Positions 1-64,000 of a stretch of 64,000 nucleotides of DNA are shown piece by piece. Positions within the stretch are counted from its first letter, which is position 1. Each line of letters starts with the position of its first letter. The notes beneath the pieces are model-generated. The model was not told where the DNA came from. It saw only the letters and a program-made list of their open reading frames with translations, and made no database searches. Position numbers and translations under genes: made by a program. Source of the DNA: Geosiphon pyriformis (lineage: Eukaryota > Glomeromycota > Glomeromycetes > Archaeosporales > Geosiphonaceae); assembly GCA_016748015.1 (NCBI GenBank), contig JAAOMT010000483.1, positions 186,001 through 250,000 on the forward strand. The letters are read 5' to 3'.

Positions 1-247
1 GATACATGATGAGCTAAAGAAATGTTCATAATAATTGCAACTCCAGCACCCATAAAACCTTTATCCAATCCTAAAGAAAAGATTTACACTCCATTAAATT
101 TATCTTTTATCCATGGCCCAAAAGAGGACCTTAACTTTGTTTCAGTGATAAAAGAAACCATGTTTCCCAAGTTTACATGCCAACGAACTATATTGTCCTG
201 CTTCGCAGGAATGTTCATGCCCCAAACATTGCACGTAGCAAATTTCT
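1..247 (-). pseudogene. LINE-1 ORF2, N-terminus of the endonuclease (partial)
   Basis: Start of an apurinic-like (EEP family) endonuclease domain, which in LINEs nicks target DNA to prime reverse transcription. The minus strand reads KFATCNVWGMNIPAKQ and then, further on, SFITETKLRS; the Glu in ITETK matches the metal-binding Glu of EEP nucleases. The same segment is in LINE-2 at about 14879. The frame is -1 relative to ORF1. A TAG sits directly before KFATCNV and a TAA follows FNGV about 50 codons later, so this copy is broken. The remaining nuclease, RT and RNase H lie outside the window. Confidence 0.8.
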
Positions 248-259
248 AGACCAGACCGC

Positions 260-2149
260 TCATTGGAGTGAAGGCAATAAAGAGGAACCTGAACCAGCAC
301 ACAAGAAATCCAATCTCGCCAAAACAGAACTAACTGAAGCCTCCAGAGCCGACATTTTAGACTCCAAACCACCCACCTTGGTAGTTAGAACCTTCGAACT
401 ACTCGAATTTAAGCCACCACCCATATCAATACTTGGAAAATGGTGATTAGATAATGCCAATTCACCATCCAGAGCCATATCAGAATCCAAACCAGGGGCC
501 AAAGGCACAGATCCAACCAGAAGAGGGGCACCAGAAGATGGAACCATGGGCACCAATTCAACAAAACTCAATTTCCTTAAAATATCAGACACTTGGTCAG
601 CCAACAACTCGAGAGAGCATTCCAAAGATGCCAAGTGAGCATTCAAAGAAGAGTCGACAAGTGTAGAAGAAGGAGAACCACCACCCAAATCTGGGGTCAT
701 ACAGTGAGAGGAATCAGCACCAAGACCAAAACCAGAAGGAGAGCCACCAGAAGGGAAAGCAAGAGAGACTACCTGGGTCCACGATTTGCCACCAAAAGCA
801 GCAGAGTGGGATATAGGAACATTTTTCTTTGCATATAACTTGGCCAATTGGAGACAATCCACACTAGGAGCACACCTTTTATTAAAATTAATTAAGAAAT
901 CAGAAGATGACGTATCTAATGCATCGCACTCTAAAGCCAAATGTCCAAGATGCCCACATTTTCCACACCAAACCAAATCCAGCCTAACTCAAGAAAGATG
1001 AACACCACCAAAAACAGGCTCAGTGAGAAAAGCAAAATTCAAATCATTCTCGGATTCGAAGCCAACTACAGCACAGCGAACCCTATTGCCAGTGTCCAAT
1101 GAATGATTAATAATACAAGTTCTGCCACCAGTTTTATCCAAAAGATTACTAAGGTCATGTGCTGTTGTTCCCACCGGCAACATAAACAGAAGCATCCTAA
1201 AACAATCCCTAAAGGCCCAGATATCGCAATCTCTCACAGCTTTTGTCATATGCACAGAGTCTTTTTCAATTAAGAAGGACCATTTTGAAGCCAATTGCTC
1301 TGTCTGTCCTAATTTGGTGAATTCCACTACAGCCTTCTGCCACATACCAACCAACTGGATTTTGATTGACTTAATTTGCCCAAACTCAGAAACTGTGGCG
1401 ACGATCATTTCTTTTGGCATATTCATGGGAATTTCTTTGATCACCACAGCCCAATCTGAACGAAGCCCTTGTTTCCTCACATTATTGTTTATAACGATCT
1501 CCTCTTTTTTGGCCAATAATACAGCTTTCCTCATGTTCTCCTCAGATGTAAATGTTAATCAGATAATTCCTTCAAATTTTGAGGAGATAGTGGCCCCCCC
1601 AAAACTATTGATCTTTGAAAAAACCTTCCTGATTAAATGAGTTTTCGCCATTGCCGATTTGCCTTCAACAGCTGAAAGATTGATATCCAAGACAAAAAAT
1701 TTCTTAACTGCCACCTCTATAAGAGTTTTGATGATTTTGGGATCGATCCAGATTTTATCCAAAGGAACCTTTTTCATAAGGGGGGGTGGAAGGGGCTTCA
1801 TCTTTTCATCCATCTCAAAGTCAGGAGAACCAATAATAGAACCAAAATTCACACTAGTATTCACACGTTTAGTCTTGGGAGTATTAACAGCTGAACCCAA
1901 AAGAAAATCATCAAAACCACCAGACATACTAACATTCTCATCATCATTAGAAAGGCTTTCTACATCGGAATATACACTAGCACTAGAACCAGACTTCAAA
2001 GAAATATTCTTTTTATCACCAGAGTGTTTAAAATTACCAAGAAAAGTTTTCTTTTTTTGTGAAAAGGAACCACCAGTAGAACTGTGAAACATGCCCTTAG
2101 AAGCCTTCTTACTAAACATGCTGCCACTAGAAGCAGCCTTTGAATCCAT
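260..2149 (-). pseudogene. LINE-1 ORF1, RNA-binding protein with zinc knuckle
   Basis: ORF1 protein of a LINE, expected to coat element RNA. The frame starts at a true ATG (MDSKAASSG) and runs about 630 codons with only two internal stops, both TGA (1559-1561 and 989-991), so it is a nearly intact gene killed by point changes. Order of parts: Ser/Lys-rich N-terminus; a beta-alpha-beta stretch resembling an RRM (VVIKEIPMNMPKEMI, then KSIKIQLVGMWQKAVVEF); one CCHC zinc knuckle at 926-967 (CX2CX4HX4C); a low-complexity Ser/Gly/Leu-rich tail. It aligns with LINE-2 ORF1, where the first TGA site reads Arg, suggesting CGA to TGA. The second is probably TGG to TGA. It ends in an ATGA overlap with the ORF2 region. 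Confidence 0.85.
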
Positions 2150-2269
2150 GACAAAGAGGTTATTAGTTAAAGAAATATTGATATAATACTAATAAGAGAA
2201 AAACAAAAACTTCTTCTTCAGAAAAATAACTCGTTGAGGGTTTTTTGGGAGTAAAAAAAAAAGAATTAA

Positions 2270-2676
2270 ATTTATTTAAATATTAATATTAACAATTATA
2301 ATATTTAAATTGTAAATTAAAAATAACAATTATATATTTTAGCTATTAAATAAAAATAAAAAAATAAAAAATAAAACAAATATAATTATAAACTGGAAAA
2401 ATTAATTTATTAATTTCAAAAACAATATAACCAAAAAAAAATTAACCAACTTAATCTTAAAAAAAAATTTTAAAAAACAATATTTTTTTTATTAATATAA
2501 ATTAATAAATAAAAACAGTATTAATAACAAAAAAATCTTAAAATAAATAATAGCATAAAATTATAAACCAGCAGATTTTAACTTAAATAAACAATTTTAT
2601 TAAAAATATAATATATAAATTAAAATTTTAAAAAAATAAAAATATTTTTTAATAGATTTTAATTTGTTTTAAGAAC

Positions 2677-2716
<40 letters not shown>

Positions 2717-2750
2717 ATTAATATTTAATACATAAAACTTTATAAAAAAA
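2270..2750. other. AT-rich spacer between two head-to-head LINEs
   Basis: Almost pure A/T with many short A and T runs. I see no coding potential or structured RNA. It separates the 5' ends of LINE-1 (minus) and LINE-2 (plus) and contains a TTA microsatellite. Exact LINE 5' ends cannot be fixed from one copy; the right limit is set by similarity between about 2750-2830 and the region just upstream of LINE-3 (about 20990-21080). Confidence 0.6.
2677..2715. repeat. (TTA)13 microsatellite
   Basis: Thirteen uninterrupted TTA units, the longest pure trinucleotide run noticed in the window, in the AT-rich spacer upstream of LINE-2. Confidence 0.95.
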
Positions 2751-2829
2751 AAAAATTTCTTTCTTTTCTTTATTCCAAATTCCCAAAAAAGAGTCAAAAA
2801 AGTTTTTTGAAAGAAGTTTTTTTACTATT

Positions 2830-3300
2830 CAGTACAATAAATTCAAACCGTTTTTGCTTAATTACAAGGCCACTGTTGGTCCTAGTATTGTTGTCATGAA
2901 AAAAACTCTCAAGGATTCTGGTTCTGATGCTGGTATCAAGTTTGTTGTGTCAAAAAAAAAGAAAAAGAAGTGCTTTGAAAGATAGTGTTGGTGACAAGAA
3001 AATTTTTACTAAGATATTGAGTGATCATTTATGATGCTTTGAGATTAGTAACACTACTGAATCTGATAGTGTAAATATGGAAGAGAAGTGTTTAGTTAAG
3101 AAAACCAGCTTTAATTATGATAAAGGTAGTGCTTTTACTAGAGAAAATATGGATCAAACACTTAAAAGTTCAAAGATACTAACCAAAAAAGCATTGAGAA
3201 AACCACTAGAAAAAATTAATTTTTTGAGTAATGATAATAATAATATTTTGTCAGATACTTCTTTAATACTTCCTTCTCTCTTGAAAATTCTGGTTGATGT
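2830..3300 (+). pseudogene. LINE-2 ORF1, N-terminal part
   Basis: First part of the LINE-2 ORF1 protein, continued at 13484. It includes a basic stretch (VVSKKKKKK), the phrase TTESDSVNMEEKCLVKKTS and then SLLKILVDV, where element A interrupts codon order. LINE-1 has matching text (GDKKNISLKSGSS, VESLSNDDENVSMSG). A frameshift near 2975 and a TGA near 3032 break it. The start is uncertain: there is no good ATG at the position of the LINE-1 start, and the first reading begins near YKATVGPSIVVMKK. Confidence 0.7.
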
Positions 3301-4175
3301 TGTTACAGGTGATTATTTCTACTGTCAAATCAAATAACAAATCCGTAACTTGGTGCTCAAAGCTAATTGCAGTTGATATTGATCTGAAGATTTAGTCTCT
3401 GAAAGTTTTGGTTGAGTCCTTTGTATAATGAACAGAGATTCAATAGTGTCGATAGTAGATGTATCCTTCCAAGAGTTTTCCCAATTTCTTTCTCAGCATG
3501 GTGGCCAGATTTAGTCTGGCAGTCATGCCCTTCTGGTAAGCTATCCGATAATATATATAAAACCCTACCCTTATTTCTGGGTCTTTTACCAGGCTATTCT
3601 TGACATCAATAACTTAGCGCTTAATCTTTTAATCAATTAGTATACAACAACAAAATCAAAAAATGAAAGAAAATAAAATAAATAAAAAATAAAAGTAAAG
3701 AAAGTAAAGAAAATAAGCCAAGGCAATTTGGTCCGTTAGTATTTTGTCAATAGCCGTGATCAAGAACTATTGTTCTAGTGTGGTTAAGTATCAATTATTA
3801 TCAACATGAAGTATTGATAGTGGAGAGTAAATTGAAATATGGAATGATTATTTATTTGATGATTAGTTTCTTGGCTAAGGATTCTGTGGTATCAATTCTG
3901 TCTTTTCTGTTTTTAACACTACTGCTATATATACATAATTGAGATTCCTCAATTTTTTGATTCTTTATGACAGGAATCCTGGAATTCCTGAAATCCTGCA
4001 ATTCTTTTGAGAGGAATCCTGGAATTCTGGAATCCTGCAATTCCTCATTGAGAATCCTGAAATTCCTGGAATCCTGCAATTCTTGAGAGGAATCCTGGAA
4101 TTCCACATTTACTATGCTTACTTCTGATTGGCTAATAATTATGCTAATATAATTCCTATATTTTTATGAGTAACA
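3301..4175 (-). repeat. 3' LTR of element A
   Basis: 875 bp, TGTTA at one end and TAACA at the other. It carries a TATA box (CTATATATACATAA, 3925-3938, read on the minus strand as TTATGTATATATAG), an upstream array of CCTGGAATTCC-like units (3968-4106), a 25-bp imperfect palindrome (3748-3772) and a hairpin just left of it. The open frame seen across 3852-4106 is only the translation of the array and is not a gene. Confidence 0.93.
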
Positions 4176-4205
4176 TTATTCCCTCCTTTTAATATTGAGC
4201 TCCGT
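4176..4205 (-). promoter_or_regulatory. Polypurine tract of element A
   Basis: On the minus strand the sequence directly before the 3' LTR reads GAGCTCAATATTAAAAGGAG and then GGAATAA. A purine run abutting the LTR is the expected primer for plus-strand DNA synthesis. The GGAGCTCA-type text is shared with elements B, D2, E and F, partly because it also codes the end of the extra ORF. Confidence 0.8.
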
Positions 4206-5000
4206 TGAAATCTAACTCATGTAATTCCCCCTCTTGAAGTATTTCCTGGATTTTGTTTTCGAGAATTACTTGTGTTATTTGGGTCTGTAATGCTTCAAAT
4301 TGAGCATTGGTGATTTTTCCCAATTAATTACTAGTCACCATATCCATTTCTCTGTTGAGCAATATTTTTGGTTTATCCTAAAATGCTGTGTGTATTCGGT
4401 ATATGGCTCGGGCTTGTGTGGATAAGTTGTTCTTTCCCAAAAATGTTCTAATTGTTGTAGTATTCTTTTGTCGAATAATCGCTTTGTTTTATCCATATAT
4501 AGATTCTGAATGTTTACATGTTGTCCCAAGTAAAAATAACAATAGTTTCGTGGAAATTGTTGTATCCACCAATTCCAAGTTTCTTTAGTCAACTCTTGAT
4601 ATAGTGACTCTTTTGTCAATTCTTTGATTATTGCTAATTTTACTTTCGCAATGATTTTGTCCACTGTATTTTCAGTTTTTTTCTGTGTTCTGAGTTGTAA
4701 TGTCTTTCTAGTATCTTGATATCGAATAGTTTATTGATTGATTGTAATCTCCATTTCCTGGTGTTGGATTAATTGAAAGAGTTGTTATGCTAATGAGTGA
4801 ATATTGTCTGTAATTTCCATTTTTCTGATATTTCCTGTCACATTTACCATGTCTTTATATATTCTTTTGATGAATCAATTTAACATGTTGTTGTCGATAA
4901 TAATGATTGGTTCCAGATCTTGTGGAATCTCATTTGGTTGGACTAGTATTCTCTGTACTCCTAATCATGGAATATTACTGGTAGATAGTAGTGTGATGTT
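4176..5000 (-). pseudogene. Element A post-integrase ORF (unknown function)
   Basis: Coding remains between integrase and 3' LTR, clearest at 4335-4664 (MDKIIAKVKLAIIKELTKES, later NIQNLYMDKTKRLFDKRI). The same region exists in B (49603-50259), D2 (63250-63930) and E (39960-40638), and shared words such as NLYMDxTK and YKxxxxxYxxF show that it is under coding constraint across families. No signal peptide or membrane segment is visible, so it does not look like an envelope gene. It is rich in Lys, Gln, Leu and probably helical. Function unknown. Confidence 0.55.
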
Positions 5001-5004
5001 GTGA

Positions 5005-6110
5005 TATGGCTTCAGTCAATCTCTATGTGCTGCTTTGGTTAAAATTTTGTTATTCAATCTTAATTTGTAAGCTCCATTTTCTAGAATTTCTTCTATGTGA
5101 AATGGTCCGTCCCATTTGGGGTCAAATTTTTCACTTCATTGTTTTTCTGCTTTGGTATGATGTAGTAATACTTTGTCTTCGATCTTGAATTCAACTGGTT
5201 TGTCTGGTAGTTGACTATCATGTCTTTCTTTTAGTGTTTCTTGTGACTTTTGAATATTATCAGCTGCTCTTTTTTGTTTGTTTTCCAATGTTTCTATTAA
5301 GTCATATGTTCTTCTCAGCAATGTTTCTTGAAAATTTTCCTCTGTTATTGGTTCAGCTGGATATGTATTAATTTCTCTCTCTACTGGTAACGTTGCTATT
5401 CTCTCATATACTAATTCAAATGGTGTTGCTTGTGTAGTATCCTGTTTCGTTGTCCGATAAGCAAATAGTACTGATGGTATAAACAAATCCCAATTGTTCT
5501 GGTTTTCTTGGCTGAGCTTGGTTATTGTTTCACACAATGTTCTGTTGAATCTTTCTACCAATCTGTTGGTTTGTGGATGGTATAGTAATGATAATGGTCT
5601 TTTGATTCCGAATCTTTGGCTCAATTCAGTTAATGTTCTGTTCACAAAATGAGTTCCTTGGTCTGACAATAATTCTTTTGGACATTCATGTCGACAAATC
5701 AACTCCTGATAAACGAATTTGGCAACGGATTCTGCATCCGCTCTTTGAATTGCTTTTGCCTCTGGCCATTTAGTGAGATAGTCTATAGCTACTGCTATGT
5801 ATCTGTTTCCTCTACTGGTGATTGTTAATGGTCCAACTAAATCAATTTCCATACGGTCAAATGGTTGTCCTACTTTGATTGGTCTTAATGGTTTACTGGG
5901 TCTTGTTCCTCCTCTTCACTGACAAGCTTCACAATTTTGAACATATTGAATGATGTCTGGATACATTGATGGCCAATAGTATCTTTTTCTAGTTCTTTCC
6001 ATGGTTGCTTCTTTGTGAAAATGTCCTGCTGTTGGATTTGAGTGCATGTTGAATAATATTGTCTCTTTTTTTGGCTCTGTAATTACTTTGGTTAGTTGGT
6101 CCGGATCTTT
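5005..6110 (-). pseudogene. Element A integrase
   Basis: Integrase, which joins element cDNA to host DNA. The N-terminal HHCC zinc finger reads HFHKEAT, then NCEAC (about 6060-5930). The catalytic core is open from 5852 to 5136: Asp of MEIDLVGPL (residue 4), Asp of SDQGTHF (64) and Glu of NRLVERF (100), an exact D-D35-E spacing. After a TGA at 5136-5138 (probably from TGG) the frame continues as FDPKWDGPFHIEEIL, the GPY/F-like C-terminal module of gypsy integrases. One stop also lies between zinc finger and core (CEACQ*RGG). The catalytic residues survive, but the protein is cut into three pieces. Confidence 0.88.
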
Positions 6111-6319
6111 TCTATTTTTCCAATAAAGTATATTTTGGTGAGTGATAAAATATTTTGATTGTTGTTTGATCCTCTTTCATTTTGTATAAGATAAATTCTC
6201 CTTGAACTGTTGAGTATTTAGATAATGTTACAATTGTTAATATTTTTGTATGTTCATCTTTTGTTGTATTTTCCATTGGTATTGTTCTGGTTTTATTATA
6301 TCTTTGGGTTGAAATGTTC

Positions 6320-7750
6320 TTAGATTTGTCTTATTCGCAATAAACCATCAGCATTTCCATTGTCTTTTCCCTTTTTGTAATATATAGTATAATTGTATGG
6401 TGTGAGTGCCATTTTCCATCTTAACTGTCTTCCATCTCCAAATTTTTGTTTTTGGAATGATATCAATCCCTTGTGATCTGTGTATACTTCAAACTTCTGG
6501 CTCAAGTATTCTTTCCATTTCATGATGGCCCAGTATATTGCTAAGTGTTCTTGTTCCGGTGTTCCATAGTTCTTTTTGGCTGGTGTTAAACCTCTGCTGG
6601 CATATGCTACTGAATGTTCTCTGCTGTCTGATCCTCTCTGAAATAATACTGCTCCCAATGCTTGGCTGGATGCATCAGTGGTGATGATGAATGGTTTGCT
6701 GTAATCTGGATAGATCAGTACTGGAACTTGGATGAGCTTTTTCCTTAGAATATCAAAAGCTTCTTGTTGACTTTCTGTCCATTCATATTTCGCATTTTTG
6801 TTTTGTAGTTGATTGAGTGGCTGTGCTATCTTGGAAAAGTTCTTGATAAAATGATGATAGTAGCTGGCAAATCCCAAAAATGATTTCAGTTCTGTTATAT
6901 TGGTTGGTACTGAAAAGTTTTTTACTATCTCTATTTTCTCTGGATCTGTTTTGATGCCGTCTTTGCTGACTATGTGTCTCAAGAATTTGAGTTCCATCTT
7001 GCCAAAAAAGCACTTTGTCGCATTTAACTTCAGTCCTGCTCTTCTTAGTCTTTTGAACACTTGTTGAAGATAATAAAGATGATCATCAAACATCTTTGAG
7101 AATACATTGGTGTCGTCCAAGTATACAACTACTGATTTCCACAATAAGTCCATATAAACAATTTCCATTAGCCATTGGAAAGTCGCTGGGGCATTGGTTA
7201 AGCCGAATGACATTACTTCAAATTCGAAATTCCCTTTTCTAGTAGTAAATGCCGTCTTTTCTTTGTCAGCTGGATTCATGGCTACTTGCCAGTATCCACT
7301 GTCCAAATCTAATATGGAGAACTATTTGTTCCCACCGAAAGCATCAAATAATTCCTGTATTCATGGAGTTGGATAACTGTTTCCACGAGTTACACCATTG
7401 AGTTTCCTGTAGTCTACACAAAACTGGATTTTTCTATTTTTCTTATGGACGAGTACCACTGGTGACGACCATGGACTTATTGATGGTTAAATTAGCCTGT
7501 TGTTAAGCATTCTGTTTATCTCTTGATAAATAATCTCATGGCTGGCTGGTGGCACTCTGTATGCTCTTTGTTTGATTGGCATTGTATCTCCAGTCTTGAT
7601 CTGATGTTGGATGATGTCAGTTCGGCCAAACTCATTTTCGCTGGCAAAGATGTCATTGAAATTGTTAAGTAACATTTTGAGCTGCATACATTGGAGTGGA
7701 TCTAAGTTTCTCATGTTCATTTGTTCCAATTGTTCTGGTTGGAGCAAATA
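6320..7750 (-). pseudogene. Element A reverse transcriptase-RNase H
   Basis: RT and RNase H of the Ty3/gypsy kind. The region from DIIQHQIKTGDTMPIKQRAY (7747-7487) leads into RT; after a TAA at 7487-7489 and two more stops the frame is open from 7306 to 6320. The RT active site is VVYLDDTN (Asp-Asp at 7117-7112), preceded by FGLTNAPATFQ. RNase H follows with Asp of TTDASS (residue 211 of the 328-residue open frame), Glu of EQEHLAIY (253), Asp of YTDHKG (277) and Asp of GNADGLL (320), so all four metal ligands are kept. The usual YxDD tail residue is Thr here (YLDDT), as in C, E and D2. Confidence 0.9.
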
Positions 7751-7804
7751 ACATTCATCTCGTCCATAGATTGTTTGTGATGTAATGTCAACATATCCAC
7801 AAAG

Positions 7805-8899
7805 TTATGGAAAGTCTGGAATGGGGTTTGGTGGTTGGTCTTCTATTTCTGTGGTTAAATATCCAATGGTTATTCTTTTTGGTATGCTGATGACATTGCC
7901 AGTATTGTTGTAGATGGGAATTTTTATGCTGCTATAGCTTTTGGCTGGTATGTGGAAATTGATCAACCCAATCTCTCCCGATTCACAAAGAGTTGCTTCC
8001 ACTTCAAACATCTGTTCTTGCTCCTTTTCCTTTCTTTCTATTGCTAACATGTACTGGCTATATGGTGGAATGGAAATAGCTTGACCAGTTGAGATAATTT
8101 TTCCTTGGCCAACAATTTCTTCCTCTGTCATGTTAACTGATACATCTATTCTACCTGTGGATCTGAATCTCTGTATTCCTCTCACTGTGATTCCTAATTC
8201 CTCCCTCTTTCTCACTGATACTAACTGAGCTATTCTAACCAGAGGCAGGAATATTGCCTGTGCTATCTTTTCATTGGGCTCTATTACATAGGCCTTTTCT
8301 GAGTCATTTTGTAGCATAGCAATGATATTTTCTATATATCCTGTGTCAATTATTCCTCCTCTTATATTAATCTCTCTTTTTGCTAAACTACTCCTAGATG
8401 CTAATTGAACCATGATTGTTGCCAGAATTTCTAGTGCTATTTTTAGATTAAGGCAGGTGTGTGAATGTGGTTCCAATTTGATGGCATCTTTTCCTGGATA
8501 TCTCAGATCAAACCCTGCATTAGTATCATGCACACATTCTGGCATAATACCTTTCCCATTGTCACTATACCATTTCAACTCTTGTTCCTTGGAAAGATCT
8601 GGTAGTGCAATGTATTGTTCATAGTTTACCTCGGAGTTTGTATCTGAGTTAGAATCATTGTCATTGTCATTGCCATTTTGAATGGAGTTTGAACCGTTGT
8701 TGTCACCGTCATTGTTGGAGTTTGAATCGTGATCAATCGGCGATTCTGATTCTGATTCTGATGTGCAGCTGCTGATTGGTTTTTCCTCTTCCAGGATCAT
8801 GTAGATCATGCGTGGTGGTGGATTGTAAATGAGATCACACTCATCACAATACTGGAAGTCACAGAGAATTAGGCAGTGTTGACATAGTCGAGCATTCAA
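7805..8899 (-). pseudogene. Element A dUTPase domain with Cys motif and PR-RT linker
   Basis: A 364-residue open stretch of the polyprotein; the first codon is TTG, so it is a segment, not a separate gene. A Cys motif comes first (C6, C9, C13, C18, C21), then a Ser/Asn/Asp linker (45-95), then a trimeric-type dUTPase with its five motifs in order: AGFDL (128-132), ASRSSLA (167-173), GGIIDTGYI (181-189), KIAQAIFLP (211-219) and RGIQRFRSTGR (240-250). dUTPase hydrolyses dUTP to dUMP and limits uracil in cDNA. Motif 5 departs from the usual GFGS core. The last 100 residues end NTGNVISIPKRITIGYL, the linker found before RT in gypsy elements. Confidence in the fold is high; activity is unknown. 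Confidence 0.9.
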
Positions 8900-9438
8900 C
8901 TGCTTTAATCATTGTTCTTGTTCTTCTCTTGTGGGTGCTAATTCTTGGTAGTGTTTGTGGAATTGTTCCGGATCCAGGAGATTTATGATGGGTTCTGTGT
9001 CCCAGTCAAGCTCTAAAGGTTCTGGGGGTTGTCTTTAATCGTTTTTATCTCTTCTGGCATTGCCCCTTTGATTTTTGCAAGTGCCATTTGCCAAATTTTG
9101 TTGTTGTCATGTGGGCAACTGTCCAGTCGTTGTATGGCTCTTCTCCAGGCTGCTTCTATTGGGGTTCCTTTCTTTACCCAGTCACTTATTAGAATCGTGT
9201 ATTGACACAATACGTCACATGTTCTTCCTCATCTAAGAATGTCATGCCACATTCCTTTGTCCAAGAGAGTCTCTCCACAAGCTAAGCATGGCTGATTGTC
9301 CCATTTCCCTACTTGTTTTGGTCTTCCAAAGTGTTCAAGGATGCATGGGCAGCAATAAAACCTAGTTGCCATTGAATATTCTTCATCGTCCCCACAGCAT
9401 GTGCCCATTGATGACAATTTCTTGCCACAATCGACGCA
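8900..9438 (-). pseudogene. Element A Cys-rich module between protease and dUTPase
   Basis: A conserved Cys-rich region of unknown function. It has four Cys pairs: CVDC, a CC pair, FYCCPC and CLACG, followed by a helical stretch (LCQYTILISDWVKKGTPIEA, 9210-9013). Element B has the same pattern with cleaner spacing. It resembles two zinc ribbons. A stop after HDILR (9229) and a 1-base frame change at the C5/G5 run near 9020-9030 break it. D2 reads through the second site in one frame, which shows that this break is decay in A and not a programmed signal. Confidence 0.7.
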
Positions 9439-9719
9439 TATAAGCTTGAGTCAACGATAGGTAGATCGTTGTGGTGTAGTGTAGGTGTTATAAGTGGTGG
9501 TGGTTTGAGTGGTCTATTTTTCTTTTCCTTTCCCTTTATTTTCTTTTTTTTCTTCCTATTCCCAGCTTGAAGTTGGTTCACTCTTGTTGTTGTTGGTCCA
9601 TGTCAAGTCATCGGTTTCCCAGGTAAGTTCTTCTTTTTGTTTTCCTTTTCCCTTGTTGTTGTCATTCCAAGAGAGTATTGGTGGCAGCTCATTGTGCTCT
9701 TCGTCAGCTCACGATACTT

Positions 9720-10473
9720 GGTAGGCTTTCCAGGTAGGCTTTTCTTTCTCCTCCTCCAGCTCGATCAATAGTTTCTCTCTTGGAGGAGTTTTGAAGTGGC
9801 CACACATGGCCGGAACATGTATGTGTTGGCCCTGATACGTTAGCTAGAGTTCCTGGATGTTCTAGTCTAACGTTGCATTGACTTTAGATAGCCACTCATT
9901 ACCAACGAGAGCTTGGTATTGAGTGGCTTCTATTACTAGAACTTTAATGGGAGTCACTATGCCATTGACTTCAAAAGGAAAATCATTGATTTCGCCGATG
10001 GGAGTTTTGGTCACTCCATTGGCTGTGATGATTCTGGCGCTGGCAGCTCGATCAACTCAGTGACTTAATTGATCCATGAGTTGTTTAGTGATTATGCTGC
10101 CAGCTGATCCACTATCTAGAATGAGTTTGATGGAGTGACCATCAACTCTGGCATCCATGTACATTGCTGTTATAGGTTTCTCTTCAAGGGCAGCTCTACT
10201 GAATAATGGTATTGGTGCATTTTCTTTGAGTTCAAAAGGGAAGATGGCTGCTAGGGATTTGTTGCTAGAGATGGTTGCCAGTGGAATGGTGTTGATAGGT
10301 ATGTGCTGATTAGATTCTGTGTTGTTGGATGTGGCATTTTCTGGGGTAACTAGGAAACTTAAATAATGTTGAGAATTTGGGTTTTGAACGCGACTGGTAT
10401 CCAAATTCCAGGTGCGTGATCCTAATAGTGGGTTTAGCAAACTGGGAATTGGTTGGTGAACAACTATCGCCAA
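9720..10473 (-). pseudogene. Element A aspartic protease
   Basis: Retropepsin that would cut the polyprotein. The flap-side start MYMDARVDGHSIKLILDSG carries the catalytic Asp at 10114-10116, in LILDSGSAGSIITKQL. After one TGA (just right of 10056) the same frame continues with IITANGVTKTPIGEI and ALVGNEWLSKV, the C-terminal landmarks of gypsy proteases. Upstream lies a Pro/Asn-rich spacer after the gag zinc knuckle. The frame is shared with the Cys-rich module, so protease, Cys module and dUTPase were one reading frame before decay. Confidence 0.85.
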
Positions 10474-10499
10474 TCTCCAGTTTTAAGTGACTCTGGATC

Positions 10500-12542
10500 G
10501 AGGGTTGCCTGATGTTATTTGAGCTGGGTTCTGAGTTGGTGTTTGAATTGGTTGGGGTTGATAGATGATTTGTGGCTGCAGTTAATATATTACTTGTGGC
10601 TGTGGCTGATGAATTGGAGATTGATATATTGACAGTTAATAGATTGGTTGCTGCATCATGGGCAGGTAATTATTTCAATATTGGTTTTGACTCTGATTTG
10701 GATAATGATTCGGAGTTTGGAACTGGCAATTGAGATTTTGATATTGATTTCCTGATCTTTGGTTATTTAGACACTGGCGACAGTCAATTTGGATATGACC
10801 TTGTTTACCACAATAGTGGCAGATACGCATTTCCTGTTGCCACTGTTGATTGGTCGATGAAGATGGACGTGGTTGATTTTGGCCACGATTAGAATTTCCT
10901 TGATTATTGCGTCATTGTGGAGGCTGATAAATGGCGTGATTGTCAGCTAAGTATCCTTCCAATCTCTTATTAATTGATTCACTGAACTTCTCCAATTTAG
11001 AATCCAATTCAGATGATCCGTTTATTACTAAGTTAATGGCTTGGGTGTGGTTAGCCTCTGATTTGGCAGATTCAAAATCTCTGGTGCATGTAACTGCATC
11101 TTGAAAAGTATCTGGATGCAATGGCCATACATGTTGCAAGATGCTGCTGCACAAGCCACGGATAAACTGATTGAGTATCTGTGGTGCTGTGAAATAATTG
11201 GTGTCAATTGCTTGAATTTGGCATAGGTTTTAATGGAAGTGTCCCAGGTAAGTGGTGACTGCTTCAGTTTCTTCTTGTTTTATGATAGTGAATGCATTAA
11301 CTAGGCGATTGATACTGTTATTGTTGCTGAAATATCTTAGAAATTCTGCTTTGAAGGCATTAAAATCTTGTGGTTTATTAACCAAGCTCTAATACCATAA
11401 ATTGGTAGTATCCTTGAGAAAGTAGGGAATGGCTTGCATTACTCGAGCGTCATTCCATCCATTGGCTGCGATGGCTTTTTCTACATTGTTTAGCCATATT
11501 TGAGCATCATTCTCTTTGCCAGTAAAGTTGTCAAGTTTTGCGATTGGTGCGTAGGCCATTGAATCTAAGTTAGGTGGTTGTAGTGGCTGTTGAAGCAGTT
11601 GTTATTGTCCTGGCTGTTGGGGTGGTAGTTGAAGTGGCTGTTGTATGGGTTCGGCTATGGGATTAATTGGCAGTTGATCAAGAACAATTACCGGAAGTAA
11701 GTTTTGCTGATTAATTAATTCGGAGTTTTGATTTCTTTGATTTGGCGGCATTTGAATATTTGGAGTTTCGATTTCTGGATTTTTTAACTGTTGCTGAGTT
11801 TGAATGTTCAGGGTTTCAACTTCCGGATTTTCAGTAATCGGGTGCTGGTAGTGAATTCTTGATTCTCTGATTCTTCTTTCTCTTTTTCTGATTCCGCTGC
11901 TTCCCACAGATCAGAGATTCTGAAATCTGGTGAAGGCAGTGGTAATCAAAGTCCTAATGGGGTTGATGATCACGAATTAAATCCCTCAAAGTATTCACCG
12001 TATGGTCCTAACAATTCTGTTTTTCTTTGTCTATTTTGGAATAGGAATCATCCAAACACTAATGTCGCAGTTGATGGGAACACGTCTGTTGATGATATGT
12101 TAATGGCGCTTCCAGGTGTATAGTGGTAGGATGGGTTGTTTAGGGATTCAACTCTGTTTTTCTTCCAAGTAGGTGGCTGTATTTTTCTGGGTTTTACTGC
12201 TGGTGTTTGTAATTTTCTCTTGCCTTTACTAGCATATGTAATTGGATATTTTTGTTGAGTGTGATGTTCAATTTCTTTGTTGATCTCAGTGATGATGGAT
12301 GCGAAATTATGATTTGTTGGTAGGTTGGTGTTTTGGATTAATTCCTTATAGAAAGTTTCTCTTGCTGATTCAGTATTCACTGGTGTTCCTAATAAAGAGG
12401 AAATCTTTTCATTGACATAGAAATTGAAGACTGATTTGGCGGATATATAATTGTGGTTTAATCCCAAGTATTGACAATAGTGTTGAAATAAGAATTTTGC
12501 GAATCCTAAATGGTTTGCTCCTATAGTTTTTGATTCTGCCAC
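10500..12542 (-). pseudogene. Element A gag
   Basis: Structural protein. The N-terminal part (12542-12048, KVAESKTIGANHLGFAKFLF) has no ATG and no internal Met. After a frame change near 12050 come a Pro/Gln-rich region with two copies of NPExETxNIQ, the capsid-like region starting SMAYAPIAKLDNFTGKENDA (about 11565 downwards) and one CCHC zinc knuckle at 10780-10821 (CHYCGKQGHIQIDC). Three or more stops interrupt it. The capsid phrase matches element B (MATAYIAKIPEFMGKNND) and D2. See the finding on the AUG-less N-terminus. Confidence 0.8.
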
Positions 12543-12590
12543 TTTTGGTTTGGTGTTGTCAGTGCTGGTTCTCTGTAGGATTATACCTCA

Positions 12591-12662
12591 CAAGGAGCAC
12601 CAAATGTTACAGGTGATTATTTCTGCTATCAAATCAAATAACAAATCTGTAACTTGGTGCTC
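12591..12662 (-). promoter_or_regulatory. Primer-binding site and U5-PBS inverted repeat of element A
   Basis: Directly after the 5' LTR the minus strand reads TTTGGTGCTCCTTGTGAGG; TGG followed by TGCTCC two bases after the LTR is a normal PBS position for a tRNA ending GGAGCACCA. The LTR itself contains the complement: arm 12647-12662 (CTGTAAC-TTGGTGCTC on plus) pairs with 12595-12612 (GAGCACCAA-AT-GTTACAG), 9 plus 7 base pairs with a 2-base bulge and a 34-base loop. The PBS would lie within the stem. Confidence 0.75.
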
Positions 12663-13479
12663 AAAGCTAATTGCAGTTGATATTGATCTGAAGATTTAGT
12701 CTCTGAAGATTTTGGTTGAGTTCTTTGTATAATGGACAAAGATTCAATGGTGTCGATAGTAGATGTATTCTTCCAAGAGTTTTCCCAATTTCTTTTTCAG
12801 TGTGGTGGCCGGATTTAGTCTGGCAGTCATGCCCTTCTGGTAAGCTATCCGATAATATATATAAAATCCTACCCTTATTTCTGGGTCTTTTACCAGGCTA
12901 TCCTTGACATTAATAACTCAGCGCTTAATCTTTTAATCAATTAGTATACAACAACAAAATCAAAAAATGAAAGAAAATAAAATAAATAAAAAATAAAAGT
13001 AAAGAAAGTAAAGAAAATAAGCCAAGGCAATTTGGTCTGTTAGTATTTCGTCAATAGCTGTGATCAAGAGCTATTGTTTCAGCGTGGTTAAGTATCAATT
13101 ACTATCAACATGAAGTGTTAATAGTGAAGAGTAAATTGAGATATAGAATGATTATTTATTTGATGATTAGTTTCTTGGTTAAGGATTTTGTGGTATCGAT
13201 TCTGTCTTTTCTGTTTCTAACACTACTGCTATATATACATAATTGAGATTCCTCAATTTCTCAATTCTTTATGACAGAAATCCTGGAATTTTTGGAATCC
13301 TGCGATTTCTTTAAGAGGAATCTTGGAATTCTGGAATCCTGCAATTTCTCGTTGAGAATCCTGAAATTCCTGGAATCCTGCAATTCTTGAGAGGAATCCT
13401 GGAATTCCACATTTACTACGCTTACTTCTGATTGGCTAATAATTATTCTAATATAATTCCTATATTTCTATGAGTAACA
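12605..13479 (-). repeat. 5' LTR of element A, with promoter
   Basis: 875 bp, TGTTAC to GTAACA. In transcription order: degenerate CCTGGAATTCC array (13400-13260), TATA box on minus TTATGTATATATAG (about 13229-13243), then downstream a hairpin (ACTATCAACA/TGTTAATAGT, 13101-13125) and a 25-bp imperfect palindrome (13052-13076), so both should be in the transcribed leader. It ends in the U5-PBS inverted repeat. I place U3/R near 13195, about 30 bases after the TATA box; this is inferred. Confidence 0.92.
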
Positions 13480-13483
13480 ATGT

Positions 13484-14864
13484 TCCAGTTAGAAAATCTT
13501 TTGCTTTAGATATTGAATTGGATAAAATAGTTAGGAAATTCTTTTAAGAGAAGCTGGTAGCTGTTAGGAAATTGTTCTCAAAAATTAATGGTTTTAGAGA
13601 GGCCTTTACATTCTCAAAATTTGCTGAGATCATTAGAACAACATTCACTTCTGAATTAAGCTTAGCACAAGCTACAGCAAAAACAGGAGCTGTAAATATA
13701 TTGGTAAATACTAATCTCAAGAAATCTTCTATGTATTTAGATTAGACTATGATGTTGAAAGAGATTCCTATTGGAATATTAGCTGAAACTGTGCACACTG
13801 TGCTGTCTGAGTTTAATGCTATTATGTTAATCAAAATGCAATTGGTGGGGCTGTGGCAAAAAGCTGTAGTAAAGTTTGTCCAATCAGATCAGGCTGATTT
13901 GGTCATAACTAAATAGTTCATCTTAATTAGGAAAGATACTGTGAGAATAGCTAAGGCTAATATAGACAAAGAATCATAGAATATGAAAAATCAGCATAGA
14001 GCACTACTTTATACACTGCTAATGAACACCAACACTCATAATATTTGAGATTTCATTGGTTTTGTAAGTAAGAAAACATGTGTTATTGATCAACACTTTG
14101 TTATATATGCCCAAGTCAGATGTGCTGTTGTTTGTTTTGACTTAGTTAATTTACTAAATGCTGTTATGGAAACTATGCCTATTTTAAGGAGTGTCAATCT
14201 GTGCTGGTCTCATCTAGGTTCTGCTAAGTGTGCTAAATATGAGAAATTGGATTATACTTTCTTGAACTGTTCTATAGATAAAAAATTATTTTCTGGTAGC
14301 TTATCTTACAGAATCTTGTTGAATAATAATAAAAGCAGACTGGCATCTATTTATGCTAGATGTTCTGCTCCAATCTCCTATTCTGTTTCTTTTGGTGGTG
14401 TCTTTTGGGCCAAGATTGTTGGTGGGTCTTCATTCTCTTTTTTTCCTATACATAATAACTCTGTTGTTCCTGGTTCATCTTTAAAGATAAAACTTGCCCT
14501 AATAGTGTCTATGGATTTGGATAATAAGTTTGCTGCTTTTGAGTGTAGTCTTACCAGTTTCGCAGAATGTATTGACAAATTGGTTAAGAGGTTGGACACA
14601 CCTAAGCCAATGGTTTTCCAGTCTAGCCTTAGATGTTAGCCATTAGTAACTTCTTTATCACAAAATTAAGAAGCAGATATAGTGATAAGTGAAAGTTCAA
14701 ATGTGGTCACTGGTGGTGAGACTATTGTAAAAGTGACAGTTTTTGATTTTTTAGTTGTCTTAAAAATGGAAAACACTTTGAACAATCTGTTAATCACAGT
14801 TATAAACCTTTTAGCTAAAATAAACAATGCTGGTTTGGTTTCTGTTACTCATATTTTTCAATGA
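13484..14864 (+). pseudogene. LINE-2 ORF1, C-terminal part
   Basis: Continuation of ORF1 after element A. It starts PVRKSFALDIELDKIV and runs through KEIPIGILAETVHTVLSEFN and LIKMQLVGLWQKAVVKF, the RRM-like part that aligns with LINE-1 (KSIKIQLVGMWQKAVVEF). At 14200-14280 the zinc knuckle is damaged (CAKYEKLDYTFLNC, where the second Cys and the His read Tyr). Most stops are TAG, e.g. in STYLD*T, which fits CAG, CAA or TGG changed by transitions. ORF1 ends with TGA at 14862-14864 in the ATGA overlap. Confidence 0.8.
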
Positions 14865-17800
14865 CAAATCTGGTTTAGAGATTTGCTACATGTAATGTTT
14901 AGGATATCAATGTTTCTGCCAAGCAGGAAGATGTTGTTCATTGGCACATGAAGTCTAAAAATATGGTTTCTATTGTTACGAAAATAAAGTTAAGATCTAG
15001 TATTAGACCATAGATCATGAACAAGTTTGATAAAGTAAGAATATTCTCTTCTGGCTTGGACAAGAGTTTTTTGGTACTGAAGTGACAATTATTATAAAAA
15101 ATTCTCTTGCATGTTATGTTTTTAAAGTTGAAAAAGTTCCTGGTTATCTTGTTTCTGTTTGGCTTTTTTTTAAAGACAAGCTGTTATTAGTGATTTTAGG
15201 TCTATACACTAGTGCTTTGGCTGAAACCAGATTTAGTCAGTCTTTTGAGATTAACTTTTTTATTGGTAAGGCTGTTAATTTCTCTATATTCATGGTTTTA
15301 GATGGAGATTTTAATGAAAATAGATCTAAAAAAAGTGCGAATTTTAAGTTCTGCTCAGATTTGGGCTTGGTTAACTCTTTTAATGAATATTCACTAGTCA
15401 AAGCTTCTACTTGGGGCAACTTAAGGGGTACCATAAAGGTTATTAATTATATTTTTGTAAGTGGAAGTTTATCATTTGCAGTGGCTGGTTAAAAAGTTGT
15501 TCTTGTTTCTAATTTCTTTAACACTAATCATAATGCTGTTTTGGTTTTAGTTGGTCTGAGTGGTCTCCTAAATGCTTGTTTCAATGGTGATTATATGTAG
15601 GCTAATAGGGATAAGTAGAAGTTCAAGATTAAGAATGCAGATACCAATAGATGGTTGCACTTTAGAGCATGTTTATTGGACAGATTTTTGAAATCTAAGG
15701 GCAAATTTAATGGCACAAGGGATACTGGAAATCTAAATACTATATAGAATATTTTTAAGAAAGTAGTAGTAAGCTTTGTTAATAAAGTGTTTTTTAGGTA
15801 CTGGTTTAGTGAGTTTGATTGTTCTAGAAATAAACAGTCTTTAAAGTTCTTTAGAGTGGAATTGTTGGTGGCCAAGTTGGTAAAGTGTTTGAGCTTAGGT
15901 CAGGAGTTAGATATCAATTACCTTTTTAATATATGGTCCAATTTTGATAATAAGAAGGCCTCCAAAATACACATAATGTTTGGTAATAGTAAGAGCAAAA
16001 AGAGCATTTTGCAATACCTGTTAAGAGTCAAAAAAATGTACCAAAAGTCTAAGTATTATGAATCTAGAATTGCCAAAAACATTTCCATCAGAAAGACAAT
16101 AAGCAAGTGTATGGAGATCTTTTGCTCTAACAAAGGATGGATAATCAAAAGTGTTTTAGAACAGTCATTCAAAAAGGTGGTGCTCAACTATCTAATAGTG
16201 AATGATAAGTTAATTCTGGTGCCTGATAAAGTTAAATCTGCTGTTAATGTTATCATAGAAAGATAGACAAGAAAACATAATGTTCCCAACTCTCTGTCTA
16301 CTCATTGGTCTAATCAATATGCCCCTTTAGATTATGTCAATAATAATGCATTTTTTAAATATTATGTGTAATATTAAGTCTAATAAGTTTTTTTTAGTGG
16401 TCAAAAGATTGTCTAATGGGAAAACTGCTGGCATTTTTGGTATTCCTAATGAACTTTGGAAGCATAAAGATGCTCAAGTTCTAAGACAGTTTGTTGAACA
16501 TTCTCAATACATACTTAGTGTTGAGTATGGTACTTTTATAGTGGAAACAGGCTTAAATTTCTATAATACCAAAGCCATATGATTAAGAAAGAACACTCAC
16601 CAATATTAGACCTATTGCTTTGATCAAAACTGCCTAAAAGATACTGTTCAAAATTTTTTTTGACAGAATATCTCTAGCTTGCAGTGAATTTAATGTCCTT
16701 TACAGTGACAATTTTTCAGTTCTGAAAGGTATGTCCATTCAGGCTCCAATTTTTGCCATTGGTTCTATTATTGAGAATGCACTAAAAAAAAATAAAGAAC
16801 TGTAGTTAGTTCTCCAAAATATGCAAAAAGCCTATAATTCAGTTGGTTGGTTCTATTTGCAAAACAGCTTAATTAAAATCAGAATGTGCCCCTGTTTTAT
16901 AGAATTTTTTGGAAGCATACATAATAATTGGACCAACTGAGTAATGACAGACTTTGAACTGACTGATAGTTATACTGTTCATAATAGATTGGATTAAGGA
17001 GAAGTCTTTTTACTATTGTTGTAGAAGATTTTTTATGATCTTTTGTTTTGTGAAATCAAAAGACATGAGCAATTGTATGATTACAGATTGAGTTCAAAAT
17101 TTTTCACAAGGACTGGTAAAGTTAATCCTAATGGTAACAAAACTTCTTTTTTTGCAGCTGGTGCTTTTGTGGATGACACTATTTGGGTTAAAAAATACAT
17201 GATGGCTACACAACACATTTTGAACATTGCAAGTAAATTTTTTGAGATTAATAACATTTCTATTAATATGGACAAAACAATCATCATTCCTATTAATTGA
17301 GAAGCCAAAAAGATTTCAATGTCTATTAGTGGCTCTAATATCTTTATAGCCAAAAGGCATGAGTCTTATCAGTACTTAGGGATCTTTTTTTCTATAGATG
17401 GTCTATCAAAGCTGAGTTTAGTTAAAGCTTATTCTGATATCAGGTTCTTTTCAAATATGGTTTTGAAAAAGACCATTACTAAGAAGCAGTTTTTGTACTT
17501 GGTCTCTGCTGTTTTACAACCCATAATTAGTTACAGATTACAATTTAGTTGTGTTCAAAAACTGTATGTGAAAAATGGGACAAAATATTAAGGAAGAGAC
17601 TGAAGCTCAAGGCCAATCTCTCCAAGGATTTTCCAAATGAAGCTTTGTATCATTCAGAACTGTATGGTTTAAGAACTTTTGAGCATTTGCTAACTGAGAA
17701 TCTGTTGGCTGGCTTAATTGTTTTTGCAAATGCTAACAAAATCCTCAATGAGTTATTTAAGCACAGAGCTATAAAGTTGCAGGCTGCTAACTGGATGCTT

Positions 17801-18607
17801 CAGCACTCTCTTTGAGTTTTAATCAAGTTACTGATTGATCCAATGAATTGTTTTCTGGCTGGTACAACATGTGCTCTCAATTTGTGCAACCTGTCTTTGG
17901 GTGGTAATCTGCCTAATGGTTTTCAGACCAAGAATAATATTGCAGTTCTGAATGTGCTCAGCTCTAAGTCTTATTTGAGTGTAATAAGATCTCTTAAAAA
18001 GTACAGTATTGTGTTTGCAAATCAGCTTTTAGATTATCATAACACATGTTTTATATAGAACACTTTTTATAGATAGAAAAAACTGGATCCTAGAGAGCCA
18101 GTTTCTGTTTGGTTTGTTTCTCTGGTCAAATTTATTAATGAGAGTGGTTTGTTAAATAGTATATTGTTGTTTTTTTGTTCCATTCTTGCTGACTCTCCTT
18201 GTGATTTTGGCTACATTAGTAAATATTTGCTGGATTCTGGTTTGAATTTTATAATTATTTATATGAATGGCTCCATTAAAAACTTGGGTTTATTAGGTGC
18301 TTGTGGTGATACTACTGCCTATTTTCCAGATGTAAACATTAGCATTGGGGTAAAAGTAAATGGATTGCTATCATCAACTCTAGTAGAACTACAGACCATT
18401 GCTCTTGTTTTGGAGTGTGTGCCTGCTTCTCTTTTAGTTAATTTGTTTACAGATAGCCAAGCTTTACTGAATATGTGTACTTTCTTTAGTGGTATATCTC
18501 ATATTGACTTTCATAACAAATGTTGAATTGAAAAAAAGCATATTTGCCAGGTTATTTCCAAAAAAAGTTTGTTGGTTACTTGGAATAAAAGTCAAGAGTT
18601 ACTTTGG
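14865..18607 (+). pseudogene. LINE-2 ORF2: endonuclease, reverse transcriptase, start of RNase H
   Basis: The enzymatic protein of the LINE, readable in pieces. Endonuclease: KQEDVVHWHMKSKNM near 14920, then LDGDFNENRSKK (about 15297) and STWGNLRGTIKVINYIFVSG (about 15408; the usual catalytic Asp before Tyr reads Asn). RT: LSNGKTAGIFGIPNELWKH (about 16405), KAYNSVGW (16827) and the active site GAFVDDTIWV (about 17160-17190). LGIFFSIDGLSK follows. RNase H begins IIIYMNGSIKNLG (Asp to Asn), then LVELQTIALVLEC (Glu kept) and FTDSQALL (Asp kept). Frame changes near 15070, 16300, 16600-17040 and 17550 plus many stops make it non-functional. It is cut at 18607 by a solo LTR. Confidence 0.87.
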
Positions 18608-19578
18608 TGTTATCAGTAGAATTTTAGCTATTAATTAGCATGAAATTACCTTCATAATTCTTATCATTAGTTAGCATATATTATTATTATTTCGATTATC
18701 ACTTATTATTTAATCAAATTATCAAATATCATTACTCAATCAATAATCCAATTTGTACTCTAGAAATTAAGATGATCAAATTACACAATACCCTAAACCT
18801 TTTAACATAGTCAAAATTCGCCGAAATTAATGAAAATTGGCCGAAATAATCAAATAGTTCAGTGAAATAACTTGTAGTTTACCGAAATGTATCTTTAGTT
18901 TACCCAAATTGTAGCAAAGAGAAAAGTGCAAGTTCAAAAACTAGTACTATAACAAGTTATATAAAAGAAGAGCTTCTCTCTTCAAGAAAATGTATCTTCT
19001 CATAGTATTTTATCATAGTACTTTACTTTAGATATTTTAATTGAAACAAATCACTTTTTACACATTCAAATAAAAATTAAATATTCAAAAACCAAATCCT
19101 TAAATTATTACACTTGAAATTCTCTCAACACAACTAATGTTTTGAAATTGATTAGCTACCAATTTCAGTAATCTGTTAGTGACTCCAGGCCTGGATAAAA
19201 AACGTTTTCTTTGACAAAATTCTATTTCTTTTACATTTCTTTTATTTTCTTTTTCTTTTTTTATTATAATCATTAAGGTAGTCTACAGACAAGATTCCTG
19301 TAGAAGAGTTGACTTTCACAACAAAGTAACTACACATTTTAGTGAGCTTTCAGATAAGCAATTTCTGGGAAAGAGTTGATATTTACTACAACATAATTAC
19401 ACAAAGTAACTGGCATAGAATTGGCCATTCCACTTATAAGCCCAGCAGTTCAAATTATAGGAGATAATTTGAAGATAAATTCAGTTACTGGGGGTTCAAC
19501 TACTTCCTGGAAATGTGAATTCACAGCAAATCAACATTAACAACATTAAAGAAAAGAGACCAAAAACCTCTGGTAACA
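18608..19578 (+). repeat. Solo LTR of family B inside LINE-2
   Basis: 971 bp from TGTTATCAG to GGTAACA, flanked by TTGG duplications. It aligns end to end with the LTRs of element B (read from 58573 downwards) and with the solo copy at 24594. A TATA box lies at 18958-18966 (TATATAAAA), preceded by degenerate TTCGCCGAAAT-type boxes and the word ACTAGTACTA. No PBS or internal sequence remains, so it arose by recombination between two LTRs. Confidence 0.9.
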
Positions 19579-20530
19579 TTGGTGTTGTTAGAAATAAACA
19601 TGCCAATTTCTATGCTAATACTGTAATTTTCTCTAAGTCTTTTCTGCCTCTTATGGTGTCATATTGTTTTCTTAATGTTGAAAGCAGGCCTGTCTTTGGA
19701 AGTGCTTGTTATGTTGCTAAAAAATTATTCTATGCAGTTTACTCTGTTGGTTGGAAAGCCAGGTGTGTTGGTAGCACTATTAATGCAAATCTCTGTAACT
19801 GTTTTAATGTTTGGCACCCCAATAGTAAGTTCTAATTGGACTACACTAGCTCTGCATTGGTAACACTTCAGTCTTATTTCATAAAAATGCTACACCATTA
19901 TTTGCTAGTGGCCAAAAGAAAAAAAACATATAATTCAAGATATTTGAGTGCTACATACATTTGGTGTGGTATGATGAAAGACTCTAATTACATATTTTCT
20001 TGTGCTTATGATGGCAAAGTTAAGAAAACTTTATTGTCTGATGCTACTTTGGAATGAGATGTGTTGCTAAGTATGTCTACCAATGGAAATGTGGTTGCTC
20101 ATTCTCTAAATGAGGCTGTTTCTTTCAACAATTGTTTATAATACTGGCTAAAAATTTCATTTTAAAGAGTTGGATAATTGACACAGTAGATTATTTGGGT
20201 GCTAATTTTAGGAGAGATGCATTAGTTATCAATTTTGTTTGTCATTTCACTGAGTATCACAGATCTGCCATTTGGTTGCCTGTGGCCAAGTTAAGATCTT
20301 ATTATAAGAAGTACAACCTCTTGCCATATGATAGTTCTTCTTTTCCTTTGGTGTTCAGTTTGTTTTTATTGTGGTTTGCTGGAATGATATGAGATTTTGG
20401 TTTCAAGTTGGATATCTATGTGTGCTTTAGCTTGTATTCATGTCTGTTTAAATTAAATTTTGGTTTCTTGAATAATATTCCTGTAGTAAATAAATTAAGT
20501 ATATAGCACTGCTTTGATTGGCTCAAGTGA
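19579..20530 (+). pseudogene. LINE-2 ORF2, C-terminal part
   Basis: Continuation of ORF2 after the solo LTR: GVVRNKHANFYANT (the end of RNase H), NVWHPNSKF, then a Cys/His region (YIWCGMMKDSNYIFSC, near 19960-20010) that fits the C-terminal zinc-binding motif of this LINE family, and a final stretch ending GFLNNIPVVNKLSI. Stops and two frame changes are present. The 3' UTR runs from about 20530 to the A-tail. Confidence 0.75.
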
Positions 20531-20628
20531 TTAGTCATGTGTAAAAAGAGCATAAGCCATGCTTAATTTAGATTCTTTTTTGTTTCTATGTATTTAGGTA
20601 GTGATTGGGCTGCACTCATAAAACTTCT

Positions 20629-20648
20629 AAAAAAAAAAAAAAAAAAAA
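20629..20648 (+). other. A20 tail of LINE-2
   Basis: Twenty consecutive A after the 3' UTR of LINE-2, as left by target-primed reverse transcription of a polyadenylated RNA. It marks the 3' boundary. I could not identify a matching target duplication at the uncertain 5' end. Confidence 0.85.
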
Positions 20649-20990
20649 CTTTATAGAATTAAATATTTTTTTGTAAAAACAAAAAAAAAATTAAAAAAAT
20701 TAATATTATTTAAAATATTAAAATTAAACTAACAAAAAATTTAAAATAAATATTTAAAAAATCATGTTATCTATAATTTTAAAAATATTTATAAATTTTA
20801 ATTTTATAAACAAAAATATGTTAAAAAAATAAATAAAAAAATAAAATATTAAAATATATATTAAATTTTTTTTAATGATTAAAAAATTAATAAAAAAAAA
20901 GTTTTTTCTTAAAATATATTTTAAAAATACTTTTTATTATTAATTAATAAATATAATTTAACTACTACCTATTAATATACAATTAAATAA
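20649..20990. other. AT-rich DNA without genes
   Basis: Nearly pure A/T, resembling the spacer at 2270-2750. I see no coding or structured feature. It leads into the 5' region of LINE-3. Confidence 0.6.
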
Positions 20991-21405
20991 GAGAAAAATA
21001 TTCTTTTTCTCCTATGTTCAAAATCATTATAAAAAAAAGTAATTTTATTAAAAAAAAGTTTTTTAATCATTCAATACAATAAATTCAAACTGTTTTTGCT
21101 AGACTATGAAGTTGTTATTAGCTTTAATATTGTTATTATAAAGAAGTCTATTAAGAATTTTGGCTTTAGTATTAATAATAAACTTACTTTTTTAAAGAAA
21201 AAAAGGAAAGATAGTGCTTTGAATAATAATATTAGTAACAAAAAATATTTCTACCAAAAAATTGAATAGTTATTTTTGAGACTTAAAAACTAGTAACACT
21301 ACTGAATCCAATAATATTAACATGAAAAAAAGTGTTTAATCAAAAAGACCAGTATTAACTATGATAAAAATTGTACTTTTAATAATGAAAATTCTAAACA
21401 AATAC
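20990..21405 (+). pseudogene. LINE-3: 5' leader and ORF1 fragment
   Basis: From about 20990 the sequence repeats the start of LINE-2: the word CAATACAATAAATTCAAAC (21077 on), then IKKSIKNFGFS, KKKRKDSALNNNISNKK and an echo of TTESDSVNMEEKCLV. It is more decayed than LINE-2. Element C begins at 21406 and nothing of LINE-3 downstream is recognised, so only its first 400 or so bases survive. Confidence 0.75.
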
Positions 21406-22177
21406 TGTTATAAGTAATTATTTGAAGTATAGAAACAAATAACAAATCTGTAATTTAGTGCTCAATAGCTGAATAGTGTTGATAATATCTGAAAATTTTG
21501 GTGAAGTTTTTTGTATAATAGACAAAAATTTAATGGTTGTTTTAATAGTCTTCCAGAATGATTATTTCATTGAATTTTTTTTTAATTTAATGGCCAGTTT
21601 CCTAATAAGCTATTCTTAATCCCAAGTGTCTACTCTTATTTCTGGGTCTTTTATTAGTCTTTTTAATATTAATAACTCCATGTATTTTACTTCTTTAATC
21701 AGTTAATCAAATAAAATAAAAAAATAACAGAAAAAAAAAGAAAATAAGAAATTAATATTCTATCAATAGCCATGATCAAGAGTTATTGTTTCAGTATGAT
21801 TAAATATTAGATTCTATTAACATGATGTGTTGATAAAGTAAAAATGATGAATATTTTTTAATCAAATAACAGTAATATGAATTCAGATAGTAATTGATAT
21901 TTTATTGATATATAATAAGATTCTGTTTCAAATTATAGAAAACTATCTTTTAAAAGAAGGGGTAAGATATAATTAATGAGTTGAAGTATTAATCCTGAAT
22001 TGGATTCTAACTGGAGATTCTGTCTTTTTTGTTTTTAATACTTTTACTATATATACATAATTAATGCTTTATATTGTTGACAATATACTTATGTGCTTAA
22101 TATTATTATTTTATTGGTCTATTTTTTCTATCTGTTTTTTTTACTATTTTTTTTGTATTCTTTTTCTATGAGTAATA
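21406..22177 (-). repeat. 3' LTR of element C
   Basis: 772 bp from TGTTATAAG to GAGTAATA (decayed from GTAACA). It shares with the A LTR the words AACAAATCTGTAA, TATATATACATAATT and the palindrome around GATCAAGAG (about 21765-21795). The interior is shorter and mutated. The following TTATCTTTTC on plus is the decayed polypurine tract. Confidence 0.85.
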
Positions 22178-24593
22178 TTATCTTTTCTTTTTTAATATTG
22201 AGCTTTGTCGAAATTTTTATTTTGGATTAATTTTATTACTTCTCTTTCTAATACTGTTTGTTTAATTCTGGTTCTTATGTTTTCTACTTGTGAGTTATTC
22301 ATTCTTTCCTACTGGTTAATAATTATTGTTTTCATTTCTGAATGTAATAGGTTTTCTGAATAATTTTGAAATATGGTGTATAGTCAATAGATTGTTCTAG
22401 TGTTGAATTTGTTTTTTTTTTGATAAAGTCTTTAATTTGCTGTATTATTTCTTGATTGAATATTTTTTTGGATTTGTCAATATATAATTTCTGGATATTC
22501 AGCTTTTGTCTTAGCTAATAGTAACAGTATGCTATTGGAAGTTGTTTTGTTCATAACTTCTAGTTTTCTTTGGTTAGTTTCTTTGTTAGAATTATTCTTG
22601 GTTGGAATTATTCTTGGTATTTTTCCAAAAGTGTTTTTTACTTTTTTCATGATTTTATCTAACCAATATTTTGTTTAGTTCTGTGGTTGCTAATATGAAA
22701 TTTTTTTTCTCTTTTTGTGTTTTGATAGCAAATTGTTTGGTAGTTGATAACAATTTTCATGTTTAATTGTTGTTAATTTATGGCTTGAAATAGTTGTTAA
22801 GCCATTGTGTAAATATAATCTGGAATTTTCATCTTTTATTGTTGTTGTTGTTGTATCTACTGTATTTTTTTATATAATATTTTGTCAATTAATTTGATAT
22901 GTTTGTCTAGATAATTATGATTGGTTTTAAATTTCGTGAAATTTTATTTGGTTGAACTAGTATTTGTTGTACTTTCAGTTGTGAAATATTACTAGTAAAT
23001 AATAGTAATATATTGTAATATGGTTTTAATCAATCTCTATATGCTGTTTTAGTTAATATTTTGTTGTCTTATCTTAATTTATAAGATCTATTTCCTAGAA
23101 TTTCTTTAATGTGAAATAGTTCATCCTATTTGGAATCAAATTTTCTACTTTATTGTTTTTCCATTTTGGTATAATGTAAAAGTACTTTGTCTTTAATTCT
23201 AAATTTAATTGGTTTAATTGGTAATTAGTTATTATGTCGTTTTTTTTGTTTTTCTTATAATTTTTGAATGTTATTAGCTGTTTTTTATCTTTTGTTTTCC
23301 AAAGTTTCTATTAATTTGTATGTTTTTAGCAATGTTCTTTGAAAGTTGGCTTTTGTTATTGGTTCTATTAAATATGTGTTGATGTTTATTTTAATTAATA
23401 ATATTGCTGTTCTACTATAAACAAGTTCAAATAGTGTTGCTTGTATGATATCTTGCTTTATTGTTTAATAAGCAAATAGTACTAATGGTATAAACAAATT
23501 CCATTTGTTCTGGTTTTTTTGGCTGATCTTGGCTATTACTTTATACAATATTCTATTAAACTTTTTGACTAAGCCATTTGTTTATGGATAATATGATAAT
23601 GATAATAGTTTCTTAATTCCAAATTTTTGACTTAATTCTGTTATTGTTCTATTCACAAAGTGAGTTTTTTAATCTGATAATATTTTTTTAAACATCCATG
23701 TTTACAAATCAAATCTTGATGAATAAATTTGGCTATGGATTCTGCATCTGCTCTTTGAATTGCTTTTACTTCTGACTATTTTGTGAGATAGTTCATAGCT
23801 ATTGCTATATAATGATTGTCTTTGCTAATTATTGTTAATGATCTGACTAAGTCAATTTCAATTTGATCAAATAGTTGTCTCATTTTAATTAGTCTTAGTG
23901 GTTTACTGGGTCTTGTTTTTTTTTCTTTAATAAGCATTACAATTTTGAATATATTAGATAATATCTGGATATATTGATGGCCAATAATATCTTTTTCTGG
24001 TTTTTTTCATGGTTGCTTCTTTATGAAAATGTTCTGTTGTTAAATCTGAATACATATTGAATAGTATTGTTTCTTTTTTTGGTTTTGTAATTACTTTAAG
24101 TGGCTAATTTGGGTATTTTCTGTTCTTCTGGTATAATATATCTTGGTGTGTGATAAAATATTTTGCTTGTTGTTTTATGTTGTTTTGTTTCTTTTGAGAT
24201 AATTTCTTCTTAAACTGTTAAGTATTAATATAATATTGGAGTTGTTGATATTTTTGTGTGTTTATCTTTTATTATATTTTTGGGTTAAAATGTTCTTAGA
24301 TTTGTTTTATTTGTAACAAACTGTTAGCATTTCCGTTTTCTTTTCTCTTTTTGTAATGTACTATATAATTAAATAGTAATAGTTTTATTTTCTATCTTGT
24401 ATGGCAATTGTCTTTAAATTTTTGCTTTTGGATTGATGTTAATTCTTTGTAATCAGTATACACATCAAACTTTTGACTTAAATATTTCTTTCATTTTATA
24501 ACAGTCTAATAAATAGCCAAATATTCTAATGCTAAAGTTCTATAGTTTTTTTTAGTAGAACTTAAGCTTTGGCTGGCATATACTATTAAGTGT
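22178..24593 (-). pseudogene. Element C extra ORF, integrase and part of RNase H
   Basis: No long open frame, yet the text follows element A step by step. Integrase core words can be read on minus at 23860-23500 (compare IAVAIDYLTKW and SDQGTHF of A), the HHCC region lies near 24060-23920, and the RNase H end near 24590-24300. Stops occur every few codons. The match is by eye against A at the DNA level (for example the stretch beginning at 23041 against 5026) and is convincing in order and spacing. Confidence 0.7.
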
Positions 24594-25606
24594 TGTTACT
24601 AGTAGAATTTTAGCTATTAATTAGCATGAAATTACCCTTATAATTCTTATAATTCATTAGTATATTAATGTCATTTCAAATTATCATTTATTATTTAATC
24701 AATTATCACATATCACGATTCAATTAAAATAATCTAATTAGTATAACAGAAAGTAAGATGATCAAATTACACAATATCCTGAACTTTGTAACATTCAGAA
24801 ATTCGCCGAAATTTACAGAAATTCGCCGAAATTTATAAGAAATTCGCCGAAATTTACAGAAATTCACCGAAATTATGAATAGTTCACCCAAATTAATTAA
24901 TAGTTCAGCAAAATAACTTGTAGTTCATCAAAATGTATCTTTAGTTTGCCGGAATTTGGGCAAAGAGAAAAAGTGCAAGTTCATAAACTAGTACTACAAC
25001 AAGTTGTATAAAAGAAGAGCTTTTCTCTTCTGGAAAATATATCTTACTTTAGATTTATCTCTTAAAACCGTTTATATACACACAAAAAGAAATAAAAATC
25101 AAATAATTCGAAAAACCAAATTCTTTAATTATTGTACTTAGAAAAACCCCCAAAAACCCAACTAACATTTCGAAATTGATTAGCTACCAATTTCAGTAAA
25201 CTGTTAGTGATTCCAGGCTTGGATAGAAAACGTTTCTCTTGACAAAATTCTATTTCTTTTACATTTCTTTTATTTTCCTTTTCTTTTCTTATTACAATCA
25301 TTAGGGTAGCCTACAGACAAGATTTCTGTAGAAGAGTTGACTTTCACAGCAAAGTAACTATACATTTTAGTGAGCTTCCAGATGAGCAATTCCTGGGAAA
25401 GAGTTGATGTTTACTACAACGTAACTACATAAAGTAACTGGCAAGGAATTGGCCATTCCACTTATAAGCCCAGCAGTTCAAATTATAGGAGATAATTTGA
25501 AGATAAATTCAGTTATTGGAGGTTTAACTACTTCTAGAAAACATGAATTCACAACAAACAGACATTAACAACATTTAAGAAAAGAGACCAAAAATCTCTG
25601 GTAACA
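24594..25606 (+). repeat. Solo LTR of family B inside element C
   Basis: 1013 bp from TGTTACTAG to GGTAACA with perfect GTGT duplications (24590-24593, 25607-25610). The best example of the repeated box in family B: four close copies of AATTCRCCGAAATT within 24801-24875 and further degenerate copies to about 24975, just upstream of a TATA-like TTGTATAAAAGAAG (25003-25016). Confidence 0.92.
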
Positions 25607-26752
25607 GTGTTCTCTTCTATCTGGTCTTTTTTGTGACAACACTGCTTCCAAAACTTGTCCTAATGTATCAGTAGTAATAATAAATAATTTGCTGTGATCA
25701 AAATAAATTAGTACTAAAGCTTGAATAAGTTTGTTTTTTAATATGTCAAAAACTTCTTGCTGCTTTTCAGTCTATTCATATTTAGTGTTTTTGGCTTAAA
25801 GTTGATGAAATAATTGAGTCAGTTTAGAAAAGTTTTGGATAAAGCAGCAATAGTATTCAGCAAATTCCAAGAATGTTTTTAGTTCTGTGAAATTTGTAAG
25901 TACTGGAAAGTTTTTGACAATTTTAATCTTATTTGGACCTGTTTTGATGCTGTTTTTGTTTACAACATATTTCAAGAATTTCAGTTCTGTTTTGTTAAAA
26001 AAACACTTTATAGTATTCAACTTTAGTCTAGTTTTTCTTAGTCTTTTAAATACTTGTTGGAGATGATGAAGATGATTATTGAATGTTTTGGAAAACACAT
26101 TGGTATTATCTAAATAACCTACTATTGACTTCTATAGTAATCTAATATAGACAATTTCTATTAGTTATTAAAAAGTGGCTGGAATATTTATTAAGCTAAA
26201 TAATATTACATCAAATTCAAAGTTTTTTTTTCTGGTTGTAAACACTGTTTTTTCTTTGTTGGTTGATTCATGACTACTTGTCAGTAATCACTGTCTAAAT
26301 CCAAAGTGAAGAACCATTTTTTTTCTTCAAAAGCATTAAATAGTTTTTGAATTTGTGAAGTCAAATAGCTGTCTTTATAAGTCATACTATTAAGCTTTCT
26401 GTAATTTACACAAAAGCAGATTTTCCTATTTTTCTTTCAGATTAGTATCACTGATAATGATTATAGACTCATGAATGATTGAATTAATCTATTGTCCAAC
26501 ATTTTGTTGATTTTTTGTTGAATGATCTTATGGCTTGCTAGTAGTACTCTGTATGTTTTTTGTTTAATTGGCATTACATCTTCAGTTTTGATTTGGTGTT
26601 GGATAATATTAGTTCTGTTAAATTTCATTTTTACTTGTAAAAATGGCAGTAAAGTTGTTAAGTAGCATTTTGATTTACATATGTTAAAGTGGGTCTAGAT
26701 TTCCCAAATTCATTTGTTCTAATTGTTTTAATTGGAACAAATAATATTTTTT
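25607..26752 (-). pseudogene. Element C reverse transcriptase
   Basis: RT remains continuing from the RNase H side. The open stretch 26098-25796 (FSKTFNNHLHHLQQVFKRLR, then KCFFNKTELKFLKYVV) lines up with A residues 69-165. The YLDD site just upstream is disturbed (near 26110). The N-terminal RT entry with QHQIKT-like text lies near 26600. Stops and Asp/Gly losses make it inactive. Confidence 0.78.
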
Positions 26753-27639
26753 TCATTTGTATATTGTTTGTAATATAATATTCACATATCTGCAAAGTTG
26801 TAGAAAATCTGGAATGGTGTTTGATGATTGATCCTTAATCTTGGTGCTTAAATATTTGATGATGGTTTCACTTGGTATTTTGATAGTGTTTTCAGTTATA
26901 TTGTAGATAAAAATTTTGATGTATTTATTGTTTTTGGCTAATATGTAGAGATTAATAATTCCAATTCTTCCTGATTCATAAATTGTAGTCTTTGTTTCAA
27001 AAATCTGAGGTTGATCTTTTATTTTTCTCTCTATAATTAATATGTATTGGTTATATAACAAAATAAAAACTAAGTGACTGGTAAAAATAATTTCTCTCTT
27101 GTTAATGATTTCTTCCTCTGCCATATTAACTGGTACTTTTATTCTATCTGTAAATTCGAATTCATTTTTTTTTCTGGCTGTAATTCTTAATTTTTTTCTT
27201 GTTTCTGCTAATATTAACTAAGCTATTTTAACTAGAGATAAGAATATTGTTTGTGTTATTTTTTTATTTAGTTTAATAACATATTTTTTTTCTGAATTAT
27301 TTTGTAGTATTGCAATAATATTTTCTATATATTTTGCATCAATTATTCCTTCTCTAATGTTGATTTCCTTTTTCATTAAACTAAATCTAGATGCTAATTG
27401 AACTATTGTTATTATTGGAATTTTTATTGCTATTTTTAGATCTATATAAGTACACATATTGGATTTCAAGATAATGACATTTTTTTCTGAATATTTTAGA
27501 TTAAATTCTGTATTAATATTATGTGTGCATTTTGGCATAATATTTTTATTATTATTGCTGAATTATTTTAGTTTCTGCTTTATTAAAAGATCTAGAAGTG
27601 TAATATATTGTTTAGAATTGTAACCAGAGTTTAAATAAT
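26753..27639 (-). pseudogene. Element C dUTPase and linker
   Basis: dUTPase remains: 27538-27218 reads CTHNINTEFNLKYSEKN (motif 1, AGFDL reduced to TEFNL), VQLASRFSLMKKEINIR (motif 2), EGIIDAKYIENI (motif 3) and KKITQTIFLSL (motif 4). The region 27124-26753 is the linker (ENTIKIPSETIIKYLSTKI). Motif 5 falls in the broken stretch between. At 27639 the coding text ends in the Asn-rich linker. Confidence 0.82.
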
Positions 27640-28630
27640 TGTTATCTAAGTAGAAAAACCAATTCAAAGTTATAGAAAAAACATAACCAAAAATGTAACA
27701 ACATGAAATAATACAGAATAATATAAAAAAACACAGAATAATACATAATAACTCAGAATAACATAATACAAAACTCGATAATATATTATAGCACAAAATA
27801 ACTAATTAAAACATAGAATAACTAATAATAATATAGAAAAATAAAATGATAACAAAAATAACAAAACAATAACTAGCAAGAATAAAACAATTAAAAAACA
27901 ATTCTGTAGAACCAAAAAAATGTATAAAAACAAGTAATTATAGAAATTAGAAAAGCATCCAGACAAGAATCAATTTTTCTTTTCCTTATAATTATTATAT
28001 TTTATAAAAATAAAAAACTTATTTGAAAAACCACAAAATCATTGATATATAGTCATCAATTATCTTGTGTTTGAATTAAACTAATCCTTGTTTCATAATT
28101 TTATTCCAGAACAGATGCTTTTAGTATAAATGTTTTGAACTCTTAATAACTGGACCAATTACTCTTAATCATGGTAATTAATGATACTAATTCATCTTTT
28201 TTTATTTTTTTTTATTTTACTTTATTTTATTTTGTGGAGCAACAACATAGGAAAATTGACTGTCTGAAAATAGACTTTGTAATAGTTTGGTAAAAAAAGA
28301 AGGCTTTTTCTAAGTTTAAATATTAACATTATCTTGGTAGCTTATCAGAAGAGCAAAAAAACACCACCAGACCTTAATGACTATGCTTGTTAGCTTAAAG
28401 AAAATAGCTTACATTACATATAAGAAATTATAATATCATGAAACATATCTCTGTGTCTTATAACCAAAGAACTCTATAGATAAATTCATAACAATCCGAC
28501 AAACTTTTAGAGACTAATAACATTAACACAACAAACAAGACTACTGAAAGAAAATTATTAAAAACTCCCTAAAAACCAAATTTTGAGCACCAAATATTAT
28601 TATCATACTCCACTAAGTTTATTCATAACA
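27640..28630 (+). repeat. 5' LTR of element E (family C LTR)
   Basis: 991 bp from TGTTATCTAAG to TTCATAACA. It aligns with 28798-29806 and 40639-41660. The left third is a run of AGAATAAC-like words; a long T/A tract lies at 28190-28245; near the end GAGCACCAAATATTA (28585-28599) mirrors the LTR end plus PBS (TAACATTTGGTGTTC, 28626-28640). Confidence 0.9.
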
Positions 28631-31480
28631 TTTGGTGTTCTCTGTGAGATTATAAAAATTTACAGAGACAGAACACCCCAAAAATTCACAAAAGTAACAA
28701 CTCTCAAAACAGTAGAAAAAGATTATTTACTATATGAAAAAACATTATTTCAATACTTTAGACAAGATTTGAAAATACTATTTGAAGCTGTTACTGCTAT
28801 TACCCAAGTAAAAAAACCAATCCAAAGTTATGGAGAAAACATGACTAAAAACATGATAACATAAAATAATATAAGATAATGTAAAAAAATACAGAATAAC
28901 GCATAATAACTCAGAATAACATAATACAAAACTTGATAAATGTGGTATAACACAAAATAATTAGTGGAAACATAGGATAACTAATAATAACATAAAAAAC
29001 AAAGTGATAACAAAAATAGTAAAGCAATAGCTAGCAAAAATGAAACAATAAAAAACAATTCTGTAGAACAAAAAAATATATATAAAAATGAGTAGTTATA
29101 AAAGTTAGAAAAGCATTCAGACAAGAATCAATTTTCTTCTTTCTTATAATTATTACATTTTACAAATATAAAGGACTTATTTAAAAACCACAAAATTATT
29201 GATACATGATCATAAATTATCTTGTGTTTGAATCAAACTAATTTTTGTTTTATACTTTTATTCCAGAACAGATGTTCTTAATATAAATGTCTTGAATTCT
29301 TAATAATCTGAACCAATTGTTCTTAATTATAGTAATTAACAATACTAATTCATCTTTCTTTATTTTATTTTATTTTTTTTATTTTTTTTTATTTTTTATT
29401 TTCTCTTGTGGAGTAGCAACATAGGAAAATTGATTGTTTAATAATAGACTTTGTAATAGCCTGGTAAAAGAGAGAGGCTCTTCTTAAATTTGGATATTAA
29501 TATTATCTTGATAGCTTACCAGAAGAGCAAAAAGACACCACCAGATCCTAATAACTATGCTCATTAGATCAGAAAAAATAGTTTACATTTACATACAAAA
29601 CATTGCAATATCATGAAACATTTTTCTGTGCCTTATAACCAAAGAACTTTATGGGTAAATTCATAACAATTAAACAGACTTTTAGAGACTAATAACACCA
29701 ATATAACAAACCAGCCTACCAAACAAAAACTCTCAAAAGCTTCTTAAAAACCCAAGTTTTGAGCACCAAATATTACTATTATACTCTACTAAGTTTATTC
29801 ATAATACCACTAAAAGAAATTTTTGTCAATATCAACAGGCAAAAATTGACTGTCTGTTAGGCCAAACAACAGATACAGAAAAAATCAAAAAACAAATACA
29901 CCAAAAATTATTAACATATTCAACAGAAATCACTACTTAAGTCATAGTTAAGACCCTTTGTATAATTAACAAAGAAATCAAAAAATACATAACACAACAG
30001 TATCCTCAAATAAAAGGAAGACAATTAGCAAAGCCCAACTTTACAAAATTCGAGTTTAAATCTGATAATACAACAGCCACACAAGAACAAACTCAATTCA
30101 TGGTCAGCAAGAAGTCAAGATTACTTTCATCAACTACTTTATTATATTATTAGACATCAAAAAGTAGAATCTTATTCAACCAACTTACAAAAACAGAAAC
30201 AAAAACTCCAAGAACTCCCAGAACTCTGTATTTCTGAGATCATAATAATAATCTTTGGACAAAATTCCTAAGAGAATACAAATTGTTATTTAGGAATCTT
30301 ACTTTAACAGCCAGTTAATCCAGCAAAAGCATGTTCTTTTGGATATCACTACTAACACAGTTTTTAATAGAATTGGCAACCACTCCTATAGAAGAAACAG
30401 CCATTTTGCTACTCATTGGCCCCAACAAAAAAAAACAACCAGTATTAGCATCTGAAGAACAATATAGTATCACACCATCAATTTCCTTAGCCTTAACCAA
30501 TAAACTACCTCCAATTAATTAGAACATGACTTACCAAAATATTGCTAGGTTTGAAAAATTTTCCAGAAAAGAAAATAACACAAATTCTTGGATTGTGGAA
30601 GCCAAGAAAGCAATTACTGCCAACAATTGGGATAATAACAGAACAATCCAAATATTGTCTTTTTTTCTAACAAAAATGGCAGATTCATAGTATCAAAGTC
30701 TTGAAGAGAAACCAACTAACTTTGCTGCTTTCAAATTTGCTTTTTTGTGATATTTTTATAAACCTAATATACTTATCAAATTACAAAATCAGTTTAGTAT
30801 AGTAAAACAGAAAGATCATAAAGCCATAACCACTTATTTTGGATGATTTAATCAAATTCTCTAACAGGTTTAGGCAATTGAAAGAGACTATTACACATAC
30901 AGACAAATCCTTAATCAATTTATCAAAAGATTAAAAAGTAACATTTTACAATTAGTAAAACTTCAGCACCCAATAAACTTACAAAAAGCAATCTTTCTTG
31001 TTCATAACTTCAAATCAGCAAAACAAGAAGCCAACTACACTCAAGTTGTCAATTTGGCCATCAATAAAACCCGCAATATTAATGAAAAGCTTATCCAATT
31101 AAGTGAAAAATTAACTCAAAAAATTGAGGAATTTTTAGCCAGTACTACAGAAACCTATCAGCTACCCCAATGAAAAGACAACAATAACAACAAATACCAA
31201 CTACAACAAAATCATCAACAACAACAACAATTCTAAAGATCAGATCTCCATAATTGTTACTACTGTCAAAAACCTGGACATATTGCCCAGAATTGCCAAA
31301 AGAAAGTAACAGACTAAAACCAAGGAAATTAATATTATCAACAATTAAAATATTCTCAAGTCATAAGACCACAACACTCAGCACCTCAATATTAACCACC
31401 ACAGTACTTACAACAAATGTTCCAGAATTACTATTAACCACTATCAGCAATAACTCAACCAGCATCTTAATATTAAAATT
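28631..31480 (+). pseudogene. Element E gag (interrupted by a solo LTR)
   Basis: Starts after the PBS (TTTGGTGTTCTCTG) with FTKVTTLKTVEKDYLLYEKTL, again without ATG and aligned with element B KVVTTPDTTTLEYHQ. The solo LTR at 28798-29806 splits it; it resumes CQYQQAKIDCLLGQTTDTEK. A capsid-like part follows (about 30525-31170, e.g. AKKAITANNWD and QATYAQVV-like text) and a complete CCHC knuckle at 31255-31296 (CYYCQKPGHIAQNC). Many stops. The knuckle survives unusually well. Confidence 0.75.
28798..29806 (+). repeat. Solo LTR of family C inside element E gag
   Basis: 1009 bp from TATTACCC (decayed TGTTACC) to TCATAATA (decayed TAACA). The flanks are CTGC and CCAC, which differ by two transitions and both derive simply from CCGC. 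It contains the same AGAATAAC words, T/A tract (29355-29405) and GAGCACCAAATATTAC as the 5' LTR of E. Confidence 0.87.
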
Positions 31481-32430
31481 CTGTATATAGTTAACCAAAA
31501 ACTTGAACAATTGACTACAATTAAGGATGATAAAACATTAGTAAGAATTAATTACAACCTATCAATGAGCCATTCTAACCAATCAATTGTGACAATACAA
31601 CATTCTAATCAATGCCAACTAAATATCCTAATCAAGTCTCATATTTTGATCTCACCAAAACTCCAAATTTTGGTAATACTACATCTTTAGAAGGGAAGAA
31701 TGTAAATAAACTTCTTAATCTTTTAACTCTAAAAACCATCTTAACTACCATCACTATTCTACTTGTCACCATCATAGAAGACCATACTCTGGCCACTATA
31801 TTTTTTTTCAATCTTAATAATTTGAATAATATCATTGATCTTTTTAGCAGAGTTACTATTAACCAAAACAAACCAATCATGGTGATGTATACTAATGTTT
31901 GAGTAGAAAAAATAAACATTAAATTAATATTCAACAGTAAATCTACAGATAGCATAATTACAAAACAACTTATGAATTAATTAAGTCACCAAGTGGATTA
32001 GACAGCTACTGCCCAAATTATTACAGCAGATAAAAATACCAAGATCCTAATAAGAGAAATTGACAATTTTTTTTTCAAAATTAGCAGAATTCAAATACCT
32101 ACTAAAGTTTTTGTCATGGAAGTTATTCAATATTAAGCCTTTGTAGAAAACAATTGGCTAATAAAAGCCTATGCTACTCTAGACTGAAATATACAAAAGC
32201 TTTAAATTACTTTCAAAGGACAACATGCTTGAATACTCATAATATGCAGACACTTCCAAATAACAACCCCAAAATAATCATTAATCAAATTTAATAAACT
32301 AATTTCCCAACCAACCTTAAAAACATACCAAGTTTTTTGAACAGACAATTTTTGAACAGAGCTTCTAACAATCTCTACTTGAGAAAATAAAGAAAAAGGA
32401 AAAACTGATAAAGAACATCAGGTTCCCTTA
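31480..32430 (+). pseudogene. Element E aspartic protease region
   Basis: Pro/Asn/Thr-rich spacer, then protease remains near 31860-32260: VMYTNV, LIFNSKSTDSIITKQLMN (the active DSG triad now reads NSK), ITADKNTKILIREI and NNWLIKAYATLD. The order matches A and D2. Loss of the catalytic Asp and Gly by G-to-A changes shows that it is dead. Confidence 0.75.
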
Positions 32431-34080
32431 TCAATTTACCAAATACCATATTAAAAAGATCAACTATACTAACTTCTAAAACTAATCTGTGTTGATTGTA
32501 AAAAGAAATTATCTTTAATAGATGTCTGTATTGGAGATGACAAAGTTTGGCCAACTGCCATAAAATATTATTGTTAACTGTGTGTATTAGAAAAATTCAG
32601 ATGATCAAAATAGCAGAGCAAATAGAACAATATCTTCTGTTTTATATGTAGTGAAATTCTATCTAATAAAGATCTATGGAATAACATTCCTAAAAAAGGA
32701 GGAATCTGTGATAAGTCTTGTCAGTACACCATTTTGATTAATAACTGGATGCAAAAAAAACTTTGTTCACTGCAACATATCAACAGACAATAAACTGACT
32801 GGAGAATTATTCTTATAATAAAGAAAAAATTTGGAAAATAGCCCTAGCAAAATGTGAAGAAGCCATTATTGAAGAAATACATACCATTAAAAATGCTTTT
32901 ATAATCATCAAAAAAATAGATGACCTATTCACAAATAACTTGGAAGTATTCTAAGACTGATACCAAGAATTGGCTCTTATCTGGGAGGAACAAAAGCAAA
33001 GCCTAACTGACTTCAATACAAAGCTGTGCAATCATTGTTTAATTTCTTGCCATTTTTAACACTGTAACAAATGTGATTTTTTATTCAATCTACCTCTAAG
33101 AACATTATATTCTATCACAGAATTATCAAAACCTAAAGACAACTATAAATTAGTCACCAAGAACATGTTATTTTAAGAGCTGAATAAGGCTGTCAAAATG
33201 GAACAGTACTTTGTCTATCTTGACCTCTTTAAAAAATTGGAATTAAAATAATATAATAACAACCATGAAGAAATATGTCTTGAAAAAACACACAAAACTA
33301 ATGCTAGTTTTGACTTAAAATACCTTGAACAATTACCTATAGTTATAGCTTTATATTTTTTTGTAACAATAGATCTAAAAATAGTCTTGAAAATTTTTAT
33401 CAGTATGATGGTACAAATCACATCTTGATTTAGTCTGGCTAAGAAAAAAATTAATATGAAAAAAGGAATTATTAATGCTAGATATATCCAGAAACATTAT
33501 TAGAATATTACAAAACAATTCAGACCAACCCTACAAAATTGAGTTACAAGAAAAAATTGCTTAAGCTATCTTTTTGCCTTTTATAAAAATACCCAAATTA
33601 ACTTCAGTTACTACATATAAAGAATTAAATCTCATTGTTAAAAGAATTAATGGATTCAGATCAAGTAGAAAAGGAAACATATTCATCAATTTTATTGAAG
33701 AAAGCAGTGACCAAATAGAACTTATATACACAGACACAATTATTTTTATCTCTCCATATTGACAATATATTCTTAAAATAGAAAGAAAGATCTAAGATCA
33801 AGTCATATTATTTAAAGCCAATCCAGAAATTTGCTCTTTAGCTGATATAATCAATTTGTATATACTAATCAAAGCTTATAAACATTTAAAAATTTCTATC
33901 TATAATTACACTAAAGATACTATTGAAATCCCAAAATAAATTCTTATTGGTTTCATATCCTCAAACATTCAAAATCCAAAAAAACCTCAACCTATTTCAG
34001 ATTTTATGCAATTATTCTTATTTTGTAATATTACTTTACAAGTATAGAACCTGCTAAAAAAAAGTTACTTATTTACATTA
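32430..34080 (+). pseudogene. Element E Cys-rich module, dUTPase and linker
   Basis: Cys module remains near 32470-32760 (ICVDCKKKLSLI-like text), a helical part, then CNHCLISCHF and HCNKC near 33030-33080 (second Cys motif, spacing as in A). dUTPase: TNASFDLKYLEQ (motif 1, about 33300), VQITS and FSLAKKKINMKKGIINARYI (motifs 2-3), VKRINGFRSSRKG (motif 5, about 33640; open frame from 33574). The linker ends DTIEIPK with ILIGFISSNI. Stops and one frame change are present between motifs 3 and 4. Confidence 0.75.
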
Positions 34081-35425
34081 GAAGAAATCAACAAATTAAA
34101 TTTGAGAAACTTAAGCACTCTATAGCAAATACAACTTAAAGTCCTTTTAAATCAGTATACCAATGTTTTTGCCAGCAAAAATGAATTTGAACACACTGAT
34201 ATTATTAAACACCAGATTAATATAGAAGACATGTGACTCATTAAGCAATAAGCTTATAGAATAAACCCAACAGATAACAATCTAATCAAACAGAAGGTAC
34301 AACAAATGCTTGACAACAGTTTAATCAAAAAATTGTTAAGCTCTTAGTCCTCTTTAATTGTATTAGTCACAAAAAAAAATAGAAAGATAAGATTCTGCAT
34401 GAACTATCAGAAACTAAATAGTATTATTTAAGAAGATAGTTATTCCACTCTTTTTATTCAAAAAATTTTAAACAATCTGGGAAATAAAAAATAATTCTCA
34501 TTATTAGATTTCACCAGCAGATATTGACAAGTCAAAATAGATTTAAAGAACAAAAAAAAAACAGCATTTACTATGTGAGATAGAAACTTTGAGTTCAACA
34601 TAATGCTTTTTGGACTTTACAACATCTCTGCTATCTTTCAATAGTTAATAAATATTATGTATAAAAGAATCTTATAGAAATTAGTTATAATATATTTAGA
34701 CAATACTAATGTATTTTCTGAAACCTTCAATAACCATTTACTTTACTTTCAACAGATTTTTAAGTACTTCTGGGGTGCAAAACTAAAACTTAATCTTAAC
34801 AAATGCTTTTTTGGAAAAAAAAAACTGAAATTTTTAGGACACCTAATTGGTAAAAATGAAGTCAAATCTGATTCAAACAAAGTACAAAAAGTTAGAGATT
34901 TTTCAGTTCTAACTAATTTATAAAAACTAAGAAAATTCTTAGAACTGGCTGGATACTATTGTTAATTTGTTAAAGAATTCTCAGATATTGCTAAATCTTT
35001 TTACCACTTATTGTCAAAACATGTGCTGTACTTCTGGAAAAAAAAACAGTAAGAAGCATTTGATTACTTTAAACAATAATTGATTACAGCACCAATTTTG
35101 ATCTACTCCAACTTCAACAAAAGATTTATAATTGCAACAGATGTTTTAAAAAACACATTAGAAGTAGTTCTGTCTCAAATCAGACCAAACAACAGAAAAC
35201 ATCCAATTACATATACTAGTCATAACACAAATTCAGCAAAAAAAATATACAGTACAACAAATTTGGAATATCTTGTCATCTATTGAGTTATATACACATA
35301 AAAATACTATCTTAGCCAACTATTTGACATATATAATAATCATAAAAGGCTTATTTGGTTACTTAACAAACCACAACCAAAAAGAAAATATGTGTGATGG
35401 AGTACTTATTTGTAACAATTTCTAT
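34080..35425 (+). pseudogene. Element E reverse transcriptase and RNase H (5' part)
   Basis: RT remains: NVFASKNEFEHTDIIKHQIN (34159 on), KIRFCMNYQKLNSI (about 34387), FSLLDFTSRY, FGLYNISAIFQ and the active site VIIYLDNTNVF, where the second Asp reads Asn. RNase H: FIIATDVLKNTLEVVLSQI (35120 on, Asp kept) and TTNLEYLVIY (Glu kept). Element F cuts the domain at 35425; a short tail resumes at 38319 (YHYKVYYKKEF-like), matching YNYTIYYKKGK of A. Confidence 0.8.
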
Positions 35426-36363
35426 TGTTACAGGTGAATATTTGGGATCTTAAATTAAATAACAAATCTGTAACTTGGTGTTCTATTGGTATATTGGTGA
35501 TATCAGTGATCTAAAGGTTTTATCAATCTGAAGGTTTTGGGTGGAATTCTTTGTATAATGAACAGAGCTTTGATGATTGTTCTATCAGTAATCTCTTGGA
35601 ATCACAATTTCTTTAAATTTTTTTCTTAGCATGATAACTGGTAATCTGACAGAGATGCTCTTTTGGTAAGCTATCCTTAAATTTTTAAATTCTTAATCCT
35701 ATACCCTTCTTTTGGGGTCTTTTACCAGACTATCCTTGATGTTAATAATTCAATGCTTAATCCTTAATTAATTAGTATACAACAATAAAATCAAAGAAAT
35801 AAAAAAAATAAAAAAATAAAAAAATAAGCCAAGGCAATTTGCAAATTAGTATCCCATCAATAGTTGTGATTAAGAGCTATTGTTTTAGTGTTATTAAGTA
35901 TCAATTGCTATCAACATGAAATGTTGATAGTGGAAAATGAATTTGAGATAGTGAATAATTATTTTATTGATTTGGAAGGTTGCTTAGATTAAATCTAAAC
36001 TGAGAGGTCTAAACTAAAAGAAGGGTTTTTTTTTTGTATTTTTAATAATTATGATTTGTAAGTCTAATTGATTTTGTTAGTCTAATTGACTCTGTAAATC
36101 AATTAACTCGAAGTCTTCTTGACTAATTTTCTAACTTCTAATACTACTGCTATATATATATAATTGAGACTCCTCAATTTCTCAATTTTTTACACCAGAA
36201 ATTTTGGAATTTCTGGAATCCTGCAATTCCTTTGAAAAAAATCCTGGAATTCTGAAATCCTGTAATTCCTTATATGAGAATTCTGAAATTCCACATTTAT
36301 TACATCTACTTCTGATTGGCTAATTTTATATGCTAATATACTTTTTATATTTTATAAGTAACA
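35426..36363 (-). repeat. 3' LTR of element F
   Basis: 938 bp, TGTTACAGG to AAGTAACA. It has a perfect hairpin at 35908-35930 (CTATCAACAT, GAA loop, ATGTTGATAG), the palindrome near 35860-35890, a TATA run (about 36149-36160) and a shortened CCTGGAATTCC array (36195-36290). The adjacent plus-strand TTATTCCCTTC is the polypurine tract on minus. Confidence 0.9.
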
Positions 36364-37407
36364 TTATTCCCTTCTTTAATATTGAGCTCCTGTAAAATCT
36401 TCTAAATTTCTCTTTTGTATCAATTTTGTTGCTGTAATTTCTATTGCTATTTTTTAAATCTAATTTTTATATGTGACTGGGTTTTTAACTATAGTGGTCT
36501 GTTCAGAATATCCAAGTTTAAACCTTGTATCTGTATTATATGTATGTTTAAACATAATGCCCTTATTATTATCACTAAATTGAATTAATTCCTGCTCTGT
36601 TGTAAGATCTAGAAGTATGATAGATTGTTTAGTGTTTGAAGTGGAGTTTGAATTGTTGTTGGTGAAGTTTGAATTGTCATTGTCATTAATGGAGTTTGAA
36701 TTGTTGTCATCATCAGCAAAGTTTGAATTGGAATTATGTTCTGATTCTGATTTCTATTTGTTCTCGCTAATTGGCTCTTCTTCAAATATATGACACATGG
36801 GAGTGAATTGTGACTACATTCCAATATTCTGACTCAGAACTGTCAGGTGAGTTTTGCTAATTTATTGGTACTATGAAAATTAGATTTTATTGGGCTATTG
36901 GAGATAAGTTTTCTTGTAAGATAGTGGTATTTGGAATTTATCAAACTTTGAATGTTTGGGTTTTTGAATAATTCCTGGAGTTTGAATTGCTAGAGATTTA
37001 ACAAGTTTTATTAATGGTAAGTTTCTTTATATGATAGCAGAGTTAGAATTATTGGGTTTCAAATGTTTGGGTTTTTTTAATGATTGGGTCTTGAATAATT
37101 GGAGTTTTAATGAGTTTATTAAAAGTAAGTTTCAAATGTTTGGGGTTTTAATAATCAGGTCTTAAATATTCGGAGTTTTAATTTAACAATTTTTATCAAA
37201 GGTAAGTTTCAAATATTTGGGGTTTTAACATTTATGTTTTGAATAATCAGAGTTTTAATTTAACAAGTTTTTCAAAGATAATGCTAAAATAAGAATTTTG
37301 CAAATTCTAAGTAATTTTTCCTTGTTTTCTCTTGGTCTGTTACTTTCCTGCATAGTTGTTGCTGGTGCTGATTTTCTGTTGGATTATACCTCACAGGGAG
37401 CACCAAA
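36364..37407 (-). pseudogene. Element F internal remnant (dUTPase linker and gag scraps)
   Basis: On the minus strand the part 36830-36440 carries the acidic Asn/Asp/Ser linker followed by QSIILLDLTTEQELIQFSDN and IMFKHTYNTDTRFKLGYSE, i.e. the start of a dUTPase (motif 1 as TRFKL), which then jumps straight to IAIEITATKL and the polypurine tract. The part near 37400-37290 is the gag leader with PBS complement (plus-strand GGAGCACCAAA). Between them lies a tandem repeat. No enzyme domain is complete. Confidence 0.7.
36900..37290. repeat. Tandem repeat in element F (gag minisatellite)
   Basis: Three to four diverged units of roughly 75-110 bp. Each holds AGTAAGTTTC or GGTAAGTTTC, AAATGTTTGGGGTTTT, a CTTGAATA-like word and GGAGTTTTAAT. 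On the minus strand it translates to copies of KTPNI-like text, matching the NPEIETPNIQ phrase found twice in gag of A and once in D2, so it is an expansion of a gag coding repeat. Confidence 0.75.
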
Positions 37408-38318
37408 TGTTACAGATGATTATTTGGGATCTCAAATCAAATAACAAACCTGTAACTTGGTGCTCTATTGGTATATTAGTGATATCAGTGATTTAAAGAT
37501 TTTATCAGTCTAAAGGTTTTGGGTGGAGTTCTTTGTATAATGGACAGAGCTTCAATAATTGTTCTATTAGTAGCCTCCTAGAATCACAATTCTGTTAAAT
37601 TTTTTTCTTAGCATGGTGGCTGGTAATCTGGCAAAGATGCCTTTCTGGTAAGCTATCTTTAAATTCTTAATCCTATACCCTTCCTTTAGGATCTTTTATC
37701 AGGCTATCCTCAATGTCAATAATTCAGCACTTAATTCTTAATTAATTAGTATACAACAATAAAATCAAAGAAATAAAAGAAATAAAAAAATAAAAAAATA
37801 AGCCAAGACAATTTGCAAGTTAGTATCCCATTAATAGTCATAATCAAGAGCTATTGTTCCAATATGGTTAAGTATCAATTGCTATCAACATGAAATGTTA
37901 ATAGTGGAAAGTGAATTTGAGATAGTAAATAATTATTTTATTGATTTGGAAAGTTGCTTAGATTAAATCTAAATTAAGAGGTCTAAACTAAAAGGGTTTT
38001 TTTTTTATATTTTTAATAATTATGATTTGTAAGTCTAATTGATTCTGTTAATCTAATTAACTCTGTAAATTAATTGACTCAGAGTCTCTTTGACTAATTT
38101 TCTAACTTCTGATACTATTGCTATATATATATAATTAAGATTCCTCAATTCCTCAATTCTTCACATTAGGAATTCTGAAATTTCTGGAATCCTGCAATTT
38201 CTTTGAGAGGAATCCTGTAATTCCTCATACAAGAATCTTGAAATTTCACATTTACTATGTCTACTTCTAATTGGTTAATTTTATATGCTAATATACTTCC
38301 TATATTCTATAAGTAACA
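37408..38318 (-). repeat. 5' LTR of element F
   Basis: 911 bp, TGTTACAGATG to AAGTAACA, closely matching the 3' LTR of F. The PBS lies just left (GGAGCACCAAA on plus, 37397-37407). In the LTR, CTGTAACTTGGTGCTC (about 37450-37465) gives the U5-PBS inverted repeat seen in A. Confidence 0.9.
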
Positions 38319-39960
38319 CCATACAAAGTTTATTATAAGAAAGAATTTAAGAATGCCAATGCTAACAGCTTGTCGAAAATAACACAAATCTAGCCTCAAA
38401 CTTATGAATACAACTATTTATCAGCAATTACATTAGTACTTATTAACACTTCAGTTCAAGAAGATATTATCTTAACAAGAACAGAGTATTATATAAAAAC
38501 AAGCTCAAAAATACTTTATTTAAAATAATCAACTATATTATCAAGAATATTAAAACTGTACCACTTCACAACAGATTATAAAAAACAATGAAAAAGAAAC
38601 TATTTTACATAATATACATTTTGACCCAACTGCAAAACACTTCAACAAAAATGCTACTCTAAAAAAAATCATAAACTGATATTATTGGCCAATGATATAT
38701 AAAAATATTTTTGAATACATGCTTAATTGTGATTTCTGCCAAAGAAGAGAAGGAACAAAATTAATAGAACCACTTCAACCCATTTCAGTTGAAAACTCAT
38801 TTGATAGAATCAGAATCAATTTGATCAGTTCTTTTTTAATTACATCCAAAAAAAATTGTTACATAGCTGTAGCAATAGATTATTTTATCAAGTGATTAGA
38901 AGCCAAAACAATTCAAGTGGCTAATGCTAAAACAGCAGCCAAGTTTGTATATCAAGATCTAATCTGCTGTTATAGATACTTAAAAGAATTGTTATCTAAC
39001 TAAAAAACACATTTTGTTAATAATATGCTAATTAAACTAAGTCAACAGTTTGAAATAAAATAACCCTTATTACTACTCTATTACTCACAAACAAATAGAC
39101 TAGTAGAACAATTTAATCAAACACTGTGTAAAGCATTAGCAAAAATAAGTTACAAAAATGCACAAGAATAGGACTTATTTATACCTTCTGTATTATTTGC
39201 ATACCAAATATTAAAACAAAATACTACCCAGTTTACATCATTTAAATTAGTCTACAAAAGGAAAGCTATTTTACTTATTAAACAAAAAATATCTTCTTTT
39301 CCAACAGAAACAATTACTAAAGAAAATTTTGAAACTATCATATGCCAAAAAACATAATAGCTTATGGAAATATTAAAAAATAATTATAGAATAGCAGCTA
39401 ACAATATTAATAAAGCTCAAAAATAACAGAAAGAAAGATATAATAATCGCCTATCTAACCAATCAATTGAATTCAAAATTGAAAACCAAATACTGTTATG
39501 TTGTATAAAGACTAAAAAACAGTAGAGTGGAAAGTTTAATCCAAAGTAAGATGGTTTATTTCACATACATGAAGTTTTAGACAATAAAACTTACAAATTA
39601 AAATTGGAAGACAGAATTTTAAAGAAAGTAGTACATGGAAATCAGTTGAAAATTTATTATACAAACCAAAAAACATTGTTATTTATATCACAACTAAGAA
39701 CACAGATTCTATTAATTAAACCAGAAAATATACTACAAGATTTGAAACCAATCATCATCATCAAAATATAATCAACATATGACTATTTAATTGGAAAATT
39801 TAAGTATATATAACAGCCAAAACAGTAAAAATAAATCAATAAAACTTGCAATATAAATCTTTTAAATCAAATTTTACAACTTTCAAAACAACTATTTAAC
39901 ACAATTTAACAATCTACCACTCAAATAAAAATCACAATTGATAAAAAAGAGATACAATAC
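38319..39960 (+). pseudogene. Element E integrase
   Basis: Resumes E after element F. Zinc finger: AKHFNKNAT (second His now Asn) and NCDFCQRR (both Cys kept), in the open stretch from 38692. Core: RIRINLISSFLI (first catalytic Asp now Asn), LLSN*KTHF (second catalytic Asp now Asn) and NRLVEQFNQTL (Glu kept), followed by FNPK*DGLFHIHEVLDNKTYK (TGG to TGA in the KWDGPF motif) near 39530. Two of three catalytic residues are therefore lost. Confidence 0.85.
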
Positions 39961-40638
39961 AAAAACAGGAGCAGAAAAGGGGTGAACAAAAGTTCAATTA
40001 GAACTGAATAATCTCATTTCTATAAACAATCTCTTATTCTAGTAATTAGTGCTTTACACAAAAATCAAGGAAAAAAAAAAGAAAAAAAGAAAAAAAAAGA
40101 TATGTTATAAAAAACACTTGACACAAATAAGAAGAAGAAGAAGGTAACAGAAATAGATATGTGTTGAATGAAACTCAAAAAATTAAAAAAGTTTTTAGCA
40201 GACTAATATTAGAACCAGTAATAAGAAAATGAACACCAGAAAACTCCAGAATGTGGAAAGAAAAATTTTTACTAGTATATTGGTTCTATAAGATTAGTGA
40301 ACAACTAAAATTGAGTACACTATACAAAAACCACAACTGTCAAACATTCAACAAAGTGGCTCTTAAACAAATAAAAAAATTTATAGGAAAAAGCAACCTA
40401 ACACTAAATTACAAAGCAGCATATCACTTATACTTAGCATTTAAATATTGTTTAGCCATATTACTAAACAGCTTATTAACAACCATTACAGTCAAAAATG
40501 TAAAATGAATGATGAATAATCAATTTAAAGATTTACAAAAAGCAATACTCAATGCTATAATCGAATACTATACAAAGAACACAGATTTTACAGATGCATA
40601 TGATTTCACAAAAGCTCAATTCTAAAAGAGAGAGATAA
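39960..40638 (+). pseudogene. Element E post-integrase ORF and polypurine tract
   Basis: Homologue of the extra ORF of B. The clearest part is the open frame 40251-40508, with LNYKAAYHLYLAFKYC aligning to TRYKLRTAFRLYNLFNTC of B at the same distance from the LTR. It ends KNTDFTDAYDFTKAQF followed by the purine run AAAAGAGAGAGATAA that abuts the 3' LTR at 40639. An A/G-rich tract at 40066-40145 (GAAAAAAAGA-like) lies upstream and may be a second, internal purine tract. Confidence 0.65.
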
Positions 40639-41660
40639 TATTACCCAAATAGAAAAACCAATCCAAAGTTATAGAGAAAATGTGACCAAAAATGTGACAA
40701 CATAAAATAACACAGAATAATATGAAAGAACACAAAATAATGTGTAATAACTTAGAAAAACATAATACAAAACTCGATAATATATTATAGCATAAAATAA
40801 CTAGTTAAAACATAGAATAACTAGTAATAATATAGAAGAACAAAGTGATAACAAAAATAGTAAAGCAATAGCTAGCAAAAATAAAACAATTAAAAAACAA
40901 TTCTGTAGAACCAAAAAAATATATATAAAAATAAGTAGTTATAAAAGTTAGAAAAGCATTCAGACAAGAATCAATTTTTTTCTTTTTTATAATTATTACA
41001 TCTTATAAAAATAAAGGACTTATTTAAAAAACCACAAAATTATTAATACATAATTATTAATCATTTTGTGTTTAAATTGAACTAATCTTTGTTTTATACT
41101 TTTATTCTAGGACAAATACTCTTAGCATAAATGCCTTAAATCCTTAATGACTGGACCAATCATGCTTGATTATGGCAATTGATGATATTAATTTATTTAT
41201 TTTTATTTTATTTTTTTTTACTTTTATTTTTTTTTATTTTTTATTTTTTATTTTTTTTTTCTTGTAAAGTGGCAACATAGAAAAATTAACTGTCTGGAAA
41301 TAAACTTCATAATAGCTTGGTAAAAAAAAGAGGCTTCTCTTAAGTTTAAATATTAACATTATCTTGGTAGCTTACCAGAAAGACAAAAAGATATTGCCAG
41401 ACTCTAATAACTATACTTATTAGCTTGGAAAAGATAGCTCATATTACATACAAAAAGTTGCAATACTACAAAACATATTTCTGTGCTTTATAACCAAAAA
41501 ACTTTATGGGTAAATTTATAACAATTTAACAAATCTTCTGAGACTGATAATACTGACACAACAAATAAAACTACTGAAAAAAAATCATCAAAAGCTCTCT
41601 AGAAACCAAATTTTAAGCACCAAATGTTACTATCATATCTCATTAAGTTTATTTATAACA
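40639..41660 (+). repeat. 3' LTR of element E
   Basis: 1022 bp from TATTACCC to TTTATAACA, aligning with the 5' LTR. The T/A tract (41196-41262) is the longest of the three copies. The GAGCACCAAAT word appears as AAGCACCAAATGTTAC (41612 on). Confidence 0.9.
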
Positions 41661-41861
41661 TTATTATTGTTTTTGCTATAATACAAATTATTTATAATCA
41701 TCAAAAATATAAATTAGTCTGAAATTTTAAATGATAATTTTTACATGTTTTTATTTATATAATTAAATTTTATTGGTTAATATATATGTGTTTTTAATAT
41801 ATTATTTATAATAAAAAATAAGATTTTATATAATATAAAACCAAATACAGTATTATAAAGT
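41661..41861. other. AT-rich DNA, no feature seen
   Basis: Separates the 3' LTR of E from the transposase pseudogene. It does not continue the coding text of element C, as would be expected if E had inserted into C. It may contain one end of the DNA transposon, but I could not recognise terminal inverted repeats. Confidence 0.5.
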
Positions 41862-43240
41862 TTAAATATTATTTAATTTTTCTAATTTTTTAAGAATATT
41901 ATCTGGAATTCTTCTATACAATTTATACTTTTTTATAGCATATTTTATTAATTTTTCACTAAGATCTTTTTTATAAAGATTTATATAACACCAATATTTT
42001 CTTGAAAATTGTTTAATAGTTATTAAAGATACTGATTTAAGACTTTTAAGTACTGTTTTTTGTAATCTTTTCCATAAATAATCGTATTTGTTATATGCAT
42101 ATCTTTTAGCAACTTCTTAATATCTTTTAATAAAATTTAATTTGCAATGAAATTTTGGAAAAAAATATACTTATGTCTCATACTTTTGATTAATTCTTTA
42201 ATTGTATTTTTTTAAGTAAGAAAATCAAATTTTAAAGATATTACTTAACATACACAACAAAAAACTCTTGAAGAATCTTTGATTTTTTCTTTGCATTTTT
42301 GACATTCTAATACTAATTCTTTTGATAGCCATTTTTCTCATTCTATTAATATTTGTTTAATTTCTTTAAACAATTTTTAAAGTTTTTTATCTGAATATAT
42401 TTCTAGAAAAATCATCAATTATAATTGATTATCTAATCCAAAAGAAGTATCTCACATTAATGATTGCTTTCTATTTGGATTTAAATTTATTCTGTTTACA
42501 ATTAAAGCATCTTTATTAAATACTACATAATTAAAGCTATTATTAAAAGCAAATATGATTGTACAATTTGAATATAATTTCTTAAAAATTGGAATTGTTT
42601 TATATTTAATTTGTTTAAGAAGATAGTCTGCTGTCTAATAACCATCTTGATTTATACCAGGTTGCAAATAACATTGTGTCTTTTCCAGTATATTAGAATA
42701 GTTTTCTATATTATTTTGTTATAAACATAAATATCTATCAATTTAATTAGAAATTCATTGATCATAATTGATCTTCTATTTTCTTTTTTTCTTAGTGACA
42801 AATTTCTATGCTTAGCTCATATGTTATGCTTGCTATTATTTAAATAAAAAATGCATTCATTATGGATTACAAGAATTTTTTTTTTCTATTAAGTAAGTTA
42901 GAATATATTTGATCTATAAATTTATCTTTATACTTTGATATATACTTTTCATGCTCATATATTTTTTTTATTTCTATCATAATATAAGTCTTGATAATGT
43001 TGTTGGAATAAATAACCAAGAATTTTGAGCTATCTTACTGTAGTTATAAGACTAATAGGTTTTTTTTATTATTCTAATATTAAAAAACAATTTATGTTCA
43101 ATAAATTTTTTAAATATAGCTGAAGTTTTAGTTTTTAATCCAAATATAACATTTTTCTGCAATGTTTTCATCCTCAATTATTCTAATTACTTTTTAGTGT
43201 TTTCATGTTTTGATATTAGAAACTTATTATTAAGCAACTA
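41862..43240 (-). pseudogene. Decayed IS630/Tc1-like DDE transposase
   Basis: No open frame survives, but the minus strand reads as a long DDE transposase of a type common in fungi: LGYLFQQHYQDLYYD, IHNECIFYLNN, LEKTQCYLQPGINQDGY, IFAFNNSFNYVVFNKDAL, RINLNPNRKQSLM, LVLECQKCKEKIKDSS, FHCKLNFIKRY, EVAKRYAYNKYDY and YAIKKYKLYRRIPDNIL. In the family as I know it, these positions read HDEC, FAFDNS and ELNFIE; here all three acidic catalytic residues are changed (Asp to Asn, Asp to Asn, Glu to Lys). It is a DNA transposon, unrelated to its LTR neighbours. Ends are uncertain; one frame change lies near 42830. Confidence 0.82.
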
Positions 43241-43404
43241 ATACTTTGCAAGATATCAAATTCTTTATGTTTTCTATATACTACTATTAATAAAAACTTT
43301 TTAGACAATTTCCAAACTGACATTAATTTTTCAATGTTTATTATTATCATTTAACAAGGTAAAATATTCAAAAATAGCTTTTTTTTGTTTATATTCAAAG
43401 ACAG

Positions 43405-44159
43405 TATTACTTATAGAATATAAAAATTATATATTAATACACAAATTAGCTAATTAGAATAAGATACAGTAAAAATAGAATTCCAGGATTTTTTTCAGAG
43501 GAATTGCAGAATTGCAGAATTACAGAATTTCAGTATAAAAAATTCAAGGAATCTTGTATAACAAAATTTATGTATATATAGTAATGATATTAAAAGCAGA
43601 AAGAACAGAATTTTTTAGCTAAAATTCTTAATTTAGAACCACCAAGTTTCAATATCTTATATCAATAAAAATATTTATTTTAATCATAATCTATTACCTA
43701 CTATTAACACTTCATGTTAATAGTAATTAATACTTAAATACACTAGACCAATAGCTTTTGATCATGGCTATTGATGGGATACTAACTCTTTCTTGTCTTG
43801 GCTTATTTTTTTTCTTTTGTTTTGTTATTATTTATTAATTAATTAAAAATTAAACACATAGAGTTATTGATGTCAAAGTAACTGATAAAAGACTTAAAAA
43901 TAAGAGTAGAATACTCAAGGATTAAAGATAGCTTACCAGGAGAATTACTGGCTATTATGCTGAGAAAAAAATTTAATGGAATTGCAATTCTGAGAAGTAA
44001 TGAATAAAACAATACTTAAATCTTTGTTCATTATACAAAGAACTCAACTAAAACTTTCAGATCACAAAATCTTCAGATAATATCAATTATATCAGCTATT
44101 AAGCATCAAGTTATGAATTTGTTATTTGATTTGAGACCCCAAATAATCACCTGTAACAT
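43405..44159 (+). repeat. 5' LTR of element D1
   Basis: 755 bp from TATTACTTATAG (decayed TGTTAC) to CCTGTAACA. Related to the A LTR: GAATTCCAGGATT near 43470, TTATGTATATATAG TATA box (about 43567-43580), the palindrome AATAGCTTTTGATCATGGCTATTG (43750s) and the U5 word AAGCATCAAGTTAT that pairs with the PBS. Confidence 0.87.
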
Positions 44160-44817
44160 TTGGTGCTTTTTGTGAGGTATAATCCTACAGAAAACTAGCA
44201 CCAGTAGCAACCATTTAAAAGTGGCAGAATCAAAAATAATAGGAACAAACTATTTAAGATTTGTCAAATCTTTATTCCAATATTACTGTTAATGCTTGAG
44301 ATTAACCAGCAATTACTTATTAACAGAATTAGCCTTTAATTTTTACATCAATGAAAGAATTTTATTGTATCTAGAAAAATCAGTAAATACTGAATTCACA
44401 AAAGAAAATTTCTATAACAAATTAATTCAAAACACCAGTTTACTAATAATTTATAATTTTGCATTAATCATTATGGAAATCAATAAAAAAATCAAAAATT
44501 ACACCCAACAAAAATATTCAATCATCTATACAAATAAGAGTAAAAGAAAACTACAAACTCCAACAGTAATTTTTCAAAGAATACAACCACTTATTTGGAA
44601 AAAACCAAGAGTCAAATCACCAATTTATTTATCATACCACTATATACTTGGAAGTATCATCAATATTTCATCAGTAGGTGCATTTATATCAAACATAAAA
44701 ACACCAGTAGCTCGAATCTCATTCCCAAATAAACAATCAAAAGCTGACCTATTAGGAACATACAGTAAGTATTTTGAAGAATTTAAATCATAATTACCTA
44801 TGCCATCAGAATTTCGA
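44160..44817 (+). pseudogene. Element D1 gag, N-terminal part
   Basis: PBS (TTTGGTGCTTTTTGTGAGG) and then KVAESKIIGTNYLRFVKSLF and the open stretch 44296-44793 (LAFNFYINERILLYLE, NTSLLIIYNFALIIMEINKK). It aligns residue by residue with gag of A (VFNFYVNEKISSLLG). As in A, there is no ATG at the head. It is interrupted by D2 within PSEFRC, where D2 itself reads MPSEFQLLPFQ. Confidence 0.8.
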
Positions 44818-45756
44818 TGTTACACTTAGAAAAAAAAAATAAGACATAATAAAAAAAAAGAAAATACATGATTATAAATTAGCTAATTAGAATAGAAAGA
44901 GAGAAAAAAAGATTTTTTAGGAAATCTTGAATGTTTTAAAAAATCCAGGATTATTTAAGAAATCCAAGATATTTCAGAAAAGTTGAGAATATTTCAGGAA
45001 ATCTTGGATGTTTTAGGAAATCAAAGATTTTACAGAAAAATCTAGCAAAAAAAAAATTTCTTGTGTAAAAAGAATTATGTATATATAGCAATAGTATTAA
45101 AAGCAGAAAAAAGACAGATTTCACTCAGAATAGAAATTTTTATCCCTATCTCTACTTTATTACTTTAAGAATAATTACTATTAACCAAAGTAAAAAACAC
45201 CAAATATTAAATAAAACTATACTTGTTATTACATCATATATGTTACTATTACTTGATTGAAAATCTGATTCAACTCTCTATTATCAACATAAAATGTTGA
45301 TAATATCCAATACTTAATTACATTGGAACAATAGCTTTTGATTATGGCTATTGACGAGATACTAATTGTTTTTGCCTTGACTTAATTTCTTTATTTTTTT
45401 TATTTTATTTCTTTTGTTGTTTCCATGTTGTTTACTAATTGATTAAGAATTAAGTACTAAGTTACAAACATCATAAAAACTGGTAAAAGACTCATGAAAC
45501 AAGGGTAAAACACTCATAGAATTAAGAATAGCTTACCAGAAAGATTACCAGTTACCATGCTAAGAAAAAAATTTGATGAAATTGCAATTCTAGAAGGCTA
45601 CTAAAAACAACCAGAGAATCTCTGTCTATTATACAAAGAACTCAACCAAAACCTTCAGATCATCAAAACCTTTAGATATTACCATCATAACAGCTATTGA
45701 GCACTAAGTTACAGGTTTGTTATTTGATTCAAAATTCCACATAATTATCTGTAATA
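44818..45756 (+). repeat. 5' LTR of element D2
   Basis: 939 bp, TGTTACACTTAG to CTGTAATA. It has a TTATGTATATATAG TATA box (about 45067-45080), an upstream array of AGGAAATCTTGRATG-like units (44915-45055) in place of the GGAATTCC array of A, a perfect hairpin TTATCAACAT-AAA-ATGTTGATAA (45281-45303), a palindrome CAATAGC/GCTATTG just after it, and U5 GAGCACTAAGTTACAG (45699-45714) facing CTGTAATATTTGGTGCTT (45749-45766). Confidence 0.9.
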
Positions 45757-47560
45757 TTTGGTGCTTTTTGTAAAATATAATCTTACAGAAAACCAGCATT
45801 AACAACAACTATCTAAAAGTGGCAGAACCAGAAAGGATAGAAACAAACTATTTAGGATTCACCAAATCCTTATTTCAGTATTATTGTTAACACTTAAGAT
45901 TAACCAACAATCATCTATCAGCAGAATCTGTCTTCAACTTCTATGTTAACAAAAGAATCTCATATTTGCTAGGAATACCAGTAGAAACTGACTCAGCAAG
46001 AGAAAATTTTTACAATGAACTAATTCAAAACACCAGTCTACTAACAAATCATAATTTTACAGCAATCTTTACTGAAATCAATAGAAAAATTAAACATTAC
46101 ACTCAACAAGAATATCCTATTACATATACAACCAAAGATAAAAAAAAACTACAGACATTAGCAGTAACATTCCAAAAAATACAACCACCTAGATAAAAAC
46201 AAGAGTCGAATTACCAACTCATTTATTATACCACTACACACCTGGAAGCACTATTAACATTTCATTAGTAGGTGCATTTATATTAAACATGAAAACACTA
46301 TTAGCATGGATACTATTTCAAAGTAAACAATCAAAAGCCAACCTATTAAGAATCTACAGCAAATATTTTAAAAAATTTAAATTGTGATTACCAATGCCAT
46401 CAGAATTTCAATTACTGCCATTTCAACCAGATTTCGGAACCACAAGTTCTTGGGAGATAATGGAATTGGAAAAAGAGAAAGACAACAATCAGAAATTTAA
46501 TTATCAAAATTCAATTGTAGAAAACCCAAAAATTGAAACTCCAAATATTCAAACTCAGCAAAATCAGAACAATCCCAATTCTAATACTATTAATCAACAC
46601 TTATCTCCAGTAATTGTGATTAATCAACCACCTATTGAACTAATTGCTAAACCACTACAGCAGCCAATATTATTTCAGCAATAACCACAACAATTACTTC
46701 AACAATTACCACAATAACAGCAACAAATTGTAGTACTAATAACATATACATTAATTGCAAAATTAAAAAACTTTACTGGTAAAAAAAATGATGCCCAAGC
46801 ATAAATAAATAACATCACCAAAGCAATTACAGCTAATAATTGGAATGATGCTAAAGTCTTTCAAGTGATCCTCTACTTTTTTTAAGATACTGCCAATTTA
46901 TGATATTAGAGTTTAACCACTAAACCACAAACTTTCCAGGAATTCAAACTTGAATTCTTGAGATATTTTAGCAACAATAATAGTATTAATTGCCTAGCTA
47001 ATATCTTTACCACTATTAAGCAAGAAGAAACTAAAGCAGTCACTACTTACCTAAGATGCTTTTACAAAAATCTGCACCAAATTCAAGTCATCAACATTGA
47101 CTATTTTATCATAGTTCAAATCTTGAATTAATTAATCTGTGGATTATGCAGCAGCATCTTACAATATATATGTCTATTACATCCAACTACTCTTTAAGCC
47201 ACAGTCATCTAGACCAAAAATTTTAAATTTGCTAAATTCAAAGCTAACCATGCCCAAACTATTAATCTAATAATGAACAGATCATCTAACTTGAACTTAA
47301 AATTGAAGCAATTCAGTAAGTCAATTAATCAAAAATTGGAAGAATATTTAGCTGATAATTGAGCAATTTATTAACTCTTACAGTGATGCAATAATTAAGA
47401 AAATACAAATTGTTTCTAAAATCAGTTGCATCTATTATTATTGACCAATCAATAGTGGCAGCAAAAAATGTATGTTTGTTACTATTGTGATAAACAAAGA
47501 TATTTAAGAATCGACTGCCAATTAAAGATAGATAACCAATAATCAGAAAATCAAAATCAA
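45757..47560 (+). pseudogene. Element D2 gag
   Basis: Starts KVAEPERIETNYLGFTKSLF with no ATG; open at 45966-46196 (LGIPVETDSARENFYNELIQ) and 46394-46684 (PSEFQLLPFQPDFGTTSSWE, one NPKIETPNIQ repeat, Gln/Pro-rich tail). The capsid-like part begins LIAKLKNFTGKKNDAQA (about 46750), where the Met conserved in A and B reads Ile or is missing. The zinc knuckle near 47475 is damaged (CYYCDKQRYLRIDC: Gly and His lost). Stops are frequent. Confidence 0.75.
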
Positions 47561-48614
47561 AACTCCAATCATAGATTTCAAACCCTGAACTATGCTAACA
47601 ATCTATTAACTGAACCATATCAATATTAGTTTTATTACTCACAAATTATGCAGCCAATTTATCAACCACCCATTTATTAATCAGCAACATTCATAATTTA
47701 TCAAACCTTACCACCACAAATAATTTATCGAATCTTATTAATTCAAATATCATCATTAAATTCAGCTTACCTAACATTTAGAAATCAAAGACTGAGAGTT
47801 ATCCATATTCAACAAAACTGGAGATCAGCAATTGTTATACATCAACCAATCCCCAGTTCATTAATTCTATAATCAGAATCATAACAGTGGAGTTTGAGAA
47901 CCAGATATATTCAAAACTAGAATTTTCAGAACTATTTAAATCTTCTGATTACCCCAAAAGACACCATATCCAACAACCTAGAAGCCAACCAAAAACCATT
48001 TACCAGTAATATACCTCCAGCAATCATTACTGAAGATGAATTACTTGCAGCCATCTTTCTCTTTGAACTTAAGAAATTAACAACACCTCTTTTTAGTGAA
48101 GCTGTTCTCAATACCAAACCCATTACTGCAATATACACTGATACCAACATCAATAGTTAGTCCATCAAACTGATTTTTGACAGCAGATCAGCAGGCAGTA
48201 TCATTACATAACAACTCATAAACCAATTAAATCACCAAGTTAATTAAGCTGACAGTACCAAAATTATTACTGCTGATAGAGCTACCAAAACTTCAATCAG
48301 TAAAATTGATGACTTCTCTTTTGAAATCAATGGCATCACCATATCCATTAAAGTTCTAATCATAGAAGCCACCCAATACCAAGCTCTTATTGGTAACAAT
48401 TGGCTGGCTAAAGCTAATATTGTATTCAATTGAACCATCCAAGAATTGCAGTTTAGTCAGAACAGCCAGTATACACAAGTACCAGCAATGTGTAATTACT
48501 TCAAGACTACTGACATGTCAGCACCACTCATTAAATTTAACAAAGAAGAAAAAAAACTGACCTGAAAAGCCTATTAAATTTTATGGGCTGATGAAAATTA
48601 CAACAAATTGCTGC
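47560..48614 (+). pseudogene. Element D2 aspartic protease
   Basis: Gln/Tyr/Pro-rich spacer, then ELKKLTTPLFSEAVLNTKPI and the active-site stretch LIFDSRSAGSII (48176-48200; Asp kept, Gly now Arg), ITADRATKTSISKIDDFSFE and QYQALIGNNWLAKANIVFN. It aligns throughout with A 10473-9830. Element B interrupts the frame at ADENYNKLL; the text resumes at 58578 with PILSWNDKEKGK, matching PILSWNDNNKGK of A. Confidence 0.82.
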
Positions 48615-49622
48615 TGTTACTGGAGGTTTTTGGTCTTTTTTCTTGAATGTTGTAAATGTCTATTGGTTGCAAATTCACGTTTTCTAGAAGTAGTTGAACC
48701 TCCAGTACTAAATTTATCTTCAAATTATTTTCTATAATTTGAACTGCTGGGCTTATAAGTGGAATGGCCAATTCCATGCCAGTTACTTTGTGTAGTTATG
48801 TTGTAGTAAACATCAACTCTTTTCCAAGAATTGCTCATCTGGAAGCTCACCAAAATGTGTAGTTACTTTGCTGTAAAAGTCAACTCTTCTACAAAAATCT
48901 TGTCTGTAGGCTACTCTAATGATTATAGTAAAAAAATAAAAGAAAATAAAAGAAATATAAAAGAAATTGAATTCTGTCAAGGGAAACGTTTTCTATCCAG
49001 GCCTGGAGTCACTAATAGTTTACTGAAATTGGTAGCTAATCAATTTCAAAATGTTAGTTGGATTTTGGGGGTTTTCCAACTGCAATAATTAAAAAATTTG
49101 GTTTTTCAAATTATTTGATATTTTTTTTTTTTTGTGTGTGTAAGAATAATTCTAAGTAATAAATCTAAAGTAAGATACATTTTCTTGAAGAGAAAAGCTC
49201 TTTTTTTATACAACTTGTTGTAGTACTAGTTTATGAACTTGTACTTTTTCTCTTTGCTCAAATTTTGGCAAACTAAAGATACATTTTGATGGACTACAAG
49301 TTATTTCACTGAACTATTGATTAATTTGGGTAAATTATTCATAATCTCGGCAAATTTCTATAAATTTCGGTGAATTTCTTATAAATTTCGGTGAATTTCT
49401 GTAAATTTCAGCGAATTTTTGAATGTTACAAAGTTCAGAATATTGTGTAATTTGATCATTCTACTTTCTATTATACTAATTAGATTATTTAATTGAATTG
49501 TGATATGTGATAATTGATTAAATAATAAATGATAATTTGAAATAATATTAATATATTAATTAATTATAGGAATTATAAGAGTAATTTCATGTTAATTAAT
49601 AGCTAAAATTTTACTGATAACA
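48615..49622 (-). repeat. 3' LTR of element B
   Basis: 1008 bp, TGTTAC to GATAACA on plus. In plus coordinates the repeated box array (as RATTTCGGCRAATTTC-like words) lies at about 49310-49420 and the TATA-like TTTTTTTATACAAC at 49200-49214. Matches the solo LTRs at 18608 and 24594 in reverse. Confidence 0.93.
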
Positions 49623-50259
49623 TAATCTCCTTCTCAAAACTGAGCTCCATCGAAGTCCAAGCACTATCTGTGATATTGAGATAGTGATCTAAAATAATTG
49701 AAGTAATCTGGTCTGAAAATTGTTGAAATTTCAGTTCTGTGAGTTTGCCAATGTATTGAACTTTCATTGGTTGTAGTATTGGATTTTGTAGAATATTTTC
49801 ACAAGTATTAAACAAATTATAGAGTCTAAAAGCTGTTCTAAGTTTGTAGCGAGTGTTTGTTGGTCCAGCTGCTGTTTTGAATTTATTATGAATTTGTTTT
49901 TGTATAGCTTCAGGAGTGAGATTTGTTGTTTCAAGTTCCAGTTTTCGTTCATAAAGTGTCTTTCTAATGTAAAAGTATTTATAGATAGGGGTGTGTTCAT
50001 TGTTCTGTTCATTGAAAAGTAGTAGAAGTTTTTGTTGTATTGTAGCATTTGGTGGAATGTCAATAGGAGCAATTAAAAGATTTTTTTTTAGTGCTTGCTT
50101 CAAAAGTCTTGGTAACCTATTTTCAGAGTGACTTCTTGTTTTTTTTCTATAGGGGTGATAGTTTTGTAAATGATTTACTACTGGAGCTGTGGTTTCTTTC
50201 TGAATGTAATTAATTTGACTTCTATTAATTGTTATGGATAAGTCAGGAAGTGTTTTCAA
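49603..50259 (-). CDS. Element B post-integrase ORF (unknown function)
   Basis: A 218-residue open frame after integrase, ending 20 bases inside the 3' LTR, so the polypurine tract (GAGAAGGAGATTA, coding SFEKEI) is part of the gene. I do not recognise it. It starts TLPDLSITINRSQINYIQ, then a basic patch (YRKKTRSHSENRLPRLLKQA), a hydrophobic helix-like middle and YKLRTAFRLYNLFNTC. No signal peptide, no membrane span and no Cys cluster. Homologues in A, D2 and E are at the same site. An RNA- or DNA-binding accessory protein, or a long integrase tail, would fit equally well. It is the only one of the four copies without a stop. Confidence 0.7.
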   Translation of the reverse strand: MKTLPDLSITINRSQINYIQKETTAPVVNHLQNYHPYRKKTRSHSENRLPRLLKQALKKNLLIAPIDIPPNATIQQKLLLLFNEQNNEHTPIYKYFYIRKTLYERKLELETTNLTPEAIQKQIHNKFKTAAGPTNTRYKLRTAFRLYNLFNTCENILQNPILQPMKVQYIGKLTELKFQQFSDQITSIILDHYLNITDSAWTSMELSFEKEIMLSVKF

Positions 50260-50399
50260 GGCTAATATTAACTTTTGGGATATTTGTTGAATATTTCAGG
50301 GAATAATTATGATAAAATTGACTAATTATGAAAAGAGAGAATAAAGAAAATTATTTTTCAATATGGAGTTTTTATTTGTTTTTGGGTTTGGGTGTTTTT

Positions 50400-51805
50400 T
50401 GTAATTATTTACTATTTTTTGTTTTTGTGTTTTTATTAAAGAATTATTGTAAAATTTAAGTGTTCAAGTTTGGTTGTTGTTCTATTATAATTATTGGTTC
50501 TAAATTTCGGGGAATATCTTCAGGATTAATTAAAAAGGAATGTGTACCAATTTGTGGAATTAATGGTTCAGGATTGTTTCTCGAATGATAGTGTTTCAAT
50601 TTGTCTCCATGTGCAACTTTTGCTAGTATTTTATCATCAAGTCTTAACTTGTATGATCTATTGCCTAAAATTTCGTGAATATAAAATGGTTCATCCCATT
50701 TGTTTTCAAATTTTCCACTCTATTGTTTTTTAGTCTTAGTTCTGTGTAAAAGAACTTTATTTCTAACTTTAAATTCATTAATAATGGGTGGTAATTTGTT
50801 GTCATGTCTTTCTTTTTGTTGAGCTTGAAAATGTTCAATGTGAGTTGCTGCTATCTTTCTTTTTCCTTCTAGTGTACTGAAAAGAGTGTAGGCCTTTCTT
50901 TAAAGTGTTTCTTGAAAGTTTTCTTCATTGATTGGTTGCACTGGGTATGTTTCTACTGTGAAATTATTTGGTAATATTGCTGTCTTTCCATAAGTAAGGT
51001 CAAATGGTATGTGTTTTGTAGTATCTTGTTTTAGTGTTCTGTATACTAGTAACACTAATAGAATAAAGATATCCTATTTCTGCTCAAAATCTGTTGAGAC
51101 TTTGGCCAATGATTCACACAATGTTCTGTTGAAACATTTTACAAGTCCATTTGTTTGAGGGTGATAAGGTGATGATAGAGGTCTTTTGATATTGAATTAT
51201 TCACAAATTTCTTGTATCAAGTTGTTCACAAAATGTGTTCCTTGATCAGATAAAAGTTCAATTGGACATTCATGTCTACAAATAATGTCTTCATAGATGA
51301 AATTTGCTACTGATTTTGCATCTGCTTTTTGGATGGCTCTAGCTTCAGGCCATTTAATAAGATAATCTACTACTACTGCAATATAGCAATTTCCTTGGAT
51401 TGTGATAGGTAATGGTCCGACTAAATCAATTCTAACTCTGTCAAATAGTTGTCCAACTTTGATTGGATTTAAAGGTTCTGTGAGGCGAGTTCCTCCTCTT
51501 TTTTGATAACTATCACAAGATTCTACATATTGTCGAATGTCTTTTTGCATGTAAGGCCAAAAATAATATTCAAAAGTTTTTTGAATTGTTCCATCTCTTC
51601 CCAAGTATGCTGAAGACAGATCTGTGTATATGTTATATAAAATTGTTTCTTTTTCATTTTCCTGTACTAATCTAAGTGGTTGGTTTGGGTTTTTACAATT
51701 TTTGTAATAAATTTTGTTGTGGTATATAAAATATTGTTTGGATTGGTATTGTAATCGATGTTTTTCACTTGAGGACCAATTTTCTGGCATGGTGAGAGTT
51801 TTCAA
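50400..51805 (-). pseudogene. Element B integrase
   Basis: Open from 51805 to 51197: RNase H tail and spacer, a damaged zinc finger (the two His positions are lost in AYLGRDGT; only one Cys of the second pair is left in SCDSYQKR), then VRIDLVGPLPI and LLSDQGTHFV, so the first two catalytic Asp are kept. After a stop the frame goes on as SPYHPQTNGLVKCFNRTL, where the catalytic Glu reads Lys, and to NKWDEPFYIHEILGNRSYK, the KWDGPF-like tail (about 50700). Confidence 0.85.
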
Positions 51806-51899
51806 ATAGTTTTTAATGTTGTTGTAGTTTTTTGGATCTATTGTTGTTGATTTTATTGTTTGTTCTACTGTTAAGTTTGTTGGTGTTAATGTTGGTATT

Positions 51900-53330
51900 A
51901 ATATTGTCTCATCCTTAAGAGGCTGTTAACATTAATGTGTATTTTTTCTGGTTTGTGATGTACAATATATTTGTAGTCTGCTAAGAAGTCATTCTATTGA
52001 GATTGTTTGGCACTTTGTTCAGTTTTTTTTTTATTGAGCCATTTGAAACCAATATTGTCAATTATGATATCAAATTCTTTTCCATTCTTCAGATATTGTT
52101 AAAAATGTTTAAGAGCCCAGATAACTGTAGCAGTTTCTAATTCAGTTGAGCCATATTTTAGTTCTGTTGGTTTGAGTGTTCTACTAGTATAGATAATGAC
52201 TTGTTTTTGCCTATTTTCATCCAATTGTGATAAGATGGCACCAAATGCTATGTGTAAAGCATTAGTGGCTAATTGGAACTGTTTGTTGAAGTATGGATAA
52301 GCAAGAACTGGAGCTGTTGTCAATTTTGTTTTGAGAGTTTCAAAAGCTTTTTGTTGTTCTTTAGTCTATTTGTATGGCACATTTTTGTTGGTAAGATAAT
52401 TAAGTGATTTGGCAATTTCTGAGAATCCTTTTATGAATTTTCAATAATAAGAGACTAATTCTACAAATCTTCATAGTTCTGTAGTATTTCTGAAAGTTTG
52501 AAAGTTTTTGACAGCACTGATTGTTCCAGGATTTGATTTGACTTCATCTTTATTAACTATGTGTCCAAAAAAGATCAAGCTTGTTTTTCCAAAGTGACAT
52601 TTTTCAATGTTTAACTTTAATTCTGCTTTTTGTAATCATTGAAAAACTTCTCGCAGGTAAATGAGGTGGGCTTCAAAGCTTGGTGAGTATATATTAGTGT
52701 TATCAAGATAGACAACTACTAATTGCCATAAGAGCCCTTTATATACAACATCTATGAGTCGCTGAAATGTTGCTGGTGCATTGCAGAATTTAAAAGGCAT
52801 AACATTGAACTCATAGTTTCCTTCTTGGGTGGTAAATGCTGTTTTGGGTTGGTTTTTTGTGTCCATTTTGACTTGCCAGTATCTAATTTCTAAGTCCAAA
52901 GTTGAGAAGAACTTGGCTTTTTCTAAAGCATCTAACATGTTATCAATTCTTGAAAGAGAGTAAGCATCTCCAATTGTTACACTGTTTAATTGGCAATAAT
53001 TAACACAAAATCTGATTTTTCCATTTTTTTTTTGACAAGGACTACTGGTGAAACCCAAAGACTTCTTGATGGTTGAATTAATCTGTTATTAAACATTCTC
53101 TGGACTTCTTTTCTGATGAATTGGTAATTGGCAGGTGGCACTCTGTAAGCTTGTTGACGTTTTGGTGAAGTATCTCCTGTATGGATTTGATGTTGAATGA
53201 TATCCGTTTTTTCCAGGTCATTGTTGTCTTTTGCAAATATATCTGCAAATTCAGCTATCAATTGTTTCAATTGTCTTTGTTGTTGAGGTTCTAAGAGATC
53301 CATGTTGATATGAGAGAGTTTTTTTTCCAA
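51900..53330 (-). pseudogene. Element B reverse transcriptase-RNase H
   Basis: RT starts in the open frame 53330-52986 (DIIQHQIHTGDTSPKRQQAY) and continues 53058-52636 in another frame: KIRFCVNYCQLNSVT, FFSTLDLEIRYWQVKM, CNAPATFQRL and VVVYLDNTNIY, where the second active-site Asp reads Asn. A single-base shift near 53040, in the K-coding T run on plus, separates the two. RNase H: LATNALHIAFGAIL (Asp to Asn) and STELETATVIWALKHF (52323-52099), with further pieces to about 51960. Confidence 0.87.
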
Positions 53331-53762
53331 AAAATGGTAGTTTTCAGTAGTGAGAATAATATTTGGATTTGGAAGTAGAGTGTGCCTTACAATTTCGATA
53401 AAATTAGAGACAATTTGAGGGTTTTCATCTTGAAAAATATTGCTGTGTATGATTCCAATCTCTAATTTGTTTAATAAGACAATAAGGTAATTATTGGGAT
53501 TGTAGAATATAACTCAAAATTTTTTCATTTCTTTGGAAATATAAACATTTGGAATTGAGATTTCATGCTTCAAACAGATTTGTTCATTGGATTCAAAGAA
53601 TTGTTGAGTAGTAGTGGGTTTTGAGCAAGTGTAAATTTTGTGATGTTTTTCAAAAGGTGAAATGGTAATTGGTTGGGGAAGTTGAAGAATCTGGTGAAAT
53701 TCATTTTGTATTTTAAGGGCTATGTTTACTGGAACTGTAAATCGTCCAATTGAACCAAAATT
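53331..53762 (-). pseudogene. Element B linker between dUTPase and RT
   Basis: Continuation of the polyprotein after the TAA at 53763-53765: NFGSIGRFTVPVNIALKIQN completes dUTPase motif 5, followed by a beta-rich linker (QPITISPFEKHHKIYTCSKP, then EISIPNVYISKEMKKF). It corresponds to the last 100 residues of the dUTPase segment of A. Confidence 0.65.
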
Positions 53763-54359
53763 TTAAGTTCCTCTTTCACTTTTTTCCAATTGTTCTCTGT
53801 TGTTAACTGATTGTAGACTCGAAATATTGATTAAGGGTAGGTAAATTGCTTGAGCAATTTTTTTAGCATGTTTAATTTTGAATGGTTTGTCTGTTTCATT
53901 CTGCAACATGATGGTAATGTCTCCACTGTATTCTGCATCTATAACTCCTCCTCTAATATTGATTTCTTTGCTTGCCAATAATAATCTGGAGGCAATTTGA
54001 ACCATTACTCCAGGTGGAATTTTAAGAGCGATTTTGAGATTGATTTTTGTTAAAGACTTTGGTTGGAGAACCAAAGTATCTTTTCCTGGGTATCTTAGGT
54101 TATATCCGGCATCAATTTCGTGTGCTTTTTCTGGTCTGATTCCTTGGCCATGGTTGTCAAAATATTTAAGTTGTAGAGGTGGTTGCTTTTCAAGGAGATA
54201 GATGGGGGTGGTTGGTAGTTTTTCTACTAGTTTGAATACTCCAAATTCGATTTCATTTTCATCATTCTCCTTTGGCAGAAGAATGCTAAGAGCATAGCAT
54301 TCTGGACACCATTTGTCATCACAAGGCATGATGTATTCTTTGCACAATTGAATGTTCAT
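53763..54359 (-). pseudogene. Element B dUTPase domain
   Basis: Open frame of 198 residues with a true ATG, though it is probably a polyprotein segment. Cys motif (C6, C13, C18, C21), then dUTPase: AGYNL (84-88, motif 1, usual Asp now Asn), ASRLLLA (123-129), GGVIDAEYSGDI (137-148, motif 3 with catalytic Asp and Tyr in textbook form), KIAQAIYLP (167-175) and RGT at 196-198, where a TAA cuts motif 5; the next codons read NFGSIGR. It is closer to cellular dUTPases in motifs 3 and 5 than the copy in A. Dead by one stop and one Asn. Confidence 0.9.
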
Positions 54360-54990
54360 TTGCTCTAATCATTGAATTTGAGCTTCTTGAGTCGGGTATA
54401 TGTGGCTTGCAATTTGGTGGTAGGTTTCTACTTTATCTTCATAATCAAATTCAGCTAATTTCATGGTATACTCAATGTATTCAGCTTCTTTTATTTGGCA
54501 GACATTTTCTTGGGTGGCTTCATTGATCAATGCCATTGCTAGGTCAAAAATCATTTTAGCATCATGAAGGTAGTGGTAAAATTTATTGAGAGCACTGTTG
54601 TATGCTGCATCAAATGGTGTTCCTCTTCTGACTTTTTCCGAAATTGATAGAGCATATTGACAGGTTTGATCACATACTCCTCTTCTCATTACAACATCAA
54701 TCTAGTTGCATTCTTCTGGTAACATATCTCCACATGTAAGGCAAAGTGTGTTGTCCCATTTTTCACTTCTTTTTGGAGATCCAAATCGTTCTCTATGACA
54801 TGTTTTACAAAAGTAATAGATACAAGTTTCATATTCCTCTTCTGGAGAAATACATGCTTCCATTGATAAAAGTTTCTTGTTGCAATCTTTGCATTTGAGT
54901 GGAATATAGGGTGGTTGTTTCTATAGTTCTGGTGTAGAATATCTAACTTTCTTCCATCCTCTTGATTCTTCAAAAATCTCCTGTTCTGTT
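54360..54990 (-). pseudogene. Element B Cys-rich module
   Basis: The cleanest copy of the module: LKCKDCNKKLLS, an acidic spacer, YYFCKTCHRERFGSPKRSEK and WDNTLCLTCGDMLP, giving CX2C four times over if the lone Cys in ETC is set aside. A stop follows EECN. The open frame 54689-54369 continues with VCDQTCQYALSISEKVRRGT and a helical region. The arrangement suggests paired zinc ribbons. The longer open frame on the same strand at 54689-55117 is a shadow in another frame. Confidence 0.72.
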
Positions 54991-55700
54991 TCTTCAGCCC
55001 AATTGGATGTTGATCCAAAAGCCATGTAGGTTTCAGTAAGTGGCATTTTTTTCTCCTCTTCAAATTCAAATACTGGGGCTTTTTCTGATTGTTTGTTAAA
55101 GATACCACAAGTAGCAAATACTATGGTGTATTGTCCTTGGTATGAGATTTTTAATTCCTAAGTTTCTCAGTCCAAGTTTGCATTGGCCTTAAGAAGCCAA
55201 TCATTTCCAACCAGAGCTTGGTATTGGGGTGCATCCATGACTAGAACTTTGACTGGAATGGTGATTCTATCAATGGTGAATAAAAAATTGTCAATTTCTT
55301 CTACTGGTGTCTTTTTCATACCATCTGCTATAACAATTACAGTTTGGGCTGGTCTGTTAACAGTTCTTTAAAACTGTTGTATTAACTGGTAGGTAATAAT
55401 ACTTCTAGCTGATCCACTGTCTAGAATTAGTCGGATGGGTTTTCCTTCTACTGTAGCTTCAGTATACATGGCAGTGATAGCTTTTTGTTCATTAGCTGCT
55501 GCATTATTAAGCAAGAATAGTGATTCATTTGCTTCAAATTCGAATGGGAATATATTTGAAAGGTTGGCATTTGGGCAATTTGAACTGGTGGAATAGTGTT
55601 GTTGGAAGAGTTTGATCTGGGTGCTGCAACTTCACCTTTAGAAAGTGCAGATTGTTGAAAATCCGATTCCTCTGGTATTGTAAGATAACTGGGTTGAGTG
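54991..55700 (-). pseudogene. Element B aspartic protease
   Basis: True frame: AAANEQKAITAMYTEATVEG, then RLILDSGSARSIITYQLIQQ (catalytic Asp at 55419-55421), a stop, VIADGMKKTPVEEIDNFLF and QYQALVGNDWLLKANANLD. The frame differs by one base from the upstream gag tail; the shift lies between about 55560 and 55600. All retropepsin landmarks are present and DSG is intact. Confidence 0.85.
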
Positions 55701-55749
55701 TAATAGTAATTGGGTCTTTGCTGACCAGAATTTCGGGGAACCAACTGGT

Positions 55750-57520
55750 TATTTAGATTAATTCTGTTGTTGTTATTCTGAAATTGATTTTGGAGTGTGA
55801 ATTGGTTATGTTAAACCAATCTTCTTGCTGGTACTTGATATTGTTGAGTGGGTGGTATCTAATATTGCTGAATTGGTAAAGATTGCTGATATTGTTGTTG
55901 AATTGGTTGTGGAGCTGGTTGATAATAGCTGTTTTGAATTTGTGGTCTCAGTGAATAATAAGTTGGTGGTGGAAGTTGGTAATAAGATTGTTGTGGTGAA
56001 GAGTAACATTGATTACTCCTGTTTTGTTGATCTCTTTGTAGTTTCCTGCAATCTCATTTCCAGTGTCCTGAAATTCCACAATAGTAACAATTTTGAGGTT
56101 GGTTGTTGGATGGTGGTCTAAAGTTGTTTTGGTTGTGTCACTGTGGTGGTTGATATTTTTGTGGTTGTTGCTGCTGTTGTTATTGGTTTGTAAAATAGCT
56201 TTCAACCTTCTTTGTGAGTTGGTCTATCTTTTCTTCAGCTGCTGAACTGGTTTCTTCAATAGCCAAGTTAACAAGTTTGGTGTGGTTCATTTCTTCTATA
56301 GCCATTTCATAATTTTTTGCATGTCTAATGGCAGTTGCTAAGTCTGCTGGAACATGTAGACGGACTTTTTTAATCAGTTTGTCTTTTAACCTTGCTATAA
56401 ATTGATCTAGAATTTGAGCATCAGAATAGTAGTCATTGGTTTCTAATTGTCAAATTTGTTTGAGAAGTTTGTTGAATCTTCCAAGATAGGTCATAACAGT
56501 TTCAGATGTTTCTTGCTTAATATTGCAAAAGCGGTTTCTAAGAGTGATAGAAGTGTTGTTGTCAGTGAATTGTTGTAGAAAAGCATCTTTAAATGCTTGC
56601 CAGTTTTCAAATAATTCTTCTAAGTTTTCAAACCATTCTTCTGTAGTTCCTTGGAGAAAGTATAGAATTGCTTTGAGCATTCTTGCTGCATTCCAACCAT
56701 TTGCATCTCCTGCTTTTTGAACTTTGTCAAGCCATTCTTGAGAACTGGTATCATTATTTTTACCCATGAATTCTGGAATCTTTGCAATATAAGCAGTTGC
56801 CATTTCTTCTTCATTTTCTGTGGCTTCTTTTGGTTCTGGTTCAGTTTCTTCACTTTCCAAGCTTTCTGAATGATTACTTTTGTTTTTCTGTAAGTAATCA
56901 ATAATATTGGCACTTGTTGATATTGGTTTCTGTTGTTGAGTAGAATTTCTAGATGACTGAAAATCTTCTGGTCTGGAGAAATGGTCAAGTGGTAAACTTG
57001 GTGTTTGTGGTTGAATAAGTGAAATTGGAAATGATGTAATAGAAAGTGGTAATTTGACACTGGTTCTTTGTTCAGGTGTTTGCAAGTGTTTGGCAGTTGT
57101 CTTTGGTAGTATTGGAGTGTTTGGAGTGGTTCTTGAGTATTGTTTCACTTTTTGTTTGCCTTTGTTGCTTGTCTCTGTTTCTAATTCAAAGTTAAAAGAA
57201 TATTTGGGCTGTACTGAGTATTTTTCTTCACAGTATTCAATAATATTAAAATTAAGTTCTTGGAAGTAGGTAGCAAGTGTTTTACTGTTCAGGTCTTCTG
57301 TTCCCAATTGTGAATAGTGCACTAAATTATTGTAGAGATTGCTTCTAACTTTTGAAATGTTGTAGTTTCTAAAAAGATAATTATTGATGCGATTTTCAAT
57401 ATATTGGTATACTGATTTCTTGACAACTTCAATTCCGTCTGAGATGTTGAATTTTTGCTTGCAGTGAGTGTAAATTGACTGATGATACTCTAGAGTTGTT
57501 GTGTCTGGTGTGGTCACCAC
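55750..57520 (-). pseudogene. Element B gag
   Basis: Open from 57520 to 56450 (356 codons, first codon GTG). The N-terminal domain begins VVTTPDTTTLEYHQSIYTHC; then a Lys/Thr/Pro-rich middle, an acidic patch (SLESEETEPEPKEATENEEE) and the capsid-like domain from MATAYIAKIPEFMGKNND, with GNAxxWN-type and YFLQGTTEEWF text. After stops the frame reaches a CCHC knuckle (CYYCGISGHWK*DC, about 56050-56095; the TGA probably was CGA) and a long Gln/Tyr/Pro-rich tail. There is no ATG before the capsid Met. Confidence 0.85.
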
Positions 57521-57565
57521 TTTGAATTTGTTGTTGCTGTGTTATTTCTATAGGAGAGCACCAAA

Positions 57566-58573
57566 TGTTACCAAAGGTTTTTGGTCTCTTTTCTTGAATA
57601 TTGTAAATGTCTGTTGGTTGCAAATTCACGTTTTCTAGAAGTAATTAAACCTCCAGTACTGAATTTATCTTCAAATTATTTCCTATAATTTGAACTGCTG
57701 GGCTTATAAGTGGAATGGCCAATTCTGTGCCAGTTACTTTGTGTAGTTATGTTGTAGTAAATGTCAACTCTTTCTCAGGAATTGCTCATCTGGAAGCTCA
57801 CCAAAATGTGTAGTTACTTTGCTGTAAAAGTCAACCCTTCTACAGAAATCTCGTCTGTAGGCTACTCTAATGATTATAGTAAAAAAATAAAAGAAAATAA
57901 AAGAAATATAAAAGAAATTGAATTCTGTCAAGGGAAACGTTTTTTATTCAGGCCTGAAGTTACTAACAGTTTACTGAAATTGGTAGCTAATCAATTTCAA
58001 AACATTAGTTGGGTTTTGGGGATTTTCCAACTGCAATAATTAAAGAATTTGGTTTTTCAAATTATTTGATATTTATTTCTTTTTGTGTGTATAGGAATAG
58101 TTCTAAGTAATAAATCTAAAGTAAGATATATTTTTTTGAAGAGAAAAGCTTTTTTTTTATACAACTTGTTGTAGTACTAGTCTATGAACTTGCACTTTTT
58201 CTCTTTGCTCAAATTTTGGCAAACTAAAGATACATTTTGATGGACTACAAGTTATTTCGCTGAACTATTGATTAATTTGGGTGAACTATTCATAATTTCG
58301 GCAAATTTCTATAAATTTCAGCGAATTTCTTATAAATTTCAGTGAATTTCTGTAAATTTCAGCGAATTTTTGAATGTTACAAAGTTCAGGGTATTGTGTA
58401 ATTTGATCATCCTACTTTCTGTTATACTAATTGGATTATTTAATTGAATCATGATATGTGATAATTGATTAAATAATAAATGATAATTTGAAATAATATT
58501 AATATACTAATTAATTATAGAAATTATAAGAGTAATTTTATGCTAATTAATAGCTAAAATTTTACTGGTAACA
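57566..58573 (-). repeat. 5' LTR of element B, with PBS
   Basis: 1008 bp. In minus orientation it begins TGTTACCAGTAAAATTTTAGC, has the TTTCRGCGAATT-type box array (plus 58270-58370), a TATA-like GTTGTATAAAAAAA (plus about 58150-58168) and ends CTTTGGTAACA, followed by the PBS TTTGGTGCTCTCC (plus 57553-57565). Identical in length to the 3' LTR. Confidence 0.93.
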
Positions 58574-58577
58574 CTGC

Positions 58578-59316
58578 CAATACTCTCATGGAATGACAAA
58601 GAGAAGGGAAAAAAAAAAACATATCTGAAGAAACCACAGCCATTAAAGAAATAGATAGTGATTGGAGAAAATTATACTCAACCAACACTAGACTAAAATC
58701 ATTATATATACTATTAAAATGTAAGGATTGTAGGAAAAAACTGTCTTTTATAAGAGCTTGGGTTGTGTCCAATAAAGACTATTGAACATAAACCCATTAT
58801 TACTGCAAATTATGTCATAGAAAATATTATGGTTACTTTAAACAATAAAAAAAGTAAAACAATGAACTATGTTTTGCTTATAGAGAGCAGTTGCTCGATA
58901 AAAGAATGTGAAACAACATTCCTGGTTGAGAAGAAATATATAATGCTTTGTGCCAATATACAATCCTCATAAGTGATTGGGTAAGTCATAGAACACTTAT
59001 TAATGCAGCATGGCATCAAACAATCTCTTACTTGGACAGTTATTTACACAATAAAGATGAAATTTGGAGAATAGTAAACACCAAAGTCAAAGACACATTG
59101 CCCAGTAAAATTCTGAAAATCAAAAACAATCTACCAAAACCAGTAGAAACAATTCACATTTTCAATCCTAATGCTTTTCTGGATGTTAAAACTGGTTCAG
59201 AAGAATTCCACAACTATTGCCAAAACTTGGCACTGATTAAAAAAAAGCAAGAACAGCATTTAAAACAATTAAACACCCAATTATGTGACCATTATTTAAT
59301 TCTATATAACTTTTAA
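58578..59316 (+). pseudogene. Element D2 Cys-rich module and helical region
   Basis: Continues D2 after element B: LLKCKDCRKKLSFIRAW, HYYCKLCHRKYYG and NELCFAY (last pair damaged), matching the module of A and B. From 58948 one open frame of 122 residues covers LCQYTILISDWVSHRTLINA to CDHYLILYNF, spanning the point where A has a 1-base shift. This shows the ancestral polyprotein was continuous here. Confidence 0.75.
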
Positions 59317-60370
59317 TATTGTAATAAGTGTAATCTTATTTACAATCTACCACCATGCATGATTTACACAATCTCTAAAGAAGAAAAACCAATCAACAGC
59401 TGTGCATCAGAATCAGAATCAACATTCAATTCTGATTCAAACTCTAACAGCAATAACAACAATAGCTCCAGTTTTATTCAAAATGACAATAATAATACTG
59501 ACAATTCAAACTTCGATTCAAACCTTGAACAATACATCACACTTTCTAATCTCTCTAAAGAGCAGAAACTAAGATGGTACAGCAACAATAATGAAGGTAT
59601 TATGTCAAAACGTGTACATAATATTAATGCAAAGTTTGATTTGAGATATCCTGGAAAAAATGCCATTAAATTGAATCACATTTGTGCACATGTATTGATT
59701 TGAAAATAGCACTAAAAATTCTAGCAACAACAATAGTTCAGTTAGCATCCAAGAATAGTTTAGCAAAAAAAGAGATTAACATCAAAAGAGGAATAATTGA
59801 CATAGGATATATAAGAAATATTATTATAATGCTACAAAATAACTTAAAAAAGACCTATATTATAGAACTAAACAAAAAGATAGTATAAACAATATTTCTG
59901 CCTCTGGTTAAAATAGCTCAGTTAGTATCAGTAAAAAACAAGAAAAAATTAAGAATTATAACAAGAGGGATAAATGAATTTAGATTTACAGGTAGGGTAG
60001 ATGTATCAGTTAATATGGCAGAAGAAAAAATTATTAACAAAGAAGAAATTATTTCTATCCATTAATTATTCTCTATTCTACCATATAATCAGTACATATT
60101 AGCAATAGAAAGAAAAATAAAGGATCAAGTCCAGATTTTTGAAGTCAAATCAAACATTTGTGAGTTAAGAGAAATTGGACTTACCAATCTTTATATACCA
60201 GCCAAAAACCATAATCATATCAAAATTCTCATCTACAATACAACAGGAAATATTATTGAAATACTAAAAGGAACCACCATCAGATATTTAAGCATTGAAG
60301 TTAAAGAACAACCACCAAACCCCATTTCAGACTTTCTACAACTATGTGGATATGTGGATATCACATCATA
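59317..60370 (+). pseudogene. Element D2 dUTPase and linker
   Basis: Two open frames: 59359-59703 (acidic Ser/Asn linker, then NAKFDLRYPGKN, motif 1) and 59682-59888 (VQLASKNSLAKKEINI, motif 2; RGIIDIGYIRNI, motif 3; NKKIV*TIFLPL, motif 4). A single-base shift lies at about 59690. Motif 5 is ITRGINEFRFTGRVDVSVNM (near 59960), of the A type. The linker ends NIIEILKGTTIRYLSIEV. Motif 3 keeps the catalytic Asp and Tyr; motif 1 has Lys for Gly. Confidence 0.85.
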
Positions 60371-61850
60371 AACAATATATAAACGAGAAGAATGTTATCT
60401 ACTTCAACTAAAACAATTAGAACAGATAAACTTGAAAAATTTAGACCCATTACAACATATGTAGCTTAAGATATTACTTAACAACTTCAACAACATTTTT
60501 GCCAGTAAAAATGAATTTGGCAGAACTAATATAATCTAACATTAAATCAAGACTGGAGATGCAATGCCAATCAAACAAAGAGCATACCAAGTACTACCAG
60601 CAAGCCAGAAAATTATTTGACAAAAAATCAATCAGATATTAGACAATAAGTTAATTCAACCATTAATAAATCCATAATTATTACCAGTAGTACTAGTCTG
60701 TAAAAGAATAGAAAGATTCACTTTTGTGTGGATTACAGAAAACTCAATAGAGTAACTTATAAAGACAGTTATCTAACTCCACAGATTCAAGAATTGTTTG
60801 ACACTTTTGGAGAAAAGAAATAATTCTCAATATTGAATCTAGACAGTAGTTATTAACAAGTAGCTATAAATTCAGCCAATAAAAAGAAGACCACATTCAC
60901 AACAAAAAAAAAATTTTGAGTTTGAAGTAATGCTATTTGGCTTGATAAACACTTCAACCATGTTTTAATGGCTCATAGAAATTGTCTATACCAGACTGCT
61001 ATAGAAATCAGTAGTTATATATCTGAATGACACCAATATATTTTCAAAAACATTTGATGATTATTTTTATTATCTACAGCAAGTGTTTAAAAAACTCAGA
61101 CATGCCAAATTAAAATTAAATGCAAACAAGTGCTTTTTTAACAAAACAGAACTGAAATTCTTAGGACATATCATGAGCAAAAATGGCATCAAAATAGATC
61201 CAGACAAAATTAAAATAGTCAAAAACTTTCCAGTACTAACCAACTTGATGGAACTAAGAGTATTTTTAGAATTTGCAGGTTATTACTGCCACTTCATTAA
61301 AGACTTTTTTAAACTGGCTCAACCACTTCACTAGCTTCAAACCAAGAATATTAAATACAAGTGAACAAAAATTCAGCAAGAAGCTTTCAATATATTGCAA
61401 AAAAAGCTTATCTAAGCATCAGTACTGATCTATTCAGATTACAACAAATCATTTATCATCACTACCAATGTATTAGATTAAGCATTGAAAGCTGTATTAT
61501 CTCAGAGAAAACTGGATGGAAGAGAACATCCAGTAGCATATGCCAGTTGAAGTTTAAGTCCAGCAGAAAAAAACTATAAAACACCAGTGCTAGAACACTT
61601 AACTATTTACTAAGCAGTTATCAAATAGAAGAAATATTTGAGCCAAAAGTTCAATGTATATACTAATCACAAGGGATTGACTTTAATTCAGAAACAAAAA
61701 TTCAGAGATGATTGCCATGCAAGATAAAAAATAGAATTATCACTATTCAATTATATAGTGTATTATAAAAAAAGAAAAAAAAAACAGAAATACTAATGGT
61801 TTGTTACAAATAAAACAAATCTGAGAACATTTCAACTCAAAAATATAACA
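60371..61850 (+). pseudogene. Element D2 reverse transcriptase-RNase H
   Basis: RT entry NNIFASKNEFGRTNII near 60490, then pieces in shifting frames: FVWITENSIE, FEVMLFGLINTSTMF and VVIYLNDTNIFSKTF (61010, first active-site Asp now Asn), followed by the open stretch 61083-61334 (KLNANKCFFNKTELKFLGHI). Two stops after AQPLH replace Gln and Trp present in A. RNase H: FIITTNVLD (Asp to Asn), LEHLTIY (Glu kept) and VYTNHKGLT (Asp to Asn). Confidence 0.85.
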
Positions 61851-63240
61851 AAAAATGAATTCACAAAAATATCAACAACTTCAACAATATATTGATACCC
61901 AATTGTTCAAAGAAAAATTATTTCAAAAAGAACAAAGCAACATAAAACAACAATCCAAATATTTTATCAACCACCAAAATATATTATATTGAAAAAATAA
62001 AAAAGATCCAGACCAATTACTTAGAGTAATTACAGAATCAAAAAAAGAAACAATACTATTTAATATGTACTCAAATTCAACAGCAAAACATTTTCATAAA
62101 GAAGCAACTATAGAAAGAACCAGAAAAAGATACTATTGGCCATCCATATATCCAGATATTATTTAATATGTTCAAAATTGTAATGCTTGTTAAAGAAGAG
62201 GAGGAACAAGACCCAGCAAGCCATTAAGACCAATTAAAATAGAACAACCATTCAATTGTATTGGAATTAACTTAGTCAGACCACTAACAATTACCAGCAG
62301 AGAAAACAGATATATTGCAGTAGCTATAAACTATCTCACAAAATGGCCAAAAGCAAAAGCAATTCAAAGAACAAATGCAAAATCCATTACCAAATTCATT
62401 TATCAAGACTTAATTTAACATAGATGTCCAAAAAAATTGTTATCAGACCAAGGAACTTACTTTGTGAACAGAATATTGGCAGAATTAAGTCAAAGATTTT
62501 GGAATTAAATGACCATTATCATCACCATATTATCCACAAACCAATGGTTTAGTTGAAAGATTCAATAGAACACTATGTGAAACAATTGCTAAAATCAGTC
62601 AAAAAACCAGGACAAATAAGATTTGTTTATACCATCAGTATTATTTGCTTATTGAACAATAAAGCAAGATACTACATAAACAATACCATTTAAATTGGTA
62701 TATTATAGAACAGCAACACTATTAGTCGAAATAAAAGTCAAGACATATCTAATTGAACCAATAACAGAAGACAATTTTCAAGAAACATTGTTGAGAAAAA
62801 CATATAACTTAATAGAAATACTAGAAAACAAATAACGAAAAACAGCTAATAACATCCAAAAGTTACAAAAAAAACAAAAAAAATGACATAATAACCAATT
62901 ACCAGATAAACCAGTTGAATTTAGGATTGGAAACAGAATACTTTTACATTATACCAAAGTGGAAAAACAATGGAGTAGAAAATTTGACCCCAAATAGAAT
63001 AGACCATTTCACATAAAAAAAATTCTAGGGAATAAAGCTTATAAATTAAGATGGAACAACAAAATCTTAACCAAAACAGCACATGATAATCGACTAAAAC
63101 TCTATTACCACACACCATTATTTACCAATAATATTCCACAACTGGGAGTACAAAGAATACTAGTAAGACCAGATAAGATTCCACAAGATTTAGAACCAAT
63201 TATATGCATTGAAACAAAACACATTGATCTGATTTACCAA
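61850..63240 (+). pseudogene. Element D2 integrase
   Basis: The zinc finger is intact in its ligands: AKHFHKEAT and NCNAC (62090-62190). Core: IGINLVRPLTIT (first Asp now Asn), LLSDQGTYFV (second Asp kept) and, after a 1-base shift near 62500, QTNGLVERFNRTL (Glu kept). The tail reads KFDPK*NRPFHIKKILGNKAYK, a decayed KWDGPF motif near 62985. Aligns over its whole length with A 6110-5005. Confidence 0.85.
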
Positions 63241-63945
63241 AACAATATATAAGGAACCAAAACACGTAACAATAACAACAGAAAAATGAAAATTCCAGAC
63301 CATATTTATCAACTAGCACAACAATTATTTTAGGCCATAAATTAATAACAAACAGACATAAAAATAATGATCAATCATCAAACCATCTACTATAAAAACA
63401 CTAAAAAAAAAGGAAAAAGACTACACTATATTAATGAACACACAAAAAAATTAGCAATAATATTAACAAAATTGTTAAGAAAGTAAAAAGCACTCTTGAA
63501 AAACCAACTGTTATTGTCTAATTAAGAAAAATGATAACAGAAAATTGGAATCAATGGATAGAACAATTTCCAGTTTTATATTGCTATTAACATTTGGAAC
63601 AAAAATTAATAATTCAGAATTTATATATGGATCAAACCAAAAAAGTCTTTGATCAAAAAATTATACAAGACATAGAAAACTTTATTGAAAAGAAATCTAA
63701 TTCGGATATATACATCAAAACTATCTACCAAATATACACATCTTTCAAGACTATCCAGAAATACTATTACAATCAGAAATTAGTAGCTTATCTGTTAATC
63801 AATGGGGAAAAATAACCAACAGCCAGTTTAAGAAACTCCATAGAACAATAGATAAAATAATTTTAGAAAAGAAAGTTATGGAATTATTACAAAAAAAAAT
63901 ATTAGGAGATTTTGATGGAGCTCAATATTAAAAAGGAGAAAATAA
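63241..63945 (+). pseudogene. Element D2 post-integrase ORF and polypurine tract
   Basis: Homologue of the extra ORF: MITENWNQWIEQFPVLYCY near 63530 and the open frame 63594-63815 (IQNLYMDQTKKVFDQKIIQD), close to A (IQNLYMDKTKRLFDKRI). It ends GDFDGAQY*KGENN, whose DNA GGAGCTCAATATTAAAAAGG plus AGAAAATAA is the polypurine tract abutting the 3' LTR at 63946. Confidence 0.7.
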
Positions 63946-64000
63946 TATTACACTTAGAAAAGAAAAAAATAAGACATAATTAAAAAAAGAGAAAACACAT
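63946..64000 (+). repeat. 3' LTR of element D2 (truncated by window end)
   Basis: TATTACACTTAGAAAAG and the following 38 bases match the first 55 bases of the D2 5' LTR (44818 on). The rest of the LTR, the second TCGA flank and the remainder of D1 are expected beyond the window. Confidence 0.88.

Follow-up and report, generated by a model that had tools for sequence, protein, structure and literature searches.

An abundant branch of Ty3/gypsy-type retroelements of Geosiphon pyriformis with a dUTPase placed between protease and reverse transcriptase

The DNA analysed here, a 64-kb stretch of the Geosiphon pyriformis genome referred to as the window (GC content 29.4%), contains several retroelement copies, among them element A on the minus strand (Table 1). 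The interval to which the original prediction had assigned a dUTPase, 7805-8899, was given without a strand; frame 1 of its plus strand is riddled with stops, and the interval is part of a minus-strand frame running from 8908 to 7805. Read along that strand, the order in element A is protease (PR), a Cys-rich piece, dUTPase, linker, reverse transcriptase (RT)/RNase H and integrase (IN), interrupted by stops and frame breaks. The LTRs share 93.9% identity with each other by BLAST, and an ATGT target duplication flanks the element (13480-13483 by the 5' LTR and 3297-3300 by the 3' LTR, read from the sequence). Judged by the LTRs with their short target duplication and by the order of PR, RT, RNase H and IN, A and its kin are of Ty3/gypsy type; the RT tree described below took dUTPase-bearing elements only.

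Table 1. Features of element A and dUTPase domains of the other copies in the window
Feature	Position	Strand	Basis
5' LTR (A)	12605-13479	minus	BLAST
Candidate primer-binding site, begins TGG (A)	12586-12602	minus	by eye
Frame upstream of gag, recurrent in the window, without Pfam match (A)	12051-12587	minus	
Aspartic protease (PR) region, contains stops (A)	9802-10224	minus	tblastn and reading of the translation
Cys-rich piece between PR and dUTPase (A)	9232-9372	minus	tblastn to other copies
Stop-free frame: Cys/Ser-rich N-terminal part, dUTPase, linker (A)	7805-8908	minus	translation
dUTPase domain (A)	8147-8545	minus	Pfam, tblastn, model with dUTPase fold
Linker after dUTPase (A)	7808-8137	minus	tblastn; without Pfam match
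RT, matched from profile position 70 on, with RNase H (A)	6323-7321	minus	PF00078, PF17917, PF17919
Integrase core (A)	5139-5915	minus	PF00665
Candidate polypurine tract (A)	4175-4190	minus	by eye
3' LTR (A)	3301-4174	minus	BLAST
dUTPase, copy B	27140-27538	minus	tblastn, profile
dUTPase, copy C, broken frame	33282-33672	plus	tblastn, profile
dUTPase scrap, profile positions 4-58	36415-36579	minus	iE 9.2e-11
dUTPase, copy D2	53739-54134	minus	tblastn, profile
dUTPase, copy E, broken frame	59602-59999	plus	tblastn, profile

By eye, the gag of A has a CCHC stretch, and a GPF stretch lies directly downstream of the integrase core. No chromodomain was found by Pfam in the integrase frame of A, the stretch beyond IN having been read by eye only. 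The protease assignment is matched in L007, a Geosiphon copy with a single natural open frame of 1132 aa containing PR, dUTPase and RT by Pfam, in which the part equivalent to the PR of A matches PF13975 and its kin. For the tree analysis, the RT match used for A spans 6650-7672. A zinc module fused to the dUTPase, as in the betaretroviral NC-dUTPase, was considered and found to be weak: among 124 proteins with enough upstream sequence, a few of them from outside Geosiphon, a strict five-Cys pattern is present in 43 and LCxxC in 85. Elsewhere in the window, a minus-strand frame at 992-1558 has a partial RRM match (PF00076).

The predicted dUTPase was borne out by a Pfam scan, in which the translation of the whole 8908-7805 frame matches PF00692 (dUTPase) at 59.2 bits (E 4.8e-16; residues 122-242 of the frame; cut-off 22); a DCD match in the same frame falls under its cut-off. 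A profile built from the Geosiphon copies places the domain at 8150-8578. The nearest solved protein by sequence is E. coli dUTPase (E 2.8e-8), one of 53 distinct sequences found at E <= 0.001, and the best 50 PDB rows returned by a structure search with the AlphaFold model of the frame are dUTPases, every one. The model as a whole has a mean confidence of 58.1 and is poor outside the dUTPase domain, with block means of 74-97 over residues 131-240 and 63 in the preceding block. The five motifs that had been noted in order are recognisable in copy A, but three motif glycines are lost, an E replacing the usual G in motif 3 and an R replacing G twice in motif 5. By profile, motifs and modelled fold, the domain is a dUTPase of the trimer type (PF00692), for which catalysis is a prediction. 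The linker that follows is also poorly modelled (mean pLDDT 54), and the idea that it is a second, degenerate dUTPase was unsupported (hhalign probability 0.7% against dUTPase).

Five copies of the domain (in A, B, C, D2 and E) and one scrap (in F) were confirmed in the window, as the original prediction had stated. Their reported position between protease and RT was likewise recovered by tblastn, with RT downstream of the dUTPase in all five copies and PR upstream in four (A, C, D2 and E); for copy B, no upstream PR was found by tblastn. Element D (minus strand, 48615-58573; LTRs at 48615-49622 and 57566-58573 with 94.1% identity; CTGC target duplication) is nested within element E, which lies on the plus strand and spans 44176-62970. 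The PR of E (48086-48493) lies on one side of D, and its Cys-rich piece (58792-58920) and dUTPase lie on the other; strand, spacing and the target duplication of D suggest that the PR and the Cys-rich piece belong together. Copy C carries, at 35426-38318 between its RT and its IN, two repeats of 86% identity about 1 kb apart; the pair resembles a short non-autonomous LTR element, the start of which is like that of the A LTR. The RT of copy B is broken by a repeat at 24591-25606 that occurs again at 18605-19578 and resembles a solo LTR, and a 1.1-kb direct duplication of 76.7% identity at 43714-46409 carries two copies of the pre-gag frame of A.

To estimate abundance, the Geosiphon pyriformis assembly was searched; the version analysed comprises 124.7 Mb in 406 contigs and may be filtered, and the assembly in print is given as 129 Mb in 795 scaffolds, the largest of 2733.91 kb, with 29.25% GC (PMC9453076). 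A genome profile search gave 3181 first-look candidates for PF00692, and all of the 150 best places scored were above the cut-off. Density was sampled at set positions of four contigs, chosen because best matches lay there; the 20 stretches, each 10 kb long, yielded five dUTPase matches, three of them long (one cut by the stretch end) and two short. On contigs chosen in this way, this amounts to roughly 25 dUTPase domains per Mb, which scales to approximately 3,000 genome-wide (Poisson range ~1,000-7,300). A protein search with the A frame returned 659 matches at E <= 0.001, of which the best 120 were 119 from Geosiphon pyriformis and the window's own. Of all matches in two region searches, 41 of 44 rows and 34 of 42 rows were from Geosiphon, the others being environmental (3, and 8 including the query). 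Geosiphon was the only organism named among these 44 and 42 matches, which held no other Glomeromycotina, in searches that require shared 5-residue words and like length and that distant relatives can escape. The suggestion that the lineage belongs to the Glomeromycotina at large is therefore unsupported by these searches.

The environmental sequences P0150, P0151 and P0167 also have the order PR, dUTPase, RT by Pfam; the remaining environmental rows were judged by their listed domains. They are distinguished from the Geosiphon elements by the distance between dUTPase and RT, which is 94-101 residues in these three against 233 in L007 (Pfam). The environmental elements thus have no linker of the Geosiphon kind, and the linker looks like a feature of the Geosiphon side. 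A further protein, P0180 (988 aa), combines a Ty1/copia-type RT (RVT_2) with a dUTPase (118.9 bits), which in this case comes after the RT.

Trees were constructed to compare the descent of the dUTPase with that of the RT. The dUTPase tree contained 42 rows, including 30 from Geosiphon and 7 environmental ones but only three cellular rows, and the RT tree contained 25 rows, all from dUTPase-bearing elements. In the dUTPase tree, the 30 Geosiphon rows group together as a single clade (99/94) and the 7 environmental rows (P0150, P0151 and P0165-P0169) form another (96/95), the two joining at 100/99, and the host's cellular dUTPase sits with that of yeast (100/97). The RT tree also has a Geosiphon clade (98/96) and an environmental clade (100/98), the latter being sister to the Geosiphon elements on both domains. 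Paired subclades match across the trees: D2 with L004 and L009, the L007 group, and A with B, C and E. E. coli and P0162 are weakly placed in the dUTPase tree, and P0162, copies C, L020 and L021 have long branches; the dUTPase row of copy C was joined from two frame pieces, and its RT placement was not starred (91/90). P0162, an element of 1937 aa, falls outside the element clade of the dUTPase tree, where deep support is weak.

The agreement of the two trees fits a single old acquisition that has been kept with pol, and the earlier proposal of an old, vertically kept acquisition looks right on this ground and on that of a constraint like that of the RT (see below). Several separate captures of dUTPase from the host would be the alternative; independent acquisition has been suggested for other fungal gypsy elements (PMC2864245), and the domain is short and its deep branches weak. 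Separate captures are nevertheless hardly probable, since Geosiphon forms one clade that joins the environmental rows, the host gene groups with yeast (among three cellular rows only) and the RT gives the same grouping as the dUTPase.

Conservation was surveyed in 156 Geosiphon frames, including those of the window and of L007, in which the commonest residue per column has a mean frequency of 0.81. The Y of motif 3 is present in 156/156 frames, the Q of motif 4 in 155/156 and the D of motif 1 in 143/156, and the D of motif 3 is kept in 124 (N in 31). Motif 5 is often lost, with G141 kept in 91/156 and T145 in 104/156. In 13 near copies, transitions outnumber transversions by 4.9 to 1, and they affect 31-37% of CpG positions versus 7-14% elsewhere; the observed/expected CpG ratio of the window is 0.18, a strong depletion. 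The excess of CpG change among copies fits deamination of CpG in resting copies, the methylation of which would be presumed. Copy decay looks like such deamination after insertion, rather than the trace of uracil in cDNA. No altered genetic code need be assumed for the in-frame stops, since decay, with its CpG depletion and excess of CpG transitions, accounts for them.

The copies in the window are decayed, and any selection acted on their active ancestors. Constraint was measured from transversions only, at non-degenerate versus four-fold sites, in copies taken from the window and the sampled stretches. The resulting ratio for the dUTPase is 0.26 (codon bootstrap 0.17-0.46; n=5 copies), compared with 0.26 for RT (n=5), 0.31 for IN (n=8), 0.15 for PR (n=7) and 0.39 for the linker (n=5); with copies picked by score, the range is 0.15-0.34 for the dUTPase and 0.26-0.90 for the linker. 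Since pairs have ancestry in common and resemblance to A was the means of finding the copies, these intervals are too narrow and the ratios may be too low. The amino-acid constraint on the dUTPase, as estimated from these alignments, resembles that on the RT. This bears on whether the domain is a hitch-hiker or a purely structural part of pol that is not needed as an enzyme. The loss of motif residues from many frames, the presence of a cellular dUTPase in the host and the adjoining linker, likewise carried but under weaker constraint, would all agree with such a passenger. It is made unlikely by the RT-like constraint, by motif losses that are mostly of the C to T decay type, and by the near-invariant motif-3 Y and motif-4 Q, although Y codons are poor targets for C to T decay.

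The host's own dUTPase is encoded by a spliced cellular gene, L044, which rules out a host lacking the enzyme and supplied by the element. A motif-3 codon pattern has two matches in the genome, this gene and an element copy (L045). L044 was not revealed by a yeast dUTPase query, the best 150 of 2922 candidates of which lie at 31-37% identity and include known element places. With the NCBIfam profile for uracil-DNA glycosylase (UNG), three adjacent pieces were found at C271:277695-278345, each under the whole-gene cut-off and two with an internal stop; these exon-like pieces led to rejection of the idea of a host without UNG in which uracil is harmless. That idea had been prompted by a GQDPYH codon pattern, which had no match in the genome, and by the sole Pfam UDG match, which reads, in our judgement, like a glycosylase of another type. 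At L046 (G000 C277:301700-303300), two exon-like frames read like dCTP deaminase of the bacterial type, and one of them scores 59 bits against TIGR02274, short of the cut-off. None of the best 150 of 2692 candidates scored with TIGR02274 was above the cut-off, and the top place (C354), taken as a possible dCTP deaminase, proved to be an element dUTPase (L048). Homologues of Dcd1 are reported for Diversispora, Gigaspora, Paraglomus and Rhizophagus (PMC10733785).

It is likely that in active Geosiphon gypsy elements the dUTPase, lying in pol between PR and RT, keeps cDNA low in uracil. The enzyme would be made within the polyprotein and either freed by the element's protease or left beside the RT. 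Its trimers would then convert dUTP to dUMP at the site of cDNA synthesis, and cDNA low in uracil could escape the host uracil-DNA glycosylase before integration. This role is favoured by the PF00692 match, the dUTPase fold, the open frame of L007, the concordant trees and the constraint, and also by the UNG-like exon pieces of the host; several retroviruses that are dUTPase-negative are harmed by uracil in their DNA (PMC4531489). Against it stand the many copies without motif residues, the three glycines missing from A and the host's possession of a dUTPase. The enzyme might instead serve another end: it could supply dUMP towards dTTP synthesis or act as a regulator, as is reported of some dUTPases, and further roles of cellular dUTPases have been mentioned (PMC4531489). 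As the sequence offers no pointer to any such end, this is very improbable. A wider conflict between host and element over the dUTP pool is a quite unlikely extension, drawn from the presence of host genes. In it, the dCTP deaminase-like frames would be a source of dUTP and, together with the UNG-like pieces, would make uracil in cDNA a standing barrier; the dUTPase-bearing gypsy clade could then have passed this barrier and expanded to thousands of copies with its enzyme under constraint.

The arrangement itself had been described before. PosPlaTy3-5 of the basidiomycete Postia shares with the Geosiphon elements a Ty3/gypsy pol with the dUTPase between PR and RT, one of three places at which Postia elements carry the domain (PMC2864245). 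As far as can be compared by description, the elements of Postia and those cited there from Phanerochaete and Tuber differ in their dikaryotic hosts and in the varying place of the dUTPase; they are described as carrying a chromodomain (PMC2864245), which was not seen in the integrase frame of A. Fungal chromoviruses with dUTPase have also been reported (PMC2774666). The bdelloid rotifer elements Juno, Vesta and TelKA likewise have the dUTPase between PR and RT but differ, again by description, in their animal host and extra ORF3 genes (PMC5408684). Giant gypsy-like elements of a planarian have a dUTPase-like domain at the same place but are set apart by giant ORFs, many further domains and an animal host (PMC6431247). 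A dUTPase is also present in the metavirus that served as a proxy for the ancestor of the PNMA genes (PMC11011659), and PF00692 is enriched, and counted as retroviral, in Entomophthora muscae (PMC11105155). The dUTPases of betaretroviruses and non-primate lentiviruses are also five-motif, trimer-type domains within a retroelement polyprotein. Their positions are described as NC-dUTPase-PR and RNase H-dUTPase-IN, respectively (PMC4531489), so the resemblance to betaretroviruses seen by the original prediction is mistaken: the betaretroviral dUTPase precedes PR, whereas that of Geosiphon follows it. Nor can the system be called little described, as had been supposed, given the same order in Postia, rotifers and a planarian; publication of this order for a fungal gypsy element is what the prediction itself had named as counting against it. 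In the literature searched on dUTPase in Rhizophagus and arbuscular mycorrhizal fungi and on gypsy elements in Geosiphon, none of the titles listed concerned a dUTPase-bearing gypsy lineage of Geosiphon.

The Geosiphon elements are therefore a large, old and abundant branch of a known kind of gypsy element with the order PR-dUTPase-RT. They add an early-diverging fungal host and a high copy number to the dUTPase-bearing gypsy elements already known. Caution is needed in reading gene counts for this fungus, many Geosiphon proteins with PF00692 being pieces of retroelements and not cellular dUTPases. The many related copies provide material for asking whether a retroelement keeps a dUTPase for the sake of clean cDNA.
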